Assembly: GCA_944363525.1 (NCBI GenBank)
Contig: CALVUF010000007.1
Location: 1-64,000 of the forward strand
Length of the DNA: 64,000 bases
Direction: 5' to 3'
Origin: an uncultured Bacilli bacterium
Lineage (GTDB): Bacteria; Bacillota_I; Bacilli_A; RFN20; CAG-826
Shown: positions 1 to 64,000 of the stretch, in pieces
Position numbering within the stretch: the first letter of the stretch is position 1
Layout of the letters: every line of letters begins with the position of its first letter
The notes under the pieces: generated by a model
Told to the model about the DNA's origin: nothing
The model's input: only the letters and a program-made list of their open reading frames with translations
The model's database searches: none
Made by a program: the position numbers and the translations under genes

Positions 1-66
1 GCGGGCTCTGTCATATTATCGCCCCGGCGCTGTGCACAGGCTCGGTTTGATTTGTCCACTTTTAGG

Positions 67-100
67 TTACCACTGCATTACCACTGCACTGCACACTGCA
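67..100. repeat. Tandem 11-bp repeat TTACCACTGCA
   Basis: TTACCACTGCA occurs twice head to tail (67-77 and 78-88), followed by a degenerate copy ending ACTGCA at 95-100. The hexamer ACTGCA starts at 72, 83, 88 and 95. The 11-bp period matches iterons beside other ATPase genes in this window, but the sequence differs. It may belong to a gene left of the window or be a relic of a lost array. Confidence 0.6.
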
Positions 101-110
101 AAATTCTTTT

Positions 111-220
111 CGGAAACTAGAAAATATCGGCTTCAAAACCATCCGGGAACTAGAAAATATGTGCATAAAACTATTCGGAATCCATAAAATCATTTAGATT
201 TATTGCTTCGGGATTTAGAA
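111..220 (+). repeat. Four iterons at 32-33 bp spacing before an ATPase gene
   Basis: Related blocks begin at 111 (CGGAAACTAGAAAATAT), 144 (CGGGAACTAGAAAATAT), 176 (CGGAATCCATAAAAT) and 209 (CGGGATTTAGAA). The spacing is 33, 32 and 33 bp, about three helical turns, so the sites face the same side of the DNA. The last block lies in the spacer of the promoter for the gene at 238. This suggests binding sites for a regulator, possibly the ATPase itself; that is inference. Confidence 0.65.
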
Positions 221-231
221 GTTTGTATAGT
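203..231 (+). promoter_or_regulatory. Promoter of the ATPase gene, predicted leaderless
   Basis: TTGCTT (203-208), a 17-bp spacer, TATAGT (226-231), then six bases (AAAATC) to ATG at 238. Transcription would begin at or next to the ATG. No Shine-Dalgarno is present. Confidence 0.7.
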
Positions 232-237
232 AAAATC

Positions 238-1581
238 ATGCATATCGAACCATTTAATCGCAAAATCTATTCAAAGCTACTCGATTTCAAAAATCAAAAC
301 GGCGAATCAGCTTTACTGATTGAAGGGGCTCGACGAATTGGCAAAACCACCGTTGTTGAGGAATTTGGAAAAAGGGAATACAAAAGCTATATCCGCCTCG
401 ATTTTGAGAACGATCACGAATTGGCCACCGCCCCTTTCGAGGAACTTCCGAATTTAGATCGATTTTTTCAACTTTTGATGACGAATTATCGGACTCGCCT
501 CTACCCCAGGGAATCTTTGATTATCTTCGACGAGGTTCAATTGTTTCCCAAAGCTAGGCAAGCGATTAAGGAATTGGTCGCGGATGGTCGTTATGACTAT
601 ATTGAAACCGGTAGCCTTATCGGCATCAAACAGAATGTGGAGGATATTCTTCTGCCAAGCGAAGAAGATTCCCTTCAAATGTTTCCTCTCGATTTCGAGG
701 AGTTTTTGAGAATTAGGGGGGAGGAGATGCTGGTTGAGCAAATTCGCGCGGCTTATGAGAGCCAAACTCCGCTCATTGAAAAGGTGCATCAAAAGATTCT
801 TGAGTTTTTCCGTCGGTACATTTTCGTTGGCGGAATGCCAAAAGCGAACGCTTACGACCTTGAGGGGAGGTCGTTTCAGGATATCGAGCGTCAAAAAGCC
901 TTAATCCTCAAACTTTATAAAAATGACGCGGTAAAATTGGATCGAGTAAGCGGCGTGCGGGTTTCCGCCTTGCTTAAAGAGCTTCCATTTCAGCTGCAGC
1001 AAAACGCCAAAACCTTCAAAACATACGAAATATTCGATAATAACGGAATCATCAAAAAGAATACCATCTCGGTTCTAGAGGAAAGCATGATGGTAAATAT
1101 TTGCTATGCCTTATCCAATCCAAAACCCGATCTTAATCTCTATAAGAACCCGAACAAGTTTCAGATATATATGAATGATGTGGGACTGCTTAACACGATG
1201 ATATTCCAAAACGGCGATGACCCGGACGATGAACTTATTCGGGCCGTTGCCAATATGAAACTAAGTACCAACAAAGGGTATTTATACGAAAATGCCGCGG
1301 CCGAACTCATCCGTTCAAACGGGAAGGATCTATATAAGTACATCTATAGCGACCCCATTCAGAAAAAATCCTACGAGATTGATTTTGTCATCCGAAGAAA
1401 AGACAAGTTGTTGCCGATTGAAGTGAAATCCGCCTCTTCAAAGAACCATTCATCGTTGGATTTCATTAGAAAGAAATTCCCTCACTCCTTCGCTAAGCCG
1501 GTCATCCTTTCCAATGCTAATCTCCATATTGATGATGATTGCGATTACTACCCTATTTATATGGCTTATCTTTTGAAATAA
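238..1581 (+). CDS. AAA+ ATPase with DUF4143-like C-terminal domain
   Basis: Predicted cytoplasmic P-loop ATPase of 447 residues, from the AAA_14/DUF4143 group common in gut bacteria; its cellular role is not established. Walker A is GARRIGKTT at about residues 30-38 and Walker B is LIIFDEVQ near residue 100. The C-terminal part (about 375-400) contains EIDFVI followed by PIEVKS, the D...ExK pattern of the PD-(D/E)xK nuclease fold. A TTG fifteen bases upstream extends the frame but would lie inside the -10 box, so ATG 238 is preferred. The gene stands alone, with four iterons upstream and no operon partner. Nuclease activity is not proven; many members may only bind a partner or DNA. Confidence 0.88.
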   Translation: MHIEPFNRKIYSKLLDFKNQNGESALLIEGARRIGKTTVVEEFGKREYKSYIRLDFENDHELATAPFEELPNLDRFFQLLMTNYRTRLYPRESLIIFDEVQLFPKARQAIKELVADGRYDYIETGSLIGIKQNVEDILLPSEEDSLQMFPLDFEEFLRIRGEEMLVEQIRAAYESQTPLIEKVHQKILEFFRRYIFVGGMPKANAYDLEGRSFQDIERQKALILKLYKNDAVKLDRVSGVRVSALLKELPFQLQQNAKTFKTYEIFDNNGIIKKNTISVLEESMMVNICYALSNPKPDLNLYKNPNKFQIYMNDVGLLNTMIFQNGDDPDDELIRAVANMKLSTNKGYLYENAAAELIRSNGKDLYKYIYSDPIQKKSYEIDFVIRRKDKLLPIEVKSASSKNHSSLDFIRKKFPHSFAKPVILSNANLHIDDDCDYYPIYMAYLLK

Positions 1582-1591
1582 GGACCGGCAT

Positions 1592-1795
1592 TCACCGACT
1601 TAGATGAATCGAGGCAACTTGTTTAATAAATTGACCTCTTTTTGACAAATCAGAAGGCTTCCATGCTTTTGCGGGGCCCCCGTTTACCCATTCAAGAAAT
1701 AACAGCCTATTCTGGTAGCAGATTTTCGAATCCCCTTTGCAGCGATAAGATATTGTTCCATCTTCTTGTTTATAAACACATAAAGCATGTTTTTA
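1592..1795 (-). pseudogene. Possible short gene remnant
   Basis: An open frame of about 66 codons on the minus strand ends with TGA at 1592-1594. It reads like protein (for example CVYKQEDGTISYRCKGD and LFLEWVNGG) but has no ATG/GTG/TTG start before an upstream in-frame TAA. An overlapping 34-codon ATG frame (1684-1788) is also protein-like, so a frameshift may separate the two halves. No family was recognised. Confidence 0.3.
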
Positions 1796-1807
1796 GGGTT
1801 TAAATTT

Positions 1808-1893
1808 TGTTTGCTGCATAGCGAATAGTCGCGACGATATCTTATGAATTTGGGTGTTTATGCAAATCAGGAATTGAATTCCCCAAAATACTA
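1808..1893. repeat. Upstream copy of a duplicated regulatory segment
   Basis: This stretch resembles the segment just before the ATPase gene at 2215. The right part is nearly identical (TATGCAAATC, then GGAATTGAATTCCCCAAAAT), while the left part has diverged. It holds the same odd palindrome GGAATTGAATTCC. No gene follows this copy, so it may be what is left of a duplicated or deleted cassette. Apart from this and the remnant before it, nothing else was seen in 1582-2111. Confidence 0.65.
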
Positions 1894-2111
1894 AAACCTT
1901 TGTAAGAGTTATTTAATATTAAAAAATCTGAATATAAAACAGTCTTGTTTTATCGCGCTAAAACCATATCGAGACCTAGAAACTTTGTCGAAATACATTT
2001 TGCGGTCTTGTTACACTCATTTGTCTCAAAGGTTTTTGAACAGAATGCATTTACCTTTTAATATTTAATTGCCTGATTCAGACAGTTTCCACTAACGTTT
2101 TTGGTGTGATT

Positions 2112-2199
2112 TGAAATTTATGCATAGGAAATAGTTTCGGCCAATAGTGATAAAAATCGCTGTCTATGCAAATCCGGAATTGAATTCCCCAAAATACTA
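2112..2199. repeat. Downstream copy of the duplicated segment, overlapping a promoter
   Basis: Second copy, about 306 bp downstream of the first. Its palindrome GGAATTGAATTCC contains the -35 hexamer TTGAAT of the next gene, so a protein bound here would block transcription. The reading as an operator is inference from position and symmetry. Confidence 0.65.
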
Positions 2200-2208
2200 G
2201 GTTATATT
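2180..2208 (+). promoter_or_regulatory. Promoter of the second ATPase gene, predicted leaderless
   Basis: TTGAAT (2180-2185), a 17-bp spacer, TATATT (2203-2208), then six bases (TTTGCC) to ATG at 2215. There is no Shine-Dalgarno. Confidence 0.75.
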
Positions 2209-2214
2209 TTTGCC

Positions 2215-3444
2215 ATGATTGCTAGAACGATTGATAAAATAATCGAAGACACTGTAGCTAACCGTCCAATTACATTTATCACTGGCGCCAGACAAGTTGG
2301 AAAATCCACGCTGGCTTTTAACTTTATTAAAAAGGGATTTAATTACGTTTCCTTTGATAATTCGCACGATCTTCAACTAGCCAAAACTCAACCAGAATTG
2401 TTTTTGTCTCTGCATCCCGCCCCCTTAATTATCGATGAGGTTCAACGAGCACCGGAACTCTTTCCGGCGTTGGAGGAAAAGGTAAATATGGCCAAACTTA
2501 AAGAAGGCCATAACTACGGTATGTATATTTTGACTGGTTCGCAGATGTATCGAATGATGAAGTACATAAGCGAATCTCTGTCGGGGCGTGTTGGCTTGAT
2601 TCGGATGAGCCCTTTGTCGAGAAATGAACTCTTAGGCCGAGAGGAGAGGCCGTTCCTTTTCGATGTCGAACATACCTATCAAAGATCGGAACCCCCTTTG
2701 ACGATGGAGGAAGTTTTCAAACATATCGTCCGGGGCTTTTATCCGGAACTTGTGACTAATCCCAATCTCAACGGACGGCATTATTACGCCGATTACGTCG
2801 ATACCTATATCGAACGGGACGTCTCCGATTTGATCAAAGTAAAGGACAAACTCTTGTTCAGAAACTTTTTGGAATTGCTAGCCTCCTTAACCGGTCAAGA
2901 ATTGGTCTACGACAATATATCCAAAATCCTTGGCATCGATGCCAAGACCGTCAAGTCTTGGGTCAGCGTCCTCCTGACTGGCGATATCATTCATTTGCTG
3001 CAGCCTTACAACGAAACCTCCTTCACCAAGCGGATGGTTAAGCGGAGCAAGGTTTATTTCTCCGATACGGGTTTAGCGGCCTACCTCGCCCGGCTTGACG
3101 AGCCGGAGTCCTTAATGGTCAGCGCTTTCGCCGGCCGGTTTTACGAGACTTACGTGGTCAACGAGATTCGGAAAAGCTTTTTGAATAATGGCGATACCAA
3201 TCCTGGCCTTTATTACTATCGGGACTCGAATCAGAATGAGGTCGATTTGGTGTTAATCCATCAGGGAAAGATCCATCTCGGGGAGATCAAGCTGGGGATG
3301 AAATACACGAGCAAGGACATCCGTTCCTTCGCCTGCTTGGCTTCCTCCCATTATGAACCAGGCCTTGGGGGCATCCTCTGCAATACCGACACCATCTATC
3401 CCTTGGGGGAAGGCCATTACGTTTATCCAATCGCCGGAATCTGA
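2215..3444 (+). CDS. ATP-binding protein, AAA_14/DUF4143 family
   Basis: 409-residue P-loop protein of the same broad family as the gene at 238 but clearly a separate subfamily. Walker A is GARQVGKST at residues 24-32; Walker B is LIIDEVQ with D74 and E75. A sensor-like TGSQ segment follows near residue 120. The C-terminal half has NEVDLVL and then GEIKLG, the D...ExK arrangement of a PD-(D/E)xK-like fold. Length is typical for the family. The gene has its own leaderless-type promoter under a palindromic operator candidate, and the next gene has a separate promoter, so it appears to be a single-gene unit. Function is unknown. Confidence 0.9.
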   Translation: MIARTIDKIIEDTVANRPITFITGARQVGKSTLAFNFIKKGFNYVSFDNSHDLQLAKTQPELFLSLHPAPLIIDEVQRAPELFPALEEKVNMAKLKEGHNYGMYILTGSQMYRMMKYISESLSGRVGLIRMSPLSRNELLGREERPFLFDVEHTYQRSEPPLTMEEVFKHIVRGFYPELVTNPNLNGRHYYADYVDTYIERDVSDLIKVKDKLLFRNFLELLASLTGQELVYDNISKILGIDAKTVKSWVSVLLTGDIIHLLQPYNETSFTKRMVKRSKVYFSDTGLAAYLARLDEPESLMVSAFAGRFYETYVVNEIRKSFLNNGDTNPGLYYYRDSNQNEVDLVLIHQGKIHLGEIKLGMKYTSKDIRSFACLASSHYEPGLGGILCNTDTIYPLGEGHYVYPIAGI

Positions 3445-3450
3445 AACGGT

Positions 3451-3478
3451 TTGCATCCTTAATCCCGTCTACTATAGT
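3451..3478 (+). promoter_or_regulatory. Promoter of the sigma factor operon
   Basis: TTGCAT (3451-3456), a 16-bp spacer and TATAGT (3473-3478). A purine-rich GAGGGG lies about eight bases before ATG 3492, so this unit has a short leader with a Shine-Dalgarno. Confidence 0.6.
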
Positions 3479-3491
3479 GAGGGGCAAAGCA

Positions 3492-3995
3492 ATGGACAAC
3501 CTCTCACGTCTTAAGCAAGCGGTCCTCACGCAAGACCAAACGACCACCGATATTTTATTTCGGGAGCTTTACGACACTTATCGGAAGTTGGTCTTGTTTG
3601 TCTTATCCCGCTTACTGGAGGACAAGCAGGACATCCTCGATCTCTGCGAGGATTGCTTCCTTGACCTCTATGCCCATCTAGCGGACGTCACTAACGTCAA
3701 GTCCTACCTCTGCGCGACGGCCAAGAACAAAGCCTATAGCCTCCTGAGGAAGCAGAAGGGTCAGGAATATCTCGATGAGGATATCCCAACCACCGATCTC
3801 CGGCCCTTAGCCTATGAGTTCGAGCAATGGGCGACCTCGATCATCGGGGAGGAGGACTATTCCATCATCATCGACCATCTAGCCCTCGATTATTCCTTTA
3901 AGGAGATCGCCAAGGAGCGAGGGAGCAAGGAGAACACCATCAAGACCCGTTATCACCGGGCCCTTCGTAAATTAAGGAAGGAGAAAAGAAGATGA
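3492..3995 (+). CDS. Sigma-70 family (ECF-like) RNA polymerase sigma factor
   Basis: 167-residue predicted alternative sigma factor. Region 2 covers about residues 25-90 (LYDTYRKLVLFVLSR and following) and region 4 about 125-165, with the helix-turn-helix YSFKEIAKERGSKENTIKTR and a basic tail. The ATG at 3492 is chosen over an upstream GTG because the GTG overlaps the -10 box and the ATG follows a Shine-Dalgarno. The stop overlaps the next start (ATGA), so the two genes are translationally coupled, the usual layout of an ECF sigma factor and its regulator. Target promoters cannot be identified from this window. Confidence 0.85.
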   Translation: MDNLSRLKQAVLTQDQTTTDILFRELYDTYRKLVLFVLSRLLEDKQDILDLCEDCFLDLYAHLADVTNVKSYLCATAKNKAYSLLRKQKGQEYLDEDIPTTDLRPLAYEFEQWATSIIGEEDYSIIIDHLALDYSFKEIAKERGSKENTIKTRYHRALRKLRKEKRR

Positions 3996-6253
3996 AGAAA
4001 GACGAACAGGAATTCCTCAATCAATTCGTCGAGGAGACGTTTGAGGAGAAACAGCCCGAACCGGTTAGGAAAAAGAAGAAGACCTGGCTTTGGCTCATCC
4101 CTTCCTTAACCGGCGCGGCCGCGGTCGGCTTAGTCGCCGTCATCGTTTTGCCTTTGCTATTCGGGCGTTACCAGGCCAGCGGTCCGAATGATTCCCCTTC
4201 TAACCCCGCGACCCCAGGGCAATCGAATCCTCCCTTGGTGATCCCGATCGAGAAACGGCAGGCCAATAAGCTGGCTAACTTCAATTCCGTTCAGACCGAA
4301 TACGAATCGAACCTGTCGTTCGTTGAGGATGGCTTAACCATCGCCAAAACCCTAGGCAATGGGAAGGAGGAATACCTAACCGAGGTCGAGGTTGATTCGA
4401 GTGAGTTCCAATCCGGGGATCCGGGGGAATATGAGATCACCGTTTCCGATGACGATGTTTCGGTCGCTTATGAGGTCGAGGTGGTGGAGCAAGCCGTCAC
4501 CGGCATCTCCGTCACCTTTACCAAAGGGGCCTATTACGGAGAGGAACAGCCTCTGCCCACCGACTTCCGGGTCATGAAGCAACGGGACGACGGGTCGACC
4601 GTCGTCTCCAAATCCAGCGAGATCGGGATCGATAAATCCTTATTCGATGAAGGGGTCGTCCGGGTGTATCTCAAATCCAATGAGGAGTTCTCCCAAACCG
4701 TTGAGGTCGAGCGCTTGCCCTTAGAGGATATCGACTTCGAAGGGGTTTGGGGATTGGAGGACGATTATCATCCTTATGGGAAGCCTTTGGTCAAGGTATA
4801 CGAGGTATTGAATGGCAATTACTTCATCACCGATTATTCGGAGGCGTTGTTGGATGCCGACGTTGACCTCGAGATTACCGACGGGGTCGTCTGGCTCAAT
4901 AACTATAAGAACGGGACGAGCCAGCAGGCGAGCTATGATCCCGCGACTAGGGTTTTGACCCTCTATTCGATGACCAACGATGAGCCCCCATATCCTTTGA
5001 CCAAGATGCCATCCTACACCCCGGAGGTGATGGTCACCTACTTGCTTGATGGCCGGGTCGATAGTTACTTAGCTCCCGATGGTTATTTGGAGGAGGAGAC
5101 CTTGAACCACATCGCCTCTTTAGGCGGGACCCTTTATTATGACCAGGCCTGCACCAAGCCCTATGAAGGGGAGCAACTCGAATACAACGAGCATCTATTT
5201 GCCTCGGTCATCGGCAACGAGCAATTCATCACGCACCTCGAGGGGCGGTGGAAGTCGGCTGAGCGGGGAACCTTGGCTTATACGTTCCAAGACGGCAAGT
5301 TCACTTATGGCTCAAGCCCGAGGGCCTATAACTATGATTGCTATTTCCTCTATGGCGAGGTATTGGTCATCACCGGTTATGACCAGCTGATGTATTACGA
5401 TATAAAGACCGATACCTTGGAGGATCGGGACTGGTGGACCGGGGAAGCGATATCCACCTATAAGAGGCTGGAGGCTGACGATATCGTCGTTACCGCTGGA
5501 TCCTTTGATTTCGTCTTAAAGAAAGGCGATTCAGCCCCTGAGTACTATATTCATCCGCAAGGGGACAGCATCTATAAATTCCGTTACGTCGATTACGATG
5601 GGCAGCCTTTGTTGGAGGATACGGTGCTGGAATGCCAAGAAGGGATGACGGACTTCTTTACCATCGGCGGGACCTTCTCCAACTCCGATACCCCTTATAA
5701 GGATTATGTCGAATTGACCCAACTCTATGATGAAGAGGATGGGTATCGTTGGTATTTGACCCAATATATCGATTTCCAGCTCACCTTCAAAGCGAAGGTT
5801 AGGATTGCCGGCTATAACGATAATGGTCGGCTAATGCTAAGCGTTGAAGGACACGAGGATATCGAGGTCATTAGCTATGGGGCTGGGAGCCTGGAGATCG
5901 ATGGGGTCCGTTATGATGCGGTCGCCCAATACGAAGGATTTGGCTTCTTGGGGACTTATTTCGGGGAAGATGGGACCGAGGCCTATATCACTTCCTCCGG
6001 TGGGTTGCATGTCCTAAGGGAATCGAAGACGGGCTATAAGTACTGGGATACATATTCCTTGCAGATGTTTGGCTATGATGAAGACAGCGGGGCCGTGACG
6101 ATGACTATCGCCATCAGCGACTACCTCAATGGCGGGTTTATCTACCAAGAGTTTATCCTCAACAAGAACGAATCCGGGGTCTACCAGTTTTCCTTTGACG
6201 ATCAAATCTTCACTTGGAAGACGGCGGAGATCGACTATTCGAGCCGTAATTAA
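3992..6253 (+). CDS. Membrane-anchored protein with large extracellular part, putative anti-sigma partner
   Basis: 753 residues. A short charged cytoplasmic N-terminus (about 1-32) is followed by one transmembrane segment (about 33-56), a Pro/Ser/Asn-rich linker and roughly 670 extracellular residues rich in Asp, Glu, Tyr and Gly. The ectodomain seems to contain several beta-rich modules, including one Ig-like stretch and repeated short domains with a GxW/Y-type core. Coupled by ATGA overlap to the sigma factor, it is most simply the membrane partner of that factor. However, the cytoplasmic part is very short and lacks the zinc-binding HxxxCxxC anti-sigma motif, so the anti-sigma role is inference. 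It could instead be a surface protein whose expression the sigma factor drives. Confidence 0.75.
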   Translation: MKKDEQEFLNQFVEETFEEKQPEPVRKKKKTWLWLIPSLTGAAAVGLVAVIVLPLLFGRYQASGPNDSPSNPATPGQSNPPLVIPIEKRQANKLANFNSVQTEYESNLSFVEDGLTIAKTLGNGKEEYLTEVEVDSSEFQSGDPGEYEITVSDDDVSVAYEVEVVEQAVTGISVTFTKGAYYGEEQPLPTDFRVMKQRDDGSTVVSKSSEIGIDKSLFDEGVVRVYLKSNEEFSQTVEVERLPLEDIDFEGVWGLEDDYHPYGKPLVKVYEVLNGNYFITDYSEALLDADVDLEITDGVVWLNNYKNGTSQQASYDPATRVLTLYSMTNDEPPYPLTKMPSYTPEVMVTYLLDGRVDSYLAPDGYLEEETLNHIASLGGTLYYDQACTKPYEGEQLEYNEHLFASVIGNEQFITHLEGRWKSAERGTLAYTFQDGKFTYGSSPRAYNYDCYFLYGEVLVITGYDQLMYYDIKTDTLEDRDWWTGEAISTYKRLEADDIVVTAGSFDFVLKKGDSAPEYYIHPQGDSIYKFRYVDYDGQPLLEDTVLECQEGMTDFFTIGGTFSNSDTPYKDYVELTQLYDEEDGYRWYLTQYIDFQLTFKAKVRIAGYNDNGRLMLSVEGHEDIEVISYGAGSLEIDGVRYDAVAQYEGFGFLGTYFGEDGTEAYITSSGGLHVLRESKTGYKYWDTYSLQMFGYDEDSGAVTMTIAISDYLNGGFIYQEFILNKNESGVYQFSFDDQIFTWKTAEIDYSSRN

Positions 6254-6259
6254 AACATT

Positions 6260-6367
6260 CGATAAAAAGCCAGGTTTGCACTTTTAGCACTTTATTTACT
6301 GGTTCGATTGCACCTTTTGACACCTTTCCGAAGGGCTTGATTGCACCTTTTGGCGGGGTAGGCAAGG
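6260..6367. repeat. Direct repeat, left copy, flanking an ATPase gene
   Basis: About 108 bp, nearly identical to 7814-7922 with a handful of substitutions and 1-bp indels. It contains three TTGCAC(C)TTTT iterons starting at 6276, 6308 and 6341. It begins seven bases after the stop of the preceding gene and ends before the 3' end of the minus-strand ATPase gene. Confidence 0.85.
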
Positions 6368-6402
6368 CCGATGTATGTTTCAAATGACGAAAAAGAAGTT
6401 GG

Positions 6403-7779
6403 TTATTTTGGTGATTCCTGGGCTTGCAGTTCATCGAGGAAGAAGGGGAAGTAATAGAATGGGATGGTCAATAGGCCTTTTGCCTCATCGAAGCCATATT
6501 GATTGGTGGAGACTTTTAACGCCAGTTTGTTTTTATTGTGGTGACGGTATTCCTCGAGGGAATTCAAAGAGGCGCGGCCTCTTTTCACGTCGATGGGGAT
6601 AATGCCCTCGGTCGATTCGATGAGGAATTTGAATTCGGCATTCCGTTTGCCTTTCCAATAGAAAAGGTTGATCCCCCGGGCCGCCAGTTCGATGGCGACG
6701 TAGTTTTCGTAATAGATGCCGGAGAAGGCGTTGGCGGGGCTTTCGAAATAGGTTGAGGCCTTGAGTCCGCTTTCGCGGGTGAAGAGTCCCATATCCGATA
6801 GATAGAGGCGAAAGACCGAGTCTTGATCGGCGAGCAAGGGCGGGACGACTTTCTCCTTGACCAATTCGCAACGCAGCACCACCTTGGCTAATTCGAGCCA
6901 AGCGATAGGGTTGGAGAAGTCTCGGTATTTCTTGCCGGCCTCGATGATGGTGAAGCTGAAGTTTTTATTTTCCTTGTTCAGCTGTTTGAAGATGCTGTTG
7001 AAGATCTTCTGCGACCGAACGATCGATTCCCGGGACACTTGGTAAAGGGACATATCGCCGAGGTAGTTATCGTATATTTCATCGATGGTTTGAATTGCTA
7101 GGGCGAGGGCTTTGGGCCGATTGGCGATGTTTTCCAAATACAACCGATCGACTTCGGGCATGCCGCCGACGAAAAGGTATTCGTGGAAGAGGGAAAGGAA
7201 CTTCTCGTGAAGCCCGGCCTCGATCGGCTGCTTCGATTGGTAATGTTCTTTGAGGTATTGATAGCTGGCGGGGGCCCGGTTAAGCAGGAATTCGTCAAAC
7301 GTTAAGGGAGGTAAGCAAAACTGATTGTACTGGCCGACGGGAAAAAGGAAGTGCTTATCGCTTGATTTTTGATTGCCCTCGCCATAATCCCTTTTCAAGC
7401 GAATCCGGACTAACGATCCAGTGAGGATAAGCGGGATGTCCGGCCGTTGCTCTTTGAATTGCTTAACCATTTGGATAAGGGGGAGACACTCCTGCACCTC
7501 ATCGAAGAAAAGGAGGTGGTCTTTGTCTAATTGGCATTCCTTGTCGATCTCGATGTAATTGATGATTGAGTCGAGTTTGGGATTGTCGTTAACGAAACTC
7601 ACGAAGTCCTGGTCGGCGGAGCAATCGTACTTAACTAACCGCCCCGGGAAGTGCTTGGCGGCAAAGATATCGTTGACCAAGTAAGTTTTGCCGACCTGAC
7701 GGGCGCCCCAAATGATCATGGGTTTGCGGTAGGGGCTTTGGAGCCATTCTTCTAAGATTGACAAATATTTACGTTCCAT
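6403..7779 (-). CDS. ATP-binding protein, AAA_14/DUF4143 family, within direct repeats
   Basis: 458-residue P-loop protein. Walker A is GARQVGKTY at residues 25-33 and Walker B is LLFFDEVQ near residue 107, with an LTGS sensor segment near residue 135. The C-terminal nuclease-like motif is altered: NAEFKF replaces the usual EVDF, although PIDVKRG follows, so the acidic residue typical of a PD-(D/E)xK site seems lost. The frame is open further upstream, but ATG 7779 is preferred because a near-consensus promoter ends six bases before it. The gene is alone between two ~108-bp direct repeats, which suggests arrival or duplication as a cassette. Confidence 0.88.
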   Translation of the reverse strand: MERKYLSILEEWLQSPYRKPMIIWGARQVGKTYLVNDIFAAKHFPGRLVKYDCSADQDFVSFVNDNPKLDSIINYIEIDKECQLDKDHLLFFDEVQECLPLIQMVKQFKEQRPDIPLILTGSLVRIRLKRDYGEGNQKSSDKHFLFPVGQYNQFCLPPLTFDEFLLNRAPASYQYLKEHYQSKQPIEAGLHEKFLSLFHEYLFVGGMPEVDRLYLENIANRPKALALAIQTIDEIYDNYLGDMSLYQVSRESIVRSQKIFNSIFKQLNKENKNFSFTIIEAGKKYRDFSNPIAWLELAKVVLRCELVKEKVVPPLLADQDSVFRLYLSDMGLFTRESGLKASTYFESPANAFSGIYYENYVAIELAARGINLFYWKGKRNAEFKFLIESTEGIIPIDVKRGRASLNSLEEYRHHNKNKLALKVSTNQYGFDEAKGLLTIPFYYFPFFLDELQAQESPK

Positions 7780-7785
7780 GACTAT

Positions 7786-7813
7786 ATTATACATATAAAA
7801 AAGTGAAAAGCAA
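7786..7813 (-). promoter_or_regulatory. Promoter of the repeat-flanked ATPase gene, predicted leaderless
   Basis: On the minus strand: TTGCTT (7813-7808), a 16-bp spacer, TATAAT (7791-7786), then ATAGTC and ATG. The -35 box directly abuts the iteron-bearing direct repeat. Confidence 0.8.
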
Positions 7814-7922
7814 CGATAAAAAGCCATGTTTGCACCTTTTAGCACTTTATTTACTGGTTAGATTGCACCTTTTTACACCTTATCGAAGGACTTGATTGCA
7901 CCTTTTGACGGAGGTAGACAAG
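7814..7922. repeat. Direct repeat, right copy, with 11/33-bp iteron array
   Basis: Counterpart of 6260-6367. TTGCACC starts at 7830, 7863 and 7896, exactly 33 bp apart. Cutting the sequence into 11-mers gives further weaker matches between them (for example TAGCACTTTAT and TTACACCTTAT), so the unit is an 11-bp phased array with a strong copy every third turn. It lies immediately upstream of the -35 box of the ATPase gene. Confidence 0.85.
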
Positions 7923-8032
7923 ACAACTGTATATATCGTTGACGATTAAATAGTGTGGCAAAACGCCGCTTTCTAAAGTGGCTGATTCAATAACCATAAA
8001 GACAATCTCTTTGGGCGAAACTAAAGGAACAA

Positions 8033-8170
8033 TAGGGGAACAATCGGGAGGCGGACAAGGCTGATAATTGGGTTCTCTCGCTAAAATAACTTAGATTTCA
8101 TCGAAGGAATAAGTGTTCCCTTCAAAAAACACATCATGTTCCCTTATTGTTCCCTATGTGTTCCCTAGCG
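8033..8170. repeat. GTTCCC iterons, 11-bp period, in both orientations
   Basis: GTTCCCTTATT, GTTCCCTATGT and GTTCCCTAGCG run head to tail at 8138, 8149 and 8160, with another TGTTCCCT at 8114. Inverted copies (AGGAACA and AGGGGAACA) lie at about 8033-8042. The array sits between the ATPase promoter region and the 3' end of the rloB gene and is not adjacent to a gene start. It may serve the neighbouring cassette or be left from a lost one. Nothing else was recognised in 7923-8213. Confidence 0.65.
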
Positions 8171-8213
8171 GTTTAATCTGCTCGTTGCACTTACTACGAG
8201 TTTTCAACAGATT

Positions 8214-9083
8214 TTATTGGTTTGGTTTGGTGGTTTGGGCGATGTCGATGCCGACGGTGTCGAAGATTGTCGGGACATTAGACCCAATATCGTTTAGTAG
8301 TCTCTCAAAGTCCGAAGCGAGCTGGCTTAGTTGCTTTTTGGCCTTCGGGTAATTGTCTAAGTAGTTTTGTCTGAACGTGCGCTCAGTTATGTTCTTGGCG
8401 TGATGGGCGAGTTGCGATAACTGGTTACTGACGAAGGAATGGTGGCTGGAAACCCTCTTATTCTCTTTGATTTGAGCTAGGGTCGCCTCGTCATAACTGT
8501 TTAGATCTTCTAAATGCATTAGGAGGTAAAACTCGAAGCAAGGATTCGTAAGGCAGAGGTGGTATTGGTGATCGTGGCAGATCTTTTGACAGTTACGCAG
8601 ATCTTTCTCAGTGTGGGTTTCCTTATCGCGGTCAACCACGGCGAAATAATAATCTCCATCGCTATAACCCGATTCCTTTGCGGCTTGAAAATCCCCTTCG
8701 ATTCGCAATTCAGGCATCATCTTTTCGACATATTCTTGATCGGCTTGCGACAAAGTATGGCCGGTCCTCAGATTGTCGAAGCAACGTTGGAACTTGCTGT
8801 CGCTTTTCGCTTTCTCCTCAATCGCTGGCAATAAGGCTTTTGACCGTTTTCTTTGCTGTTCCTTCTTCAACAGTTCGTTAATTACGTCGTTCAGACCACA
8901 TTTATCGCCTTTTTCAATCGGCTTGATTACGATGCCTGAACCGGCGAGGGCTTTTGAGACGTTTTTAAAATAGCTGGTCTCTGTCCTTCTTCCTTCCGAG
9001 GATATATAAATCAAAATGTTTACTCGGTATGGTTCGGGTTTGGGGACATTTGGGTCAGTTCGCTCGCGAACGCTCGATATCAT
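8214..9083 (-). CDS. rloB: RloB-like protein (AbiLii-type, Toprim-like)
   Basis: 289-residue cytoplasmic protein matching the RloB/AbiLii family, the effector of a two-gene phage-resistance module. Visible hallmarks are ISSEGRRTETSYF near the N-terminus, DYYFAVVDRDKE in the middle and NPCFEFYLLMH; the conserved Glu and the DxD resemble the acidic site of Toprim nucleases. ATG 9083 is preferred over an adjacent TTG and follows a GAGGTG element. The start lies inside the end of rloA (29-bp overlap), so the genes are co-translated. In related systems the ATPase senses infection and releases a toxic nuclease; that mechanism is assumed by analogy. Confidence 0.85.
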   Translation of the reverse strand: MISSVRERTDPNVPKPEPYRVNILIYISSEGRRTETSYFKNVSKALAGSGIVIKPIEKGDKCGLNDVINELLKKEQQRKRSKALLPAIEEKAKSDSKFQRCFDNLRTGHTLSQADQEYVEKMMPELRIEGDFQAAKESGYSDGDYYFAVVDRDKETHTEKDLRNCQKICHDHQYHLCLTNPCFEFYLLMHLEDLNSYDEATLAQIKENKRVSSHHSFVSNQLSQLAHHAKNITERTFRQNYLDNYPKAKKQLSQLASDFERLLNDIGSNVPTIFDTVGIDIAQTTKPNQ

Positions 9084-10473
9084 CAATCACCTCGTCGATG
9101 TTAATTGAAGGAATGCCGCCATATCGTCCGACTAAATAGTCCTTTATCAGCCTTTTATCCGGTCGGGCTCGGAAATCGCTTAAAGGCACGGCATAGGACG
9201 ATTTATCGGCCTTCCTCTGCATAAAGTATATCTCATCCTGACGAAGCAAGTTCAAATCCAGGAGATTGGCGTCATGGGTGGTGGCGATCAACTGTGATGT
9301 CGTGCCGGCGGCCACCTCATAGAATTGTTTGATGAATTCAGCGACGGCTTGGGTATGGAGGCTTTGGTCGAGCTCATCGATAAAGTAAGTGGCGTTGCTG
9401 CCTAGGTGGGCATAGATCGGCAAGAGGGCGACCAGCCTTCGGGTACCATCGGATTCCTCCCCATATTCGAAGAGGGCGTTGCCTTCGCCGTGGCTGAACA
9501 GCATTTCCTCGCCGATGATCTCGTTATTCTGGATATGGAATTGGTAAAAGCCCCCGTTATAGATGAGCATCGTGGTGTAATGGGACCGTAATTGGCTCAT
9601 GATGTTATTGACGATGTCGGCTTTGTTAGGACCGAGGGTATTGAACAGCAATTTGACGTCCACCTGGCGGGACTCGATGCTCTCGATGCCGGTGTCCATG
9701 CCGTTTAGAAGGGCTTCGATCCGTTTTTTGGTCAATTTGTCCTGCAGCAGCAATAAAGGCGAACCATAGACTGAGTTTGGGCCGATGAAGGTCAGCTTCC
9801 TCATAAAATCATAAGCATCGAAGAAAGCGCGAAAATCCGGGTTAGTTAGGTCGAGTTTGGCGACGATGTCACGGAGGACGGGGATGTTGGAATATTCGGC
9901 TTGACGGTAACTGGACAAGACTAAGTCAAAGATGGCTTGCTTATCTTTATCCAGCAAGGTGATATCCGATTCGATCTCATAGATCGGGGCGCCCTGAAGG
10001 CTTTCGAATGAGGGGGCGCGGATCGGCCTCTTAGCGGCATATTCCTCTTTTAGTCCCCGATGGAAAATGTTTTTTTCTTTCTGGTTGGTGATTTCCGCCA
10101 GGCCTTCTTCGACGATGGTGCCGTCGAAATAAGAGACGAGGATCCAATAGGCGTATTGACGGTTGCCTTCGCGGAAGTCGAATTGGAAGAAGCCCGGCGC
10201 GGTCCGAGTGCTTTCTTCCAACCGGAAGGCGAGGCTGGGATCGCCATGGAAGGGTTCTTTGTCATTTATCAAAGAGGCGGCGAATTGGGCGGCGCGCAGA
10301 AAATTGGATTTGCCCGAAGCGTTGGCCCCAAAGATGAAAGCCGCCCGGTTGTAACGGCGATCGTTGATCCGAATCAGATGGTCATCGTGGATCGTATTCT
10401 TAGCGGCGACCATATTGAAGATGGTCCGGTCTTTGAAGGAAAGGAAATTCTCGAAGGTGAATCGCAAGAGCAT
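9055..10473 (-). CDS. rloA: RloA-like AAA ATPase (AbiLi-type defence ATPase)
   Basis: 472 residues, an SMC/ABC-like ATPase of the AAA_15/AAA_21 type. The N-terminus begins with FTFENFLSFKD, typical of RloA and OLD-like proteins. Walker A is FGANASGKSN at about 48-57, Walker B is TYFIDELDQSLHT near residue 365, and an H-loop-like ATTHDANLLD lies near residue 400. It is the first gene of the pair with rloB. A GGAGG Shine-Dalgarno stands seven bases before the ATG and a TATAAT at 10497-10492, so this operon is not leaderless, in contrast to the ATPase genes on its left. Likely a phage defence module; specificity is unknown. Confidence 0.87.
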   Translation of the reverse strand: MLLRFTFENFLSFKDRTIFNMVAAKNTIHDDHLIRINDRRYNRAAFIFGANASGKSNFLRAAQFAASLINDKEPFHGDPSLAFRLEESTRTAPGFFQFDFREGNRQYAYWILVSYFDGTIVEEGLAEITNQKEKNIFHRGLKEEYAAKRPIRAPSFESLQGAPIYEIESDITLLDKDKQAIFDLVLSSYRQAEYSNIPVLRDIVAKLDLTNPDFRAFFDAYDFMRKLTFIGPNSVYGSPLLLLQDKLTKKRIEALLNGMDTGIESIESRQVDVKLLFNTLGPNKADIVNNIMSQLRSHYTTMLIYNGGFYQFHIQNNEIIGEEMLFSHGEGNALFEYGEESDGTRRLVALLPIYAHLGSNATYFIDELDQSLHTQAVAEFIKQFYEVAAGTTSQLIATTHDANLLDLNLLRQDEIYFMQRKADKSSYAVPLSDFRARPDKRLIKDYLVGRYGGIPSINIDEVIDDIERSRAN

Positions 10474-10520
10474 AGTAAGGCCTCCGAAAGCATTATATTC
10501 GAAAATATCGTAAATAGGTA

Positions 10521-10889
10521 GGTAATCCGAGTGAAAATTGCGATTTATTTAACAAACGAGCTTGTCAAATTCGAAATATTCGTTAACTTTTGGCATAGAA
10601 CCACTTGCTAATTAGCGAATTAATGCGGTGGATGATGGCTTCATAGAAAGATCGGAAGATGATCTTCTCGAGATTTGTGAACTCTGGACGCTCAGCCAAA
10701 CGGGCTATAAGGGGAGTCTTTTGACGGTTTTTTTCAAAACCGGGTGAGTCGCATTTGGCAGGCCGCCAGCCTCACTCAATGTGGCAAAAAGCCTTTTTGC
10801 GTCGAGCCGGGAACTATGCCAAACCTAGAGAAAACCATCACTAATCGAATAAATTCTGAAAATCGTTATTTTTGGTAGAAAACTTATTG
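10521..10889. other. Intergenic region with inverted repeats, no clear gene
   Basis: Several hairpins are possible: AAGATC/GATCTT near 10650, GTGAG...CTCAC enclosing TGGC/GCCA around 10745-10777, and GCAAAAA-GCC-TTTTTGC near 10784-10800, the last terminator-like. One frame on the plus strand (about 10620-10740) reads like a short protein fragment (DDLLEICELWTLSQTGYKG) but lacks a start. It could be a decayed gene or a small RNA; the sequence does not settle which. Confidence 0.35.
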
Positions 10890-10917
10890 TTGCCTAAACG
10901 AGGAGGGATGTTATAAA
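10890..10917 (+). promoter_or_regulatory. Promoter of the interrupted lipoprotein gene
   Basis: TTGCCT (10890-10895), a 16-bp spacer and TATAAA (10912-10917). The leader carries AAAGGAG about nine bases before ATG 10953. Confidence 0.55.
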
Positions 10918-10952
10918 CGAAAAAACATCAACCAAGAAAGGAGATGTCCTAA

Positions 10953-12830
10953 ATGAAAACCAGAAACACCTTCTTCCCCTTGTTGGCGGCCTTCGGGCTC
11001 GTTGGCCTTTCCGCCTGTGGGAACACCCCGACCTCCTCGAGTTCGAAGACTCAGCCGGAGCCGACCCCGGAGTCGACGCCAACCACCACCCCGGCCGTCG
11101 ATTCCCCTTTGGCCCCGATGCTCGAGGAACTAAAGGAGGGCTTCGCTTTGACCGGGATCATCGATGAGACCCAGGTCTGGACCTATAACGATGGGACGAC
11201 CAGCAATACCCGGAACGCCCGGATCGTCGATAGCGAGGCCATCGATGGCTATGCCCATATCGAGAAGTATTCCTCCGTCTCGGCTAAAGACGGCAATGAC
11301 CCAGATGAGGTCTTGACCCCGAATAAGCTCAATCTTTCGTATGAGTATCGGTTTGCCGTTAATCCGGCGGCGGGGCAATTAAGCCAAGTCGAATTAGGGG
11401 CCGACAACCAGCTCCGCTACAACAACATCGTCGATAGCTCGACCAATGAGACCTTATCTTGGGATGAGACCTTCGCCAACCCCTTTGCCTTGATGAGCGC
11501 CGACATGTTTGAGGTCGATCCGAATGATAACACTCGCTATCACATGGAGACCGACAATTACCTTTACGAACCGATCCTTAGGAGATTGGCCCACTATATA
11601 TACGGGGAGCCGAATGACTATATAGTCGAAGAACTCGATCTCATCGTCAAGGATGGCCATATCGTCACCTATGAAGGGAAGTTCGCCGATTACGATTACA
11701 CTGGTTTCGTCTATACCTCGAAGATCAAATTCGAAGGGGATGTGGAGGCTTATGGGGCCGATGTCGCCGAGGCTCCAAGCGTTGTCGAGGGAACGGAGAT
11801 CCCCGAGTTGAAGGCGGCCCTTAAATCGCTTCAGGATTATAACTTCACGGTGGTGACGGAGGAAATCAGCGAAGACTGGTATGGCAATCTCAATAGCACT
11901 TTTTACAAAGGGCTAAGCGATGGGGGAACCCATATCCACCAGTTGAATTATGTGGGGGATATCGCGGATAACGTCACCAGCGATGAATACCTTTATACCT
12001 AGCTTTCGGAAGAAGACAGTTGGGCCGAAGGCGGGATCGCTTATGACGCCCAGATCGCCACCAACATCAAAGGGACTTGGTATGCCTTCGGCAGCCTGGT
12101 CGATGGGATGAAGTTAACCGAGGATCTATTGCCGTCCTTCGCCATCTCGACCGTCTTGTTCGAAGAAGGCGATAGCGAAGGGACGTATGTCTTAAAGAAG
12201 AACCTCCCCGATTATTTCGTTGGAATCAATAGCCGCCTCTTCTCCTTATTCACCTCCAATGATGCCGGGGCCTTGACCATCGATATCAATGATGACCAGG
12301 TTAAGTTCAGCTTGACCGCCTCCTCAAGCTATGGGGCCAGTGAGGTCACGACGTTTAGCTCCATCGGGACAACGAGTATTGCCAATACCACGGTGGTTGC
12401 GGAAGATACCAATCTCACCAAGTGGGAGGATTACTTCGTTAACCAAGCGACGGTGGATGCGGTCTTAGCCGTTATCCCAAGCAATGTCCTGAATTACGTT
12501 CCGTTGCCGAAACTCCCCGATGGCGGGTATGAGGGCAACCTCACCAGTGTCGGCGTTTATACCGATACCAATGTGGTTCAACTGCAGATCCGGCTGGACG
12601 AGTACGGGGATAACGTTGATGCCCAGTATGAGGATCTGTTGGTTTTGATAACCGCCGGACTAATCGAGAATGGGTTTGCCTTAACGAGCCTTGATCCTTG
12701 GTATGGGTATACCTTCACGAAGGATGAGACCATCAATGGCAAGGAGATGACCCTGACTATCTCGTTAGGGGCTAGCGGCAACTTCTTCTTGGTCGACTTC
12801 GAGTTAGCCGAGAAGACGGTCGAGGCCTAA
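10953..12830 (+). pseudogene. Lipoprotein gene interrupted by one in-frame amber codon
   Basis: A single reading frame of about 625 codons runs from ATG 10953 to TAA at 12828-12830, broken only by TAG at 12000-12002. The codons just after the stop still read as protein (LSEEDSWAEGGIAYD), and the frame continues to the end. The N-terminus is a lipoprotein signal (LVGLSACG) followed by a Ser/Thr/Pro-rich tether. The rest resembles a repeated beta-rich surface protein of unknown family. A CAG-to-TAG change is the simplest explanation. TAG ends other genes here (the HNH gene and the LacI-like gene), so general recoding is unlikely. Truncation after 349 residues, readthrough or an assembly error are all possible. 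Confidence 0.75.
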
Positions 12831-12839
12831 TTGATCAAA

Positions 12840-12871
12840 GGGCTGTTTCAAATTCGAGACAGCCCCTTTTT
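12840..12871 (+). terminator. Rho-independent terminator
   Basis: GGGCTGTTTC (12840-12849) pairs with GAGACAGCCC (12856-12865) across a 6-base loop, ten pairs including one G-U, followed by a T-run. It lies ten bases after the lipoprotein stop. The opposite HNH gene converges here, so it may act in both directions. Confidence 0.85.
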
Positions 12872-12916
12872 GTCCTTTGAAAATAGTAAGTGTAGTGCGG
12901 TTGACGTTGGTAGGGG

Positions 12917-13816
12917 CTAATCCCCCTCTTTCATGATGTTATCGATTGTCTTGGCTAAGTTTTGGTATTCGACATCGTAATCGATGAATCCGTAGGCATC
13001 GCGTCGGAGATTTTCTTGGCCTTTCAACGTATTTTTCGCGTCGGTGTGATTGAAGATATTATCGTCTATCACTAATGGGAATTCGCCAGACCCGGGGATG
13101 AAATTGGCCAGTTCACCCACCTCGAAGGATTCGGTTACCTGCTGATCATCGGCCAAGCAGAAAATGGAGTATTTTTTGAGTAGACCCATAGGGATGAAAT
13201 AGTGGTCTAGATAGGTGTTGAGCATGACGCAGGAATCGAGGGCTAACTGGAGGATGGATAAGTTAGTTCCCCTCAGTTCGATGATCATGGCGTTGATTCC
13301 ACCGAAAAGGACTGGCCGGATTTTGGCATCGGGGAAGAGGTCCTCCGCGAAGCGTTTGGGGAGGGCGTGTAGAAAGGTGATGGTGAGGACTGTGACCTTG
13401 ACGGTCGGTTCGGGTTCGTCTTGGTAACGGCTTTCCTCTTCGAAGGCTTCTTCGATTCGACGGATGCCGTAAGCCCCATCAAAGTAGGATCCATGTTCCT
13501 GGACTGCGGTTTTCTTGATGATCTCGTAATGATTTTGAACCCTAACGATGTTGAAGATCTGGCCATTGGCTTTGAAGGCGGGGAATTTGTCGGCTTTTTC
13601 GTCGTTGGTTTGGATGTTGCAGCAAACGAGATTGTTGGGGACGGATTTGCCGCCTTTGGATTCGGGATAGATGTGGTCGATGTTCCAGCCATAGACGCTG
13701 TTGCGGTCGCCGTAGGCCGCTTTGTCCATGGGGCGGCCGGCGTAATCATCGATGCGGATATCCCGTCCGTAGTCCCTTTCCCATAGGCTTAAAGCCATTT
13801 CTTTGTTGATCTTCAT
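12917..13816 (-). CDS. HNH endonuclease family protein
   Basis: 299 residues with an HNH motif at about residues 42-80: WNIDHIYPESKGG supplies the Asp-His pair, VPNNLVCCN the Asn, and a downstream NDEKADKFP the final polar residues. This form is typical of single-turn HNH nucleases with a non-homologous regulatory C-terminus. The remaining ~200 residues are not recognised. The Shine-Dalgarno AAGGAGG is nine bases before ATG 13816 and lies in a predicted hairpin of the leader. The gene is monocistronic and converges with the interrupted lipoprotein gene. It may be a defence or mobile-element nuclease; no specificity or methylase partner is visible. Confidence 0.75.
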   Translation of the reverse strand: MKINKEMALSLWERDYGRDIRIDDYAGRPMDKAAYGDRNSVYGWNIDHIYPESKGGKSVPNNLVCCNIQTNDEKADKFPAFKANGQIFNIVRVQNHYEIIKKTAVQEHGSYFDGAYGIRRIEEAFEEESRYQDEPEPTVKVTVLTITFLHALPKRFAEDLFPDAKIRPVLFGGINAMIIELRGTNLSILQLALDSCVMLNTYLDHYFIPMGLLKKYSIFCLADDQQVTESFEVGELANFIPGSGEFPLVIDDNIFNHTDAKNTLKGQENLRRDAYGFIDYDVEYQNLAKTIDNIMKEGD

Positions 13817-13825
13817 GCGTAAAAA

Positions 13826-13993
13826 CCTCCTTGATTATGTGTGTTGGCATGAATGCAAGGAGGGAATGCCTTGATCGACCTGCAGGCGAGGAAGCCTGCT
13901 GCTGGAACCTCGGTGGGTTATTCTTCTGACAGCTTAATGAAGAACGATGGTTGATCGGCTTTATACTGCTATAAAGCGAAGGATTCGGTCCTT
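13826..13993 (-). promoter_or_regulatory. Hairpin-rich leader of the HNH gene, with sequestered Shine-Dalgarno
   Basis: Read 5' to 3' on the minus strand, the segment holds four possible hairpins: AAGGA-CCGAA-TCCTT (13993-13979), CTTTATA-GCAG-TATAAAG (13976-13959), GCAGGC-TTCCTC-GCCTGC (13899-13882), and CCTCCTTG (13863-13856) pairing with CAAGGAGG (13833-13826). The last helix includes the Shine-Dalgarno of the HNH gene. This architecture suggests a cis-acting RNA switch or thermosensor, or a small RNA. It matches no riboswitch class I recognise. Confidence 0.5.
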
Positions 13994-14271
13994 GCTCTTT
14001 GATGGTAACGGAAGCGGTTTGCTAAAGTCAATCTATGACAAGATTTTTAGGGTGTTGGCTTCATCGTGCGTGAGTTGATCACTTGGTTTTTCCTTCGTCA
14101 CCAGAGCCTGATCGGGTTGTCGGGAATATGTTTCTCGCGGCAGCACTTGGACCATTGCACGTCGTATCGGTCGAGCGGGTCCAGGCCGCTCTCCATTGCT
14201 TGCTCGCCTCATTGATCCCATTCTGGGCAATAGCCTTTACGCGTTTGACTATTTTCCACAGCCCATCGTTC
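13994..14271 (-). other. Intergenic region with two unrecognised short frames
   Basis: Two overlapping minus-strand frames exist: 62 codons from ATG 14266 (starting MGCGKIVKRVKAIAQ) and 32 codons from ATG 14196 to TGA at 14098 (MESGLDPLDRYDVQWSK). Both look partly protein-like, as if a frameshift split one gene. Neither has a good Shine-Dalgarno or a recognised family. Confidence 0.25.
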
Positions 14272-15126
14272 TTATTTCATTGAGTTTTTGCGCCTAAATT
14301 GGGTTGGCGATAAAACGAATTTGCTGGTAAAAGACCGGATATACGCCGACGGGGATGAATAGCCTAACCGATAGGCGATTTCTTGGACCGGATCGTTGGT
14401 GTTTAACAAGAAATACTTCGAATTCTCCAATCGCAACGTTTCGAAGTAGGAGGATGGCGGCTCGCCGTAAGTTTGCTTGAACTTTCGTATAAACGATGTC
14501 TTGGACATTGAGCAGGCTTTGGCGAGTTGTTCTAGTTTTGGCATCGATCCAGGATTTGATCCAATCAACTCGAAGGCCGGTTCTAACGGTTCGGCGGTCG
14601 CGTAACTTGGAATTCGAAAACCGATATGAATCATTTTCTTTTCATAGAGCGAGAAAAATTCGTAGATCAAACGTTGCTCGGATAAATAGAAAACCGGATT
14701 GTTTAAGCTAAAGAGGAAAAAGGCCGCTTCAAGGACACGAAGGAGGGCGAAGTTTATGTCTTCTTCGATATGCAAAACCCTTTCGTGGGCATAGTAATTT
14801 GGTTGGTGAATTTTCATCCCCTCCAGATCGATTTTGCTGTAGTCCGTGAAGAAAGGGTATACGGAAAAATAGAGGGCCCGATAATCAATGGTCGATCCAG
14901 GCAAAGGGATAATCGTTCCCTCTTCTTTTGATAAAACCAAGAACATGAACTGACTGTTCATTTCTTCTTGTTTATCGTTCCACTTCACTAAAACCGGGCC
15001 GTTTGATTTGACTAAGATGACGGCTTGGAGATCTCTTTGATAACTTCCGAAGTATAAGGGCTCGGCTAGCTTAGCTTTTTCCTCGTAATGGAAGCCATTA
15101 CGAAGGCAAATATAACGTTTTGCCAT
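14272..15126 (-). CDS. AraC family transcriptional regulator
   Basis: 284 residues. The N-terminal two thirds form a cupin-like sensor (PLYFGSYQRDLQAVILVKSNG and following). The C-terminal ~90 residues hold the two AraC helix-turn-helix motifs: LEQLAKACSMSKTSFIRKF, then VQEIAYRLGYSSPSAYIRSF with the usual FxxxxGxxPxxFR-like end. ATG 15126 is chosen because the longer frame has no sensible start and a promoter ends seven bases upstream. It is divergent from the sugar importer operon with 112 bp between, so it most likely controls that operon in response to an imported sugar. The effector is unknown. Confidence 0.9.
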   Translation of the reverse strand: MAKRYICLRNGFHYEEKAKLAEPLYFGSYQRDLQAVILVKSNGPVLVKWNDKQEEMNSQFMFLVLSKEEGTIIPLPGSTIDYRALYFSVYPFFTDYSKIDLEGMKIHQPNYYAHERVLHIEEDINFALLRVLEAAFFLFSLNNPVFYLSEQRLIYEFFSLYEKKMIHIGFRIPSYATAEPLEPAFELIGSNPGSMPKLEQLAKACSMSKTSFIRKFKQTYGEPPSSYFETLRLENSKYFLLNTNDPVQEIAYRLGYSSPSAYIRSFTSKFVLSPTQFRRKNSMK

Positions 15127-15133
15127 CGACTCA

Positions 15134-15162
15134 AGTTTAGTGGCTTTGGCAATATTTAGCAA
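15134..15162 (-). promoter_or_regulatory. Promoter of the AraC regulator, predicted leaderless
   Basis: On the minus strand: TTGCTA (15162-15157), a 17-bp spacer, TAAACT (15139-15134), then seven bases to ATG 15126. No Shine-Dalgarno is seen. Confidence 0.6.
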
Positions 15163-15238
15163 CAAGATGACAACAAATGATAATTGGAAAGCATAGGATA
15201 AGCCTAATATGTAAGCGGTTTCATTGAGGAGATCTTTT

Positions 15239-16804
15239 ATGAAAAAACCTTCGATTCTCTTAGGCATTGGATTGTCTTTTGCCTTGGCTTCGTGCACTCC
15301 CGGAGGGGTGCCGGGATTAACTGACTCAACCGAAGGTGAGCAGCCCAGCCAAAGCGAGGACAAGACTGATAATCCAACGTCTTCCAAACCGGATAAAGAA
15401 AGCGACTTGAAATACGACCAGGCGGGCAATCCGATATTCGAAAACGTCGAGATTGATTTCTGGTCGATTTCCATTGGGTCCGACGGTTTAATCCAAAAAG
15501 AGATCGTCGACGCCTTTAACGAAGAATACGAAGGGAAAATCCATGTTAACCGGGCGGAAAGACGGCATGATGAATTCTCCTCTGCTATCGTCAATACTGT
15601 TGTAAACGATCCGGAGAACGCCCCGGATATCGTGCAGGGGCATGGCGAACGGATCCGCGAATTGCAAAGCCAAGGGATTTATGTCCCCTTAGAAGAGGCG
15701 ATCGAACTTTCGAAGATCGATTATCAACGGTCGAATTATTTTGAGAACATCCTCGACGACCTTTATCTCGAAGACGATTCGGGGTCGGAACACCTTTACG
15801 GCTTCCCGCTGGATATGCATAGCAACGTCATCATCGCGCGGAAGGACATTATCGAGAAAAACGGTTACGAGGTTCCGACTAATCACCAGGAGTTTATTGA
15901 AGTTTGCCAGGGCTTGGCTGACAAAGCTTATGCCGGGACTTACCAATATCTCCCGACCGCTCAAACCAATCCAGATTTGGAATGGATGACTTCAAGCGCC
16001 GGCACCGAACTGTATCCTTGGTTTATGTCGATCGAGGCTTTAGATGATGCCTTGACCTACGCCATTACGGGAGCGGTCCAAAACGGCTCGAAGATGGTTG
16101 ATGAAAGAGGCTTACCAGCCTGGAATACCCAATCGACCATCGATTACTTCGAGCAGATGCGGGAATATATGTATCCGAGTGACGGCAAACGCCCTTTGAT
16201 TCGGCGTTCCCTGTCCTATGAATTCATCAGCGATTTTTACAAAGGCAATTACATTTTCGCTTCGACCGGCCCGTGGAATTTAACCGGTTACAAGACCATC
16301 TTCGATTCGGCGATCGGCCTTGGTCAGGGCGGTTTCGAAGAAGGGGTGGCGATTATGCCAATCAGCAATCTTTTCGCCCTTGATGAAAACTCAGAGGACG
16401 CTTCGAAGATCGTCGGGACCGCCCACGCTTTCTCTTTGACCCGAACCGTCGAAAGCGACACCGTCAAAGCCGCTTGCATGGTCTTCGCCGATTATATGTC
16501 CAAGCAATATGTCAAATGGATGGAGGGAGGCCATCTGCCGATGCTGAAATCGGCGATGGAAGACCCCGCTTTACTGGAGAGCGACATCTACAAGAATATT
16601 GGCCAATACTTAGGCAATCCCGAGGATTTCACCCTCGGTGGCGTTACCGAGTATTACTCCGAAGTATTCGGGCTCGAAATGAACCAAGGTTTGAATGAAG
16701 TCTGGCATCAGACCTTCAATACCCAGACCCAAAACAAGAGCATTTCCGATATCGTCAACGAGCAATATCTCAATTCCTTATCGATCATCTCTGACTATCA
16801 ATGA
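15239..16804 (+). CDS. Carbohydrate ABC transporter solute-binding lipoprotein
   Basis: 521-residue extracellular sugar-binding protein of the family 1 type, lipid-anchored. The signal peptide MKKPSILLGIGLSFALASC ends at the lipobox cysteine; a Ser/Glu/Lys-rich tether of about 45 residues leads to the binding domain, which starts near EIDFWSISIG. The motif WMTSSAGTELYPW and a C-terminal NEVWHQTF-type helix fit the family. ATG 15239 follows GAGGAG by seven bases; an upstream TTG in frame overlaps that site. It is the first gene of the importer operon, followed by two permeases and an ATPase. Substrate is probably an oligosaccharide, judging by the glycosidases downstream. Confidence 0.9.
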   Translation: MKKPSILLGIGLSFALASCTPGGVPGLTDSTEGEQPSQSEDKTDNPTSSKPDKESDLKYDQAGNPIFENVEIDFWSISIGSDGLIQKEIVDAFNEEYEGKIHVNRAERRHDEFSSAIVNTVVNDPENAPDIVQGHGERIRELQSQGIYVPLEEAIELSKIDYQRSNYFENILDDLYLEDDSGSEHLYGFPLDMHSNVIIARKDIIEKNGYEVPTNHQEFIEVCQGLADKAYAGTYQYLPTAQTNPDLEWMTSSAGTELYPWFMSIEALDDALTYAITGAVQNGSKMVDERGLPAWNTQSTIDYFEQMREYMYPSDGKRPLIRRSLSYEFISDFYKGNYIFASTGPWNLTGYKTIFDSAIGLGQGGFEEGVAIMPISNLFALDENSEDASKIVGTAHAFSLTRTVESDTVKAACMVFADYMSKQYVKWMEGGHLPMLKSAMEDPALLESDIYKNIGQYLGNPEDFTLGGVTEYYSEVFGLEMNQGLNEVWHQTFNTQTQNKSISDIVNEQYLNSLSIISDYQ

Positions 16805-16827
16805 GGTTTGCCGACTAGGAGAAGGCT

Positions 16828-17889
16828 ATGAAACACGGAAAGGAAAAGGCTGTTTATTACGGGAAAAGCTATTTAACGGCTCTCCTTTTCCTTCTCCCGT
16901 TATTAGCCATGTTCCTTCTCTTCTTCCTCATCCCCTTTATCTCGGGCATCAACATGTCCTTCTATCACTACAACTTAGCCGATCCCTCAGATACCTACTT
17001 TGTCGGTTTTGAGAACTACAAGTATTTCCTCTTTACCAAAGAAATACCGGTCATGATTGATGGCGAGCCGGTCTTGGGGGCGGACGGGGAACCCCTGATG
17101 GTGGCGAACAACTCTTTCTATTCCTTCTGGTATTCGCTCCTTTACACTTTCCTCTTCGCTTTAGTTATCGTTCCGGTCTCGATTTTCCTCCCGTTACTAT
17201 TGGCTTCGTTTTTGAAGAAGAAGCCGTGGGGGTATCGGTTGTGGCGTTCGCTGATTTTCATCCCATCGATATTTGCCGTCAGCGCCACCGGGACCGCCTT
17301 CGTTTACCTTTTTTCAAACTCGGAGGATGGTTTCATCAATGCGCTGTTTAACACCCATGTGGAATGGCTCAATACTCCTTTGACGGCTTGGTTTGTCATC
17401 TTGCTTCTTTGCCTATATGGCATCGGGGCCAACTTCATCATCCTTTCGGCTGGGCTAGAAAACGTGCCGAAGTCGCTTTATGAATCCTCGTTGATCGATG
17501 GCTGCAACTCCTGGCAAAAGTTCCTCTATGTCACTTTGCCGGGCATTAAGTACCAATTGTCGGTCTGTCTATTCACGACCTTAATCGGCTATATGAATCT
17601 CTATGGGCAAAACCGGGTCCTGACGATGGGTGGGCCGAGCGACTTCGCCCATCCGGAACGGCCTGGGGTAACCCATACGGTTATTTACGTAATTCAGGAT
17701 TATCTAACTGGATCAGGCAAATTCTCATTAATGGGAAGAATATCGGCGGTTTGCATTGTTTTCGGTCTCTTTGTCGCCGCTTTGTCTTCGATTCGTCTCT
17801 TTGTTGACCGCGATAAGAAAGGAGGGAATAAACATGCCAAAGAATACCGTGAGTATTTCGCGAAAAAAGAAACCCATCCGGCTCAATAA
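16828..17889 (+). CDS. Sugar ABC transporter permease (MalF/UgpA-like)
   Basis: 353-residue inner-membrane subunit with about six transmembrane helices. The EAA coupling loop is YESSLIDGCNSWQKFLYVTLP near residues 212-232, where the ATPase docks. A hydrophilic extracellular insertion (about residues 60-100) follows the first helix, as in MalF-type subunits. The Shine-Dalgarno AGGAGA precedes ATG 16828. Its 3' end overlaps the next permease by 56 bp, so the two are co-translated. Confidence 0.92.
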   Translation: MKHGKEKAVYYGKSYLTALLFLLPLLAMFLLFFLIPFISGINMSFYHYNLADPSDTYFVGFENYKYFLFTKEIPVMIDGEPVLGADGEPLMVANNSFYSFWYSLLYTFLFALVIVPVSIFLPLLLASFLKKKPWGYRLWRSLIFIPSIFAVSATGTAFVYLFSNSEDGFINALFNTHVEWLNTPLTAWFVILLLCLYGIGANFIILSAGLENVPKSLYESSLIDGCNSWQKFLYVTLPGIKYQLSVCLFTTLIGYMNLYGQNRVLTMGGPSDFAHPERPGVTHTVIYVIQDYLTGSGKFSLMGRISAVCIVFGLFVAALSSIRLFVDRDKKGGNKHAKEYREYFAKKETHPAQ

Positions 17890-18748
17890 GCTGGCGGTGA
17901 CTATCTTTTTTGCCATCTTTTGCTTCCTCTGGATTTTCCCGGTCCTTTATCTGGTCAACGGTTCTTTGAAGTCTTCGTTGGATTGGGCGACTAATCCCCG
18001 CTCTTTCTTCCCGGATTTCGGATACACCTTTGAGAATTTCAAAATCCTTTTCGTCGGTGGGGACCAGAACGGGGCTTATGACTATGGCTTGGATGCCCAG
18101 CCGATTACGGCCTGGATTTTGAATTCGCTCATCGCTTCCTTGATTCACACCGTCCTATATTTGGTTATCGCTTGCTTGGCTGCTTACGCTTTCACTTTCC
18201 TAAAGTTCAAAGGTCGAGACGCTTTGTTTGCTTTGCTATTGGTTTCGATGGCGATCCCAGGCGTAATGCTCACCACTCCGCAGTTTGAAAATGTCTTGAA
18301 ACTTGGCTTGTCGCTCAATATCTGGGCCATTATCTTGCCTGGCTTAGGCGGCATCAGCGGCGTCTACTTGATTCGCCAGTTTTTCAAAGGGGTTCCCAAT
18401 AGCTTAGTCGAGTCGGCGAAAATCGATGGGGCGTCGAACTTTCGGGTTTTCTGCCAAGTGGTTTTGCCGCTTGCCAAAAGCGTTCTCTTCGTCCAAGGGT
18501 TGTTCTCCTTCATGAGCGTTTGGAACGATTATGCGTGGGCCCAAATCGTTTTGGGATATGGCGATAAGAAGCTTTGGACGCTGCAACTTGGCCTTACGTA
18601 TTTAGTTGACGTCAACAAGGGGCAATTAGGTTCAACCGGGGTCACGATGGCGGCTTCGATTATCTCGATGCTGCCAGTGTTCATCGTCTATTTATTCGCT
18701 GAGCGAAACATCGTCGAGGGGGTCGCCCTAACGGGGGTGAAGAACTAA
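17834..18748 (+). CDS. Sugar ABC transporter permease (MalG/UgpE-like)
   Basis: 304 residues with six predicted membrane helices. The EAA loop is VESAKIDGASNFRVFCQVVLP at about residues 194-214. The start at 17834 is fixed by AAGGAGGG seven bases upstream, inside the end of the first permease; the frame is open further upstream but without a site. The stop overlaps the next ATG (TAATG). It forms the transmembrane pair of the importer with the preceding gene. Confidence 0.92.
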   Translation: MPKNTVSISRKKKPIRLNKLAVTIFFAIFCFLWIFPVLYLVNGSLKSSLDWATNPRSFFPDFGYTFENFKILFVGGDQNGAYDYGLDAQPITAWILNSLIASLIHTVLYLVIACLAAYAFTFLKFKGRDALFALLLVSMAIPGVMLTTPQFENVLKLGLSLNIWAIILPGLGGISGVYLIRQFFKGVPNSLVESAKIDGASNFRVFCQVVLPLAKSVLFVQGLFSFMSVWNDYAWAQIVLGYGDKKLWTLQLGLTYLVDVNKGQLGSTGVTMAASIISMLPVFIVYLFAERNIVEGVALTGVKN

Positions 18749-18762
18749 TGGAGGAAACGAGT

Positions 18763-20292
18763 ATGGCCGAACAACCGATCATTTCTTTAAAGAATGTCTC
18801 TAAACGTTATTCCCGTGGCAATCGGGCGGTTAAGGATCTGAATCTCGATATCGCTCGTCGTGATTTCTTGGTATTGGTCGGGCCATCGGGATGCGGAAAG
18901 TCGACGACTTTGCGGATGATCGCTGGTTTAGAGGAAATCAGCGACGGCGAACTTTATCTCGACGGCAAGTTTGCTAATTATGTTTCGCCGCAAAAACGGA
19001 ATCTGGCTATGGTTTTCCAAAACTATGCCCTTTATCCCCAATTAACCGTCTATGACAATATCGCCTTCTCTTTGAAAATCCGCAGGGTACCTAAGGAAGA
19101 GATTAAGACCAAAGTCTTTGAGGCCGCGAAAGTCTTGTCGCTTGGGCCTTACCTCGACCGTTATCCGAAAGAGCTGTCCGGTGGCCAGATGCAGCGGGTC
19201 GCCTTGGGCCGAGCGATCGTTAAGGATTGCCCGGTTTACCTTATGGATGAGCCCTTATCGAATCTCGACGCCAAGCTTCGGGTGCAGATGCGGAGCGAGA
19301 TCGTTCGGCTGATGAAAAGGCTTAATGGGACCTGCGTTTACGTTACCCACGATCAAACCGAAGCCATGACGATGGCGACCCGGATCGTGGTTATGAACGA
19401 AGGCTACGTCCAACAGATCGGGACTCCGGACGAGGTATATAACCAACCGGCCAATCTGTTCGTCGCCACTTTCATCGGCAATCCCCCGATGAATGTCGTC
19501 GAGGGGCAAATCGATGACGATTCGCTTGTGGTTGGCGATTGGAAATTATCTTTGCCTTCAGAACGCTTCGCGGCAGTCAAAAAAGAATACGAGCGGAATC
19601 ATAGCCGTTTCCTTGAAGTGCTCAATCTCCAACAGGGACAAGTCTTGCCTTTACTTCGGGATTTCCTTAAGAAAAGCAAAAAAGGCAAGTTCCTGACTTC
19701 GAATGAAGGGATTGAGGCGCTTAATAACCTAAAAGCCAAAATTGAGGAGGAGGGCGGAATCACCAAACGTCGTTATCAAGAACTAGGGAAGGAAAGCCCT
19801 TCGCGCGATGATTTCCTTTCCTTACTTAATGGTTTGGAGACGACGTTGAACGAGTTCCGGGATGCCGCTTTATCCTCCAGGACTTATCTAAGGAAGGAAG
19901 AGACGGTCGCGAAGAAGAAAAAGTTCTTCGACCGGTTCAAGAAGAAAGAAGAAGGGAAAAGCAAAGAAACCGAATTGACCAAATTCTTAACGGAAGCCAT
20001 CCGCTTCTATGAACAAGCGATGACCAATCCTTCCGTTTCCGTCCTCGTTGGTTTCCGGGCCGAAAGCCTGGTGGCGAAAAAGGATGGGCCCTTAAAAGCC
20101 AAGATCGATCTAGTCGAACCATTAGGTTCGAGCAACTATCTTCACTTTCCGCTTAACGGGAAAGACGTTATCGCCATCACCGGCGTCAAGCAGCGTTACC
20201 AGGCTCAATGCGAGGTTGGTTTCGTCTTGCCAGACGAGGACATCTTCATCTTCGACCCGATCACGGGTCGCCGCATCGAGAAAAAGGAGTGA
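18763..20292 (+). CDS. Sugar ABC transporter ATPase (MsmX/UgpC-like) with large insertion
   Basis: 509 residues against about 370 for the family. The nucleotide-binding domain is complete: Walker A GPSGCGKST near residue 40, Q-loop in VFQNYALYPQ, signature LSGGQMQR, Walker B VYLMDEPLSNLDAK and an H-loop TYVTHDQ-type segment (VYVTHDQTEA). The C-terminal regulatory TOBE-type domain starts normally (NPPMNVVEGQ), is split by a Lys/Glu-rich insertion of about 150 residues (roughly 270-425), and resumes at VLVGFRAESL to the end (KKE). Start 18763 is preferred over ATG 18748 because GGAGG lies eight bases before it. The insertion is predicted helical and could be a regulatory or docking element. Confidence 0.9.
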   Translation: MAEQPIISLKNVSKRYSRGNRAVKDLNLDIARRDFLVLVGPSGCGKSTTLRMIAGLEEISDGELYLDGKFANYVSPQKRNLAMVFQNYALYPQLTVYDNIAFSLKIRRVPKEEIKTKVFEAAKVLSLGPYLDRYPKELSGGQMQRVALGRAIVKDCPVYLMDEPLSNLDAKLRVQMRSEIVRLMKRLNGTCVYVTHDQTEAMTMATRIVVMNEGYVQQIGTPDEVYNQPANLFVATFIGNPPMNVVEGQIDDDSLVVGDWKLSLPSERFAAVKKEYERNHSRFLEVLNLQQGQVLPLLRDFLKKSKKGKFLTSNEGIEALNNLKAKIEEEGGITKRRYQELGKESPSRDDFLSLLNGLETTLNEFRDAALSSRTYLRKEETVAKKKKFFDRFKKKEEGKSKETELTKFLTEAIRFYEQAMTNPSVSVLVGFRAESLVAKKDGPLKAKIDLVEPLGSSNYLHFPLNGKDVIAITGVKQRYQAQCEVGFVLPDEDIFIFDPITGRRIEKKE

Positions 20293-20294
20293 AT

Positions 20295-22880
20295 ATGAAC
20301 AAAAAGATCTCGACGTTATTGGCGCTGGGCCTGCTGGCTTTGACCGCCTGTTCGCCCGCCGCTTCATCCACCACCAGCGTTTCCGAGCCTTCGGGAAGCG
20401 AAACGCCGACTAACCCGGAGGAAAGTGAAATGAATGAAGACTTGACCGGCCTCGATCAATTTGCCGAAGAGGAAAGGGCGACCTACGACAATCATTTCGC
20501 CCAAGATGATCGCTTGCCTGGCGTTTCGGCAGTCCAATGCGCCGATCCGTTCGTCTTGCGCCATGATGGCCGTTATTATCTTTATGCCACCAGCGGCGGT
20601 AACCAGTTGCATTGCTGGGAGTCGGATGACTTGCTCCATTGGGAAAGAGCGGGTAATAACGGCAATTGCCTCGGCGGGACTTCCTTAGTCAATCCCTGGG
20701 CTCCCGAGGTCACCTACATTAACGGCAAGTTCTATTTGATCTCGAGCTTCGGTGGCCAAAAGCATTCTATCCTCGTAAGCGATTCTCCAACTGGGCCCTT
20801 TGTGGACTACTCGACGAACATTTTCCAAAACTGCATCGACGGCAGTTTCTTCATCGATTCCGATGAGCAAGTCTATTGCACGATCGCTTCGAGCCTCGGG
20901 ATTTTCGTTAAGCGGTTTACCGATGATCTGAAGGATTTCAAAAACGATCGCTTTGAAGTTACTTATGCCAATACCAAATTAGGGCGATGGAACGAGGGAC
21001 CGTATATCACCAAACGGAGCGGACGTTATTATCTAACCTGGACCGGGGTCGATTGTTATGCCCCTTCCTACCGGGTCAATTACAATTACTTCGATGGCGA
21101 ATCGGTTGCCTCGATCGCTAATTCGAATGCTTTCAAGCAAAAAGGGGGTTCAATCCTTTTATCGACCGACGAATCTTATATGGGGCTCGGCCATTCAGCG
21201 AATTTCGTCGGGCCGGACCTCGATAGCCTCTATGTCGGTTATCATGATCTCGCCTTGAATTACGGTCCGAATGGCGAAAGCACTTCCAATCGACGTTATT
21301 TCAACTTCGCTCGGCTTTCATTTAATGGATCCCGGGTGGTAAGCGATACCGGGAACGACAAGGAAGGGAACTTCGTCCCCCGTCAGCCGGATTTCGCCTC
21401 GCGAGGCGGAAGCGGGATGAAGCAAGAAGGAACTTTCCTCTTATCGGAAGCTTCCCACGGAACCTCCTTTACCGCCGAATGGAACGCGAAGGGCGAGAAC
21501 GGGAAGTATGTGTTCGGCTATACCGATTCCTCTAATTACGGTTATGTGACGGCTTCGAATGCCAACGGGTTAGAAGTCCATGTCGTTAAAGACGGGACTG
21601 ATGCCGTTGTCGGCGAGGCCGAACTCAACAAAGATTACGACTTCAACGCGCTTCATACCTATCGGTTAAGTTATGATCAAGGACAATACAACCTCTACTT
21701 TGACGAGATCGAGAAGATTTCCTTGGGCGAAGCGAATCTCCCGGCGGGGCGATATGGCTATGAAGGGAAAGACTCCGCTTCTATTTCCTATAGCGCTTTC
21801 TCCAATTCGGGCCTCGGCTCCTCTGATGCCTTGGAATACCAGAAGAACCAATCTTTGGCTAATGCATATGACCGGGAGAACTCGGTATTCGACAATGGGT
21901 CGCGCCTCGCTTATTACGAAGAGGAGTTCGGTTCGGAAATCTCCGATAACGACATTGGTTATATGAATTTGGAGGCAGGCGATCGGGCATCTTATTTGAT
22001 ACACGCCGATACCGAATTAACGGCGATTACCCTCAAGGTCCATTCGGATATGTCCGGTAAGCAAGTGGGCATCCGGATCAACGATGGGGAGAAAACCATC
22101 GTCACCATCCCGGAAATCGACGGGGAAGGCTTCCATTTCGTCGACCTCGGCCTGTTCCCGACCGAAGTCGGGCGGAATCGGGTTTCCCTCTATTCGGAAT
22201 CCGATACCCTGCAATATAGCGAACTAGCCTATGAAGCGGCGACCGATACCTCTTCTTATCGCTTCGAATCGGGCCTTCGGGCTTATAACCAATCCTTAAC
22301 CTGGGTTGATCACGGGCGCGACCGGATTGAATACACTTCCGAAGGCATGCATAGCAAAGGGGTCGATAATGACTTCGTGTATATCAAAGACCGAGATGAC
22401 CTTGGTGATGTTTCAATCGAGGCTGATGTCGCGGTCAATGAAGAGATCAGCGATAAATTCGCCCATCGGCGCAACGCCCTTGGAAGTTTGACCATGGATG
22501 CGCTGGATATCGATTTGGCTTATGGGGCCGGGATCGCCTTAAGGGTCGATAACCATGAGTATTACTATGGCGGTCCCAATTTCGAATGCTGCATCGATAA
22601 CCTCCAAGGCGTCTATTTCGGGATGAATGCCGATAAGGTCTTCGTCAAAGACGCCAATTACACTGAAACAGTGGTGGTTTATGAGAAGGAACACTCCTTC
22701 CCGTTAGGTGAGAAGCACCATCTGAAGCTCGAGAGCTTAGATGGGGTGGTCACCGCTTATCTTGACGGGGAGAAACTAATTAGTTTCCGTCCGGAAGGAG
22801 CTCCGAGTCGGGGCAAGGTCGGGCTATATTCCTTCTACACAGACTCGACTTACGAGAACCTCGTAGTCGAGGGGAAATAA
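20295..22880 (+). CDS. Glycoside hydrolase family 43-like lipoprotein with C-terminal beta domains
   Basis: 861-residue surface lipoprotein; the signal peptide ends LLALTACS. A five-bladed propeller catalytic domain covers about residues 70-370. The three expected acids are visible: D84 in CADPFV (base), D182 in CIDGSFF (pKa modulator) and E234 in NEGPYI (general acid). The family mainly removes arabinose or xylose side groups or cuts arabinan or galactan. About residues 380-530 form a jelly-roll domain, 540-670 a CBM6-like domain, and the end another LamG-like module. It has its own Shine-Dalgarno (AAGGAG) two bases past the ATPase stop. It likely trims glycans outside the cell for the importer. 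Confidence 0.87.
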   Translation: MNKKISTLLALGLLALTACSPAASSTTSVSEPSGSETPTNPEESEMNEDLTGLDQFAEEERATYDNHFAQDDRLPGVSAVQCADPFVLRHDGRYYLYATSGGNQLHCWESDDLLHWERAGNNGNCLGGTSLVNPWAPEVTYINGKFYLISSFGGQKHSILVSDSPTGPFVDYSTNIFQNCIDGSFFIDSDEQVYCTIASSLGIFVKRFTDDLKDFKNDRFEVTYANTKLGRWNEGPYITKRSGRYYLTWTGVDCYAPSYRVNYNYFDGESVASIANSNAFKQKGGSILLSTDESYMGLGHSANFVGPDLDSLYVGYHDLALNYGPNGESTSNRRYFNFARLSFNGSRVVSDTGNDKEGNFVPRQPDFASRGGSGMKQEGTFLLSEASHGTSFTAEWNAKGENGKYVFGYTDSSNYGYVTASNANGLEVHVVKDGTDAVVGEAELNKDYDFNALHTYRLSYDQGQYNLYFDEIEKISLGEANLPAGRYGYEGKDSASISYSAFSNSGLGSSDALEYQKNQSLANAYDRENSVFDNGSRLAYYEEEFGSEISDNDIGYMNLEAGDRASYLIHADTELTAITLKVHSDMSGKQVGIRINDGEKTIVTIPEIDGEGFHFVDLGLFPTEVGRNRVSLYSESDTLQYSELAYEAATDTSSYRFESGLRAYNQSLTWVDHGRDRIEYTSEGMHSKGVDNDFVYIKDRDDLGDVSIEADVAVNEEISDKFAHRRNALGSLTMDALDIDLAYGAGIALRVDNHEYYYGGPNFECCIDNLQGVYFGMNADKVFVKDANYTETVVVYEKEHSFPLGEKHHLKLESLDGVVTAYLDGEKLISFRPEGAPSRGKVGLYSFYTDSTYENLVVEGK

Positions 22881-23016
22881 GGAAAGGAGGCGAAAGAAGA
22901 GAAAAATAAGAAAACGGCTCCCCATCCATTGTTAAGGCCACGGAAAGGAAGCCTTGTCCATTCTACACTCATCACCCAATTATTTGCGGTTTATCCAACC
23001 GCGGAAAGGAAAGAAA

Positions 23017-25311
23017 ATGGTAAAAACCTTTAAAAAGGGTCTGCTGATGGCATTAAGTTTCGCCTTCCTTGGCGGCTTAGCCTCCTGCGGACCGACCGAT
23101 TCGACGAGCAGCACGCCGCCCGAATCGACGCCACCGACTACCGAAACCGATTTGCCGAGCCAATCCGAATCCTCTAAGGAAGAAACGCCGGATAGCTCTT
23201 CCTCCCCTTCTTCGGAAGAAGAACTGAAGATCGAGTCGGTTTCCATCACCAACAAAGATACCGTCAAGAATATCCTCGTCGAAGAAGGGGCGACGGTGAC
23301 CGCTGAAGCAATGCCTTTTTCGATCCCCCAGGAATTCACCTATGCCTCCAGTAACGAGGAAATCATCACCGTCGACGCGATGGGGCGGATAACCGCCATC
23401 TCCCCTGGCACCGCCACCCTGACCGTCAGTTGTAGCTATGGCGGGGTCACTAAATCCGATACGGTCGAGATCACCGTCACCAACACCTTCTTCTCCCATT
23501 CACCCGTCGGGATGGAACTGGCTGACTTCACCCATGAGCTTGATGAGACCAACCCTTATGTCGTCTACGGTGGCGGCGGCTTCATGTTCTTTAGAAACTG
23601 CTTCGGGACCACTTGGTATGCCGAGACCGATATCACCATCGATGAATTCGCCGTTGGCGAGCTCTTTGCCAAAGTCGGCTTAATGGGAACCGATTTCCAC
23701 GATCAAAACGGCCTCTATTACTTCTTCGATTGCCCGCTTGGCGAGAACAACGTCTTAATCGATGCCTGGAAGGCGGTCGGGGTCAATGACCGGATCAACG
23801 GCAGCTATGACATTGGCCAATTCAATTGGAATCTCGTCCATACTCTGACTACCCAGGAAATGGGCATCACCGATGGCGAACCCTGCCTCCGTTATGGGGA
23901 TAAGTTCAATATGGGCTTACTCCGGGACGGCGCCTATTTCCATTTCTACTTTAACCATTATTACGTCTACTCGGTGAAGTCGACCTTACTAGATCCCAGC
24001 ATCCCGACCTATCCTTGCTTCACCGCCAATAACGTTACCGCGACCCTTTCGAATTACTCCTTCCTAGAGGAAGGCGATCCGAAGCTTGATGAGTTGCTGG
24101 CGACCGCCAATGCGGCGACCTCCCCGAAAACCATCGCCATCGACAAAGGGAGTGAAGCCACGATGTCGATCGATGAGGAAGGGTATCGGGTCCGGGCGAC
24201 TGTCGCCTCGGCGACCACCAACAATTGCGTCGAGACCGGCGTCACTTGGGATTCCTCCGATAAGACCGTCGCCACCATCGATGACCGCGGCTATATCACT
24301 CCGTTAAAAGCCGGCGATACCACCATCACCGCCACCTCCGCTTATCCTTATAGCGAGGCTAAGGCCACCTTATTGCTCCATGTCATCGAAGGGGCGGTAG
24401 CTTCGGAAATCCAAGCCCCGGCGACCCTTTCGGTCCACGATACCGAGACCAAGGCGCTTAACGCTTCGGTCTTGCCGGTTGGGGCCGATACCCGTTTAAC
24501 CTATACCAGCGCCGACCCGAGTATCGCCAAAGTCGATGCCGAGGGCAATGTCACTGGCGAAAAGGCCGGGACCACGACCATCACCATCGCCTCGGTTCAG
24601 GTTCCTTCGCTTAAGAAGACGGTCGAGGTCACGGTGGCCGAGTCGCTTATCTCCTATCAGGTTCCGTCTTATTGCCCGAAGGGCGATATCCCCAACATCG
24701 ATTATTCCCATATGGACGATGCCGAGGATCCCTATGTCAAGGTTAGCATGGCTAAACCCGAGGGATTTGAAGGCGGGGCCTACTTCGCTTTGAACCGTTC
24801 GGGCACCAAATGGATGACCACCTTCTCGTTTGAGAATGTCTCCTTCTATCACGGGGAAGTGTGGGGCAAGCTTTTCATCTCGGCCAATACCGCCGACGGG
24901 AAAGCCGGTTCCTTCTTCTTCGTCGATGCCGTCCTTCAGGATTGGACGAAAGGCGGCTGGACCGATATCGGCTGGGCCAACTGGATTGGCACGACTGCTG
25001 ATAAATACACCGTCGGGGCTAGTTTCAAGGATGGCCAAGGGGTTATTCCTGCGGGCTGGCGGAATGTTGAGAACGTTCCATCTGGCGGCAGCGCCAAATC
25101 ACCGGTTTTTGGCTTGATCCGCGATGGCGTCGACTATTACTTCATGATCGATGGGGAAATCGTTTTCCATCGCCAGATGAATAACGTCGCCGCTGACGTC
25201 GCCTCGGTTCCCGTCATCGGCGGGTACCAGGCCGCCATGGAAATCCATGACCTCTCCTACACCGACGACGCGGCCACCATCGATGGCTTAGTCGCCGAAT
25301 TCAACGCATAA
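23017..25311 (+). CDS. Ig-like (Big2) surface lipoprotein with a duplicated unknown domain
   Basis: 764 residues. The lipoprotein signal ends GGLASCG, followed by a long Ser/Glu/Pro linker. The order is a bacterial Ig-like domain (about 75-155), an unknown ~220-residue domain, two more Ig-like domains (about 375-545), then a second copy of the unknown domain to the C-terminus. The two unknown domains share W-aromatic cores and a late motif, GLLRDGAYFHFYFN versus GLIRDGVDYYFMID, which argues for internal duplication. Beta-rich composition suggests glycan binding. ATG 23017 follows AAGGAAAG; an upstream in-frame start lacks a site. It lies between the GH43 and GH2 genes, fitting a substrate-capturing role. 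Confidence 0.78.
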   Translation: MVKTFKKGLLMALSFAFLGGLASCGPTDSTSSTPPESTPPTTETDLPSQSESSKEETPDSSSSPSSEEELKIESVSITNKDTVKNILVEEGATVTAEAMPFSIPQEFTYASSNEEIITVDAMGRITAISPGTATLTVSCSYGGVTKSDTVEITVTNTFFSHSPVGMELADFTHELDETNPYVVYGGGGFMFFRNCFGTTWYAETDITIDEFAVGELFAKVGLMGTDFHDQNGLYYFFDCPLGENNVLIDAWKAVGVNDRINGSYDIGQFNWNLVHTLTTQEMGITDGEPCLRYGDKFNMGLLRDGAYFHFYFNHYYVYSVKSTLLDPSIPTYPCFTANNVTATLSNYSFLEEGDPKLDELLATANAATSPKTIAIDKGSEATMSIDEEGYRVRATVASATTNNCVETGVTWDSSDKTVATIDDRGYITPLKAGDTTITATSAYPYSEAKATLLLHVIEGAVASEIQAPATLSVHDTETKALNASVLPVGADTRLTYTSADPSIAKVDAEGNVTGEKAGTTTITIASVQVPSLKKTVEVTVAESLISYQVPSYCPKGDIPNIDYSHMDDAEDPYVKVSMAKPEGFEGGAYFALNRSGTKWMTTFSFENVSFYHGEVWGKLFISANTADGKAGSFFFVDAVLQDWTKGGWTDIGWANWIGTTADKYTVGASFKDGQGVIPAGWRNVENVPSGGSAKSPVFGLIRDGVDYYFMIDGEIVFHRQMNNVAADVASVPVIGGYQAAMEIHDLSYTDDAATIDGLVAEFNA

Positions 25312-25324
25312 TCATCATCTATTT

Positions 25325-26338
25325 ATGGAAGATACCCGTTTACAGTTTCCTTCCTTGAAAAAGCGTTCGCTCGCTTTATTGCTGGACGCGGGTATCTTCC
25401 TGCTTGGTTTCCTCCTTCTTTATTTCTTGGCCTTCTCCTCCGTTTTCTCGATTGATAAGGAAACGGAGCTGCGGGCCGAGGCCTTCCTAGCCGCTGGATT
25501 ATACGAGCAGAATGAAAGCGGATATGTCATTTATGATTCCGATGAATATTCCGGCTATCTAAATAAGGTCAAATCATATTACTGCGGCTATGCTGGCGAA
25601 CCTTCTTATTTCGATACCGATTTTTATCTTGACCATGGCGGAGAGCGGAAGAGCTTAACTCCCCAAGAGTTCAACGAATCGATTCTTGGTGTGGAGGATT
25701 CGCCATACTTCACTTTAACCGAAGTCGATGAAGAGGGTTTCGCTCTCATAAAAGACGATCTTTATTATCAAGGCGAATTGAAGGATGCGGCCGAAGCAAA
25801 TCTACTAACCTATTGTTCTGGGTTATTTCGGGACTGTTTCGTCGATTTATTCAACGATCGTTTCTATGCTGAAGCGGTGGATTCCGCTACCTCGAAAACC
25901 CTCGCTCGGCAATCCTTGTCGTTTTATTTGCCGTTAGTCGCCTTCCATTTCCTACTTCCTTTATGCTTGCCTAGAGGCAAAACCATTGGGCGATTGGCCA
26001 CGAATATCATCGTCGTTTCCAAAGACGGGATCTATCAATCGTGCCTATTTAACTTGCTTCGCCCCTTGCCTTTGGGCCTCATTGGCTTATCGCTCGTCTT
26101 TTCAACCGATTACTATTTATTCCTCATCCTTCTAACGGTTTATCTAACCGCCGACTTCGTTTCTTTCGCCTTAACCAAAGATCACCGTTCTCTTCGTGAT
26201 TTGGTATCCGGTTCCTTGCAATTAGACGGCGCCCGGAGTCAGCCCTATCAAGATTATGACGAGATCGAAAAGGCGCAAGCGGCGGAAGAAGATGCCTTAC
26301 TGCAAATTAGCGAAGATTATTATCAACACGGAGATTAA
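25325..26338 (+). CDS. RDD family membrane protein
   Basis: 337 residues. A transmembrane helix at about 17-40 is followed by a long extracytoplasmic loop (about 45-195) and then three membrane segments. RDD signatures are KRSLALLLDAG near the N-terminus, GKTIGRLATNIIVV in the middle, and KDHRSLRDLVSGS near the end. The function of RDD proteins is poorly known; some take part in ion or solute transport. The large loop is unusual. No Shine-Dalgarno is evident in the 13 bases after the previous stop, so translation may depend on coupling. Confidence 0.83.
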   Translation: MEDTRLQFPSLKKRSLALLLDAGIFLLGFLLLYFLAFSSVFSIDKETELRAEAFLAAGLYEQNESGYVIYDSDEYSGYLNKVKSYYCGYAGEPSYFDTDFYLDHGGERKSLTPQEFNESILGVEDSPYFTLTEVDEEGFALIKDDLYYQGELKDAAEANLLTYCSGLFRDCFVDLFNDRFYAEAVDSATSKTLARQSLSFYLPLVAFHFLLPLCLPRGKTIGRLATNIIVVSKDGIYQSCLFNLLRPLPLGLIGLSLVFSTDYYLFLILLTVYLTADFVSFALTKDHRSLRDLVSGSLQLDGARSQPYQDYDEIEKAQAAEEDALLQISEDYYQHGD

Positions 26339-26341
26339 CTT

Positions 26342-28066
26342 ATGCGGAACGAACACCCCAAGCCTGATTTAGTCCATGAATCCGGATATTTGTCTTTGAA
26401 TGGAAAATGGCAATTCGCCCTTGATGACGACGGATCGTTCGCGAAAAGCGACTGGCTGGATATTGGTGTGGCCTTGCCACGGCAGATCGAGGTTCCTTTC
26501 GCTCCGGAATGTGCCCTCTCCGGCATCGCTGATCCTTCTTTCCATGATCATTGCTATTACAAAACGGCGATTGAGATTAAGAAAAAAGCAAATCGAGCGT
26601 ATCGGCTGACTTTTCTCGCCGTCGATTATGAAGCGACCGTTTACGTGAACGGGGAGGAAGTTTGCCGTCATATCGGCGGGGCGACCCCTTGGAGCTGTTT
26701 GATTGAAGACTATTTACATGATGGTTCGAATGAAATCGCCGTCCACGCCTATGATCCAGGGCGCCGGAAAGATATCCCTCGGGGAAAACAATATTGGAAA
26801 GAAAAATCCGAAATTATCTGGTATACCCGAACCTCGGGAATTTATCGAAGCGTCTTCCTTGAGGAATTGCCTAAAGACCATATCATCCACTTAGCGATCA
26901 ATGGTTCGTGGCTTAAAAAACAGGCGATAGTCAAAGCCGAGGTTACCGATCCGAGCCATCCGTTGGTCTTGTCGTTAGTCAAAGACGGGAAAACCATTAA
27001 CCAAGTCCAATTTAACCTTCAGAATAATGGACAATATATTTGGGATTTAGCTGAGGCTGAGCTTGACCCGTGGTCGCCGGAGAGGCCGACCCTTTATGAA
27101 GTGGTGGCCCGATACCAGGATGACTTGGTCCGTACCCGGGCGGGGTTCCGCGACATTGAGATTGAAGAGGGTAAGGTCTTACTTAACGGGCAACCGCTTT
27201 TCCAACGGCTAGTCTTGATCCAAGGATATTATCCGGGCGGGAATTTGACACCTGAGACCAAAGAGGCATTCTTAAAGGATATCCGTTTGGCCAAAGCGTT
27301 AGGGTTCAATGGGGCGAGGATCCATCAAAAGACTATCGATCCCTGGTTTTATCATTACGCTGATGAAGAGGGGTTCTTATTGTGGGGCGAATCGCCGAGC
27401 TGCTTTGAATATAGTCCTTCGGGATCGAAAGCCCTGTATGAGGAGTGGACGGCGATCGTCAAAGAATCATTCGGCCATCCTTCGGTTATCGCTTATACGC
27501 CAAACAATGAGTCCTGGGGGATTGACGATATCTCCCGTTCGGCAGAGCAATTGGCGTTCTCGGAACTGATGTACCATCATCTTAAAGCAATCGATCCGAC
27601 CCGGATGATCGTTTCCAACGATGGATGGGAAAATCCAATGACCGATTTGGTTGGGATCCATGACTATAGCGATGACAATGAGCCGAATTATTCGCGCTTT
27701 ATCTCCCGCCTTAAATCAAAGGGGGCGATGGAATCCGATCCCCCGAATTTTGACCGGCCGATTTTCGCGCCGGGCCGGGCCGATTTGAGCAAACCGTTCC
27801 TATTAACGGAATATGGCGGGATTTCCTATAACGCCTCGGGGCAAAAGGCGACATGGGGATATGGTAAACAAGAAAGCCAAAATGGCTTCCTCTCCCGTTA
27901 CCGTAAAACCCAAGAAGCGGTGATCGCTTCGCCATATCTAGTCGGTTATTGCTACACCCAGCTTTACGATGTTGAGCAGGAAAACAATGGGCTGTGCACT
28001 TTTGACCGAAAGCCTAAAGCCGATGTGGCTCTATTGAAGGACATCAATCTTCTTTCCTCTAAATGA
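26342..28066 (+). CDS. Glycoside hydrolase family 2 enzyme (beta-galactosidase/glucuronidase-like)
   Basis: 574-residue cytoplasmic enzyme without a signal peptide. A sugar-binding jelly roll (about 1-170), an Ig-like domain (about 175-270) and a TIM barrel (about 275-570) form the family 2 core. The acid/base is E390 in NNESWG and the nucleophile E490 in LLTEYGG. It is shorter than LacZ and close to the glucuronidase-size members. GGAG precedes ATG 26342, three bases after the RDD stop. It probably cleaves the oligosaccharide brought in by the importer. The exact sugar cannot be told from the sequence alone. Confidence 0.9.
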   Translation: MRNEHPKPDLVHESGYLSLNGKWQFALDDDGSFAKSDWLDIGVALPRQIEVPFAPECALSGIADPSFHDHCYYKTAIEIKKKANRAYRLTFLAVDYEATVYVNGEEVCRHIGGATPWSCLIEDYLHDGSNEIAVHAYDPGRRKDIPRGKQYWKEKSEIIWYTRTSGIYRSVFLEELPKDHIIHLAINGSWLKKQAIVKAEVTDPSHPLVLSLVKDGKTINQVQFNLQNNGQYIWDLAEAELDPWSPERPTLYEVVARYQDDLVRTRAGFRDIEIEEGKVLLNGQPLFQRLVLIQGYYPGGNLTPETKEAFLKDIRLAKALGFNGARIHQKTIDPWFYHYADEEGFLLWGESPSCFEYSPSGSKALYEEWTAIVKESFGHPSVIAYTPNNESWGIDDISRSAEQLAFSELMYHHLKAIDPTRMIVSNDGWENPMTDLVGIHDYSDDNEPNYSRFISRLKSKGAMESDPPNFDRPIFAPGRADLSKPFLLTEYGGISYNASGQKATWGYGKQESQNGFLSRYRKTQEAVIASPYLVGYCYTQLYDVEQENNGLCTFDRKPKADVALLKDINLLSSK

Positions 28067-28153
28067 AAGAAACCGATAAAAACCCTTAGTGTTTTTCTTA
28101 AAAATCGAAACTATTCGGGAAACCATTGACGGTTGTTGTAAAATGAGGTGGCA

Positions 28154-28909
28154 ATGAAACTCGTATCCATCGTCGCTGACTCGACGAAAAACCTATATTT
28201 TGCCTTAATGTCCGACAAATTGGTTTCGCTTTTGACTGGCGATGGATATCTAGTGGTTTCGTATTTGTTAAACGGGAGCCGAACTTTATTCGAGGCTTTG
28301 AGCGAAGGTAACGCCATTGGGATCAAAGAGTGCATTACCTATCTTGAACCAACCGAAAAAGACGTTGATTATGCGTTAAGCAATGGAATTAATCTCTACT
28401 TGGTCGGGCGTCGAAGCCGGTTCCCATCGGTTCGCTCAGTATATACTGACGACGTCAAAGGCGGGCGTTTGGCCGCTGAGTTTTTAGTGGCCAAACAATG
28501 TGAGTCGTTCGTTTATGCCGGATTGCCTGGCAGCGAGTGCTCGGTTCGACGGGAACAAGGATTTGGACAATACCTCGAATTTAAGAATCGGGAGTATGAG
28601 ATGGTACGAGTCGAGGATATCACCTTGTGCTTTTTGAAACGGAAGTTAGAAAAAGGACGACTTGGAGTGTTCGTTTATTCCGATGAGGTTCTATTTAATC
28701 TAGTGCTGCTATTTAAGCGGTTCCGCATTCCCAAGGGCAAGATTGAGATGATCGGTTATGACGGGGTAAGTCGTGATTTTGAATGTATCGGGAATTTTCC
28801 ATCGATTTGCTTTTCTTATGATGAGATTGCCCAATCGGTCCGGGATATGGTGGAAGGGAGAACCAAGGAACGGGAGATTGTCCATAACGTTAGTCTTTAT
28901 CGGGTGTAG
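28154..28909 (+). CDS. LacI-type sugar-sensor domain without DNA-binding domain
   Basis: 251 residues that start directly with the periplasmic-binding-like core of LacI/GalR regulators (KLVSIVADSTKNLYFALMSD). DDVKGGRLAAEFLVAKQCESFVYAG, FVYSDEVLFN and MIGYDGVSRDF fit the family order. The ~60-residue helix-turn-helix and hinge normally ahead of it are absent, and no frame for them exists in the 87 bases upstream. ATG 28154 follows AGGTGG; an in-frame GTG six bases earlier overlaps that site. As the last gene of the glycan locus, it may sense an intracellular sugar and act through another protein, or be a decayed regulator. A weak AAAAAC...GTTTTT hairpin precedes it. Confidence 0.75.
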   Translation: MKLVSIVADSTKNLYFALMSDKLVSLLTGDGYLVVSYLLNGSRTLFEALSEGNAIGIKECITYLEPTEKDVDYALSNGINLYLVGRRSRFPSVRSVYTDDVKGGRLAAEFLVAKQCESFVYAGLPGSECSVRREQGFGQYLEFKNREYEMVRVEDITLCFLKRKLEKGRLGVFVYSDEVLFNLVLLFKRFRIPKGKIEMIGYDGVSRDFECIGNFPSICFSYDEIAQSVRDMVEGRTKEREIVHNVSLYRV

Positions 28910-28915
28910 CGATAC

Positions 28916-29450
28916 TTAATGTGGTTTTTCTGCCGCTGTGTGTGAAATGTAAAAATTCAGTTGTTTAATGAAATCTAATAAATATTTAGACGTGATACTT
29001 ATGTCAGTTCCTAATTTGTCGTCTCTATATAAAGCGACTGGATGCCCATTTTCGATTTTTCCAGAAGGCATTGAATGGATGATTCTATTTCGCTGAATTA
29101 CGAGCAAAGTGAAGAGATTAAGAACGTCTTGGCCCAAAATCTTAAGGATTAATTCTGCCTTTTCCCGCTTTAATTGGCCACCAGTAAGTTTTATCAGGTC
29201 GAACCATGATTCCTCCGATGCCGCATGGTGTTACTGGTCTATCATTTCCACTATAAAACAGAAATTTGAATTGAAGACCCAATTGGCGACGCCAAACAAT
29301 AGAAGGTAGTCGCCATCACTTAGTGCTTGTCTCGTAAGTTTTTCAATTTTCACGTTTTACTGCTTTTTTGATTTCAAAAGCCATGGAACATTTATGCCTT
29401 TTGTGATTTCGTCGAAAAGCTCGTTCAATCCAATCGGCGTTAGACAGGCT
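28916..29450 (-). pseudogene. Decayed gene with HEPN-like RNxxxH motif
   Basis: One minus-strand frame reads as protein for about 175 codons but is broken by TAA at 29359-29357 and at 29233-29231. Fragments before, between and after the stops (LNELFDEITKGINVPWLL, KLTRQALSDGDYLLLFG, FDLIKLTGGQLKREK) are plausible protein. The last part contains QRNRIIHS, which fits the RNxxxH motif of HEPN RNases and related helical proteins. The surviving ORF from ATG 29137 is 73 residues. It appears to be a pseudogene of a toxin-like or abortive-infection-like protein; the family call rests on one motif. Confidence 0.5.
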
Positions 29451-29465
29451 CGTCGATTATCTAAA

Positions 29466-30257
29466 TTAATCCTTTTTGCTTGTTGTTCTTAAATAGATGT
29501 CGTAATAGGGGTACTTTTCTTTTTGCTTCTTATGCAAGCGATAAAACCTTTGTCTGAAAACGAATTTAGGCGTTATCTTCTTGATCGCGGCTTTAAGTTT
29601 TTGCTTGAATCCGACTTTATTTGCCGGATCGCCGTTTTTCATCCAATTTCCGGCGCAATAATGGATTGAGTAACCGCCTTTCTTTGAGAAATCGAATATC
29701 GATTTGGGTGAGTCGAAATAGGTCATTGGGTATATGTCTATTCCGTTGCTTAGATGGGCTTCCTTGCCGTTAAGTCTGAAGTCTGGGTAGGCATCAAGGA
29801 AATACTTGGTCACCCATTCGTTGCTGACGCGGGTCTCTTTTGTCTTTTCATAGTCAGATTCCAGAAAGTGGAGCAAGTCTAAAACGTTTTTATTGCCCTT
29901 TTCGGCTCCGAAGATAGCTATCTGCAGTGATGAATCGACGATATAGGAGAGGAAGAAATGTGAAGTAAGCAAATCGTCGAATGATTTTAAGGCTTCTACA
30001 TCGGTGTCGATGTATACCCCTCCATAGGTATAAACCAAATAGAGACGATACCAATCGCTGATGAATCCATACTTCTTATTTCGTTTTAGATCCTCAACAA
30101 AAGGGATGCCTTTGCCAAAATCTTTTAGATCGTCGTCTCCCCAGACTTTGATTTCCCAATCGGGCATCTTTTTCTTCCAACCTTCGACGAATTGTTTTTG
30201 GTCGGCTGGCATTTCGTTATTGCCCAGCCATATGGCGTGGATTATTTTCGGTATCAT
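29466..30257 (-). CDS. Glycosyltransferase with DXD motif (GT32-like)
   Basis: 263-residue cytoplasmic, membrane-associated transferase. The N-terminus IPKIIHAIWLGNNEMP and the block GFISDWYRLYLVYTYGG, then VYIDTDVEAL with the metal-binding DxD, define the Och1/GT32-like sugar-binding family. ATG 30257 is preferred (MIPKIIHAIW) with GGAG six bases upstream; a longer frame lacks a site. It is the first gene of the surface polysaccharide region and stands on the opposite strand to the importer. Donor sugar is unknown. Confidence 0.85.
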   Translation of the reverse strand: MIPKIIHAIWLGNNEMPADQKQFVEGWKKKMPDWEIKVWGDDDLKDFGKGIPFVEDLKRNKKYGFISDWYRLYLVYTYGGVYIDTDVEALKSFDDLLTSHFFLSYIVDSSLQIAIFGAEKGNKNVLDLLHFLESDYEKTKETRVSNEWVTKYFLDAYPDFRLNGKEAHLSNGIDIYPMTYFDSPKSIFDFSKKGGYSIHYCAGNWMKNGDPANKVGFKQKLKAAIKKITPKFVFRQRFYRLHKKQKEKYPYYDIYLRTTSKKD

Positions 30258-30307
30258 GATGGTCTCCGTTGACCGACACATTATGCATTTCCTATAGGAC
30301 GTATGGA

Positions 30308-30556
30308 ATGCTGGGTCGAAAAAAGACGATGATAAAATTTCCCCATTGGTCCAATTATTGGAATATGGCTATCGATAAGTTGCCCTGGATGCGAAAGGTT
30401 GCTGGGCCCAGAAAATCGTATTTTGGTTGGGGGGATTTGAATGGTGACATACGGCAAGCCGAATAAGCGTGGGGCAATCTTCGTTATGAGGAGGGCGTGC
30501 CTTATCCGTTTCACCGTGCTATGATTGTCCGGCCCAAGGGCCATCCTTGGTTATAA
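30308..30556 (+). pseudogene. Short decayed gene with one in-frame stop
   Basis: From ATG 30308 the frame reads through MIKFPHWSNYWNMAIDKL and GPRKSYFGWGDLNGD to TAA at 30464-30466. It then continues in the same frame with LRYEEGVPYPFHRAMIVRPK to a second TAA at 30554-30556. The unusual Trp/Pro/Tyr content on both sides suggests one broken gene rather than chance. No family was recognised. Confidence 0.35.
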
Positions 30557-30588
30557 CGTCAATTTATATCTAACTGAATCAGAATCAA

Positions 30589-31599
30589 ATGAAGCGTCAT
30601 TTCTTCGGAAGCATCTTGCTTCTGTTCCCGTTGTTCTCAGCCGGTTGCTCATCGGATAATTTCGTCATGATTTTCTCGGGGGCCGAGGATGAACGCAACG
30701 CCTACCTATACCAGCGTTTATACGAGCGATTCCCCAACTACGAAATCATCATTCAATCGGTTGGATCGGGAACCGTGTTCACCAAATTGGCCAATGAGGG
30801 CGTTCGTTCCGACTGCGACATCTTCTATGACCTTGATATAACCAATGCCGCCCAGTTGAATTCGATGGAAGACGATGGCCACAAGGTCTTGGCTAATCTT
30901 TCGTCCCTAGAATTCACCCCCCCCTCTTACGATTCGTCCGTAACGAGCCTGACCGGAATCGAGGATAACTTCCTAGTTAATTGCAAAACCGACCTTGTTT
31001 TCATCGTTAACCACGAAGTTTTGGAAGAAAACAACTTGCCGGTTCCGAGCAGTTTTGCTGATTTAACTAATCCCGTCTATCGGGGTTATATCCAAATGCC
31101 CAACCCACAATCCAGTGGGACGGGGTATGGTTTTTATAACGGCATGGCCTCCCTATATGGCAAGGAAGCCGCTCTTTCTTATTTCCGGGAGTTCGGACCA
31201 AACGTCACCGAATTCACTTCCTCTGGCTCAGTTCCATTAAAATCCTTGGACCGGGGAGAGATCGGCATCGCTATTGGGATGCTTTGGCAGGGTTATCAAT
31301 ACGAATTGAAGAATCCTGACCTGGAGGTGATCATCCCGGAAGAGGGGTGCCCTTATAACCTGTTTACCATGGGGATGGTCGATACCCATGAGTTACGTCC
31401 GGCGGCTTTTGACGTTTTCCGCTTCCTCGTCGAGGAACTCAATTACGATCAGACTCTCCGCTTCACCTCCGACGTTATTTATGAAAACCAAGGGGCTTCT
31501 CTTACCGAAGGATATCCGACCGATGTTAAGGAAATCCCGATGAAGGGGCTAAAGGACCCCGCCTACAAGAAGGACCTATTGGATTCCTGGGAGTTTTAA
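30589..31599 (+). CDS. ABC transporter solute-binding lipoprotein (aminophosphonate/iron type)
   Basis: 336 residues; the signal peptide ends LFSAGCSS. The mature part is a type 2 periplasmic-binding fold of the family containing AfuA/FbpA and the 2-aminoethylphosphonate binder PhnS (VMIFSGAEDERNAYLYQRL at the start, RSDCDIFYDLD, and the conserved QMPNPQSSGTGYGF). Ligand-contact residues cannot be assigned by eye, so iron(III) and phosphonate remain open. Downstream gene content (cytidylyltransferase and LicD) favours a phosphonate or phospho-amine. It is followed after two bases by the ATPase gene. Confidence 0.85.
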   Translation: MKRHFFGSILLLFPLFSAGCSSDNFVMIFSGAEDERNAYLYQRLYERFPNYEIIIQSVGSGTVFTKLANEGVRSDCDIFYDLDITNAAQLNSMEDDGHKVLANLSSLEFTPPSYDSSVTSLTGIEDNFLVNCKTDLVFIVNHEVLEENNLPVPSSFADLTNPVYRGYIQMPNPQSSGTGYGFYNGMASLYGKEAALSYFREFGPNVTEFTSSGSVPLKSLDRGEIGIAIGMLWQGYQYELKNPDLEVIIPEEGCPYNLFTMGMVDTHELRPAAFDVFRFLVEELNYDQTLRFTSDVIYENQGASLTEGYPTDVKEIPMKGLKDPAYKKDLLDSWEF

Positions 31600-31601
31600 C
31601 T

Positions 31602-32357
31602 ATGGAAAGCATCGTCAAAGTCGAATCCTTGCTGAAGAAGTTTGGCAATAAGGTGGTATTGAATTCCGTCTCCTTCGATATCAAGCAAGGGGAATTCTTC
31701 TCAATCCTTGGCCCCTCGGGCTGCGGCAAGACCACTTTGCTCCGTTGCCTAATCGGCATCGAGCGTCCCGAAAGCGGATCCATCGCGAAAAACGGCGTCG
31801 ATATCACCAATGCCAATCCAAAGGATAGGGGGATGGGCATCGTCTTCCAAAATTACGCCCTCTTCCCGAACATGACGGTCTACCAAAACATCGCCTACGC
31901 CTTGAAAGCCCGGAAACTTGACAAGGAAACGATCGATCGGAAGGTTCGCCAAATCATCGACGACGTCGGCTTAAGCGACCATATCAACAAGAAACCCCGG
32001 CAACTATCCGGCGGCCAGCAGCAACGGGTCGCCATCGCCCGGACCTTGGTATTGAGGCCGGATCTCGTCTTGTTCGACGAACCGATGTCGGCCTTAGATA
32101 GCGACATCCGGATGCAATTACGGGCCTTGATCAAGCAAGTCCAGCAGAAGCGGGGCATCTCGATGGTTTACATCACCCATGACCAGGAAGAGGCTTTCTC
32201 TTTGTCCGACCGGATCATGGTCATGAACAACGGGAACATCTTGCAAATCGGGACGCCGAAGGAGATATACAACCATCCGGCGACTGATTTCGTTAAGAGT
32301 TTCGTCGTCAATAATTTGAATGAGAAGGTCCGCCTGATCAAGGAGAGCATCCAATGA
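31602..32357 (+). CDS. ABC transporter ATPase (PhnT/FbpC-like)
   Basis: 251 residues, a compact nucleotide-binding domain with only a short tail. Walker A GPSGCGKTT is near residue 36, Q-loop VFQNYALFPN, signature QLSGGQQQRVAIART, Walker B DLVLFDEPMSALD, H-loop YITHDQEEA. It lacks the long TOBE domain of sugar importers. The ATG follows the upstream stop by two bases and the stop overlaps the permease start (ATGA), so the three genes form one translationally coupled unit. Confidence 0.92.
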   Translation: MESIVKVESLLKKFGNKVVLNSVSFDIKQGEFFSILGPSGCGKTTLLRCLIGIERPESGSIAKNGVDITNANPKDRGMGIVFQNYALFPNMTVYQNIAYALKARKLDKETIDRKVRQIIDDVGLSDHINKKPRQLSGGQQQRVAIARTLVLRPDLVLFDEPMSALDSDIRMQLRALIKQVQQKRGISMVYITHDQEEAFSLSDRIMVMNNGNILQIGTPKEIYNHPATDFVKSFVVNNLNEKVRLIKESIQ

Positions 32358-34933
32358 CTGCCAAAGCCGAGCTGCGCCATTTTGGCCAGCAATCGGGCCA
32401 TTTCCTTAAGAAGGAATGGGGCCGGCTGCTGATCGTGGTCCTGATGGCCGTCTTCGCCTTAGCCCCTTTATTGGCAATGCTTTTTTCTTTGTCGGCCGAC
32501 GATTTCGTCTACATGTTCGCCGACCATCGATTCTACCAATCGATCGGCTTCTCCTTGCTCTATAGTTCGGTCGCGGCCGTCGTCTCGGTGGGGCTGTCCT
32601 TATTGATTGCCTTTTTGCTGGACCGTTCGCATCTAAAACATAAGAAGGTCTTCGTTTTGCTTTTGACCTTGCCGATGCTCGTTCCCTCGATTTCTATCGG
32701 CTTGGGTTTCCGGACCTTTTTAGGGACTTCCGGTTTCCTTGATCAGATAACTGGGTTGGAGACCTCGGCGACTGGTTTGGGGTCATTGATTCTATCTTCC
32801 ATCGTCTTATCCTTCCCGACTTCCTTTTTGATTGTCTACGACGCCTTCCATTATGAGGATAAGTCGGTTTATGACGCGGCCAGGACGCTCGGCATCTCGC
32901 CCATCAGCCAGTTCTTCTCCATCACCATCCCTTCCTTGAAAGGGGCCATCATCTCCTCTTTCTTCGCTTCTTTATCGCTGATCTTCTCCGACTATGGCTT
33001 ACCGATGGAGGTGGCCGGCACCATCCAAACCCTCCCGATCTATTTATATGAACAGGTCAACTCGACCTTCGAGTATGGTCGGGCAGCCATCGTCGGGCTG
33101 TTCTTGCTGTTGCCCGCCATCGCCTCTTTCATCGTCGATATCTTCGTTAAGGAAAGCGCCTCCGAGGAATCCTCCGCCGGCAATATGGAGAAGAGCAAAC
33201 TATTCGACGGGATTACTTTAGCCTCAATCATCGTCTTCTCCTTGTTGCTGTTTATCCCTCAACTCTCCTTCATCGCCTTGGCTTTTATTAAGTCTTTCCC
33301 CAACAATATGGCCTTCACCTGGGATAACTTCTCGGGCCTATTCAAATCCAGTTCGGGGCCGGGCATCAGCCGTTATGTCATCAATTCCTTGGAGATGTCG
33401 TTGCTGGTGGGGGCCATCGGGACGGCTTTGGCCTATCTGACCGCCTATTTCACCAGCCGGGTCCCGGGGAAACTCGGCAAGGGGATTCACTTTATCTCCG
33501 TTTCCTCGATTGCCATCCCCGGCATCGTCTTAGGGGTGGGCTATATCCTGATGTTCAAAGGGACCCATGGGTTCTTTTATGGGACGATGGCGATCTTGGT
33601 AGTGGTCAACGTCATCCACTTCTTCGGCTCCCCTTATCTGATGGCCAAGGATTCCTTATCGAAGATGAATAAGGAATATGAGAACGTCGGGTCGACGTTG
33701 GGCTTATCCAAGCCCCGGATCTTCTTCCGGGTCCTTATCCCCAACAGCATCCCCACCTTAATTGAGATGTTCTCCTATTTCTTTCTCAACTCGATGGTCA
33801 CCATCTCCGCCGTCTCTTTCCTATGCCGTTATGTCAATCAGCCTTTAGCGGTCCTGATCACCAATTATGAGAAGACTGGGAACTATGCGATGCAGGCGGT
33901 CATCTCCTTCGTTATCTTCGGAATCAACGTGATAGCCAAATGCTTATTCACCGGGGTGTCCTCGGTCTTGGCCCGGTTAACGGGCAAGACCCCGCGGACC
34001 TCCCCATCCTTAAGCCGGATTGAGTTCAATTATTTAGCCTATCTTGAGGCCCATAGCCGGCTTCCTTATGACGAGCATCTTCTTTCAAATAATCTCAAAA
34101 TCTCGGTTTCGGCCTTAAGCCGGTTGACCAAGGATTTAGGGGAAAGGAACCTCTTGCAGATCGATAGCAACGGCAATGTCTCGATCACCGAAATGGGGTT
34201 AAAAGAACTGGAGCCCTATCGGGTTAAGCGGGCCATTATTTTGGCCGCTGGGTTTGGTTCTCGGATGGCCCCAGTTACCTTGGACACGCCGAAACCTTTG
34301 GTTAAGGTTCATGGCAAGCGGATCATCGAGCCTCTGCTGGATGCTTTATACGCCAAGGGGATAACCGATATCGTCTTGGTCCGGGGGTATAAGAAGGATC
34401 AGTTCGATTGCCTGAAGGAGAAGTATCCGACGATTACTTTCCTAGACAACACCGAATTCAACGTCACCAACAACATCTCCTCCTTGATGCGGTGCATCGA
34501 TTATGTTGATCGGTGCTACATCCTGGAAGCTGACCTTTTGATCTCCAATCCTAATCTAATTCGAAAATACGAGTATGAGACCAGTTATATGGGGGCGAAG
34601 GTGGTCGAGACCGATGACTGGTGCTTCGACGTCAAGAAAGGGCGGATTGTCAATTACCGGATGGGTGGGGATGATTGCTATCAGGCCTATGGTATCTCCT
34701 TCTGGAATGAGGAGGATTCGGAAAAGCTCCGGATCTATATCCCGAAACTCTATTACTCCCATGCTGGCAAGGAGAACTTCTGGGATGGGTGCATCTTCCG
34801 GGCGTATAAGAATAAGTTCAAGATCGCCCTCCATAGCTGCACCAAATCCGATATCGTGGAGATCGATAATTTCAGCGAATTGGTGGCCTTGGATGATTCT
34901 TATGCCAATTATCCGCGGCACGAGGAGTACTGA
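32354..34933 (+). CDS. Fusion: double ABC permease, winged helix, LicC/PntC-like nucleotidyltransferase
   Basis: 859 residues in one uninterrupted frame. Residues 1 to about 550 are two tandem permease halves, the PhnU2-like layout, with EAA loops YDAARTLGISPISQFFS near 177 and YENVGSTLGLSKPRIFF near 440. A winged-helix domain (about 553-620; NNLKISVSALSRLTKDL) follows. Residues 624-859 are a nucleotidyltransferase with LAAGFGSRM (630-638), TPKPLVKV and an ILEADLLIS metal site, as in choline-phosphate or aminophosphonate cytidylyltransferases. Both parts are normally separate proteins. The fusion would place nucleotide activation at the inner mouth of the importer. A lost stop codon between two genes is the alternative; no in-frame ATG with a ribosome site exists near the junction. 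Confidence 0.88.
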   Translation: MTAKAELRHFGQQSGHFLKKEWGRLLIVVLMAVFALAPLLAMLFSLSADDFVYMFADHRFYQSIGFSLLYSSVAAVVSVGLSLLIAFLLDRSHLKHKKVFVLLLTLPMLVPSISIGLGFRTFLGTSGFLDQITGLETSATGLGSLILSSIVLSFPTSFLIVYDAFHYEDKSVYDAARTLGISPISQFFSITIPSLKGAIISSFFASLSLIFSDYGLPMEVAGTIQTLPIYLYEQVNSTFEYGRAAIVGLFLLLPAIASFIVDIFVKESASEESSAGNMEKSKLFDGITLASIIVFSLLLFIPQLSFIALAFIKSFPNNMAFTWDNFSGLFKSSSGPGISRYVINSLEMSLLVGAIGTALAYLTAYFTSRVPGKLGKGIHFISVSSIAIPGIVLGVGYILMFKGTHGFFYGTMAILVVVNVIHFFGSPYLMAKDSLSKMNKEYENVGSTLGLSKPRIFFRVLIPNSIPTLIEMFSYFFLNSMVTISAVSFLCRYVNQPLAVLITNYEKTGNYAMQAVISFVIFGINVIAKCLFTGVSSVLARLTGKTPRTSPSLSRIEFNYLAYLEAHSRLPYDEHLLSNNLKISVSALSRLTKDLGERNLLQIDSNGNVSITEMGLKELEPYRVKRAIILAAGFGSRMAPVTLDTPKPLVKVHGKRIIEPLLDALYAKGITDIVLVRGYKKDQFDCLKEKYPTITFLDNTEFNVTNNISSLMRCIDYVDRCYILEADLLISNPNLIRKYEYETSYMGAKVVETDDWCFDVKKGRIVNYRMGGDDCYQAYGISFWNEEDSEKLRIYIPKLYYSHAGKENFWDGCIFRAYKNKFKIALHSCTKSDIVEIDNFSELVALDDSYANYPRHEEY

Positions 34934-34963
34934 TAAGTTTACTAAACAAAAGGAGGGCGCATT

Positions 34964-35845
34964 GTGAAAGGTTCAAAACAGGTTTTGTCGAATTCCGGGA
35001 AGGACTATTACCTCAGTGATGAGGAGATGGACAAGCTCCGAACCGTAGAACTGGAGATATTGGCGGATACCTATGCCGCTTGCCGGAAAAGGAATATCCC
35101 TCTTTATTTAACCTATGGCACATTACTGGGGGCGGTACGCCACCATGGTTATATCCCTTGGGACGATGATGTCGATATCGCCGCCCATTATTCTGATTTC
35201 CCCAAAATCATCGAAGCGGTCAAGGAAGAGTTTCCGGATAAATACGATTTTGCCGGCTTGCCCGTCAACTATAAGACCAACGCTTTTTATGGCTTGAAGA
35301 TCATGAAGAAAGGGACGGAAGCAATCGAAATGCCCTCAGAGAATTGCCCCCGTCCGTTAGGGATATTCATCGACATCTTTGCCATCTTTAAGGTATCGGA
35401 TAACCCGAAGAAGCGATTGAAAGATTTCAAACGATTTGATTTCTGGGTTCACGTTGGAGCTTTGGCTTTTGAATACCGGCACAAGCCGAAGGTGGTGTTT
35501 GAACTGAGCCCCGAATCGAAGAAGTATTATCGGATGCGTCGCCTCTTCGGCTTTATCTGCAATCCCTTTTACGTTCATTCCCGGAAGGCATTATTAAAGC
35601 TATATACGAAATATGAGGATCAGGGCACAGGCTGCTATGCGGTTGATTATCTAGCGGGGATGAAGGGACAGACAATCGGCGAGAAAGAAATAACGTCTAT
35701 CTCCGAATACGAGTTTGCTGGCCACAAGTTCACCTCGTTTGAGAATTACGACTTCATCCTGAAGCTCTTATACGGCCCGACCTATATGGAACTGCCGCCG
35801 GTGGAGCAGCGGGAACGGCATATGATGATCAAAATTAAGGCTTAA
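34964..35845 (+). CDS. licD: LicD family phosphotransferase
   Basis: 293 residues. LicD proteins transfer phosphocholine or similar groups from a CDP/CMP-activated donor to glycans. The hallmark YLTYGTLLGAVRHHGYIPWD is at about residues 47-66, and the following DDDVDIA supplies the acidic metal-binding residues. The start is GTG 34964, supported by AAGGAGGG six bases upstream. It lies 30 bp after the fusion gene, on the same strand, and likely uses its product. Its 3' end overlaps the second licD by 11 bp tail to tail. Confidence 0.9.
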   Translation: MKGSKQVLSNSGKDYYLSDEEMDKLRTVELEILADTYAACRKRNIPLYLTYGTLLGAVRHHGYIPWDDDVDIAAHYSDFPKIIEAVKEEFPDKYDFAGLPVNYKTNAFYGLKIMKKGTEAIEMPSENCPRPLGIFIDIFAIFKVSDNPKKRLKDFKRFDFWVHVGALAFEYRHKPKVVFELSPESKKYYRMRRLFGFICNPFYVHSRKALLKLYTKYEDQGTGCYAVDYLAGMKGQTIGEKEITSISEYEFAGHKFTSFENYDFILKLLYGPTYMELPPVEQRERHMMIKIKA

Positions 35846-36701
35846 TCAAACGATCACCAAAGGATATTTCCGAGACGTAGTGGTGGGGTATCCGTTCTTC
35901 TTCCGGCGGATATTCCATATAGTTGCCGTATAGATACTTCAGCGTGGCATCCGGATTAGCTGGAGCCTTGGCTTGCCGACCTTCGAATTCCACGATTGAT
36001 TCCCCTTCGAATAGTTCAGCCGGAGCAATCTGGAATATGACATCGCTGGCGTTAACCCAGCCAGTGGATTCAAAGGCGTGTTTCTTTATCGATTTGTTTC
36101 TTATCGCCGTGGCTTTTTCCCGGGAGCACCAAAAGAAAGCCGCTCGAGATAAAAATCTAGCAATCTTGCCGATAATCGGATGATTGGGTTTTATTCCGGG
36201 AACGGGAAGGAATTGCTTCGGCAAGCATTTGGCGTTCAGCATGTATAAATAAGCTTTTCTAGTTAGATATTTGAACTTTTTGCTTGGGGAAGGGAAGCTG
36301 ACGACGGGGAATATATCGATGAATATCCCTTTGGCCATGTCACAACGTTGTTTGACGTATTCTTCGTAGATAGTTCCGTCTTTCATCAGCTTCGCGAAGC
36401 TTTGCCAGCAACGGGAATCTTTTTCCCGGCAATCGAGGTGAAAACCGTTCTCGTCTTGGTATTCGCCGATGAACCGATAATAGTCCTCGGCCGGCATACA
36501 GACATCGAGGTCATCATCCCAAGGGATGAAACCTTTGTGTCGGACTGCGCCAAGCAATGTTCCCCATCCTAATTGGTATCGAAGATTATGTTTTTGACAA
36601 AAATCGACGAAATGGTCGAATATTTCTAATTGAATATCTTTCAGTTTTTCGCGTTGTTCTTCGGTTAGTTTCAAGCAGGGTTTGATTTGTATTTCACTCA
36701 T
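35835..36701 (-). CDS. licD: Second LicD family phosphotransferase
   Basis: 288 residues. The motif YQLGWGTLLGAVRHKGFIPW followed by DDDLDVCM is at about residues 42-70. It is clearly related to, but distinct from, the neighbour on the other strand, so the two may decorate different sugars or positions. GGAGG stands five bases before ATG 36701. The convergent overlap with the first licD means the two transcripts are complementary at their ends. Confidence 0.9.
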   Translation of the reverse strand: MSEIQIKPCLKLTEEQREKLKDIQLEIFDHFVDFCQKHNLRYQLGWGTLLGAVRHKGFIPWDDDLDVCMPAEDYYRFIGEYQDENGFHLDCREKDSRCWQSFAKLMKDGTIYEEYVKQRCDMAKGIFIDIFPVVSFPSPSKKFKYLTRKAYLYMLNAKCLPKQFLPVPGIKPNHPIIGKIARFLSRAAFFWCSREKATAIRNKSIKKHAFESTGWVNASDVIFQIAPAELFEGESIVEFEGRQAKAPANPDATLKYLYGNYMEYPPEEERIPHHYVSEISFGDRLIKP

Positions 36702-36741
36702 AGCAACCTCCGTTTGCCGTGCTTCGTTGTTGATGCGGGTA

Positions 36742-37620
36742 TCAAGGTTTCGTCGCCATTATTACCTTCTCTATGATGTTTTGGTCTACGTCTATGTCAA
36801 ATTTTCTGGCAATGAATTTACCGCAGCTCATCAATTCACCAAAATCGGTTTCCGTGAATACCTTAGGACTTGACGATTTTTTTGGGGGGAAGACGGCATA
36901 GGTAATGCCTGGCAAAAATGAATCTTTAAATTTTGGGTTCGTCCAAAGCAAAGTTTGAAAGAAACACTCGTCTGGTACGAGCTTATTTTTGAAGAAATTC
37001 AAAAATTCCGGATGGCTATGCAAATAGTCCAATATGTAGGTCACCGCTTCACGATTATAGGCGAACCATTGATAACCAAACCGGAACGCATGTTCCTTAT
37101 AAAAACGCGAGATCAAGAACGGGAAAGTATGTTTTCGCCCCCCTGTTAGATATTTCCAAATATTCCTAAGAAAATACGCCGACCCTTTGCTGGCGCGCAT
37201 GCATTGGAAATAGGGAACCTGATTTCGTTTGTTGAATAGCTTCGAACTCGGCATTAAGGTATTGAAGTTGGCGTTTCTATTTTCAGACAGCGTTTGATAA
37301 AGATCCGTTGATTTTTTGATCAGCAAGTCCTGGCCGCTGCAAAGCACATAAAAGAAGTAATTGCTTTTGGCTGACGCTTTCAGAAGTTGTATTGTAGCGA
37401 GTACTAAGGTAATGTCGCCCCAGTTGGTCAAAATTCTTTGGCTGTCGGGCAAAATCACAACGTTCCTCTTATTGAGCAACTTAAGTTCGCCAGAAGAAAA
37501 CTCAAATTTCTTGTCGAAGTGAATGTATATATCGAATAGGTCGTCTTGAAATTGATCGATGAATCTGCCTACTTGAAGAATACTTTTATGTGCAAGTATT
37601 AATATTGCAATCTTTTCCAT
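36742..37620 (-). CDS. Core-2/I-branching-like glycosyltransferase (GT14)
   Basis: 292 residues. The N-terminus IAILILAHKSILQVGRFIDQF, the segment VLCSGQDLLIKK and the late VPDECFFQTLLWTNP match bacterial GT14 proteins, which add branching sugars. There is no membrane segment. ATG 37620 lies six bases past a TACAAT box and has no Shine-Dalgarno. It is more AT-rich than the LicD genes and begins a stretch of AT-rich glycosyltransferase genes. Confidence 0.82.
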   Translation of the reverse strand: MEKIAILILAHKSILQVGRFIDQFQDDLFDIYIHFDKKFEFSSGELKLLNKRNVVILPDSQRILTNWGDITLVLATIQLLKASAKSNYFFYVLCSGQDLLIKKSTDLYQTLSENRNANFNTLMPSSKLFNKRNQVPYFQCMRASKGSAYFLRNIWKYLTGGRKHTFPFLISRFYKEHAFRFGYQWFAYNREAVTYILDYLHSHPEFLNFFKNKLVPDECFFQTLLWTNPKFKDSFLPGITYAVFPPKKSSSPKVFTETDFGELMSCGKFIARKFDIDVDQNIIEKVIMATKP

Positions 37621-37626
37621 TGACTA

Positions 37627-37655
37627 ATTGTAAATATGACACTCTCTAAATTCAA
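37627..37655 (-). promoter_or_regulatory. Promoter of the GT14 gene, predicted leaderless
   Basis: On the minus strand: TTGAAT (37655-37650), a 17-bp spacer, TACAAT (37632-37627), then TAGTCA and ATG. The divergent GT2 gene has a -10-like GATAAT (37715-37720) six bases before its ATG. Confidence 0.7.
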
Positions 37656-37726
37656 CATGCCGATGAATATTGATTTTTCCTAGAATTATGACTTTTGGAT
37701 ATGGGGAATGTTATGATAATAAAGCT

Positions 37727-38569
37727 ATGAATTATTCTGTGCTTATGTCAGTCTATTCGAAAGAAAACCCTGGCTTTTTGAAAACCGCTTTGAATAGCAT
37801 TTTAAATCAGACTTTGTCGACAAACGATTTTGTCATTGTTCGCGATGGTTCCTTGCCCGATTCCCTAAACGAAGTTTTGAACGAGGCAGTTAAAAAATAT
37901 CCCGAGATTGTCCATGTTTATGGATACGAGAAAAATGAGGGCCTCGGGTATGCGTTGAATTTTGGATTGCCTTATTGCCGAAACGATATTGTGTTAAGGA
38001 TGGACTCCGATGATTTCTCGTTTCCGAATCGAGCCGAAATCCAGGTCGAAAAATTCGTTGAAGATGGGGTGGATTTGTCATCTTCTCAGATTTTATTGTT
38101 CGACTCGGATCCATATAAAAGTATTGGTGAACGGGTTGTGCCTTTGACTGCCGAAGAAATCAAACGTTTTTCTCAGTCCCGTTCGCCTTTCAATCATCCT
38201 TCGGTCATTTTCAGCAAAGCAAAAGTCATGGAAGCTGGTGGCTATAAACCACTCCTATATAAGGAAGATTATTTTCTGTGGATTAGGATGATTCAGAAAG
38301 GGTGCAAGGTGAATAACATCCCAGACCCCGTTGTAGCGATGAGAATTAATCCAGAAACTTTCTTCAAACGTAAGAACAAAAGTGTTTATCAGAGCGGCAA
38401 ATGGCTGAATCGTTATATGCTTAAAACCAAATACATAGGGCGTATAAGATATATAAAGAACGGCATGATTAATTTTATGCGATATCACCTACCAAATTGG
38501 CTTGTCTCGAAAATTACTAAAAGATATTGGAGCGGAAGCAAGGATCAATCGGATCCCAATCCCCAGTAA
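37727..38569 (+). CDS. Glycosyltransferase family 2
   Basis: 280 residues with a GT-A fold. YSVLMSVYSKENPGFLKTAL opens the nucleotide-binding domain, FVIVRDGS follows, and LRMDSDDFSFPNR holds the DxDD metal site near residue 95. KEDYFLWIRM is the acceptor-side motif. ATG 37727 is preferred over an upstream frame extension because it fits the family N-terminus and follows a -10-like box at six bases. A tail of basic residues may bind the membrane surface. Confidence 0.87.
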   Translation: MNYSVLMSVYSKENPGFLKTALNSILNQTLSTNDFVIVRDGSLPDSLNEVLNEAVKKYPEIVHVYGYEKNEGLGYALNFGLPYCRNDIVLRMDSDDFSFPNRAEIQVEKFVEDGVDLSSSQILLFDSDPYKSIGERVVPLTAEEIKRFSQSRSPFNHPSVIFSKAKVMEAGGYKPLLYKEDYFLWIRMIQKGCKVNNIPDPVVAMRINPETFFKRKNKSVYQSGKWLNRYMLKTKYIGRIRYIKNGMINFMRYHLPNWLVSKITKRYWSGSKDQSDPNPQ

Positions 38570-38682
38570 TCGAGTCTTTATCAACCTTCGGAGGTAATGG
38601 CGGATCATCCCTACGTGCTTTGCAAACTTCGACTCTTCCCGAAACCCGCCATCGAACCTGGGGGAAGCGATTTGCTGTCAAA

Positions 38683-39978
38683 CTACTTTGGCAACGTTTG
38701 AACGTCATCCGCCGCATTTAATTCTTTTTGGTTATTAACTTTGATTGAAGTGAGTAGATTCAGGAATTTTTGCGATTGCTCGTCTATGGAGAAGCATGTT
38801 TTAGCGGTTTCGAATTGACGTTGATACACTTTCGGGTCTTCTTTGCCGTTAAGTATATTGCTTATAAGTTTTTCCAGGTCCTCTTTCGAATCAGCAATGT
38901 AGCAAGACGACGTTTCCTCAAAAAATGAAATGCATCCGGAGTTCTTATTTCCATAGGCTATGACTGGTTTTCCGAATGCCAGCGAATCCCCAACTTTAGT
39001 TGATAAAGAGTATTCGGTATAGGGGAGATATTTATCGCTTAAGCTTTCTACGATCAATAGCGCACCGGCTTGTTCCATTGTTTTTAATACTTTCGCATAA
39101 GGAATAGCGGGGTGGAGACACAAGTTTCCAGTTTGGTCTTCTTTGCTAATATCTTTTGAATAAATATGGACTTTTATAGGACTGTTTAGATTTCCCAGGA
39201 TATTGGCAACGTCTTTAAGTGAATCCAGTCTTCCGGCTTCAAGGTTTCCAAAGAAATACCAATCTTTAGTTAAATCAATGCCTTGGCACGGCTTTGGCTT
39301 GATGTCAGAGGATATGTATATAACGGTACTGGGGCATTGGTATTTCTCTTGATACTTCATTTGTATCTTATTCGATTCAAAGATAAGGATTGGGTTGGTG
39401 TCCATGAACTTATCAACCGTTTGAAGATACTTTTTCATATAGAGTCTATTAAGCCATTGCCCTTTATGGTGCTCGCTGAAAACGTAGTCATCGTATACAC
39501 AGCCGATTAGGGGAATCTGGTACTTTCTGGAGAAATGCAAAGCTATATCAAAAACAAAGAAATCAGGCGAAAAAACCATAAAAACATAGTCTGGTTTTAA
39601 ATCATCCACAAACTTTTCCAATTCTGGCGTATCCCAATACTTTTTGCGCCAAATCAATTTTCTAAGAAATCTATATAATGGTGTTTTATGTTTTGGCCTG
39701 TATGTATTTATTGAGTTTTCGGCGCTGTCCGGCAAATCCTCCCATTTGAATGTTTGCCCGGTTTTAATGCTTCTCTTGAATCTTTTCTTCACCAACCGGA
39801 AATCCGTGATTTGGAACAGGGTTGCGCAGTTTCCTTTTGAAGGGGTTCTGGCGTCTGAAAAGATCTGCGCCAAATTCTCCTTGTCAAATTGATGGAAATA
39901 CGAATCCATGGAACGAGATTGCTCGTTCTTGTTGTATGGCTGTGGGGCGACGATGAGTATTTTGGGCTTATTTTGCAT
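38683..39978 (-). CDS. Glycosyltransferase, GT4-like
   Basis: 431 residues with a GT-B fold. The N-terminal domain begins PKILIVAPQPYNKNEQSRSM; the C-terminal nucleotide-binding domain includes WYFFGNLEAGRLDSL and the STKVGDSLAFGKPVIAYGNK segment that replaces the classical E-x7-E. A degenerate terminus makes the donor unclear. It converges with the GT2 gene; the 113 bp between them hold nothing recognised. A GAAAG-type site before ATG 39978 is weak. Confidence 0.75.
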   Translation of the reverse strand: MQNKPKILIVAPQPYNKNEQSRSMDSYFHQFDKENLAQIFSDARTPSKGNCATLFQITDFRLVKKRFKRSIKTGQTFKWEDLPDSAENSINTYRPKHKTPLYRFLRKLIWRKKYWDTPELEKFVDDLKPDYVFMVFSPDFFVFDIALHFSRKYQIPLIGCVYDDYVFSEHHKGQWLNRLYMKKYLQTVDKFMDTNPILIFESNKIQMKYQEKYQCPSTVIYISSDIKPKPCQGIDLTKDWYFFGNLEAGRLDSLKDVANILGNLNSPIKVHIYSKDISKEDQTGNLCLHPAIPYAKVLKTMEQAGALLIVESLSDKYLPYTEYSLSTKVGDSLAFGKPVIAYGNKNSGCISFFEETSSCYIADSKEDLEKLISNILNGKEDPKVYQRQFETAKTCFSIDEQSQKFLNLLTSIKVNNQKELNAADDVQTLPK

Positions 39979-40031
39979 TTTCTTTCTTTGATTTTGACTT
40001 TTGGTGACTTGCTTTTATTAGTATAATAAAA

Positions 40032-40562
40032 ATGATGGTTTTACGAGACAAAATTCAAGGATTAAGGAATAAACCTGTAAGTTTGTCAAAACTTGCAGGA
40101 AAAGGAATTAAGCGTTTTTCGACGGTGCTTGCTGTGCTTTGCGTTGCGATCCTTGTTGTTTCTTTTGCAACGATGTTTAATTCGGTTGATGTTAGTTTTG
40201 GCAACGTTGGCATTGTTGGCACTTATGTCGCTTATATTAACGATGAGCGCTATCGTTCCGTTTCTTTCCATTCCAACAATGTTTGCTATATAACTAACTA
40301 CGCCGATATGGACGGGAATGTTTTTCCGGAGCCAACGACTGTTGGGCGGAGATGGAGACTTGCGTATGAGTCCAAGTTCTTCTCCTACCAATCAGATTTT
40401 TACGTTACTTCGCCTTTTGTTGTTGCGTTAAATACTTTGGATGCTCCGGACGGCAGCGCAAGCATTGAGACCTTTTTCTTTATAAAGGACACCCCTTCAT
40501 TGTACTCGCGCCCAACCGACTACGACCGTCCAGAAAAACAATTTAGGTACGCTAAGCAATGA
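40032..40562 (+). CDS. Unknown single-pass membrane protein next to Wzy
   Basis: 175-176 residues. A basic N-terminus is followed by one transmembrane helix (about 30-52) and an extracellular domain of about 120 residues with many Tyr and Phe. No family was recognised. TATAAT (40022-40027) lies four bases before the first ATG and seven before the second (40035), so the transcript should be leaderless; the second ATG fits the usual spacing. The stop overlaps the start of the polymerase gene by ATGA, so it may regulate or accompany polymerisation. Confidence 0.65.
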   Translation: MMVLRDKIQGLRNKPVSLSKLAGKGIKRFSTVLAVLCVAILVVSFATMFNSVDVSFGNVGIVGTYVAYINDERYRSVSFHSNNVCYITNYADMDGNVFPEPTTVGRRWRLAYESKFFSYQSDFYVTSPFVVALNTLDAPDGSASIETFFFIKDTPSLYSRPTDYDRPEKQFRYAKQ

Positions 40563-41800
40563 CCATTTTGAAAAAAATAAATAAGGTTTCTGTAAGTTGT
40601 GCTCTTTATTATTTAGGAATTTTTGTTATTGGCCTGGGGTGTACAAACCTCTTTTCACTCCAAGGCTACTTGCTTCTAGTCGGGACTGTTATAGTGGCCG
40701 CTTCTGCTATTTTGGATGGCGGTTTGCAATTTAACCGAAAATATATCGTACTCGTTTTATTTTGCATTTCCTTTTTCGCATTCAGTTTTATTTCTGGCGA
40801 AGACCGAACGGTTAGAAACCTTCTCTACAACTTTTGTTACTATGTCTTTATGCCGGTTGTTTTATCTGCTGTCTTTTTTCAAAGATCGCACGATAGAAAC
40901 GCAAAAAAGGCGACAATTTGGTCGATAGCTAGTGGCTTCGCTATTGGAGGTTGGCTTTTAATCGTTTCTACTTATTTATATGCTGGGAATGATTTTGACA
41001 GCGTTATCGTAAGTTTTTGGGATAATCACAGTATTTCAAGGACCGGTATTCAATTATATTTTGTTCCTCTGTTCGCTTTGTCGTTTTCTTGGTTCTTGAA
41101 TGTCAAGCGTTGTAATGGCCTACGATACTGGTTCGTTTTTGTTGCACTTATGCTATATGATGCATTTGTATTTTATTATTCGCTTGAAATCGGTAATCGT
41201 GCGATTTTTGTGTCGATCGCTGCCGTAATTGTTTTCTTTTTCCTGCTATTGGTTTCAAAGCTCCGCAGCAACAAAATTAAACTTGCCATTATTGTTATTT
41301 GCATTTTGATGATCCTCTTGATTGTCGGAATGACGCTAGGCATTTTGCCGATGCCTGATTTTTTAGCGAATATACCTGTGATAAAAAGATTTTTGGCAGG
41401 GGGATCTAATAGTCAACGGGTCAAGCTATATATGCAGTTCTTTGCCAATTTTTGGAGGTATCCTTTTGGCGGAACATATCATGTGATTGAAGACAGATAT
41501 GTTCATAATTTTATTTTGGACATATATACTTTCGGTGGCATTATACCTTTCGCCTTGTTTCTTATTCTGCTTGTTTGGTATCTGTGTGGGCTTAAGTCCG
41601 CTGAAGCAAAATACACACTAGGTTATGACGGGCTTTTCCTATTTGTTGGCATTTTTACTATCGGCATGTTTGAGCCGCTTTTTGAAGCTAATGCATTTTA
41701 CATTCCTATAGTTTGTTTGTTGTTTGAAGACATTTTTGCTCTCACCAAAGAACCCGTGAGTGTTCGTTCTATAAAAATCAAACGAAGCTATCGAATATAA
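40559..41800 (+). CDS. wzy: O-antigen/capsule polymerase-like membrane protein
   Basis: 413 residues with about ten to twelve hydrophobic helices and one larger extracytoplasmic loop near residues 280-330. Topology, AT-rich composition and place among glycosyltransferases match Wzy/O-antigen ligase-like proteins, which link repeat units outside the membrane. The loop segment GGTYHVIEDRYVHNFILDIY, with a conserved HN pair, is typical. Wzy sequences vary so much that the call rests mainly on topology and context. Confidence 0.72.
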   Translation: MTILKKINKVSVSCALYYLGIFVIGLGCTNLFSLQGYLLLVGTVIVAASAILDGGLQFNRKYIVLVLFCISFFAFSFISGEDRTVRNLLYNFCYYVFMPVVLSAVFFQRSHDRNAKKATIWSIASGFAIGGWLLIVSTYLYAGNDFDSVIVSFWDNHSISRTGIQLYFVPLFALSFSWFLNVKRCNGLRYWFVFVALMLYDAFVFYYSLEIGNRAIFVSIAAVIVFFFLLLVSKLRSNKIKLAIIVICILMILLIVGMTLGILPMPDFLANIPVIKRFLAGGSNSQRVKLYMQFFANFWRYPFGGTYHVIEDRYVHNFILDIYTFGGIIPFALFLILLVWYLCGLKSAEAKYTLGYDGLFLFVGIFTIGMFEPLFEANAFYIPIVCLLFEDIFALTKEPVSVRSIKIKRSYRI

Positions 41801-41818
41801 TTTAATTGGAGAAATTTA

Positions 41819-42952
41819 ATGCTTGTAATCTTGGTGACGAACAGCGTTCTTATTCATCAGTATTTTCTTTGCAAAGCCCTTGCAGAAGAACCAGACATTG
41901 ATTTTAAATTGATTGTTTCAGAGCCTCCAGCCAATTTGAATAATCAAAAGGCCAGACTTTTTGGTAATTCCTTGAATTTTAATTTTGATATTATTCGTTC
42001 GTATGATAGCAATGTCGAAAGAACTCGTGCGATAGAACTTATAAAGCAAGCCGATATATGTATCGTCGGCGCCGAAGATCACTCGTTGCTAAAGGGCGTT
42101 AAGCGCCCCTTTTTCCGTTATAGCGAACACTTCAATAAAAAGAACCACTGGTACTTGCATCCTAAAACATTTTTAAGGTCCCCTAAGATTTATTGCAGAT
42201 ACCATAACGAGCAACAAGGCTCATATCTTCTATGCGCTTCCTACTACGCTAAACGTGATTTTAATTTGTGCGGTCTTTACCGTAATCATTGCCTTAAGTT
42301 TGGGTATTTTCCCCAAGGGAATATCGGGAATCATTTGCCTAGCAAAAAGTTCCCGATCAACAAACTGGACGAGCTTAAGATTGTCTTTGTGGGCCGGTCA
42401 ATCAATTGGAAACATCCAGATATTTCTTTTTATGCTTTAAGGAAGTTACGGTCACAAGGCGTTAATTGCACTTTGACTTTTGTGTCGCTTCCATCGAAAC
42501 TTCGGGAACGGATTTTCAATAAGTATAAGCAGGAAATAGATGATGGATTGGTTAAGATATATGACGAACTTCCACCCAAAGACATTATGTCTATTTTCGC
42601 CGAGTCTCATCTGTTTATCTTCTCCAGTGATCAAGGCGAAGGATTTGGCGCCACGCTTTATGAGGCCATGACATCTAAGGTTGCCGTTATTGCCAACGCT
42701 AAAGCTGGCGCCACTAACCTTTTGGTAAAAGATGGAGAGAATGGCTTTGTTTATAAAACCAAGAGGCAGCTAGACAGGATTTTGGATAATATTGCCAAGA
42801 ATCCTTCAATGTTAGAGAAAGTGGCCAGTGGGGCAAAGAAGTTCACCGAAGAGAAATATAACGCCAAGGTTGCGGCTCATAATTTAGTTGAGTTCGTCAA
42901 GTCGGGGTATACCAAATCCTTCCCCGATGACGAACCGATTTCGAAACTTTGA
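41819..42952 (+). CDS. Glycosyltransferase family 4
   Basis: 377 residues with a GT-B fold. VTNSVLIHQYFLCKALAEE opens the acceptor domain. The donor-binding half has IVFVGRSINWKHPDI and the E-x7-E region SSDQGEGFGATLYEAMTSK. GGAGA lies about eight bases before ATG 41819. It belongs to the run from 40032 to 44133 on the same strand. Confidence 0.87.
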   Translation: MLVILVTNSVLIHQYFLCKALAEEPDIDFKLIVSEPPANLNNQKARLFGNSLNFNFDIIRSYDSNVERTRAIELIKQADICIVGAEDHSLLKGVKRPFFRYSEHFNKKNHWYLHPKTFLRSPKIYCRYHNEQQGSYLLCASYYAKRDFNLCGLYRNHCLKFGYFPQGNIGNHLPSKKFPINKLDELKIVFVGRSINWKHPDISFYALRKLRSQGVNCTLTFVSLPSKLRERIFNKYKQEIDDGLVKIYDELPPKDIMSIFAESHLFIFSSDQGEGFGATLYEAMTSKVAVIANAKAGATNLLVKDGENGFVYKTKRQLDRILDNIAKNPSMLEKVASGAKKFTEEKYNAKVAAHNLVEFVKSGYTKSFPDDEPISKL

Positions 42953-42954
42953 TT

Positions 42955-44133
42955 ATGAAAACAATTATTCAATTTAATGGAACTTTATTTGGATCGACCG
43001 GAGCGATCTTAAAGAACATAGCAAACGGTCTTTCGGCCGAATTCCGTTTTTATGACGTGACTCCCGATTCAACGTCCGAGCACGGGTTTTGCTTAACCGG
43101 GTCGTATTTGGGCCGCCAATGGCAAAAAGTGCTTTGCCAGATAAATGGAAGCGATGGTTTCCACTCAAAATTAACGACCAAATCCCTTCTGAGATGGCTA
43201 GATGAAATAAAGCCGGACCTCTTTCATTTCCATAATATTCATGGCTATTACTGTAATCTGCCTCTGTTGGTTGGTTATGCAGTTAGTCATAAGATCCCAA
43301 TCGTTTATACGCTTCATGATGCCTGGACCTTTACTGGCCGCTGCGGATATTTTGATGTCGCCCACTGCGACAAATGGCTATTTGGATGCGGGCATTGCCC
43401 GGCCAAATGGCAATATCCCAAGGCTCGTTTATTCGATACCTCGGCCAAGCAATGGAAACTGAAAAGGGAAATCCTTACCGGTAAAGGCATTACTTTCATT
43501 GCCCCTTCTGAGTGGCTGGCCCGTTTCGCTAAGCAGTCCTATTTAGTCGATGAAGACATCCGGGTCATAAACAATGGTATCGATACCGGTATATTCAACG
43601 CCGATGGCGATTCCTATAAATTCGGTGAAGGGATGGACGATAAAAAGATCATCCTTTCGGTTGCCTACCCATTCGGTCCCAATAAAGGCTTGAATGACCT
43701 GAACGCCTTGCAAGGAAAGATCGACACTTCCAAGTACCAAATCGTGGCTGTTGGCGTTACCAATGAGGATAAGACAGTTCCTGGTATTCGCCGCATTGCC
43801 CCGACTAAAGATAAAAGCCTATTGGCTTCTTTATATCGTCGGGCAGACGCTTTTGCTTTCTTCACCCATCAGGACAATTACCCGACGGTGCTATTGGAGG
43901 CTTTATCCTGTGGTTGCCCAGTCATCACTTATGATGTTGGTGGATGCGGGGAAATAGTCGAAGACGGGCGGACTGGTTATCTAATTAAGGAAAACGATAT
44001 TGACGGGGCGCTTAAGGCTTTAGACAAGATTGATTCGATCGATCGAAAAACCTGCCGGGAAGAGGGGCAAAATCACTCGATACCGGCGTTCGTGGAAGAA
44101 TATCGGAAACTTTACGAAGAAAAGCTGAAGTGA
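42955..44133 (+). CDS. Glycosyltransferase family 4
   Basis: 392 residues. HFHNIHGYYCNLPLLVGYAV and YTLHDAWTFTGRCGYF resemble colanic-acid-type (WcaC-like) transferases. The donor site is VINNGIDTGIFN with the E-x7-E region HQDNYPTVLLEALSCGCPVI. Four closely spaced cysteines (CGYF, CDKW, CGHC) may bind a metal. ATG 42955 starts two bases past the preceding stop; an in-frame TTG inside that stop is less likely. Its stop directly abuts the stop of the opposite capG-like gene. Confidence 0.88.
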   Translation: MKTIIQFNGTLFGSTGAILKNIANGLSAEFRFYDVTPDSTSEHGFCLTGSYLGRQWQKVLCQINGSDGFHSKLTTKSLLRWLDEIKPDLFHFHNIHGYYCNLPLLVGYAVSHKIPIVYTLHDAWTFTGRCGYFDVAHCDKWLFGCGHCPAKWQYPKARLFDTSAKQWKLKREILTGKGITFIAPSEWLARFAKQSYLVDEDIRVINNGIDTGIFNADGDSYKFGEGMDDKKIILSVAYPFGPNKGLNDLNALQGKIDTSKYQIVAVGVTNEDKTVPGIRRIAPTKDKSLLASLYRRADAFAFFTHQDNYPTVLLEALSCGCPVITYDVGGCGEIVEDGRTGYLIKENDIDGALKALDKIDSIDRKTCREEGQNHSIPAFVEEYRKLYEEKLK

Positions 44134-45261
44134 TTACTTTCGCCACGTCGTCATATTAACGATATTGGCATAGCTTTGGATGATTCGGACCACTCTAATC
44201 GAAGTATTGGTTACTTGGTAAGCCTCTGACAATGGCAAAGGCTCGTGGTTGTTATGCATAGCAATCGCTAGTTCAGTAGCTTTTAGCACGTCCTCTTTGT
44301 CGATGCCGCCAACGACGATTGATCCGGCGTCCAAACCTTCGGGGCGTTCGGTGGAGGTTCTGATCAAGACCCCGGGGAATTGCTCGATGGCTGACTCCTC
44401 GGTAAGCGTGCCGGAGTCAGATAAGACGCATAAGGCATTCTTCTCTAACTTAACGTATTCGAATAAGCCAAAGGGTTTGAGGTTTTGGACTAGGGGATGG
44501 AACTTGAAGTTCCGTTTCTCAATGAATTTCCGGCTTCGTGGATGGGTGGAATAGATAACCGGGACTTGATACTTCTCGGCGATGGCATTGATGCTCTCCA
44601 TCAATTCGAAGAAGTTCTTCTCGATATCGATGTTCTCTTCCCGGTGGGCGGATACCACGATGTATTTGTTCTTTTCTAGCCCTAACTGTTCAAGGACGTT
44701 GCTGTTATCGATCTTATCCTGATATTTATCCAATACCTCTTTCATCGGGGAACCGGTGACAAAGATGGTTTTGCCATCGATCCCTTCTTGAAGCAAATAC
44801 CTCCTCGCATTCTCGGTATAGGGCAAGTTGATGTCGGCGATATGGTCAACGATGGTCCGATTGGTCATCTCGGCCACGTTCCAATCCCAGCAACGATTGC
44901 CCGCTTCCATATGGAAGATGGGGGTCTTCAACCGTTTGGCGGCGATGGCCGAGAGGGCACTGTTGGTGTCGCCCAATACTAAGACGGCATCCGGTTTCTC
45001 CTGTTGGATTAAGGCATAGGATTTGGCGATGACGTTGCCCATGGTTTCACCAAGGGTTGAGCCAGCGCAGTCGAGGTAATAATCGGGGGCCCTTAAGCCA
45101 AGTTCATCGAAGAAGACCTGGTTTAACTCATAGTCATAGTTCTGACCGGTATGGACCAGGATATGATCAAAGTACTTATCGCAGGCTTTGATGGTTTCGC
45201 AAAGACGGATGATCTCGGGTCTAGTGCCCAGAATCGTCATTAACTTCAGCTTATTGGCCAT
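44134..45261 (-). CDS. capG: UDP-N-acetylglucosamine 2-epimerase-type enzyme (CapG/FnlC-like)
   Basis: 375-residue cytoplasmic non-hydrolysing epimerase. GTRPEIIRL near the start, LVHTGQNYDYELNQVFFDEL, HMEAGNRCWD, and SDSGTLTEESA are the family landmarks. With the two genes upstream it completes UDP-L-FucNAc synthesis from UDP-GlcNAc. The Shine-Dalgarno GGAGGT lies in the last codons of capF. Confidence 0.88.
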   Translation of the reverse strand: MANKLKLMTILGTRPEIIRLCETIKACDKYFDHILVHTGQNYDYELNQVFFDELGLRAPDYYLDCAGSTLGETMGNVIAKSYALIQQEKPDAVLVLGDTNSALSAIAAKRLKTPIFHMEAGNRCWDWNVAEMTNRTIVDHIADINLPYTENARRYLLQEGIDGKTIFVTGSPMKEVLDKYQDKIDNSNVLEQLGLEKNKYIVVSAHREENIDIEKNFFELMESINAIAEKYQVPVIYSTHPRSRKFIEKRNFKFHPLVQNLKPFGLFEYVKLEKNALCVLSDSGTLTEESAIEQFPGVLIRTSTERPEGLDAGSIVVGGIDKEDVLKATELAIAMHNNHEPLPLSEAYQVTNTSIRVVRIIQSYANIVNMTTWRK

Positions 45262-45267
45262 ATTGGT

Positions 45268-46377
45268 TTATACCTCCTCGTAGATGGTATCAGGTTTATT
45301 GGGGTCGAATAATTCCGAGGCCCACATAATGGTGACCGAATCCTCAGTCCCGATGTTGGTGATTGAATGGGTATAGCCACAGGGGATATCGACAACCATT
45401 AGGTTATCTCCCGAGCAGATATATTCGTATACCTTAGTATCACCGATTTTTCTAAACTTAATCGAGCAAGTCCCTTTGACGACTAAGAACTTCTCGTTCT
45501 TGGTATGGTGATAATGGTTGCCTTTGGTTATCCCGGGCTTGGATGCATTAACGCTTACTTGCCCATAGCCATCGGTCCGGTAAAACTCGGTGAATGATCC
45601 CCGGTAATCAACGTGGCTATTAAGCGGATAGGCAAAACCAGTTTCCTCCGGCAGGTAGGAAAGGTAGGTCGCATACAGTTTTTTAACGAACTCATCCCCT
45701 TGGCAGGGCAACATCAGGTTGGTCCGGGAGTCCTTAAACGATTGAATTAAATCCGCGATCTCCCCGATGGATTTGATATAGGATGGGGAAATCGAAAGAA
45801 TGGACTCGCTGCCGGATCCGTTGGATTCGATCAGTTTGACCAAGGTATCGCATATATCATCGATATAGATGAATTCCCTAGTTACCGAAGGATCGGTTAC
45901 CTTAATTGGCAAATCGTGGGCGATGTTGTAGCAAAAGGTGGCCACTACCGAGTTGTAGTTCGGTCGGCACCATTTGCCGAACACATTCTGGAACCGATAG
46001 ACATAGACGGGATTGCCGGTTTCCTTTTGGAAGGAAAGAAGATAATCCTCAGCCATTTTCTTGGATTTGCCATAGTCATTGTCTAGGGTCGCTTGGGTGG
46101 AAGAAGCAAAAGCGATTGGCAGCTTTTTATTTGCTTTCCTGATCAATTCAATCAAGCGGTAAGTCAGATTGGCATTGCCGTCATAGAACTCTTTTGGATC
46201 CAAGGGGCGGTTTATCCCGGCGAGATGGATGCAAAAGTCGGCTTTAACAATGTAACCTTCCAATTGGTTTAGATTATCGATATCGATCGGCAAAACCTCA
46301 TATTTGGCTTCCTTTAGACGGAGGCAGAGGTTCTTGCCGATGAAACCCTTCGACCCAGTGACGAGGATTTTATTCAT
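45268..46377 (-). CDS. capF: CapF-like reductase/epimerase with C-terminal cupin
   Basis: 369 residues. An SDR domain (about 1-240) with NAD(P)-binding TGSKGFIG and the active-site YGKSK is followed by a cupin domain (about 260-369) with GNHYHHTKNEKFLVVKG, which holds the metal-binding histidines. This two-domain form is specific to CapF/FnlB. The start ATG 46377 overlaps the capE stop by eight bases. It acts second in UDP-L-FucNAc synthesis. Confidence 0.9.
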   Translation of the reverse strand: MNKILVTGSKGFIGKNLCLRLKEAKYEVLPIDIDNLNQLEGYIVKADFCIHLAGINRPLDPKEFYDGNANLTYRLIELIRKANKKLPIAFASSTQATLDNDYGKSKKMAEDYLLSFQKETGNPVYVYRFQNVFGKWCRPNYNSVVATFCYNIAHDLPIKVTDPSVTREFIYIDDICDTLVKLIESNGSGSESILSISPSYIKSIGEIADLIQSFKDSRTNLMLPCQGDEFVKKLYATYLSYLPEETGFAYPLNSHVDYRGSFTEFYRTDGYGQVSVNASKPGITKGNHYHHTKNEKFLVVKGTCSIKFRKIGDTKVYEYICSGDNLMVVDIPCGYTHSITNIGTEDSVTIMWASELFDPNKPDTIYEEV

Positions 46378-47392
46378 GCTGCTTGACCGGCCCGCCGAAG
46401 AGTTCAAGCCGTTTGAGTAATTCCTTCATCCCCTCGACATCGAGGCGTCCGGTGTTATGGGAGGTATAGGAATCAGGGAGGACGGTCCGTTTCATCCCTT
46501 TCTCAACATATTTATCGTAGTTGAGGTCCCGGTTATCGGCATGGATGCAAAAGAAGTTGCCCATGTCTTCGGCCCGTAACATTTCTTCTTGGGTGACCAA
46601 GGTCTCATACAGTTTTTCCCCATGCCGGGTTCCGATGTATTCGATGCCGGTATGGGAGTTGGTCAGTTCGATGATGGCCTTGGCTAAAACATCGATGGTA
46701 GCCGCCGGGGCTTTCTGGACGAACAAATCACCTTGTTCGCCATGCTCAAAGGCATAGAGGACCAAATCGACCGCATCATCGAGGGTCATCATGAATCGGG
46801 TCATCTCGGGATTGGTGATGGTGATGGGCTTGTCTGCATGGATCTGTTGCAAGAATAGGGGAATGACCGATCCCCGGCTCGCCATGACGTTGCCATAACG
46901 GGTTAAGCAAAGGACGGTATCGCCTTCTAATAACTGCCTAGAACGGGCAACCACGTTCTTCTCCATCAAAGCCTTGGTCATGCCCATGGCATTGATCGGA
47001 TAGGCCGCCTTATCGGTCGAGAGGAAGATGGCTTTCTTAACGTGGTTTTGGACGCAGGCGGTGATGACGTTGTCAGAACCGATGACGTTCGTGCGGACCG
47101 CCTCCATGGGGTAGAACTCGCAGGAGGGGACTTGCTTTAAAGCTGCGGCCGAGAAGACGTAATCGACGCCGCGGAAGGCATAGTCGATGGAGGCGAGGTT
47201 GCGGACATCGCCGATATAGAATTTTAGTTTTTCGTTATCATAGGCCTTCCGCATGTCGTCTTGTTTCTTCTCGTCGCGGGAGAGGATGCGGATTTCCTTG
47301 ATGTCGGTATTGAGGAAACGATCGACCACGGCATGGCCGAAAGAGCCAGTGCCGCCGGTGATGAGGAGGACTTTGTCTTTGAGTATATTCAT
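46370..47392 (-). CDS. capE: UDP-N-acetylglucosamine 4,6-dehydratase/5-epimerase (CapE-like)
   Basis: 340 residues of the Polysacc_synt_2 family. Cofactor motif TGGTGSFG is at about 11-18. The active-site region is FLSTDKAAYPINAMGMTKAL, in which Met-Gly-Met-Thr-Lys replaces YxxxK as in true CapE/FnlA. GTRHGEKLYETLV near residue 260 is also typical. It is the first enzyme of the L-FucNAc branch. A weak AGGAG is 13 bases before ATG 47392, and TATAGT lies upstream. Confidence 0.9.
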   Translation of the reverse strand: MNILKDKVLLITGGTGSFGHAVVDRFLNTDIKEIRILSRDEKKQDDMRKAYDNEKLKFYIGDVRNLASIDYAFRGVDYVFSAAALKQVPSCEFYPMEAVRTNVIGSDNVITACVQNHVKKAIFLSTDKAAYPINAMGMTKALMEKNVVARSRQLLEGDTVLCLTRYGNVMASRGSVIPLFLQQIHADKPITITNPEMTRFMMTLDDAVDLVLYAFEHGEQGDLFVQKAPAATIDVLAKAIIELTNSHTGIEYIGTRHGEKLYETLVTQEEMLRAEDMGNFFCIHADNRDLNYDKYVEKGMKRTVLPDSYTSHNTGRLDVEGMKELLKRLELFGGPVKQHE

Positions 47393-47491
47393 GTTGAGTT
47401 TGTTGCTCCTATTGGATTGGCGTTGATACTATACTCAATTATCAATCTAAAAGGAACATAAGGGGTTGGGCTAGCCTTGTTTAACCTAAAT

Positions 47492-49087
47492 TCAATGACG
47501 CGCTAGGCGTTTAAGGAAGCCGATGACTTTCTGCCGGTCCTGCTTCTCAATTCCAAAGAAGAGAGAGCATAACCCGTAGACCAAGACGACGAAGAAGGCG
47601 GAGATGAAGAAGAGGGCGATGTTCGGAAGCGGCAGGAAAAGGGTTAAGCATAGCCCGCCGGCACAGGTGAAGAGGAAAGGCAGTAAGTATGGCAAATAGA
47701 CCTTAAGGCAGAAGTTCTTGCTCGATACCCCAAGGTACTTGTTATAGAAAATATATTCGGCGACCGTGTCAATGAGCCGGGCGACGAATATTGAGACCGT
47801 CGCCCCGATCGATCCGTATAGCCAGGCAAAGAGGAAGCCTAACCCGACGTTGAGGATACCAACCAAAACCCTAGAGATTGCGCAGTATTTGATGCCTTTC
47901 TTTGAAGACATCAAGGCGGTATCTAATATGCAGGCTGGGACATAGGTTAACTGGTAAGAGGCGACTATCAAGATACCTAGATAGACATCTAAGTACTTGT
48001 CGGCCGGGATTTCAGTCGTGTCTAACCATAGCCTAAGGAATGGCAATCCGCAGGCGGTGAAGCCACAGAAGATAAGACCGATGAAGAACATCTGGATCCG
48101 GCCGATCCGAATAGCCAATCTTTCGATGGCGGCCGGGTCCTTGGTTGCTTCCTTGACTCGGAAGATCTTGGGCATGAAGAGTCCAGAGAAGACCCCGCCG
48201 AACATATAGATATAGCCTTCCATCGTCGAGACAATGCCGAAGACGGCGATCTCGGTACTATTCGAGACGACCCCGAGGATGGAGGGCATGATGTTGAATA
48301 TCAATCGGGCCGCGATGGAGGCGACCGCGGCGAACAAGGAGTAGGAGATGATGTTTTTTAGGTAGGTCGAATCGCCTTTCTGCTTTAGATTGAACTTGAT
48401 ATGTAGATGGAAATGGATATAGAGATAACGGACGAGGATGCCGGCTATACCGGTCAGGGCATTGGATAGGACTAAGCCATATATCCCCCAGCCGAGGATA
48501 AGCGATAACGCGGTGAATCCAACGTAGGAGACCTTAACCGCCAGGTCGACTGCCTTGAGGAAGATGAATTTCTCGTTGGAGTTGATGATCCCGGTCAAGA
48601 TGGTGGAAGGGAAGGAGATTAACGAGAAAGCCGCGACGATTAAGAAGACGCCTTTTAAGGTCTCTTTTTCGGTCACCGATAAGCCGGCGTACATATAATC
48701 GATCAAGAAGAAAGCGGCCACGAAAATAACTAGGATAACCAGATCGATTAGAAGATATATCTTGGTTATGACACCAATGAACTTATCGGCGGCCGCCTCA
48801 TCGTGGGAAGCGCGGTATTTGGAAAGGAAGACGCTGGTGGTAGTGCTTAACCCGAAATCGATGAGGAAGAGGTTGATGATGCTGGTGGCTAAGGTATAGA
48901 CCCCATAATCAGAGGTGCCTAAAGTGGCGATGACCCAAGGGGTAAAGAATAGACCGAAGATGATGTTGATGCCCAAAGCCAAATAGCCAAGCAGCCCTCC
49001 CAATTTGATGTTGCGCCGGCTGTTCTTCTCGACCACTTCGTTATCGGTGGCCACCGTATCGATTTGTTCCTGCTGTTCTTCTGCCAA
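47492..49087 (-). CDS. wzx: Polysaccharide flippase (Wzx/PST family)
   Basis: 531 residues with about twelve to fourteen hydrophobic helices; starts with a ~30-residue charged cytoplasmic segment, then LGGLLGYLALGINIIFGLFF. PST-family flippases move lipid-linked repeat units across the membrane. The start is TTG at 49087, supported by GGAG seven bases upstream; no ATG fits as well. It lies between capE and the helicase gene. Confidence 0.85.
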   Translation of the reverse strand: MAEEQQEQIDTVATDNEVVEKNSRRNIKLGGLLGYLALGINIIFGLFFTPWVIATLGTSDYGVYTLATSIINLFLIDFGLSTTTSVFLSKYRASHDEAAADKFIGVITKIYLLIDLVILVIFVAAFFLIDYMYAGLSVTEKETLKGVFLIVAAFSLISFPSTILTGIINSNEKFIFLKAVDLAVKVSYVGFTALSLILGWGIYGLVLSNALTGIAGILVRYLYIHFHLHIKFNLKQKGDSTYLKNIISYSLFAAVASIAARLIFNIMPSILGVVSNSTEIAVFGIVSTMEGYIYMFGGVFSGLFMPKIFRVKEATKDPAAIERLAIRIGRIQMFFIGLIFCGFTACGLPFLRLWLDTTEIPADKYLDVYLGILIVASYQLTYVPACILDTALMSSKKGIKYCAISRVLVGILNVGLGFLFAWLYGSIGATVSIFVARLIDTVAEYIFYNKYLGVSSKNFCLKVYLPYLLPFLFTCAGGLCLTLFLPLPNIALFFISAFFVVLVYGLCSLFFGIEKQDRQKVIGFLKRLARH

Positions 49088-49173
49088 CTTTTGTCTCCGG
49101 ATTAGAGCCTTTTTTAAAGACTGAAGGTGAGTTTATACACTTGTTGACCTTATGGCAATTGTTTGCTGGACGC

Positions 49174-49359
49174 TTATTCCTTGGGCCTGATGTTCAGGAT
49201 CGCCCAATAGAAATAGCCTTTATCCAATAGATGCTCGGCGGTTTGCCTTTTGGCGTCATCTTTGTTTTGGGCGGTTACTTCCAATGATTCCGTCTTGGGT
49301 GTCCGGGTCATCTTATCCCGATACTCATAATCGACGGTCCAAACCATGGGGCTTTGCAT
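49174..49359 (-). CDS. Small unknown protein (61 residues)
   Basis: Short soluble protein, MQSPMVWTVDYEYRDK to NIRPKE, with charged and aromatic residues and no membrane segment or signal. TACAAT (49371-49366) stands exactly six bases before ATG 49359, the same leaderless layout as other first genes here, which supports a real gene. It is divergent from the helicase gene, with 111 bp between the starts, so the two could be functionally linked. No family was recognised. Confidence 0.6.
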   Translation of the reverse strand: MQSPMVWTVDYEYRDKMTRTPKTESLEVTAQNKDDAKRQTAEHLLDKGYFYWAILNIRPKE

Positions 49360-49440
49360 GGCGTTATTGTACCGGTTTTCCGACCTTAATTGTCCCCAGA
49401 CTTCGTTTTAACGCACATTTGAAGAGTTCCCACTGCAAGG

Positions 49441-49461
49441 ATAGCCATATGGCTATATAAT
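49441..49461 (+). promoter_or_regulatory. Perfect palindrome overlapping the -10 box of the helicase gene
   Basis: ATAGCCATATGGCTAT (49441-49456) is a perfect 16-bp palindrome. Its last T begins TATAAT (49456-49461), which ends nine bases before ATG 49471. A dimeric repressor here would cover the core promoter. No Shine-Dalgarno is visible, so the leader would be only two or three bases. Confidence 0.65.
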
Positions 49462-49470
49462 TTCCTCGCT

Positions 49471-52400
49471 ATGCCAATCGATCAGCTCAATAATCCAACT
49501 TCTAGTGACAAGATCTACCTTGATATCGAATCCTCTAAGTCCATCTGCTACGTTAACTATCGGGCGGAGAAACTGATCAAGATTCGCCGTTCCTCGAGTA
49601 AGTCCAATATCTTTTCCTTTATCAAGCGGATCTCCATCAAGAACTTCACCGATAAGGATGTCTATAACGCCTATCTCCATTTCAATTTCCATTCGGATTC
49701 CATCTCCATCGATGATGTCCCCCTTTCGTGCTTACAAGCCCACAAGATAACCACGGTCGATAGCTTTAACCTGATTCTTGATCCGAAGTTTTTATATGAC
49801 CTATCGGAGGTCGAAGCCTTAACTGCTTCTATTTCATTGATTGGCGAGGACAACGAAACGATTGAATCCAAGAACATCGATATCCGCTTATTGCCCATTG
49901 CCCAATCGGCGGGCGAAGACTTTGTCCCCGAATCGATTGCCTCCTTTATCACGCCTAACGATGATGAGGTCCAAGAATTAGCTAACAAGGCTGCCTCCAT
50001 CATGGAGGATAAGTACCATACCTCCTCCTTCGTTGGTTACCAGACCCATGATCCCGAAACCGTCATGCATGAACTGGATGCTTTATATTTAGCCTTACAA
50101 CAATCCGGTATCCATTATTCCAATCCCCCGGCCTCTTTCGAAAAGACTTTCCAAAGAGTCCGGATGCCCAAAGACGTCATCAACGACAAGACCGCGACCT
50201 GTTTAGATTTCTCTTTGCTCTTTGCCTCGTTATGTGAAGCGGTAGGGCTAAATCCCTTACTTATCGTTTTGAATGACCATGCCTATAACGGGATATGGTT
50301 AGAGAACCTCCATTATCCGAATGCCATCTTTGATAACCTATCTGTTCTTTCTAACGATTGCTCCGATACCGATCGGCGGATGGTCTTAATTGATTCGACC
50401 AATGCGGCCTCGGGGTCGGATATCAACTTCCAGGCGTCTTTATCGAAGGCGGCCGCCCTGCTGAACGTCGGCAAGTTCGATTACTGTCTTGATGTTAAGA
50501 CGGCTCGGGTAGATTACATCCTCCCTTTACCAACCCCTCATACGGTCAATGGCAAGACCGAGGTTAACTATGACGATACCATCGGGACTGAATACGATGT
50601 CCCGACCGTTGCTCCTTCCGCTGGTTCTTTGTCTTTAGAATCCAAAGGCAATAAGACCAAGTTCGATGTCTGGGAAGAAAACCTCTTAGACCTCGAGATG
50701 AGCAATAACCTCATCAACCATAAGATTGGGGCTTCCTCTGTTCAATTAGGCGCGGATGATGTCTTCGATTTCTATTCCCGAGCCAAAGACATCGATAAGT
50801 TAAGCGTTATTCCTGACAACGATCTAAAGGCCGAGGACCTTAAGCATTTCCTCGCCTTCCAGTTCTCCATCGAGGATAAGAAGCGCTTCAAAGGGGCCTT
50901 TGCTTCAAAAAGGGTCTATGCCTTCAATAAGAAGGGAGAGACTGAGGATACCCTTATTTCCTTAGCCCGGAAGGCCTCGACCCAAATCGAAGAAAGCGGG
51001 TGCAATCCCCTCTTCCTTACCTTAGGCATGGTCCATTGGTATGACAGCAATTTGTCGAAGCAGACGATTGCGGCCCCGATTATCTTGATCCCGGCCTCGA
51101 TGCCGAAAAGACGGTCCGGACCTTATTTCTCCTTAGAGCTGGACTTTGATTCGGCCCAGGTCAATGCCGCGGCCTTTGAATACTTCCGCCGGGCTTTCGA
51201 CCTCGACTTCTCCGAGCTTGACGGCTTCTTTGATTCCGACCGTTCCTCTGATGACTTAAAGAAACTATTCAATACCATTAGAGATAAGATTGCTTCTAAG
51301 GGTAACTGGATGGTCGATGATACGACGGTTACCTTATCGCTGTTCTCCTTTGCCCATTTCGTCATGTGGAATGACATGAAGACCCATCGGGATTTGTTTA
51401 TTCAAAACAAAGTCGTGGCTTCGATGGTCCATGGGAAGGAAGAGTACGATACCACCCCGAAGGAACTATATGAGAACAACCTGGACGACATCATTGCCCC
51501 GGATGATTTGGCGGTCCCCCTCAGCGCCGATTCCTCCCAACTATTGGCCATTAAGGCCTCGGATATGGGCCTATCCTTTGTCCTTGATGGTCCCCCGGGG
51601 ACCGGCAAGTCCCAAACCATTGCCAACATCATCGTCAACGCGATGTATAAGGGAAAGAAAGTATTGTTTGTCGCCGAGAAGGAAGTGGCCCTCGATGTCG
51701 TTAAGAACCGGTTGGATTCTTTATCCTTAGGTCGGTTCTGCTTGCAGATCCATTCGGCCAAAGCCAATAAGAAGGATGTCTTAGCTCAATTAGGGGAATC
51801 CTTAGCCACGGGACAAACTAGATCGGTTGAAGGGTTCAACGATGAGGCTAAGAAGCTAAAGGATGAACGGGATGCTTTGAACGCGACCCTAAAGGAGATC
51901 CACGTTAAAGGCAATTACTTCGTCTCGCCTTATACGGCATTGATTAAGTACTTAGAGAATGAGTCCTCCAAAGGCAACTGCGAGGTTTCGTCCGACTATG
52001 CCAAGGCCATCGATGAAAAGAAGTATAACGAGGCCATCTCAACTATCGAGGATATCGTCGTCCTTGGCCATAACGTCAATGGGTATTATGGCAATCCCTT
52101 CATCTATTATGGTTGCCGGGATTACTCATTGGATTTAAGAGAACAATTCCAAGAACGGCTTCCTTCTTTGATCGCCGCCTTGGAATCGTTCTCGACTGCT
52201 TATAGCGCCCTCTCCAAGAAGATCGGCTTTGGGATGAAGCTATCGAAGAACAACGCTTACCGATTGGTTTATATCCTGAATCTCATTAAGGCTGATCCGA
52301 AATTGTTCTTCCCCGATTTAATCGAAGGGGGAACCATCCTTAACGAGACGGTCAACATCAAGTCCTACTTCGATGGATTATTGGTCTTTCTAGCCTTAAA

Positions 52401-55260
52401 AGAAGAAGTGGGCAAGACCTTTGACTATGGGGTCTTGGACCTCGATGCCAGCGATTTGAAAAAGCATTTGGAGAATTCCTGGAATTACGGGTTCTTTGCC
52501 AAGCGTAAAGCCATCAAGCAAACCAAAAAGGCTTTAAAGCCCTTTGCTAAATTCAAGTTAAAGACCGGGGATTTGCAATCGATTCTCGATAAATTCATCC
52601 TTTTACGTCAAATGAAGGAGGATTTGGATAATCGGGCGGGGTATTGCACGATTATCTTCCCTGACGAGGATATGAAGACTTTGGCCGAGGCCCAGTTGGA
52701 TCAGGCCAAGATCAATAACAGTTTGGCCCTCTGCGATGCCATCCGTCATCTCGACGTCAGCGAGGATTCTGACTACAAAAAAGCCAACAAGGTCTTTGCC
52801 TCGATCATCAAATCGCCCGACAAACTATACGAAGAACGGATCGCCAATTTCCTTAACGCCGAAGCGGATCTCGTTAAAGCTAACAAAGAGTTGGAAGACC
52901 TCCATTTCGATATCGACGCCGCGGATGATTCCGATGTCTACTACGCCTATGCCTTAACCCAGATTAAGAACTCTTATCAAGGGTTAGAGAGACTGGGTGA
53001 GTGGTGCAAGCTTTTATCCTGCTTAGACAAAGCTGAGGCCGTCTTGCCCAAGTCTTTAATCGATAACTACAAAGGCGGCAAGGTAAGCCTATCTAAGCTT
53101 CGTTCCTCCTTCGATTGCGCCCTCTTCTACCGGATCGTCTCCTTATCGCTTAGCGAACTAGGACTTACTAACCTCTCTTCAGCTGAGACCGAACAACAGA
53201 TTGAGAAGTACAAGAAGACTTTAGCCGACTTCCAACGGTTAACGGTTGAGGAGACGGCAAGAAGGATTACCGCCTCCTTCCCTCGGACTGATGTTGAATA
53301 CGCCGAATCTTCTTTGGCTTATCAATTACGGAAGCTCATCAAGACCGCCGGGCGGGGCAAGACCCTTCGTTCGATCATCGATCAATATAGCGATGATATC
53401 TTTAGGCTCTGTCCCATCTTCTTGATGTCGCCTTTATCGGTCGCCCAATACCTTGATCCCAATAAGCATCATTTCGATATCGTCATCTTCGACGAAGCCT
53501 CCCAGATCCCAACCAGCGAAGCCATCGGGGCGATTGCTAGAGGCAACTCCTGCATCATCGCCGGCGATCAACAGCAAATGCCGCCGACTGATTTCTTTAC
53601 CTCATCCTTGTCCTTCGCCGATCAGCCCAATGACGATGTCGTCGTCTACAGTGACCTCGAATCCCTCCTTGATGACGCGATAGCTTTGAACTTACCTCGT
53701 TATCGTCTCTCTTGGCATTATCGGAGCCATCATGAGTCCCTCATTGCTTTCAGTAATAACCGTTTCTATGACAATACCCTTTGCACCTTCCCATCCCCTT
53801 CTAACCAGGAAAGTCAGGTTCATTTGGTTCGGGTCAATGGCCATTATGAGAAAGGCCGGGGCGTGAACCGGGAAGAAGCCAAAGCCATCGTCAATGAGGT
53901 TATCAGACGTTGTAAGGACCCCGAACTCAGCAAGTTCTCGATCGGCATCGTCACCTTCAATAAGAAGCAGCAGGATCTCATCACCGATATGCTTGATTCC
54001 AAGTTCTTCTCCTCAACAAGCTTGAATCGGACGCCCGGCGGGGAAGAGATCTTCGTCAAGAACCTCGAGAACGTCCAAGGGGATGAACGGGATGTCATCC
54101 TCTTCTCCGTCTGCTTCGGTCCGGATAAGAAGACCAAGAAGATGAACCTGAACTTTGGACCGCTTAGCCGGGAAAAGGGCGAAAGACGGTTAAACGTTGC
54201 CGTATCAAGGGCTAAGGAGGAGATGGTCGTCTTCTGTTCGTGCCGGCCTGAGGACATCCGGGCCTACTCGGCGAAAAACAGCGGCGCCGAGTTCCTCCGT
54301 TCCTTCCTAATCTACGCCGAATCGGGGGTCCGTTCCTTGGCCAATCAATCGAGTTGGGACATCAAGCCCGAGGATTTATCAATCGCTTCCTTCCTGGCCT
54401 CTGATTTGCTTCGGGACGGTTATCAAGTCGATATCAATGTCGGGGCCAGTGAATTCAAGGTCGACATTGCCATCAAGGATCCCCTTGATCCTGACCATTA
54501 TGCCTTAGGGGTCTTAGTCGATGGGCCATCCTATGCCTCGCCTTCCTATACCTGCGATGACCGGAACGTGGTGGCCCCGACCGTCCTCAATAACCTTTCC
54601 TGGCGTTTGATGCGGGTTTGGTCGGTCGAGTACCTTGACCATCCGGGTTTAGTGGTTCGGAAAATCGAGAAAGAGTTAAGCGCGCCACGGTCAGCCACCG
54701 AGGTCAAGGAACAGGCGACCAAACCTGTCTCATTGGTTAAGGCGACTCCGGATAATCCCTACCCCCATAAGAAGGAATATCCAGCCGTTAACTATGCTCA
54801 TCTGGTTAATATCATTCGGGATTTGCCAGGGGCGATCGCCGGGGTGTTAGCCAATGAATCGCCTATCTCCATGACTCTTCTTAAGAAAAGGGTTCGCGAT
54901 ATCTATTCCCTTAAACGGGTCGACAATAAGATGCTGTACCGTATTCAGACGATCCTTCGGCAACTATCAGCCTATGGCGAGGAATTCGATAACGAAATCT
55001 ATTGGTGGGCCTCTTCCTTAGATCCCGAATCCTATGACGCTTATCGCGTTGGCGGTGACCGGGAGATCGGAGACGTGTCTAGACAAGAGATACTGCTCGC
55101 CAAAGATGACATTGAATCGTTACAGGGCAAGATCAGCGATGACGATTTATGCCACGAGATATTGGAACTGCTCGGATTCAACGTTTTGTCCGAACGGAGC
55201 AAGACTCATATCGTTCGGGCGATCAATGGTGACTTGACGTCAAATGACGAGGGAATTTGA
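49471..55260 (+). CDS. Giant SF1 helicase with transglutaminase-like and nuclease-like domains (DUF4011/DUF3320 type)
   Basis: 1929 residues. The N-terminal region carries a transglutaminase/papain-like core (C244 in TATCLDFSLLF, H270 in LNDHAYNGIW). The helicase spans about 690-1610: Walker A DGPPGTGKSQT near 707, motif II FDEASQIP near 1340, QGDERDVILFSVCF near 1535, and motif VI VAVSRAKEEMVVF near 1578. About 1636-1740 is a Vsr/MTES-type nuclease-like domain (FKVDIAIKDP, VLVDGPSYAS). The C-terminus (about 1870-1920) resembles DUF3320. Proteins of this plan occur in anti-phage islands; here it sits inside the capsule region as a one-gene unit with its own operator-like palindrome. A defence role is inference. 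Confidence 0.85.
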   Translation: MPIDQLNNPTSSDKIYLDIESSKSICYVNYRAEKLIKIRRSSSKSNIFSFIKRISIKNFTDKDVYNAYLHFNFHSDSISIDDVPLSCLQAHKITTVDSFNLILDPKFLYDLSEVEALTASISLIGEDNETIESKNIDIRLLPIAQSAGEDFVPESIASFITPNDDEVQELANKAASIMEDKYHTSSFVGYQTHDPETVMHELDALYLALQQSGIHYSNPPASFEKTFQRVRMPKDVINDKTATCLDFSLLFASLCEAVGLNPLLIVLNDHAYNGIWLENLHYPNAIFDNLSVLSNDCSDTDRRMVLIDSTNAASGSDINFQASLSKAAALLNVGKFDYCLDVKTARVDYILPLPTPHTVNGKTEVNYDDTIGTEYDVPTVAPSAGSLSLESKGNKTKFDVWEENLLDLEMSNNLINHKIGASSVQLGADDVFDFYSRAKDIDKLSVIPDNDLKAEDLKHFLAFQFSIEDKKRFKGAFASKRVYAFNKKGETEDTLISLARKASTQIEESGCNPLFLTLGMVHWYDSNLSKQTIAAPIILIPASMPKRRSGPYFSLELDFDSAQVNAAAFEYFRRAFDLDFSELDGFFDSDRSSDDLKKLFNTIRDKIASKGNWMVDDTTVTLSLFSFAHFVMWNDMKTHRDLFIQNKVVASMVHGKEEYDTTPKELYENNLDDIIAPDDLAVPLSADSSQLLAIKASDMGLSFVLDGPPGTGKSQTIANIIVNAMYKGKKVLFVAEKEVALDVVKNRLDSLSLGRFCLQIHSAKANKKDVLAQLGESLATGQTRSVEGFNDEAKKLKDERDALNATLKEIHVKGNYFVSPYTALIKYLENESSKGNCEVSSDYAKAIDEKKYNEAISTIEDIVVLGHNVNGYYGNPFIYYGCRDYSLDLREQFQERLPSLIAALESFSTAYSALSKKIGFGMKLSKNNAYRLVYILNLIKADPKLFFPDLIEGGTILNETVNIKSYFDGLLVFLALKEEVGKTFDYGVLDLDASDLKKHLENSWNYGFFAKRKAIKQTKKALKPFAKFKLKTGDLQSILDKFILLRQMKEDLDNRAGYCTIIFPDEDMKTLAEAQLDQAKINNSLALCDAIRHLDVSEDSDYKKANKVFASIIKSPDKLYEERIANFLNAEADLVKANKELEDLHFDIDAADDSDVYYAYALTQIKNSYQGLERLGEWCKLLSCLDKAEAVLPKSLIDNYKGGKVSLSKLRSSFDCALFYRIVSLSLSELGLTNLSSAETEQQIEKYKKTLADFQRLTVEETARRITASFPRTDVEYAESSLAYQLRKLIKTAGRGKTLRSIIDQYSDDIFRLCPIFLMSPLSVAQYLDPNKHHFDIVIFDEASQIPTSEAIGAIARGNSCIIAGDQQQMPPTDFFTSSLSFADQPNDDVVVYSDLESLLDDAIALNLPRYRLSWHYRSHHESLIAFSNNRFYDNTLCTFPSPSNQESQVHLVRVNGHYEKGRGVNREEAKAIVNEVIRRCKDPELSKFSIGIVTFNKKQQDLITDMLDSKFFSSTSLNRTPGGEEIFVKNLENVQGDERDVILFSVCFGPDKKTKKMNLNFGPLSREKGERRLNVAVSRAKEEMVVFCSCRPEDIRAYSAKNSGAEFLRSFLIYAESGVRSLANQSSWDIKPEDLSIASFLASDLLRDGYQVDINVGASEFKVDIAIKDPLDPDHYALGVLVDGPSYASPSYTCDDRNVVAPTVLNNLSWRLMRVWSVEYLDHPGLVVRKIEKELSAPRSATEVKEQATKPVSLVKATPDNPYPHKKEYPAVNYAHLVNIIRDLPGAIAGVLANESPISMTLLKKRVRDIYSLKRVDNKMLYRIQTILRQLSAYGEEFDNEIYWWASSLDPESYDAYRVGGDREIGDVSRQEILLAKDDIESLQGKISDDDLCHEILELLGFNVLSERSKTHIVRAINGDLTSNDEGI

Positions 55261-55285
55261 CCTTTGGTCTTGACCTGTGTACGAT
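55257..55285 (+). promoter_or_regulatory. Promoter of the priming sugar transferase
   Basis: TTGACC (55257-55262) overlaps the helicase stop; a 17-bp spacer leads to TACGAT (55280-55285). Fourteen bases separate the -10 box from ATG 55300, giving a leader of only about eight bases without a Shine-Dalgarno. Confidence 0.55.
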
Positions 55286-55299
55286 ACCCACGTTTGCTT

Positions 55300-55932
55300 A
55301 TGGAAAACCAAGAAACCCCATATCAATTTAGAACGAGCCAAAAGATATATCTTCCCTTCAAAAGGTTCTGCGATATCTTCTGCTCCTTATTAGCCATTAT
55401 CTTGTTGAGCTGGTTGCTTATATTCGCGGCCATCATCACCAAGTGCACCTCCAAAGGGCCGGTCCTCTTCAAGCAGAAGCGGATCGGCAAGGACGAAAGG
55501 CTTTTTACCGTCTATAAGTTCCGCTCGATGCGGATCGACGCCCCCCAAGTCGCGACTAGCGAGCTCGCCGTGGGCGAGCAAAAGGACTTGACCACCAAAT
55601 GGGGCCGGATCATGCGGAAGACGTCAATCGATGAACTTCCCCAGTTGTTCAATATCCTCTTTGGCCAGATGTCTTTTGTTGGGCCCCGCCCGGGCCAGGA
55701 TAAAGACCACGAGATGGAATTATATGTCGCTAGGCATAATTCCAACCCTTCGGCCTATATGGTCCGTCCCGGCTTATCCGGCATGGCCCAGATATACATG
55801 CACCGGGACCATGATCCGATCAAGAAGGCCGAATGGGATTCGAAGTATGTCCGCTCGGTCTCGGCTTGGACCGACATTAAGCTATTCGTTTTGTCCTTCT
55901 TCGTCTTGTTCGGCTATGACGCCGGAAGGTAA
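55300..55932 (+). CDS. Undecaprenyl-phosphate sugar phosphotransferase (priming enzyme, PglC/WcaJ type)
   Basis: 210 residues, the minimal monotopic catalytic domain. KRFCDIFCSLLAIILLSWLL is the re-entrant membrane helix (about 22-45). KGPVLFKQKRIGKDERLF, YKFRSMR, the catalytic Asp-Glu in TSIDELPQ, SFVGPRPG and RPGLSGMAQI are all present. It loads the first sugar phosphate on the lipid carrier for the repeat unit. ATG 55300 is preferred; the frame is open further but has no site. Confidence 0.9.
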   Translation: MENQETPYQFRTSQKIYLPFKRFCDIFCSLLAIILLSWLLIFAAIITKCTSKGPVLFKQKRIGKDERLFTVYKFRSMRIDAPQVATSELAVGEQKDLTTKWGRIMRKTSIDELPQLFNILFGQMSFVGPRPGQDKDHEMELYVARHNSNPSAYMVRPGLSGMAQIYMHRDHDPIKKAEWDSKYVRSVSAWTDIKLFVLSFFVLFGYDAGR

Positions 55933-55996
55933 TTCATTATCTTCTTCTTTTGTTCTATAATCCCCCCGTCACCAAGAAAGGAAACTTAGACACCCT

Positions 55997-56704
55997 ATGA
56001 TCAAATTAGTCTTGCTCCGGCACGGCCAATCGGAATGGAACCTCAAGAACCTTTTCACCGGCTGGACCGATGTCGAACTATCCGAAACCGGCGTCAAGGA
56101 AGCCCATGGGGCCGGCAAAGCCCTCAAGGAAAACGGCTATTCCTTCGACATCGCCTTCTCTTCGGTTCTTAAAAGAGCCAACCACACGATGGATTACGCT
56201 TTGGAAGAGATGGGGGAAACCAATATCCCGAAGTTCTATTCCTGGCGGTTGAACGAACGCCATTACGGGGCCCTCCAAGGGCTCAACAAAGCCGAATCGG
56301 CCAAGAAGTGGGGCGATGAGCAGGTCCACATCTGGCGTCGATCGGCCGATGTCCCGCCTCTAGCCTTAACCAAAGACGACGAAAGATGGCCGGGCAACCA
56401 GGAGAAGTACAAAGAACTGATCGCCAAAGGCGAGATGACGATCGATGATTGCCCCCTCACCGAGTGCCTCATCGACACCGCCAAACGGGTCAAGCCCTAT
56501 TGGGATGAGAAGATCGCCCCCGAGATCAAAGCCGGCAAGAAAGTCTTGGTCGCCGCCCACGGGAACTCCCTCCGGGCCATTGTCATGATGCTCGAGAACC
56601 TGACCCCGGAACAGATCATCTCGGTCGAGATCCCGACGGGCAAACCCCTCGTCTACGAATTGGACGAAAAGACCCTCAAGGTCCTCAACAAGTACTACCT
56701 CTAA
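55997..56704 (+). CDS. gpmA: 2,3-bisphosphoglycerate-dependent phosphoglycerate mutase
   Basis: 235 residues; glycolytic interconversion of 3- and 2-phosphoglycerate in the cytoplasm. [10 protein letters not shown] contains the phosphorylated H9. [15 protein letters not shown], the Trp-rich [12 protein letters not shown] loop and the second histidine in VAAHGNSLR are all intact. Length matches the family. TATAAT lies upstream near 55956, and AAAGGAAA is the nearest ribosome-binding candidate but is far from the ATG. It is a housekeeping gene within the polysaccharide region. Confidence 0.95.
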
Positions 56705-56724
56705 TTAGGGATAAGCAAACATTT

Positions 56725-56750
56725 GGATGGGCACTGTCCCATCCTTTTGT
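56725..56750 (+). terminator. Rho-independent terminator of gpmA
   Basis: GGATGGG (56725-56731) and CCCATCC (56738-56744) form a perfect 7-bp stem with a 6-base loop, followed by TTTTGTTTT. The last T-run feeds straight into the -10 box of the next gene. Confidence 0.85.
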
Positions 56751-56764
56751 TTTATCATTTAGCT

Positions 56765-57679
56765 ATGGGAAGACGACGCCTAAGCGAGATCTTAATCAAT
56801 CCTGGCTGGATTGGCTCGCTTTTATCTTTTCTTTGCGTTGCTTCTTTTACCTTAGGCATCTACTTCAACTACGCCTATTACGGGAATATCCCTCTATATG
56901 TCGTTTTGGCCTTACTGGACCTTCTATCCTTTGGTTACCTGGTCTACCTCATCGTCATCTTCTGCATCCATATTTACAAGACCCGGGTCTATCCTTGGCT
57001 ATATGACCATAAGCTGACGAAGCCTTTAGTTACTAACTACGCCTTGCAATCGGCGGTGTCGGCCGTTATCTCGGTCGCCATCAACGTCGGGTTCGCCGTC
57101 TTCAATATGGTTATCGCCCTTTTGAACGGTTCAATCTGGTATGGGGCTTTTGCCGCCTATTACTTTGTGCTTATTGGCTTACGGACCGCGACCGTCAGCA
57201 CTTACTATCGGGCGGCTAGAAAGCATTGGTTCGATAAGAAAGCCCTCGAACTGGCAAAGAAGAAGATATCCTTAGTTACCGGCTGCTTCCTATTCTTAAT
57301 GGAAGCCTCGATGGCTTTCTTAATCGGCCATATGGTGAGCGATACCCCGCCGGTGGTTCAGTCAGTCGCCTTCGCCGTGGTCAACGCCATCTATGCTTTG
57401 TATAAATTAATCGTCGCCATCGTCAACACGGTTTTATCTCGCTTAAGCGGCGATTCAATTGGCAAGACGTTAAAAGACATATCGCTAGCTGATACCTGTA
57501 TGTCCTTAATGAGCTTGACCGTGGTCCTGATCTCGACCTTTGGGGCCGAGCCTTATATCGCTATCAAAGCGATCGTCGGCTTCGGGGCTTGCTTGGTGGT
57601 CGGCTTCCTCTGCGTCTTAACGATCGTTCGGGAAGCGGTGGGGATATACCGGTTCCACGCTCAATCCAAGAACGGATGA
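56765..57679 (+). CDS. Multi-pass membrane protein of unknown function
   Basis: 304 residues with about eight hydrophobic helices and short basic loops; no signature was recognised. TATCAT (56753-56758) ends six bases before ATG 56765, a leaderless layout; an upstream in-frame start would lie within the gpmA terminator. The 3' end overlaps the opposite CDF transporter gene by 19 bp. Confidence 0.7.
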   Translation: MGRRRLSEILINPGWIGSLLSFLCVASFTLGIYFNYAYYGNIPLYVVLALLDLLSFGYLVYLIVIFCIHIYKTRVYPWLYDHKLTKPLVTNYALQSAVSAVISVAINVGFAVFNMVIALLNGSIWYGAFAAYYFVLIGLRTATVSTYYRAARKHWFDKKALELAKKKISLVTGCFLFLMEASMAFLIGHMVSDTPPVVQSVAFAVVNAIYALYKLIVAIVNTVLSRLSGDSIGKTLKDISLADTCMSLMSLTVVLISTFGAEPYIAIKAIVGFGACLVVGFLCVLTIVREAVGIYRFHAQSKNG

Positions 57680-58857
57680 TCGAGGTGGAGGACAAAGTTA
57701 TGCTTGACCGGTTCGTTTGCGAACCCGTCAACTAGCGCTTTCTTAATGGTCTCGATGTCGGCTTTCTTATCTTCATAAGGAACCACCACGTCGAAGATGA
57801 CGTTGGTGTGGGTCTCGCCTTTGACTAACCGGAAATCATGGATCGATAAGGATGGGTCAAAGGAATGGAGGAGGGCGATGCACTTTTTCTTCGTCTCGTT
57901 GGTCTCCTTATCGTCTAAGACCACCGGATCCATATGGATGGTGATCTCGACCCCGAATCTTTCTTTTATCTCTTCTTCGATATTATCGATATGGTCATGG
58001 ATATCGACGATATCCTCGTGGCTATCGACCTCAGCATGAAGGGAGATGAACATCTTATTCGGCCCATAGGAATGGCAGATGACATCATGGACCCCTTTGA
58101 TCTCCGGATGGGCCATGACCGCGTCGATGATCTTTTTGGCATAGCCCTTATCGGTCGCCTCGCCGATTAAAGGAGACGAGGTCTCCTTGACCATCTTGAT
58201 GCCCGAGACGGCGATGACGACCGAAAGGGCAATGCCTAAATAGCCGTCTAAGAAGCCAAGCGGATAGAATAAGGAGATTAAGGCTAAGATGGCGATGACC
58301 CCGGTCGAGATCGAATCGGTGAAGGAATCGGTCGCGGTGGCTTTTAGACTGGGGGAATCGATGGCTTTGCCTAAGCCTAAGTTCACATAGCCTTGGAATA
58401 TCTTTAAGAACACCGAGACGAACATGACGATGACGGCAAAGAGGTCATAGACGGCTTCTTCTTGGTTAATGATCTTCTCAACCGAGGTCATCAATAATTC
58501 TAAGCCAGCGGCGATGACGAAGACGGCGACCACTAAGCCGGCGATGTATTCGATTCTTTGATGGCCAAAGGGATGGTCGGCGTCAGCCGGTTTCTGGCTG
58601 AGTTTGAACCCGACTAAGGTGATGATTGAGGAGGCGGCGTCGGAGATGTTATTGACCGCATCGCCGATTAAAGCCATTGAGAAGATCCAGTGGTTATTGG
58701 CGGCCGAAACGAAGGCAGCCGTCAGCTTCAAGATGATGAGCAGGCAATTGGTGATGATCCCGAAGATGCCGCCTAAGCGTCCATGGGCGTACCTAACGTC
58801 CTCGTTATCGACTTGATCGTAATGCTTGATGAACAGTTTTCTTAATAGGGTGACCAT
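57661..58857 (-). CDS. Cation diffusion facilitator family transporter
   Basis: 398 residues. Membrane domain about 15-210 with metal-site helices (SMALIGDAVNNISDAASS, whose DxxxD pattern is classic, and a later ATDSFTDS). A conserved HPFGHQRIEYIAGL follows the second helix. The cytoplasmic C-terminal domain has the HDVICHSYGPNKMFISLHAEVD signature of the metal-sensing ferredoxin-like fold. It exports zinc, manganese or iron in exchange for protons; which one is not clear. ATG 58857 is preferred over the longer frame. Confidence 0.9.
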   Translation of the reverse strand: MVTLLRKLFIKHYDQVDNEDVRYAHGRLGGIFGIITNCLLIILKLTAAFVSAANNHWIFSMALIGDAVNNISDAASSIITLVGFKLSQKPADADHPFGHQRIEYIAGLVVAVFVIAAGLELLMTSVEKIINQEEAVYDLFAVIVMFVSVFLKIFQGYVNLGLGKAIDSPSLKATATDSFTDSISTGVIAILALISLFYPLGFLDGYLGIALSVVIAVSGIKMVKETSSPLIGEATDKGYAKKIIDAVMAHPEIKGVHDVICHSYGPNKMFISLHAEVDSHEDIVDIHDHIDNIEEEIKERFGVEITIHMDPVVLDDKETNETKKKCIALLHSFDPSLSIHDFRLVKGETHTNVIFDVVVPYEDKKADIETIKKALVDGFANEPVKHNFVLHLDHPFLD

Positions 58858-58931
58858 AACGGGTAAAAGGTATAGCACCTTCGATTGGCGATTTCCACTA
58901 GACCGCTGAAGATGGGATAATAAGATTCAAC

Positions 58932-60137
58932 ATGGGAAGCAACGTTAAGCATATCGTCGTGGTCGGGGCTGGGTATGTCGGTTTATCCAATGCCTTGGTC
59001 TTAGCTCGCCATAATGATGTCACTTTGGTCGATATCAACCCCCAGCGGATATCGCTATTGCAGCAAGGCCATTCCCCGATTGAGGAAGAGGATATCGAGG
59101 AGTATCTACCTTCCTCTAATTTATCTTTCGCCTTGGTTGATCCAGACGTTTATAAGGGTGCGGATATCGTCTTAATCGCCGTTCCGACCAATTACGATCC
59201 CGCCCTCCACCATTTTGATACCAACAATGTCGATGGGGTGGTGGAGGCGGTTCTCTCGGTCAATCCTTTGGCCCGGATTGTCATTAAGTCGACCGTTCCG
59301 GTCGGATATACCTTCGCCAAGGCTAAGCAATATCCTTCGTCTGAGATCTATTTCTCCCCTGAGTTCTTGCGAGAGGGCAAGGCCTTATACGATAACCTCC
59401 ATCCCTCTCGGATCATCGTTGGGGTCACCAGCCGAGACAATGAACGGTTAGCCTTCGCCGATGAGTTTATCAATTTGCTGAAGGCGGGCTCGGATGAAGA
59501 AGAGGTCGCTTCCTTCGTCATGGGCTCCTCGGAGGCCGAGGCGGTTAAGCTATTCGCCAATACCTATCTGGCCTTGCGGATCGCTTACTTCAATGAGCTC
59601 GATTCCTATGCCGAGACCCAAGGGCTTAATACGAAAGAGATTATTGAGGGGGTCAGTTACGATCCGCGGATTGGGGATTATTACAACAACCCCTCTTTTG
59701 GCTACGGGGGTTATTGCTTACCCAAGGATACTAAGCAGCTTAAAGCCAACTTCGCTTCCGTCCCCAATAACCTCATCGGGGCCATCATTGAGTCGAACAA
59801 TACCCGGAAGGACTTCATCGCCGAGCAGATAGCCAAGAAGGTTCAGGGAATTGATGATCCTCTTGTCGGCGTGTATCGCTTAACGATGAAAAGCCATTCC
59901 GATAACTTCCGGGAATCCTCGGTCATCGGGATCATCAATCGGCTGGAGGATAAGCATATTCGCTTGGTTATCTATGAGCCGTTATTAAAAGACGGGGAAT
60001 TTGAAGGGATAAAGGTCATCAATAACCTAAATGAATTCAAATCCCAATGCGATTTGGTCATCAGCAACCGAATGGATCAGGAATTGCAGGATATTTCCTC
60101 TAAGGTCTATACTCGGGATTTGTATCAAAGGGATTGA
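58932..60137 (+). CDS. ugd: UDP-glucose/nucleotide-sugar 6-dehydrogenase
   Basis: 401 residues. NAD-binding VVGAGYVGLSNALVL is at about 10-24. KSTVPVGYT and SPEFLREGKALYDNLHPSRI contain the substrate-binding Glu and Lys, and the catalytic cysteine is C262 in GYGGYCLPKDTKQL. It turns UDP-glucose (or a related UDP-sugar) into the uronic acid with two NAD per turnover. Supplies the capsule. A GATAAT box lies ten bases before ATG 58932; no Shine-Dalgarno is seen. Confidence 0.93.
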   Translation: MGSNVKHIVVVGAGYVGLSNALVLARHNDVTLVDINPQRISLLQQGHSPIEEEDIEEYLPSSNLSFALVDPDVYKGADIVLIAVPTNYDPALHHFDTNNVDGVVEAVLSVNPLARIVIKSTVPVGYTFAKAKQYPSSEIYFSPEFLREGKALYDNLHPSRIIVGVTSRDNERLAFADEFINLLKAGSDEEEVASFVMGSSEAEAVKLFANTYLALRIAYFNELDSYAETQGLNTKEIIEGVSYDPRIGDYYNNPSFGYGGYCLPKDTKQLKANFASVPNNLIGAIIESNNTRKDFIAEQIAKKVQGIDDPLVGVYRLTMKSHSDNFRESSVIGIINRLEDKHIRLVIYEPLLKDGEFEGIKVINNLNEFKSQCDLVISNRMDQELQDISSKVYTRDLYQRD

Positions 60138-60180
60138 TTTCCCTTCCTTATTTGCAGGCTTTTTCCGTTGTTAGGTTGCG

Positions 60181-60237
60181 TTTGCCACATTCTGCTACGT
60201 TTGCTACAACCTGCTACAAATGCTACAAGTTGCTACA
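60181..60237. repeat. Three 19-bp direct repeats rich in TGCTAC
   Basis: TTTGCCACATTCTGCTACG (60181-60199), TTTGCTACAACCTGCTACA (60200-60218) and AATGCTACAAGTTGCTACA (60219-60237) are adjacent. Each contains two TGCTAC-like cores, so the core recurs every 9-10 bp. They lie just past ugd and overlap the stop region of the minus-strand ATPase gene. Confidence 0.75.
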
Positions 60238-61855
60238 AAGTAGTTAAGGTTTCGGTTTGGACTTGGGATTTCTTGTTGCCAAAGGCGAGGCCGAGGAGAT
60301 GGAACCGCTTGGTCCCTTTATTGCTTAACGATCGATAGGCGAGACTCTTCTTGGCTCGGTTCACGGCGGCTTGGGCGGCGGCTTTTAGTTGGTTATTGGA
60401 TACCCTTCCTTTCCGGTATTTTATTTCCAATAGGTATGTTTCCTCTTGGCCTTCTGGGGCGAAGAGGATATCGGCCCATCGGTACCAGCCATACCGTTCA
60501 TATTCGAGTTGGTAACCCGGTCCTAACGCGATCGATAAAAGAAGGTAGAGGTATTCATAGATATTGTCCCCTTCGAGGTTGAACCGCTTACAGGCTTCCT
60601 GGATCAGCTCTTTCAGTCCCTCTTCGATCCCTTGTCCGGATTGGAAAGCGGGACCAATTGAGATAGCTAAAGGTTCTTCCCCAATAGCTAAAGCGGCCAG
60701 TCTTTGCCTCAACTCGTTATTGGGTATTTGGGCTTGATAAAGGGAAGGGGTAACCTTGTTCCCAAAGGTCAGATACCCGAGGGTGAGCAGATAATAATCG
60801 AAGTCGCCCCGGCCTTGGCTTAGTTCGGGATAATTGATGTACCAACTGTAGCTATCGATGCAGGTTTGGTTTTGAAAAGCCTGGGCAAGGGCAAGGAGGA
60901 AATTTGGTCGATTTCGGAAACGGTCGAATAACCTTCGTTCCCGTGGGGTGATGGTAACCCTTGGCCCGAGTTTCGAATATTCGATTACCTTTCCTGGATT
61001 TAGGAAGAATTGATCGCGGATTCGGTATCCGCCGGCATAGGAGGTTATTTCCTCTATTTGGCTGTCTTGGCCATGCTGCTTTAGATAGGCTTTGGCTTCT
61101 TCCTTGCTGAAGCCGAGGGCCAAGGAGGGGAGGGCCAGGCAATCAAGGAGCAGGTTATTGATCCCGGAACTGATGGTGGCGTTAAGAACGGGGACGGTCG
61201 CGGTTAAGACGGAAAGGCGCATTTGGCTATTGCCTTTGAGCACCCGGCCGAAGAACCCCATATTGAAGGAGGCGTATTCCTCATAGAAACCACGGAGAAA
61301 GGCGTTTTCAAAGGGAACGTCATAATCGTCGACTAAGAGGATGACGCCATTCTTATGGACTTCCTGCAGATAATCGACGAGGTCGGCTAGGCCGCGTCTT
61401 ACCCTCATCTCATCGATTGGTCCATTCATAAAGCGGTTCCGATTGTTCTGATAATATTCGTTTAGGGCTTCGTCATCGAATATCTCCGGGTGGCGGCGGT
61501 ACTCCTTTTTCAATAGTTCGGCTATTTCGGTTAGCGTCTCTTCTAAGGTCGCTCCTTTGATTGAGCCGAAGTCCAGCTTAATAACCGGAAAGGAGAAAGC
61601 GATGTCCTTCATCTCTTCGTCCTGCCAAATATCGGTATCGGAGAACAAAGGGGTTTTATCCTCATGGGTCTGTTCGAAAAAGCATTGGAGCATCGAGAGG
61701 AAGGTCGATTTCCCAAAGCCTCGGGGCCGGCTGATGAGGTGGTATTGGCCGATTAAACTGAAGCGATCCAACAAGTAGGTCTTATCGATGAAGTTACCTT
61801 TGGCCTTTAACTCCGCGAAGTCGGAGCTGGGCAAACTATATTCATTTATTTGCAT
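60233..61855 (-). CDS. AAA-ATPase-like protein with PD-(D/E)xK nuclease-like C-terminus
   Basis: 540 residues of the AAA-ATPase_like (PF09820) plus PDDEXK_9-type architecture, abundant in gut bacteria and of unknown role. P-loop RPRGFGKST is at 43-51; ILLVDDYDVP near residue 175 is Walker B. The C-terminal domain shows WADILFAPEG and LLEIKYRKG, the D...ExK nuclease-like core. ATG 61855 is preferred: TATACT (61867-61862) stands six bases upstream. A second in-frame ATG six bases earlier would be within that spacing. Repeats lie beyond its 3' end. Confidence 0.87.
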   Translation of the reverse strand: MQINEYSLPSSDFAELKAKGNFIDKTYLLDRFSLIGQYHLISRPRGFGKSTFLSMLQCFFEQTHEDKTPLFSDTDIWQDEEMKDIAFSFPVIKLDFGSIKGATLEETLTEIAELLKKEYRRHPEIFDDEALNEYYQNNRNRFMNGPIDEMRVRRGLADLVDYLQEVHKNGVILLVDDYDVPFENAFLRGFYEEYASFNMGFFGRVLKGNSQMRLSVLTATVPVLNATISSGINNLLLDCLALPSLALGFSKEEAKAYLKQHGQDSQIEEITSYAGGYRIRDQFFLNPGKVIEYSKLGPRVTITPRERRLFDRFRNRPNFLLALAQAFQNQTCIDSYSWYINYPELSQGRGDFDYYLLTLGYLTFGNKVTPSLYQAQIPNNELRQRLAALAIGEEPLAISIGPAFQSGQGIEEGLKELIQEACKRFNLEGDNIYEYLYLLLSIALGPGYQLEYERYGWYRWADILFAPEGQEETYLLEIKYRKGRVSNNQLKAAAQAAVNRAKKSLAYRSLSNKGTKRFHLLGLAFGNKKSQVQTETLTTL

Positions 61856-61867
61856 GAACATAGTATA

Positions 61868-62130
61868 AGCACAACAAAGAAAGATATGTATAGGGTCAAA
61901 GCATTATGTAGTGAAAATATGTTAACTGCTGATTTAGGTGGTCTTCGATCAAGAGAATAAGCCGACGGGATTGAGAAAGAGCTTAAGCAATGGCCGGTCG
62001 CGATTCTAAAGCGGGGGAGACCAAATTAGTTAGATGGGTGGGCAACCGCCTAAATTACTGCAGCTAACAGAGATAGTATGCTCCCATATAGACAATAGGC
62101 GCGCCTGTAATTTATCGGGATCGAATCCCG
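61868..62130. other. Intergenic region without a recognised gene
   Basis: No open frame with start and ribosome site was found. A perfect inverted repeat CGGGAT-CGA-ATCCCG lies at 62116-62130. It looks superficially like a tRNA T-arm but lacks matching acceptor and anticodon arms on either strand. Confidence 0.5.
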
Positions 62131-62167
62131 AGGATTACCGCAACAAAATGCCTAGGATTACCGCAAC
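62131..62167. repeat. AGGATTACCGCAAC direct repeat
   Basis: The 14-mer AGGATTACCGCAAC occurs at 62131-62144 and 62154-62167, 23 bp apart. It lies 47 bp beyond the 3' end of the next ATPase gene, as do repeats next to two other ATPase genes here. Confidence 0.65.
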
Positions 62168-62214
62168 GGAAGACCTGGATGTAGCGAAATGATGCTTTGT
62201 TGGATGGGTTTTGG

Positions 62215-63537
62215 CTAATTCAGCAAGCCGGCTAGATAGACCGGGAGATAAAGGACCGATCCTTTCTCCTCGATATTCGCGGTGCTGAGGACGATGGATT
62301 GTTTGATGCCATAGTCCGGACTATCCAATAGATTGCTTAAGGCCACGTGCCGGGCATAGTCCTTGCCGGATTTGACCTCGATTGGGATGGCCTCACCATT
62401 ATGCTCGAGGAGGAAATCAACTTCCCCTCGGGTCTTGTCGTTATAGTAATAGCCGCCCTTACCTTTGTTTAGTTCTTGGGCGACGAAGTTCTCGAAGATG
62501 GCCCCATAGTTGATGCTTTTCTCTTTCTTCAACAGCTTCGTCCGGGTGCCGGTGGAGGAGAGCATATACGAAAGCAAGCCGACGTCATTGGCGAAGAGCT
62601 TAAGCAAGGCCCGGTCATGGTTTCGGGTCAAGGGGATGGTGGGGGTGACGGCGTTATAGATGGGGATGGCGATCTCGGCCTCGTTCAGCCAGTCGACGTA
62701 GTCCCCAAGCCGCCTTTGCCCCGACCTAGATAATGGCAAGGAGTTTAGGTTATAACGCTTGTTCTTCTTATCGATTTCTGAGGCCAAGTTGGCATAACTG
62801 CTGATGATGCCGACTTTGTCTTCGTTGGCTGCATATTTGACGATATCGCTGGAATACCCAGTTACGATGTCATGCTGAATTCCCGATACCGTAGTCAAGG
62901 AATGATCAGTCACATATGAGGAAACGGCTTCCGGCATGCCTCCGATGACGAGGTATTCGTAAAGGTAATTCAAAAGCAACTGATGGATCGGCTCGTCGAT
63001 GGGTTTTCGAGTGGCGATATTCTCTCGGAAGGATTCGAATAAGGAACGGTCAAATCCTTTGGCTAGGCAATATTCCTCAAAATTCAACGGGCCAAGATGA
63101 AATTCGGTTAAATAGCCAACCGGATAGGAGGCGGTCTTTTGGATAGCCACCCCCAAAGCCGAACCGGAAAGGATATAGGAGTAACGGCCATCGATGGCCA
63201 GGGCTTTGATAAGGGTCAGGATGTCAAAGTCCTGGTAATCCTGAATCTCATCGATGAAGACGAGGGTCTCGCCGGGAAGCAGGGGCGCGTCGGCGCTGGC
63301 CTGCAGCCGTTGGAAAAAGGTTTCTTTTGAATGGCAGCCTTCGAAGATCGCGGCTCGTTCAGGATCGAGGATCCGGTTGTATTCGATGAAGGACTTAAAG
63401 CATTGCTTGCCGATCTTCTCAATGGTGTGGGTTTTGCCGGTTTGGCGGGCCCCTTTAAGCAAGGCTGGCTTGCATTTATTCCGAGCCCAGGTCCGGAGGT
63501 CGTCTTCGATAAGACGGGTCAATTCTTGGCGTTCCAT
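62215..63537 (-). CDS. ATP-binding protein, AAA_14/DUF4143 family
   Basis: 440 residues. Walker A GARQTGKTH is at 29-37 and Walker B LVFIDEIQ near 96, with a SGSALG sensor segment. The C-terminal nuclease-like core is intact: GEVDFLLEHNGEAIPIEVKSG. It most resembles the ATPase at 238 in layout. ATG 63537 is preferred over one two codons upstream, because it gives the six-base distance to a TAATAT box (63549-63544) seen at other genes. It is a single-gene unit, with inverted and direct repeats over its promoter. Confidence 0.9.
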   Translation of the reverse strand: MERQELTRLIEDDLRTWARNKCKPALLKGARQTGKTHTIEKIGKQCFKSFIEYNRILDPERAAIFEGCHSKETFFQRLQASADAPLLPGETLVFIDEIQDYQDFDILTLIKALAIDGRYSYILSGSALGVAIQKTASYPVGYLTEFHLGPLNFEEYCLAKGFDRSLFESFRENIATRKPIDEPIHQLLLNYLYEYLVIGGMPEAVSSYVTDHSLTTVSGIQHDIVTGYSSDIVKYAANEDKVGIISSYANLASEIDKKNKRYNLNSLPLSRSGQRRLGDYVDWLNEAEIAIPIYNAVTPTIPLTRNHDRALLKLFANDVGLLSYMLSSTGTRTKLLKKEKSINYGAIFENFVAQELNKGKGGYYYNDKTRGEVDFLLEHNGEAIPIEVKSGKDYARHVALSNLLDSPDYGIKQSIVLSTANIEEKGSVLYLPVYLAGLLN

Positions 63538-63554
63538 GACCATATATTACATTC

Positions 63555-63629
63555 AAAAGTTGGAAAAATGCAAAAATCTGTCACTTTTCCAATTTTAAAA
63601 ATGTCATTTTCGGTCATTTTTCCAACTTT
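63555..63629. repeat. TTGGAAAAATG-type repeats over an ATPase promoter
   Basis: AAAAGTTGGAAAAATG (63555-63570) faces two copies in the opposite orientation, CACTTTTCCAATTTT (63582-63596) and CATTTTTCCAACTTT (63615-63629). The last two are exactly 33 bp apart. The first copy overlaps the probable -35 region, so the set looks like phased binding sites upstream of the gene at 63537. Confidence 0.65.
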
Positions 63630-63637
63630 GGTTCAAT

Positions 63638-63904
63638 TCAACCGTAGATTTTGATGCCGGTTTTGAATATTTCCTTAGCCAACTCGAAACTGGATAAGAC
63701 GCTTTCATCCCGGAGGACGTCGACCCGTTTATGGAGCGTTTGCCGTATCTGTTCCATCAAACCGGTGAGTTCAAATCCTTTTAAGGAAGAGGAGACATAG
63801 AGGTCGACATCGCTGTCGGGCTTGGCATACCCTTTGGCATAGCTGCCGAATAGATAGCAGAAGTTTATTTGGTTGGAGTACTCGTCATTGAATAGCTTGT
63901 TCAA
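63638..63904 (-). CDS. MNT-type nucleotidyltransferase domain protein
   Basis: About 88 residues. FCYLFGSYAKGYAKPDSDVD holds the GSY and DxD motifs of minimal nucleotidyltransferases, many of which are antitoxins that modify a HEPN toxin. The best start is TTG 63904, which overlaps the stop of the gene upstream (TTGA) and has GAGGAG eleven bases before it. The frame is open further upstream, but that part reads as the shadow of the neighbouring gene. Confidence 0.8.
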   Translation of the reverse strand: MNKLFNDEYSNQINFCYLFGSYAKGYAKPDSDVDLYVSSSLKGFELTGLMEQIRQTLHKRVDVLRDESVLSSFELAKEIFKTGIKIYG

Positions 63905-64000
63905 GCGGGTCTGATCTCCTCGATCGTCCAAAGCCCTTTCTCTTCGGTGATCTCGCAATGGTCTTCTAGTTTCCTGATGAAGGCCTCTCTTTTGATCGGA
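63901..64000 (-). CDS. Partial gene at the right edge
   Basis: The last 32 codons of a minus-strand gene (REAFIRKLEDHCEITEEKG, then LWTIEEIRPA and TGA). It is coupled to the nucleotidyltransferase gene by overlap. By analogy with MNT operons it could be the partner, but the fragment shows no HEPN motif. Confidence 0.55.
   Translation of the reverse strand, partial: PIKREAFIRKLEDHCEITEEKGLWTIEEIRPA

Follow-up and report, generated by a model that had tools for sequence, protein, structure and literature searches.

A candidate import-driven variant of phosphonyl surface tailoring, with an importer permease fused to a cytidylyltransferase, in an uncultured Bacilli bacterium

Introduction

Phosphonate decoration of bacterial surfaces is currently predicted from PEP mutase. 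Two described pathways come close to the locus analyzed here, which lies in a 64,000-nucleotide stretch of DNA (the window) from an uncultured Bacilli bacterium. The Pnt pathway (PntC of Treponema denticola and Atopobium rimae; PMC6697681) resembles it in having a LicC-like CTP transferase with a glutamate at the amine site, and LicD-type transferases and glycan genes close by. The window system differs in having no PEP mutase, phosphonopyruvate decarboxylase or 2-aminoethylphosphonate (AEP) transaminase, such that the phosphonate would be imported, and in having its nucleotidyltransferase (NT) fused to the importer. The Lic pathway (licABCD), which places phosphocholine on surface glycan, follows the same order of import, CTP activation and LicD transfer. 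However, the window has neither a clear choline kinase nor a choline transporter, carries a PhnSTU-type ABC importer instead, and has Glu in its NT at the position of LicC residue 105, an Asp.

The phnW-phnX genes encode AEP catabolism, and the PhnS2-PhnT2-PhnU2 transporters found with PhnW-PhnX (loci L115, L116 and L117) belong to the same substrate-binding protein (SBP), ATPase and double-permease families as the window transporter, with SGS and Gln cleft positions common to all of the SBPs. Their permeases, in contrast, share 28-30% identity with that of the window and form a separate clade, and the window has a cytidylyltransferase in place of the catabolic enzymes. The AepXVW and AepSTU transporters also have SBP_bac_6 (PF13343) binding proteins for AEP, but supply AEP catabolism in Proteobacteria and come without an NT (PMC8316502). 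AfuABC and P5PAB (PMC4546632, PMC8427247) have a homologous SBP with an SGT phosphate site, but their sugar- and pyridine-contact residues are not conserved in the window SBP.

Results

All open reading frames between 30589 and 36701 are intact and present. The first encodes a PhnS2/AfuA-like SBP lipoprotein of the SBP_bac_6 family, P0001 (30589..31599, plus strand; TIGR03261 1.9e-33, PF13343 1.5e-15), with the lipobox SAGC, and is followed after a gap of 2 nt by the gene for a PhnT2-like ABC ATPase (31602..32357, plus strand; TIGR03265 1.3e-102, top among 192 families). The ATPase gene overlaps by 4 nt (ATGA) a third gene (32354..34933, plus strand) encoding an 859 aa protein in which a double ABC permease, a winged helix and a cytidylyltransferase follow one another. 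A first-pass annotation made from the sequence alone had named a PhnS/AfuA-like binding lipoprotein and a PhnT-like ATPase, and both assignments hold up. It had also listed a double permease and then a LicC/PntC-like NT; both parts are there, but as one 859-codon frame rather than two separate genes.

The two LicD proteins that had likewise been claimed are clear family members. The gene for one (34964..35845, plus strand; PF04991 6.6e-30) lies 30 nt 3´ of the fusion gene in the same transcription unit, with a GTG start and an aaaggaggg Shine-Dalgarno sequence upstream, and the other is convergent (35835..36701, minus strand; PF04991 3.3e-37). They are the only LicD genes in the genome. Next to them is a surface-glycan cluster (36742..49087) with glycosyltransferases, a weak Wzy_C match, FnlA/WbcJ/WecB-type UDP-sugar enzymes (44134-47392, minus strand) and a flippase (47492-49087, minus strand), and a polyprenyl-phosphate sugar phosphotransferase for glycan initiation is encoded at 55264..55932 (plus strand; PF02397 3.1e-55, TIGR03025 8e-62). 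The LicD and glycan genes adjoin the transporter operon, in line with glycan tailoring. Among 18 genomes with the transporter, no LicD match was found in 5, some of these genomes being incomplete.

Within the single uninterrupted frame, the permease part (residues 1-545; 32354..33988, plus strand) matches TIGR03262 (PhnU2) at 6e-97 over residues 25-543 and has 12 predicted transmembrane segments, with its C terminus placed inside by hydropathy and the positive-inside count. The winged-helix segment (residues 552-620; 34007..34213, plus strand) comes from the AF2 model, with pLDDT mostly 85-94, helices at 555-567, 574-581 and 585-597, and strands at 601-603 and 608-611; the permease part of that model was unusable (residues 1-551 below pLDDT 50). 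A homologous N-terminal part of NT proteins from kinase operons matches HTH_24/MarR. The LicC/PntC-type cytidylyltransferase domain (residues 622-859; 34217..34930, plus strand) is recognized by its similarity to LicC (1jyk, 5.2e-25) and PntC-AEPT (6pd1, 2.9e-13), both of which match the C-terminal part of the fusion from residue 620 on. Foldseek with the domain model gave 1jyk as the best match (TM 0.90), followed by 6pd2/6pd1, and by sequence as well as by fold the domain is closer to LicC than to Tde-PntC, although Ari-PntC, an AEP-specific enzyme, likewise resembles LicC (PMC6697681).

Since the window genome is a draft assembly, and a start codon and Shine-Dalgarno sequence are still found at the junction in relatives, the fusion might be an artefact of assembly or the inconsequential result of stop-codon decay. 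We rejected this reading, which we find barely credible, on comparative data: the fusion is present in 10 other genomes, whose permeases are 48-69% identical to that of the window, and all 11 form one clade in the permease tree (100/100). The internal start, moreover, is lost in the window, and because of this loss the gene can yield only the fusion. SBP, ATPase, permease and NT are encoded by adjacent separate genes in 9 further genomes, and the arrangement is kept in about 20 other genomes. Fisher p-values for the internal start, and for the Glu/Asp difference described below, serve for orientation only, the sequences being related by descent.

Profile searches, which the first-pass annotation had suggested as a check, returned PhnS2, PhnT2 and PhnU2 as the best-matching families, and the full set of SBP, ATPase and double permease is present, yet all three scores are below the curated NCBIfam equivalog cut-offs (116 bits against 393, 344 against 458, and 326 against 593, respectively). 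Controls linked to PhnW-PhnX are also under cut-off, with one permease at 333 bits and SBPs at 90-113 bits to PhnS2; the window SBP is thus no worse a PhnS2 member than theirs. Two other NT-linked SBPs score 151 and 180 bits.

The SBP has AfuA (4r72) and P5PA (6wce) as relatives in the PDB, and its homology to AfuA, and to others with an iron-binding annotation, would suit uptake of ferric iron or a sugar phosphate (FbpA/AfuA type), with the NT acting on sugar phosphate. An identity as an iron transporter, prompted by PDB names, was rejected on the SBP residues: P0001 has no YY dipeptide anywhere that would correspond to the adjacent Tyr-Tyr iron ligands of FbpA, and the aligned cleft segment is WQ. 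For AfuA, H205 and D206 are essential for sugar binding (PMC4546632), and W233-Q234 occupy this sugar-contact position in the window SBP, while S176-G177-T178 match the phosphate-binding S148-G149-T150. Neither the iron(III)-type site that the first-pass annotation had regarded as evidence against its proposal nor the sugar-binding His-Asp pair is therefore present. The best fold match of the NT, LicC/PntC and not RmlA, and the phnW-phnX genes of cousin operons also speak against iron and sugar phosphates, and we consider this explanation very improbable. An AF2 model of the SBP, built from two sequences, was discarded (mean pLDDT 34).

The genomic association of transporter and NT is strict. 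In a permease-only query of 395 genomes, every permease at least 37% identical to that of the window (11/11) had an NT fused or directly downstream, and both permeases at 29-30% identity had phnW-phnX in place of the NT. The NT has relatives (40-47% identical) that are encoded in pepM-ppd-AEP-transaminase operons; these pepM-linked NTs cluster with the transporter-adjacent NTs, separate from kinase-fused NTs, and are the group nearest to the window NT that has a context-based assignment. A related clade, NT2, is found in kinase operons without pepM and without a window-type transporter. PEP mutase is absent in 19 of the 21 genomes with the window-type transporter, including that of the window. 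At one locus (L101), the next gene after the fusion belongs to the octopine-dehydrogenase family (PF02317 2.1e-26), and such genes are also seen in related NT loci. Members of this family couple amines to keto acids, such that the L101 partner fits a primary-amine substrate.

The acceptor-site residues point in the same direction. Glu725 of the window NT (34526..34528, plus strand) aligns with Tde-PntC Glu104, the residue with which that enzyme touches the amine of AEP (PMC6697681, Rice et al. 2019). Every pepM- or transporter-linked NT that was compared has Glu at this position, whereas Spn-LicC (Asp105) and the choline-type LicCs linked to BCCT transporters or kinases have Asp. The window NT thus retains cytidylyl-acceptor residues, the lack of which the first-pass annotation had set against its proposal, with Glu725 of the AEP type. 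Because most NT2 members, from kinase operons, share the Glu, Glu725 alone is no proof of AEP. The second amine-contact position, Tde-PntC Glu196, is LicC-like in the window (Asp811; 34784..34786, plus strand; Spn-LicC Asp192); it is Asp in many transporter-linked NTs and Glu in L006 and in pepM-linked NTs.

Family searches of the window genome, which is about 95% complete, gave no match to PEP mutase (PF13714, TIGR02320), no match over cut-off to PhnW or phosphonatase, and no choline kinase (LicA) over cut-off. The earlier remark that neither a choline kinase nor phosphonate biosynthesis (pepM) was visible is thereby borne out genome-wide. As a candidate LicA, the weak APH-fold protein L020 was rejected; it is encoded far from the locus, scores 22.6 bits where the cut-off is 29, falls below cut-off in both profile libraries, and is 22% identical to a lic-type operon kinase. 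The lack of a choline kinase over cut-off argues against a lic-type pathway in which phosphocholine is imported and converted to CDP-choline, as do the transporter, which is not of a choline family, and the choline-type NTs found near BCCT transporters and kinases, which have Asp in place of Glu725 and lie outside the clade of the window NT. We therefore think such a pathway very unlikely, even with LicC as the nearest solved structure, the aromatic residues W756, F809 and W810 kept in the window NT, and a LicD family defined on phosphocholine.

Discussion

We propose, with a probability of about two in three, that the locus encodes a scavenging form of phosphonyl tailoring, in which AEP, or as a second choice phosphoethanolamine, is imported, activated with CTP, and attached by LicD to surface glycan. 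The first-pass annotation had suggested that a phosphonate or phospho-amine is imported ready-made and then passes through these steps, and the residues, the absences and the strict transporter-NT coupling agree in supporting it. The ligand, reaction, transfer and acceptor glycan are proposed from sequence and gene context. In this model, the lipoprotein would capture extracellular AEP (or its near-isostere), and the ATPase and 12-TM permease would import it. On the cytoplasmic side, the permease's own C-terminal cytidylyltransferase domain would combine AEP with CTP to give CMP-AEP (or CDP-ethanolamine), a conversion that would trap the imported compound. The LicD-family transferases, one 30 nt downstream and one convergent, could then transfer the aminophosphonate group to the glycan that the surrounding cluster produces.

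The same machinery could instead act on phosphoethanolamine, with CDP-ethanolamine as the donor for LicD transfer. The two compounds are near-isosteric, the amine-contact residue would suit both, and the octopine-dehydrogenase-family partner in L101 and related NT loci suits any primary amine, phosphoethanolamine included. However, the transporter family is the AEP family, with cousins that feed PhnW-PhnX, and the closest context-assigned NTs are pepM-linked; phosphoethanolamine is thus rather unlikely as the substrate. The sequence fits either compound, and we infer that AEP is the most likely.

The fusion ties the transporter's substrate directly to that of the enzyme. It is possible, and we suggest this tentatively, that one membrane polypeptide combines aminophosphonate import with CMP-ester formation at the permease exit, in a trapping akin to group translocation, with the winged helix as a potential membrane-tethered regulator, and that the fusion defines a guild of bacteria wearing phosphonates made by others. 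A literature search, with many subscription papers outside its reach, turned up no account of either import-driven phosphonyl tailoring or a permease-NT fusion.

Taken as a whole, the system appears to be a variant of Pnt/Lic tailoring in a gut-type bacterium, with the phosphonate scavenged and not synthesized. If this is true, phosphonates reach the surfaces of organisms without C-P bond synthesis, and surveys based on PEP mutase would therefore undercount phosphonate decoration. Environmental AEP would have a fate besides breakdown for P, N or C, and a cell unable to make phosphonates could still wear them on its surface sugars.

A permease joined to a nucleotidyltransferase

Profile searches identified a lipoprotein binding protein (SBP; 30589-31599, plus strand) and an ABC ATPase (31602-32357, plus strand), with PhnS2 and PhnT2 as best families, followed by an 859-codon ORF (32354-34933, plus strand) whose permease part has PhnU2 as best family, a LicD gene (34964-35845, plus strand), and a second, convergent LicD gene (35835-36701, minus strand). 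The spacing between the first four genes (2 nt, a 4-nt overlap, and 30 nt with a good Shine-Dalgarno sequence) suggests a single transcription unit. The first-pass annotation had read the permease and a LicC/PntC-type nucleotidyltransferase (NT) as successive genes, but both lie in one polypeptide, the 859-codon ORF. The PhnU2 match spans residues 25-543 from end to end, and the LicC match spans residues 620-848; a PntC match covers the beginning of this second stretch. Hydropathy gives 12 transmembrane segments in the permease part, with 27 Lys/Arg on the "in" side versus 9 on the "out" side; by the positive-inside rule, the C-terminal domains are thus predicted to be cytoplasmic, on the same side as CTP. 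In an AF2 model built from 8 sequences, residues 552-855 (roughly 90 pLDDT) are predicted to form a winged helix (wHTH) and then a nucleotidyltransferase fold, for which the nearest structure is LicC (1jyk, TM 0.90), followed by PntC-AEPT (6pd2, 6pd1). Our literature search found no description of a permease-cytidylyltransferase domain architecture.

Recurrence, origin and genomic coupling

The same fusion is found in genomes G105 (locus L006, 68% identical), G209, G097, G034, G182, G183, G230, G231, G146, and G522. SBP, ATPase, permease, and NT are four separate genes in nine further genomes (G519, G506, G534, G483, G600, G144, G663, G739, G715). The permease tree places the fused proteins in a single clade (support 100/100) that excludes the adjacent-gene operons, so loss of the stop codon between neighboring genes is the most likely origin. 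Judged from these comparisons, the fusion is real and old. It was secondarily lost once (L019/G046), where an NT from another sub-clade is located elsewhere.

With free NT genes as the control, all 10 fused relatives (L006, L018, L100-L106, L108) have a Met exactly at the free-NT start position. A Shine-Dalgarno match of at least 5 nt precedes this junction Met in 9 of the 10, versus 4 of 164 other internal Mets, and the Met is kept even though linker residues are just 0-18% identical to the window's. Two products, the full-length fusion and a free wHTH-NT, are probably made in these relatives. The window's fusion has no Met at this position; its internal start has been lost, leaving the fusion as the only possible product.

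Because a query containing the NT would bias the result, the permease part alone was searched against 395 genomes of the class. Every permease with at least 37% identity (11/11, own included) is accompanied by an NT, fused in 4 and directly downstream in 7. The two permeases at 29-30% (G333, G531) belong to ATPase-permease-SBP operons followed by phnW- and phnX-like genes for catabolism of 2-aminoethylphosphonate (AEP), and G600 holds both kinds of operon. PhnX scored above the curated cut-off in all three genomes, as did PhnW in G600, the sole one checked for it. Given these two kinds of operon, members of a single transporter family in these bacteria serve either AEP catabolism or nucleotidyl activation. 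PhnS2 scores are 116 bits for the window's binding protein, 151 and 180 for two other NT-linked ones, and 90-113 for those of catabolic operons; since the latter score no higher than the window's, sub-cut-off scores are no argument against AEP.

Ligand and substrate

The iron site of FbpA contains a Tyr pair. No Tyr-Tyr dipeptide occurs anywhere in the window's binding protein, which disfavors an FbpA-type iron site. Aligned with AfuA and P5PA, the protein keeps Glu229 and shares the SGT phosphate site of AfuA (Ser148-Thr150), but has Trp-Gln where AfuA carries His205-Asp206, a sugar-binding pair that AfuA needs to bind G6P (PMC4546632; PMC8427247). Gln at this site is common to catabolic and NT-linked binding proteins.

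A tree of 63 NT domains separates kinase-fused NTs from a group that includes the transporter-linked NTs and those of pepM-ppd-transaminase loci (L012, L015; enzymes identified over cut-off), as well as those of L013 and L014, where pepM adjoins the NT. Glu104 and Glu196 of Tde-PntC lie at the AEP amine, with Asp105 and Asp192 as LicC counterparts (Rice et al., PMC6697681). The first position, aligned to Glu104, is Glu725 in the window, and every transporter-linked NT, whether fused or adjacent, and every pepM-linked NT examined likewise has Glu there; the residue is Asp in Spn-LicC and the three NTs adjoining a BCCT-like transporter and kinase (L091-L093; BCCT identity confirmed for L091). 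As these sequences share descent, the count is a pattern and not an independent sample. The second position is Asp811 in the window.

Directly after the L101 fusion lies an octopine dehydrogenase family gene (Octopine_DH, PF02317; L101:4425-5549), which would make sense with a primary amine, not choline; the transferred group there could possibly be N-carboxyalkylated AEP or phosphoethanolamine. Phosphoethanolamine could also replace AEP in otherwise the same import, activation, and attachment; set beside the NT group shared with pepM loci, we consider this rather unlikely, and AEP the better candidate.

A further operon group (L079, L081-L083, L086, L087, L107) encodes an Amidohydro_3-type protein (~520 aa), a wHTH-NT-APH kinase (~590 aa), and a second PntC-like-group NT. 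The kinase and both NTs are sometimes one 890-aa ORF, and an octopine-dehydrogenase domain is sometimes fused to the second NT.

Supply, transfer and acceptor glycan

Family searches of the window's own genome (1.57 Mb, 95% complete) found no PEP mutase, and no PhnW, phosphonatase, or choline kinase above cut-off. PEP mutase occurs in just 2 of 21 genomes with the transporter (G483, locus L121; G534, locus L122), in an AEP-transaminase-like-ppd-pepM operon with no NT beside it. The transporter-NT operon is also present in both, and its NT may therefore serve both supplies.

LicD was found in 13 of 18 genomes with the transporter, and the window's two LicD genes are the only ones in its genome. 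They adjoin glycosyltransferases, FnlA-type UDP-sugar enzymes, a flippase, and an initiating sugar transferase; LicD and polysaccharide genes also lie beside the operon in L006, L110, L107, and L145. FnlA, a WbcJ-like reductase, and a WecB-like epimerase (44134-47392, minus strand) would form a pathway for UDP-L-FucNAc or a related sugar, possibly part of the acceptor glycan. Within the glycan region, a 1929-aa ORF (49471-55260, plus strand) matches NF058533, "anti-phage protein ProA" (1529.8 versus a curated cut-off of 1500 bits). At four other loci (L127, L130, L132, L096), LicD genes lie close to class V aminotransferases that are relatives of AEP transaminase, with a ~420-450-aa protein resembling a cytidylyltransferase fusion (L127, L132, L096) or a 230-aa NT-like gene (L130); these represent a different, putative tailoring pathway.

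From the genes, fusion, recurrence, coupling, residues, and absences, all read from sequence, we put at about two in three the probability that AEP is the imported ligand, is activated as a CMP ester, and is transferred by LicD to an acceptor glycan. Such a pathway would be a variant of Pnt/Lic tailoring that lacks synthesis of the tailoring group.
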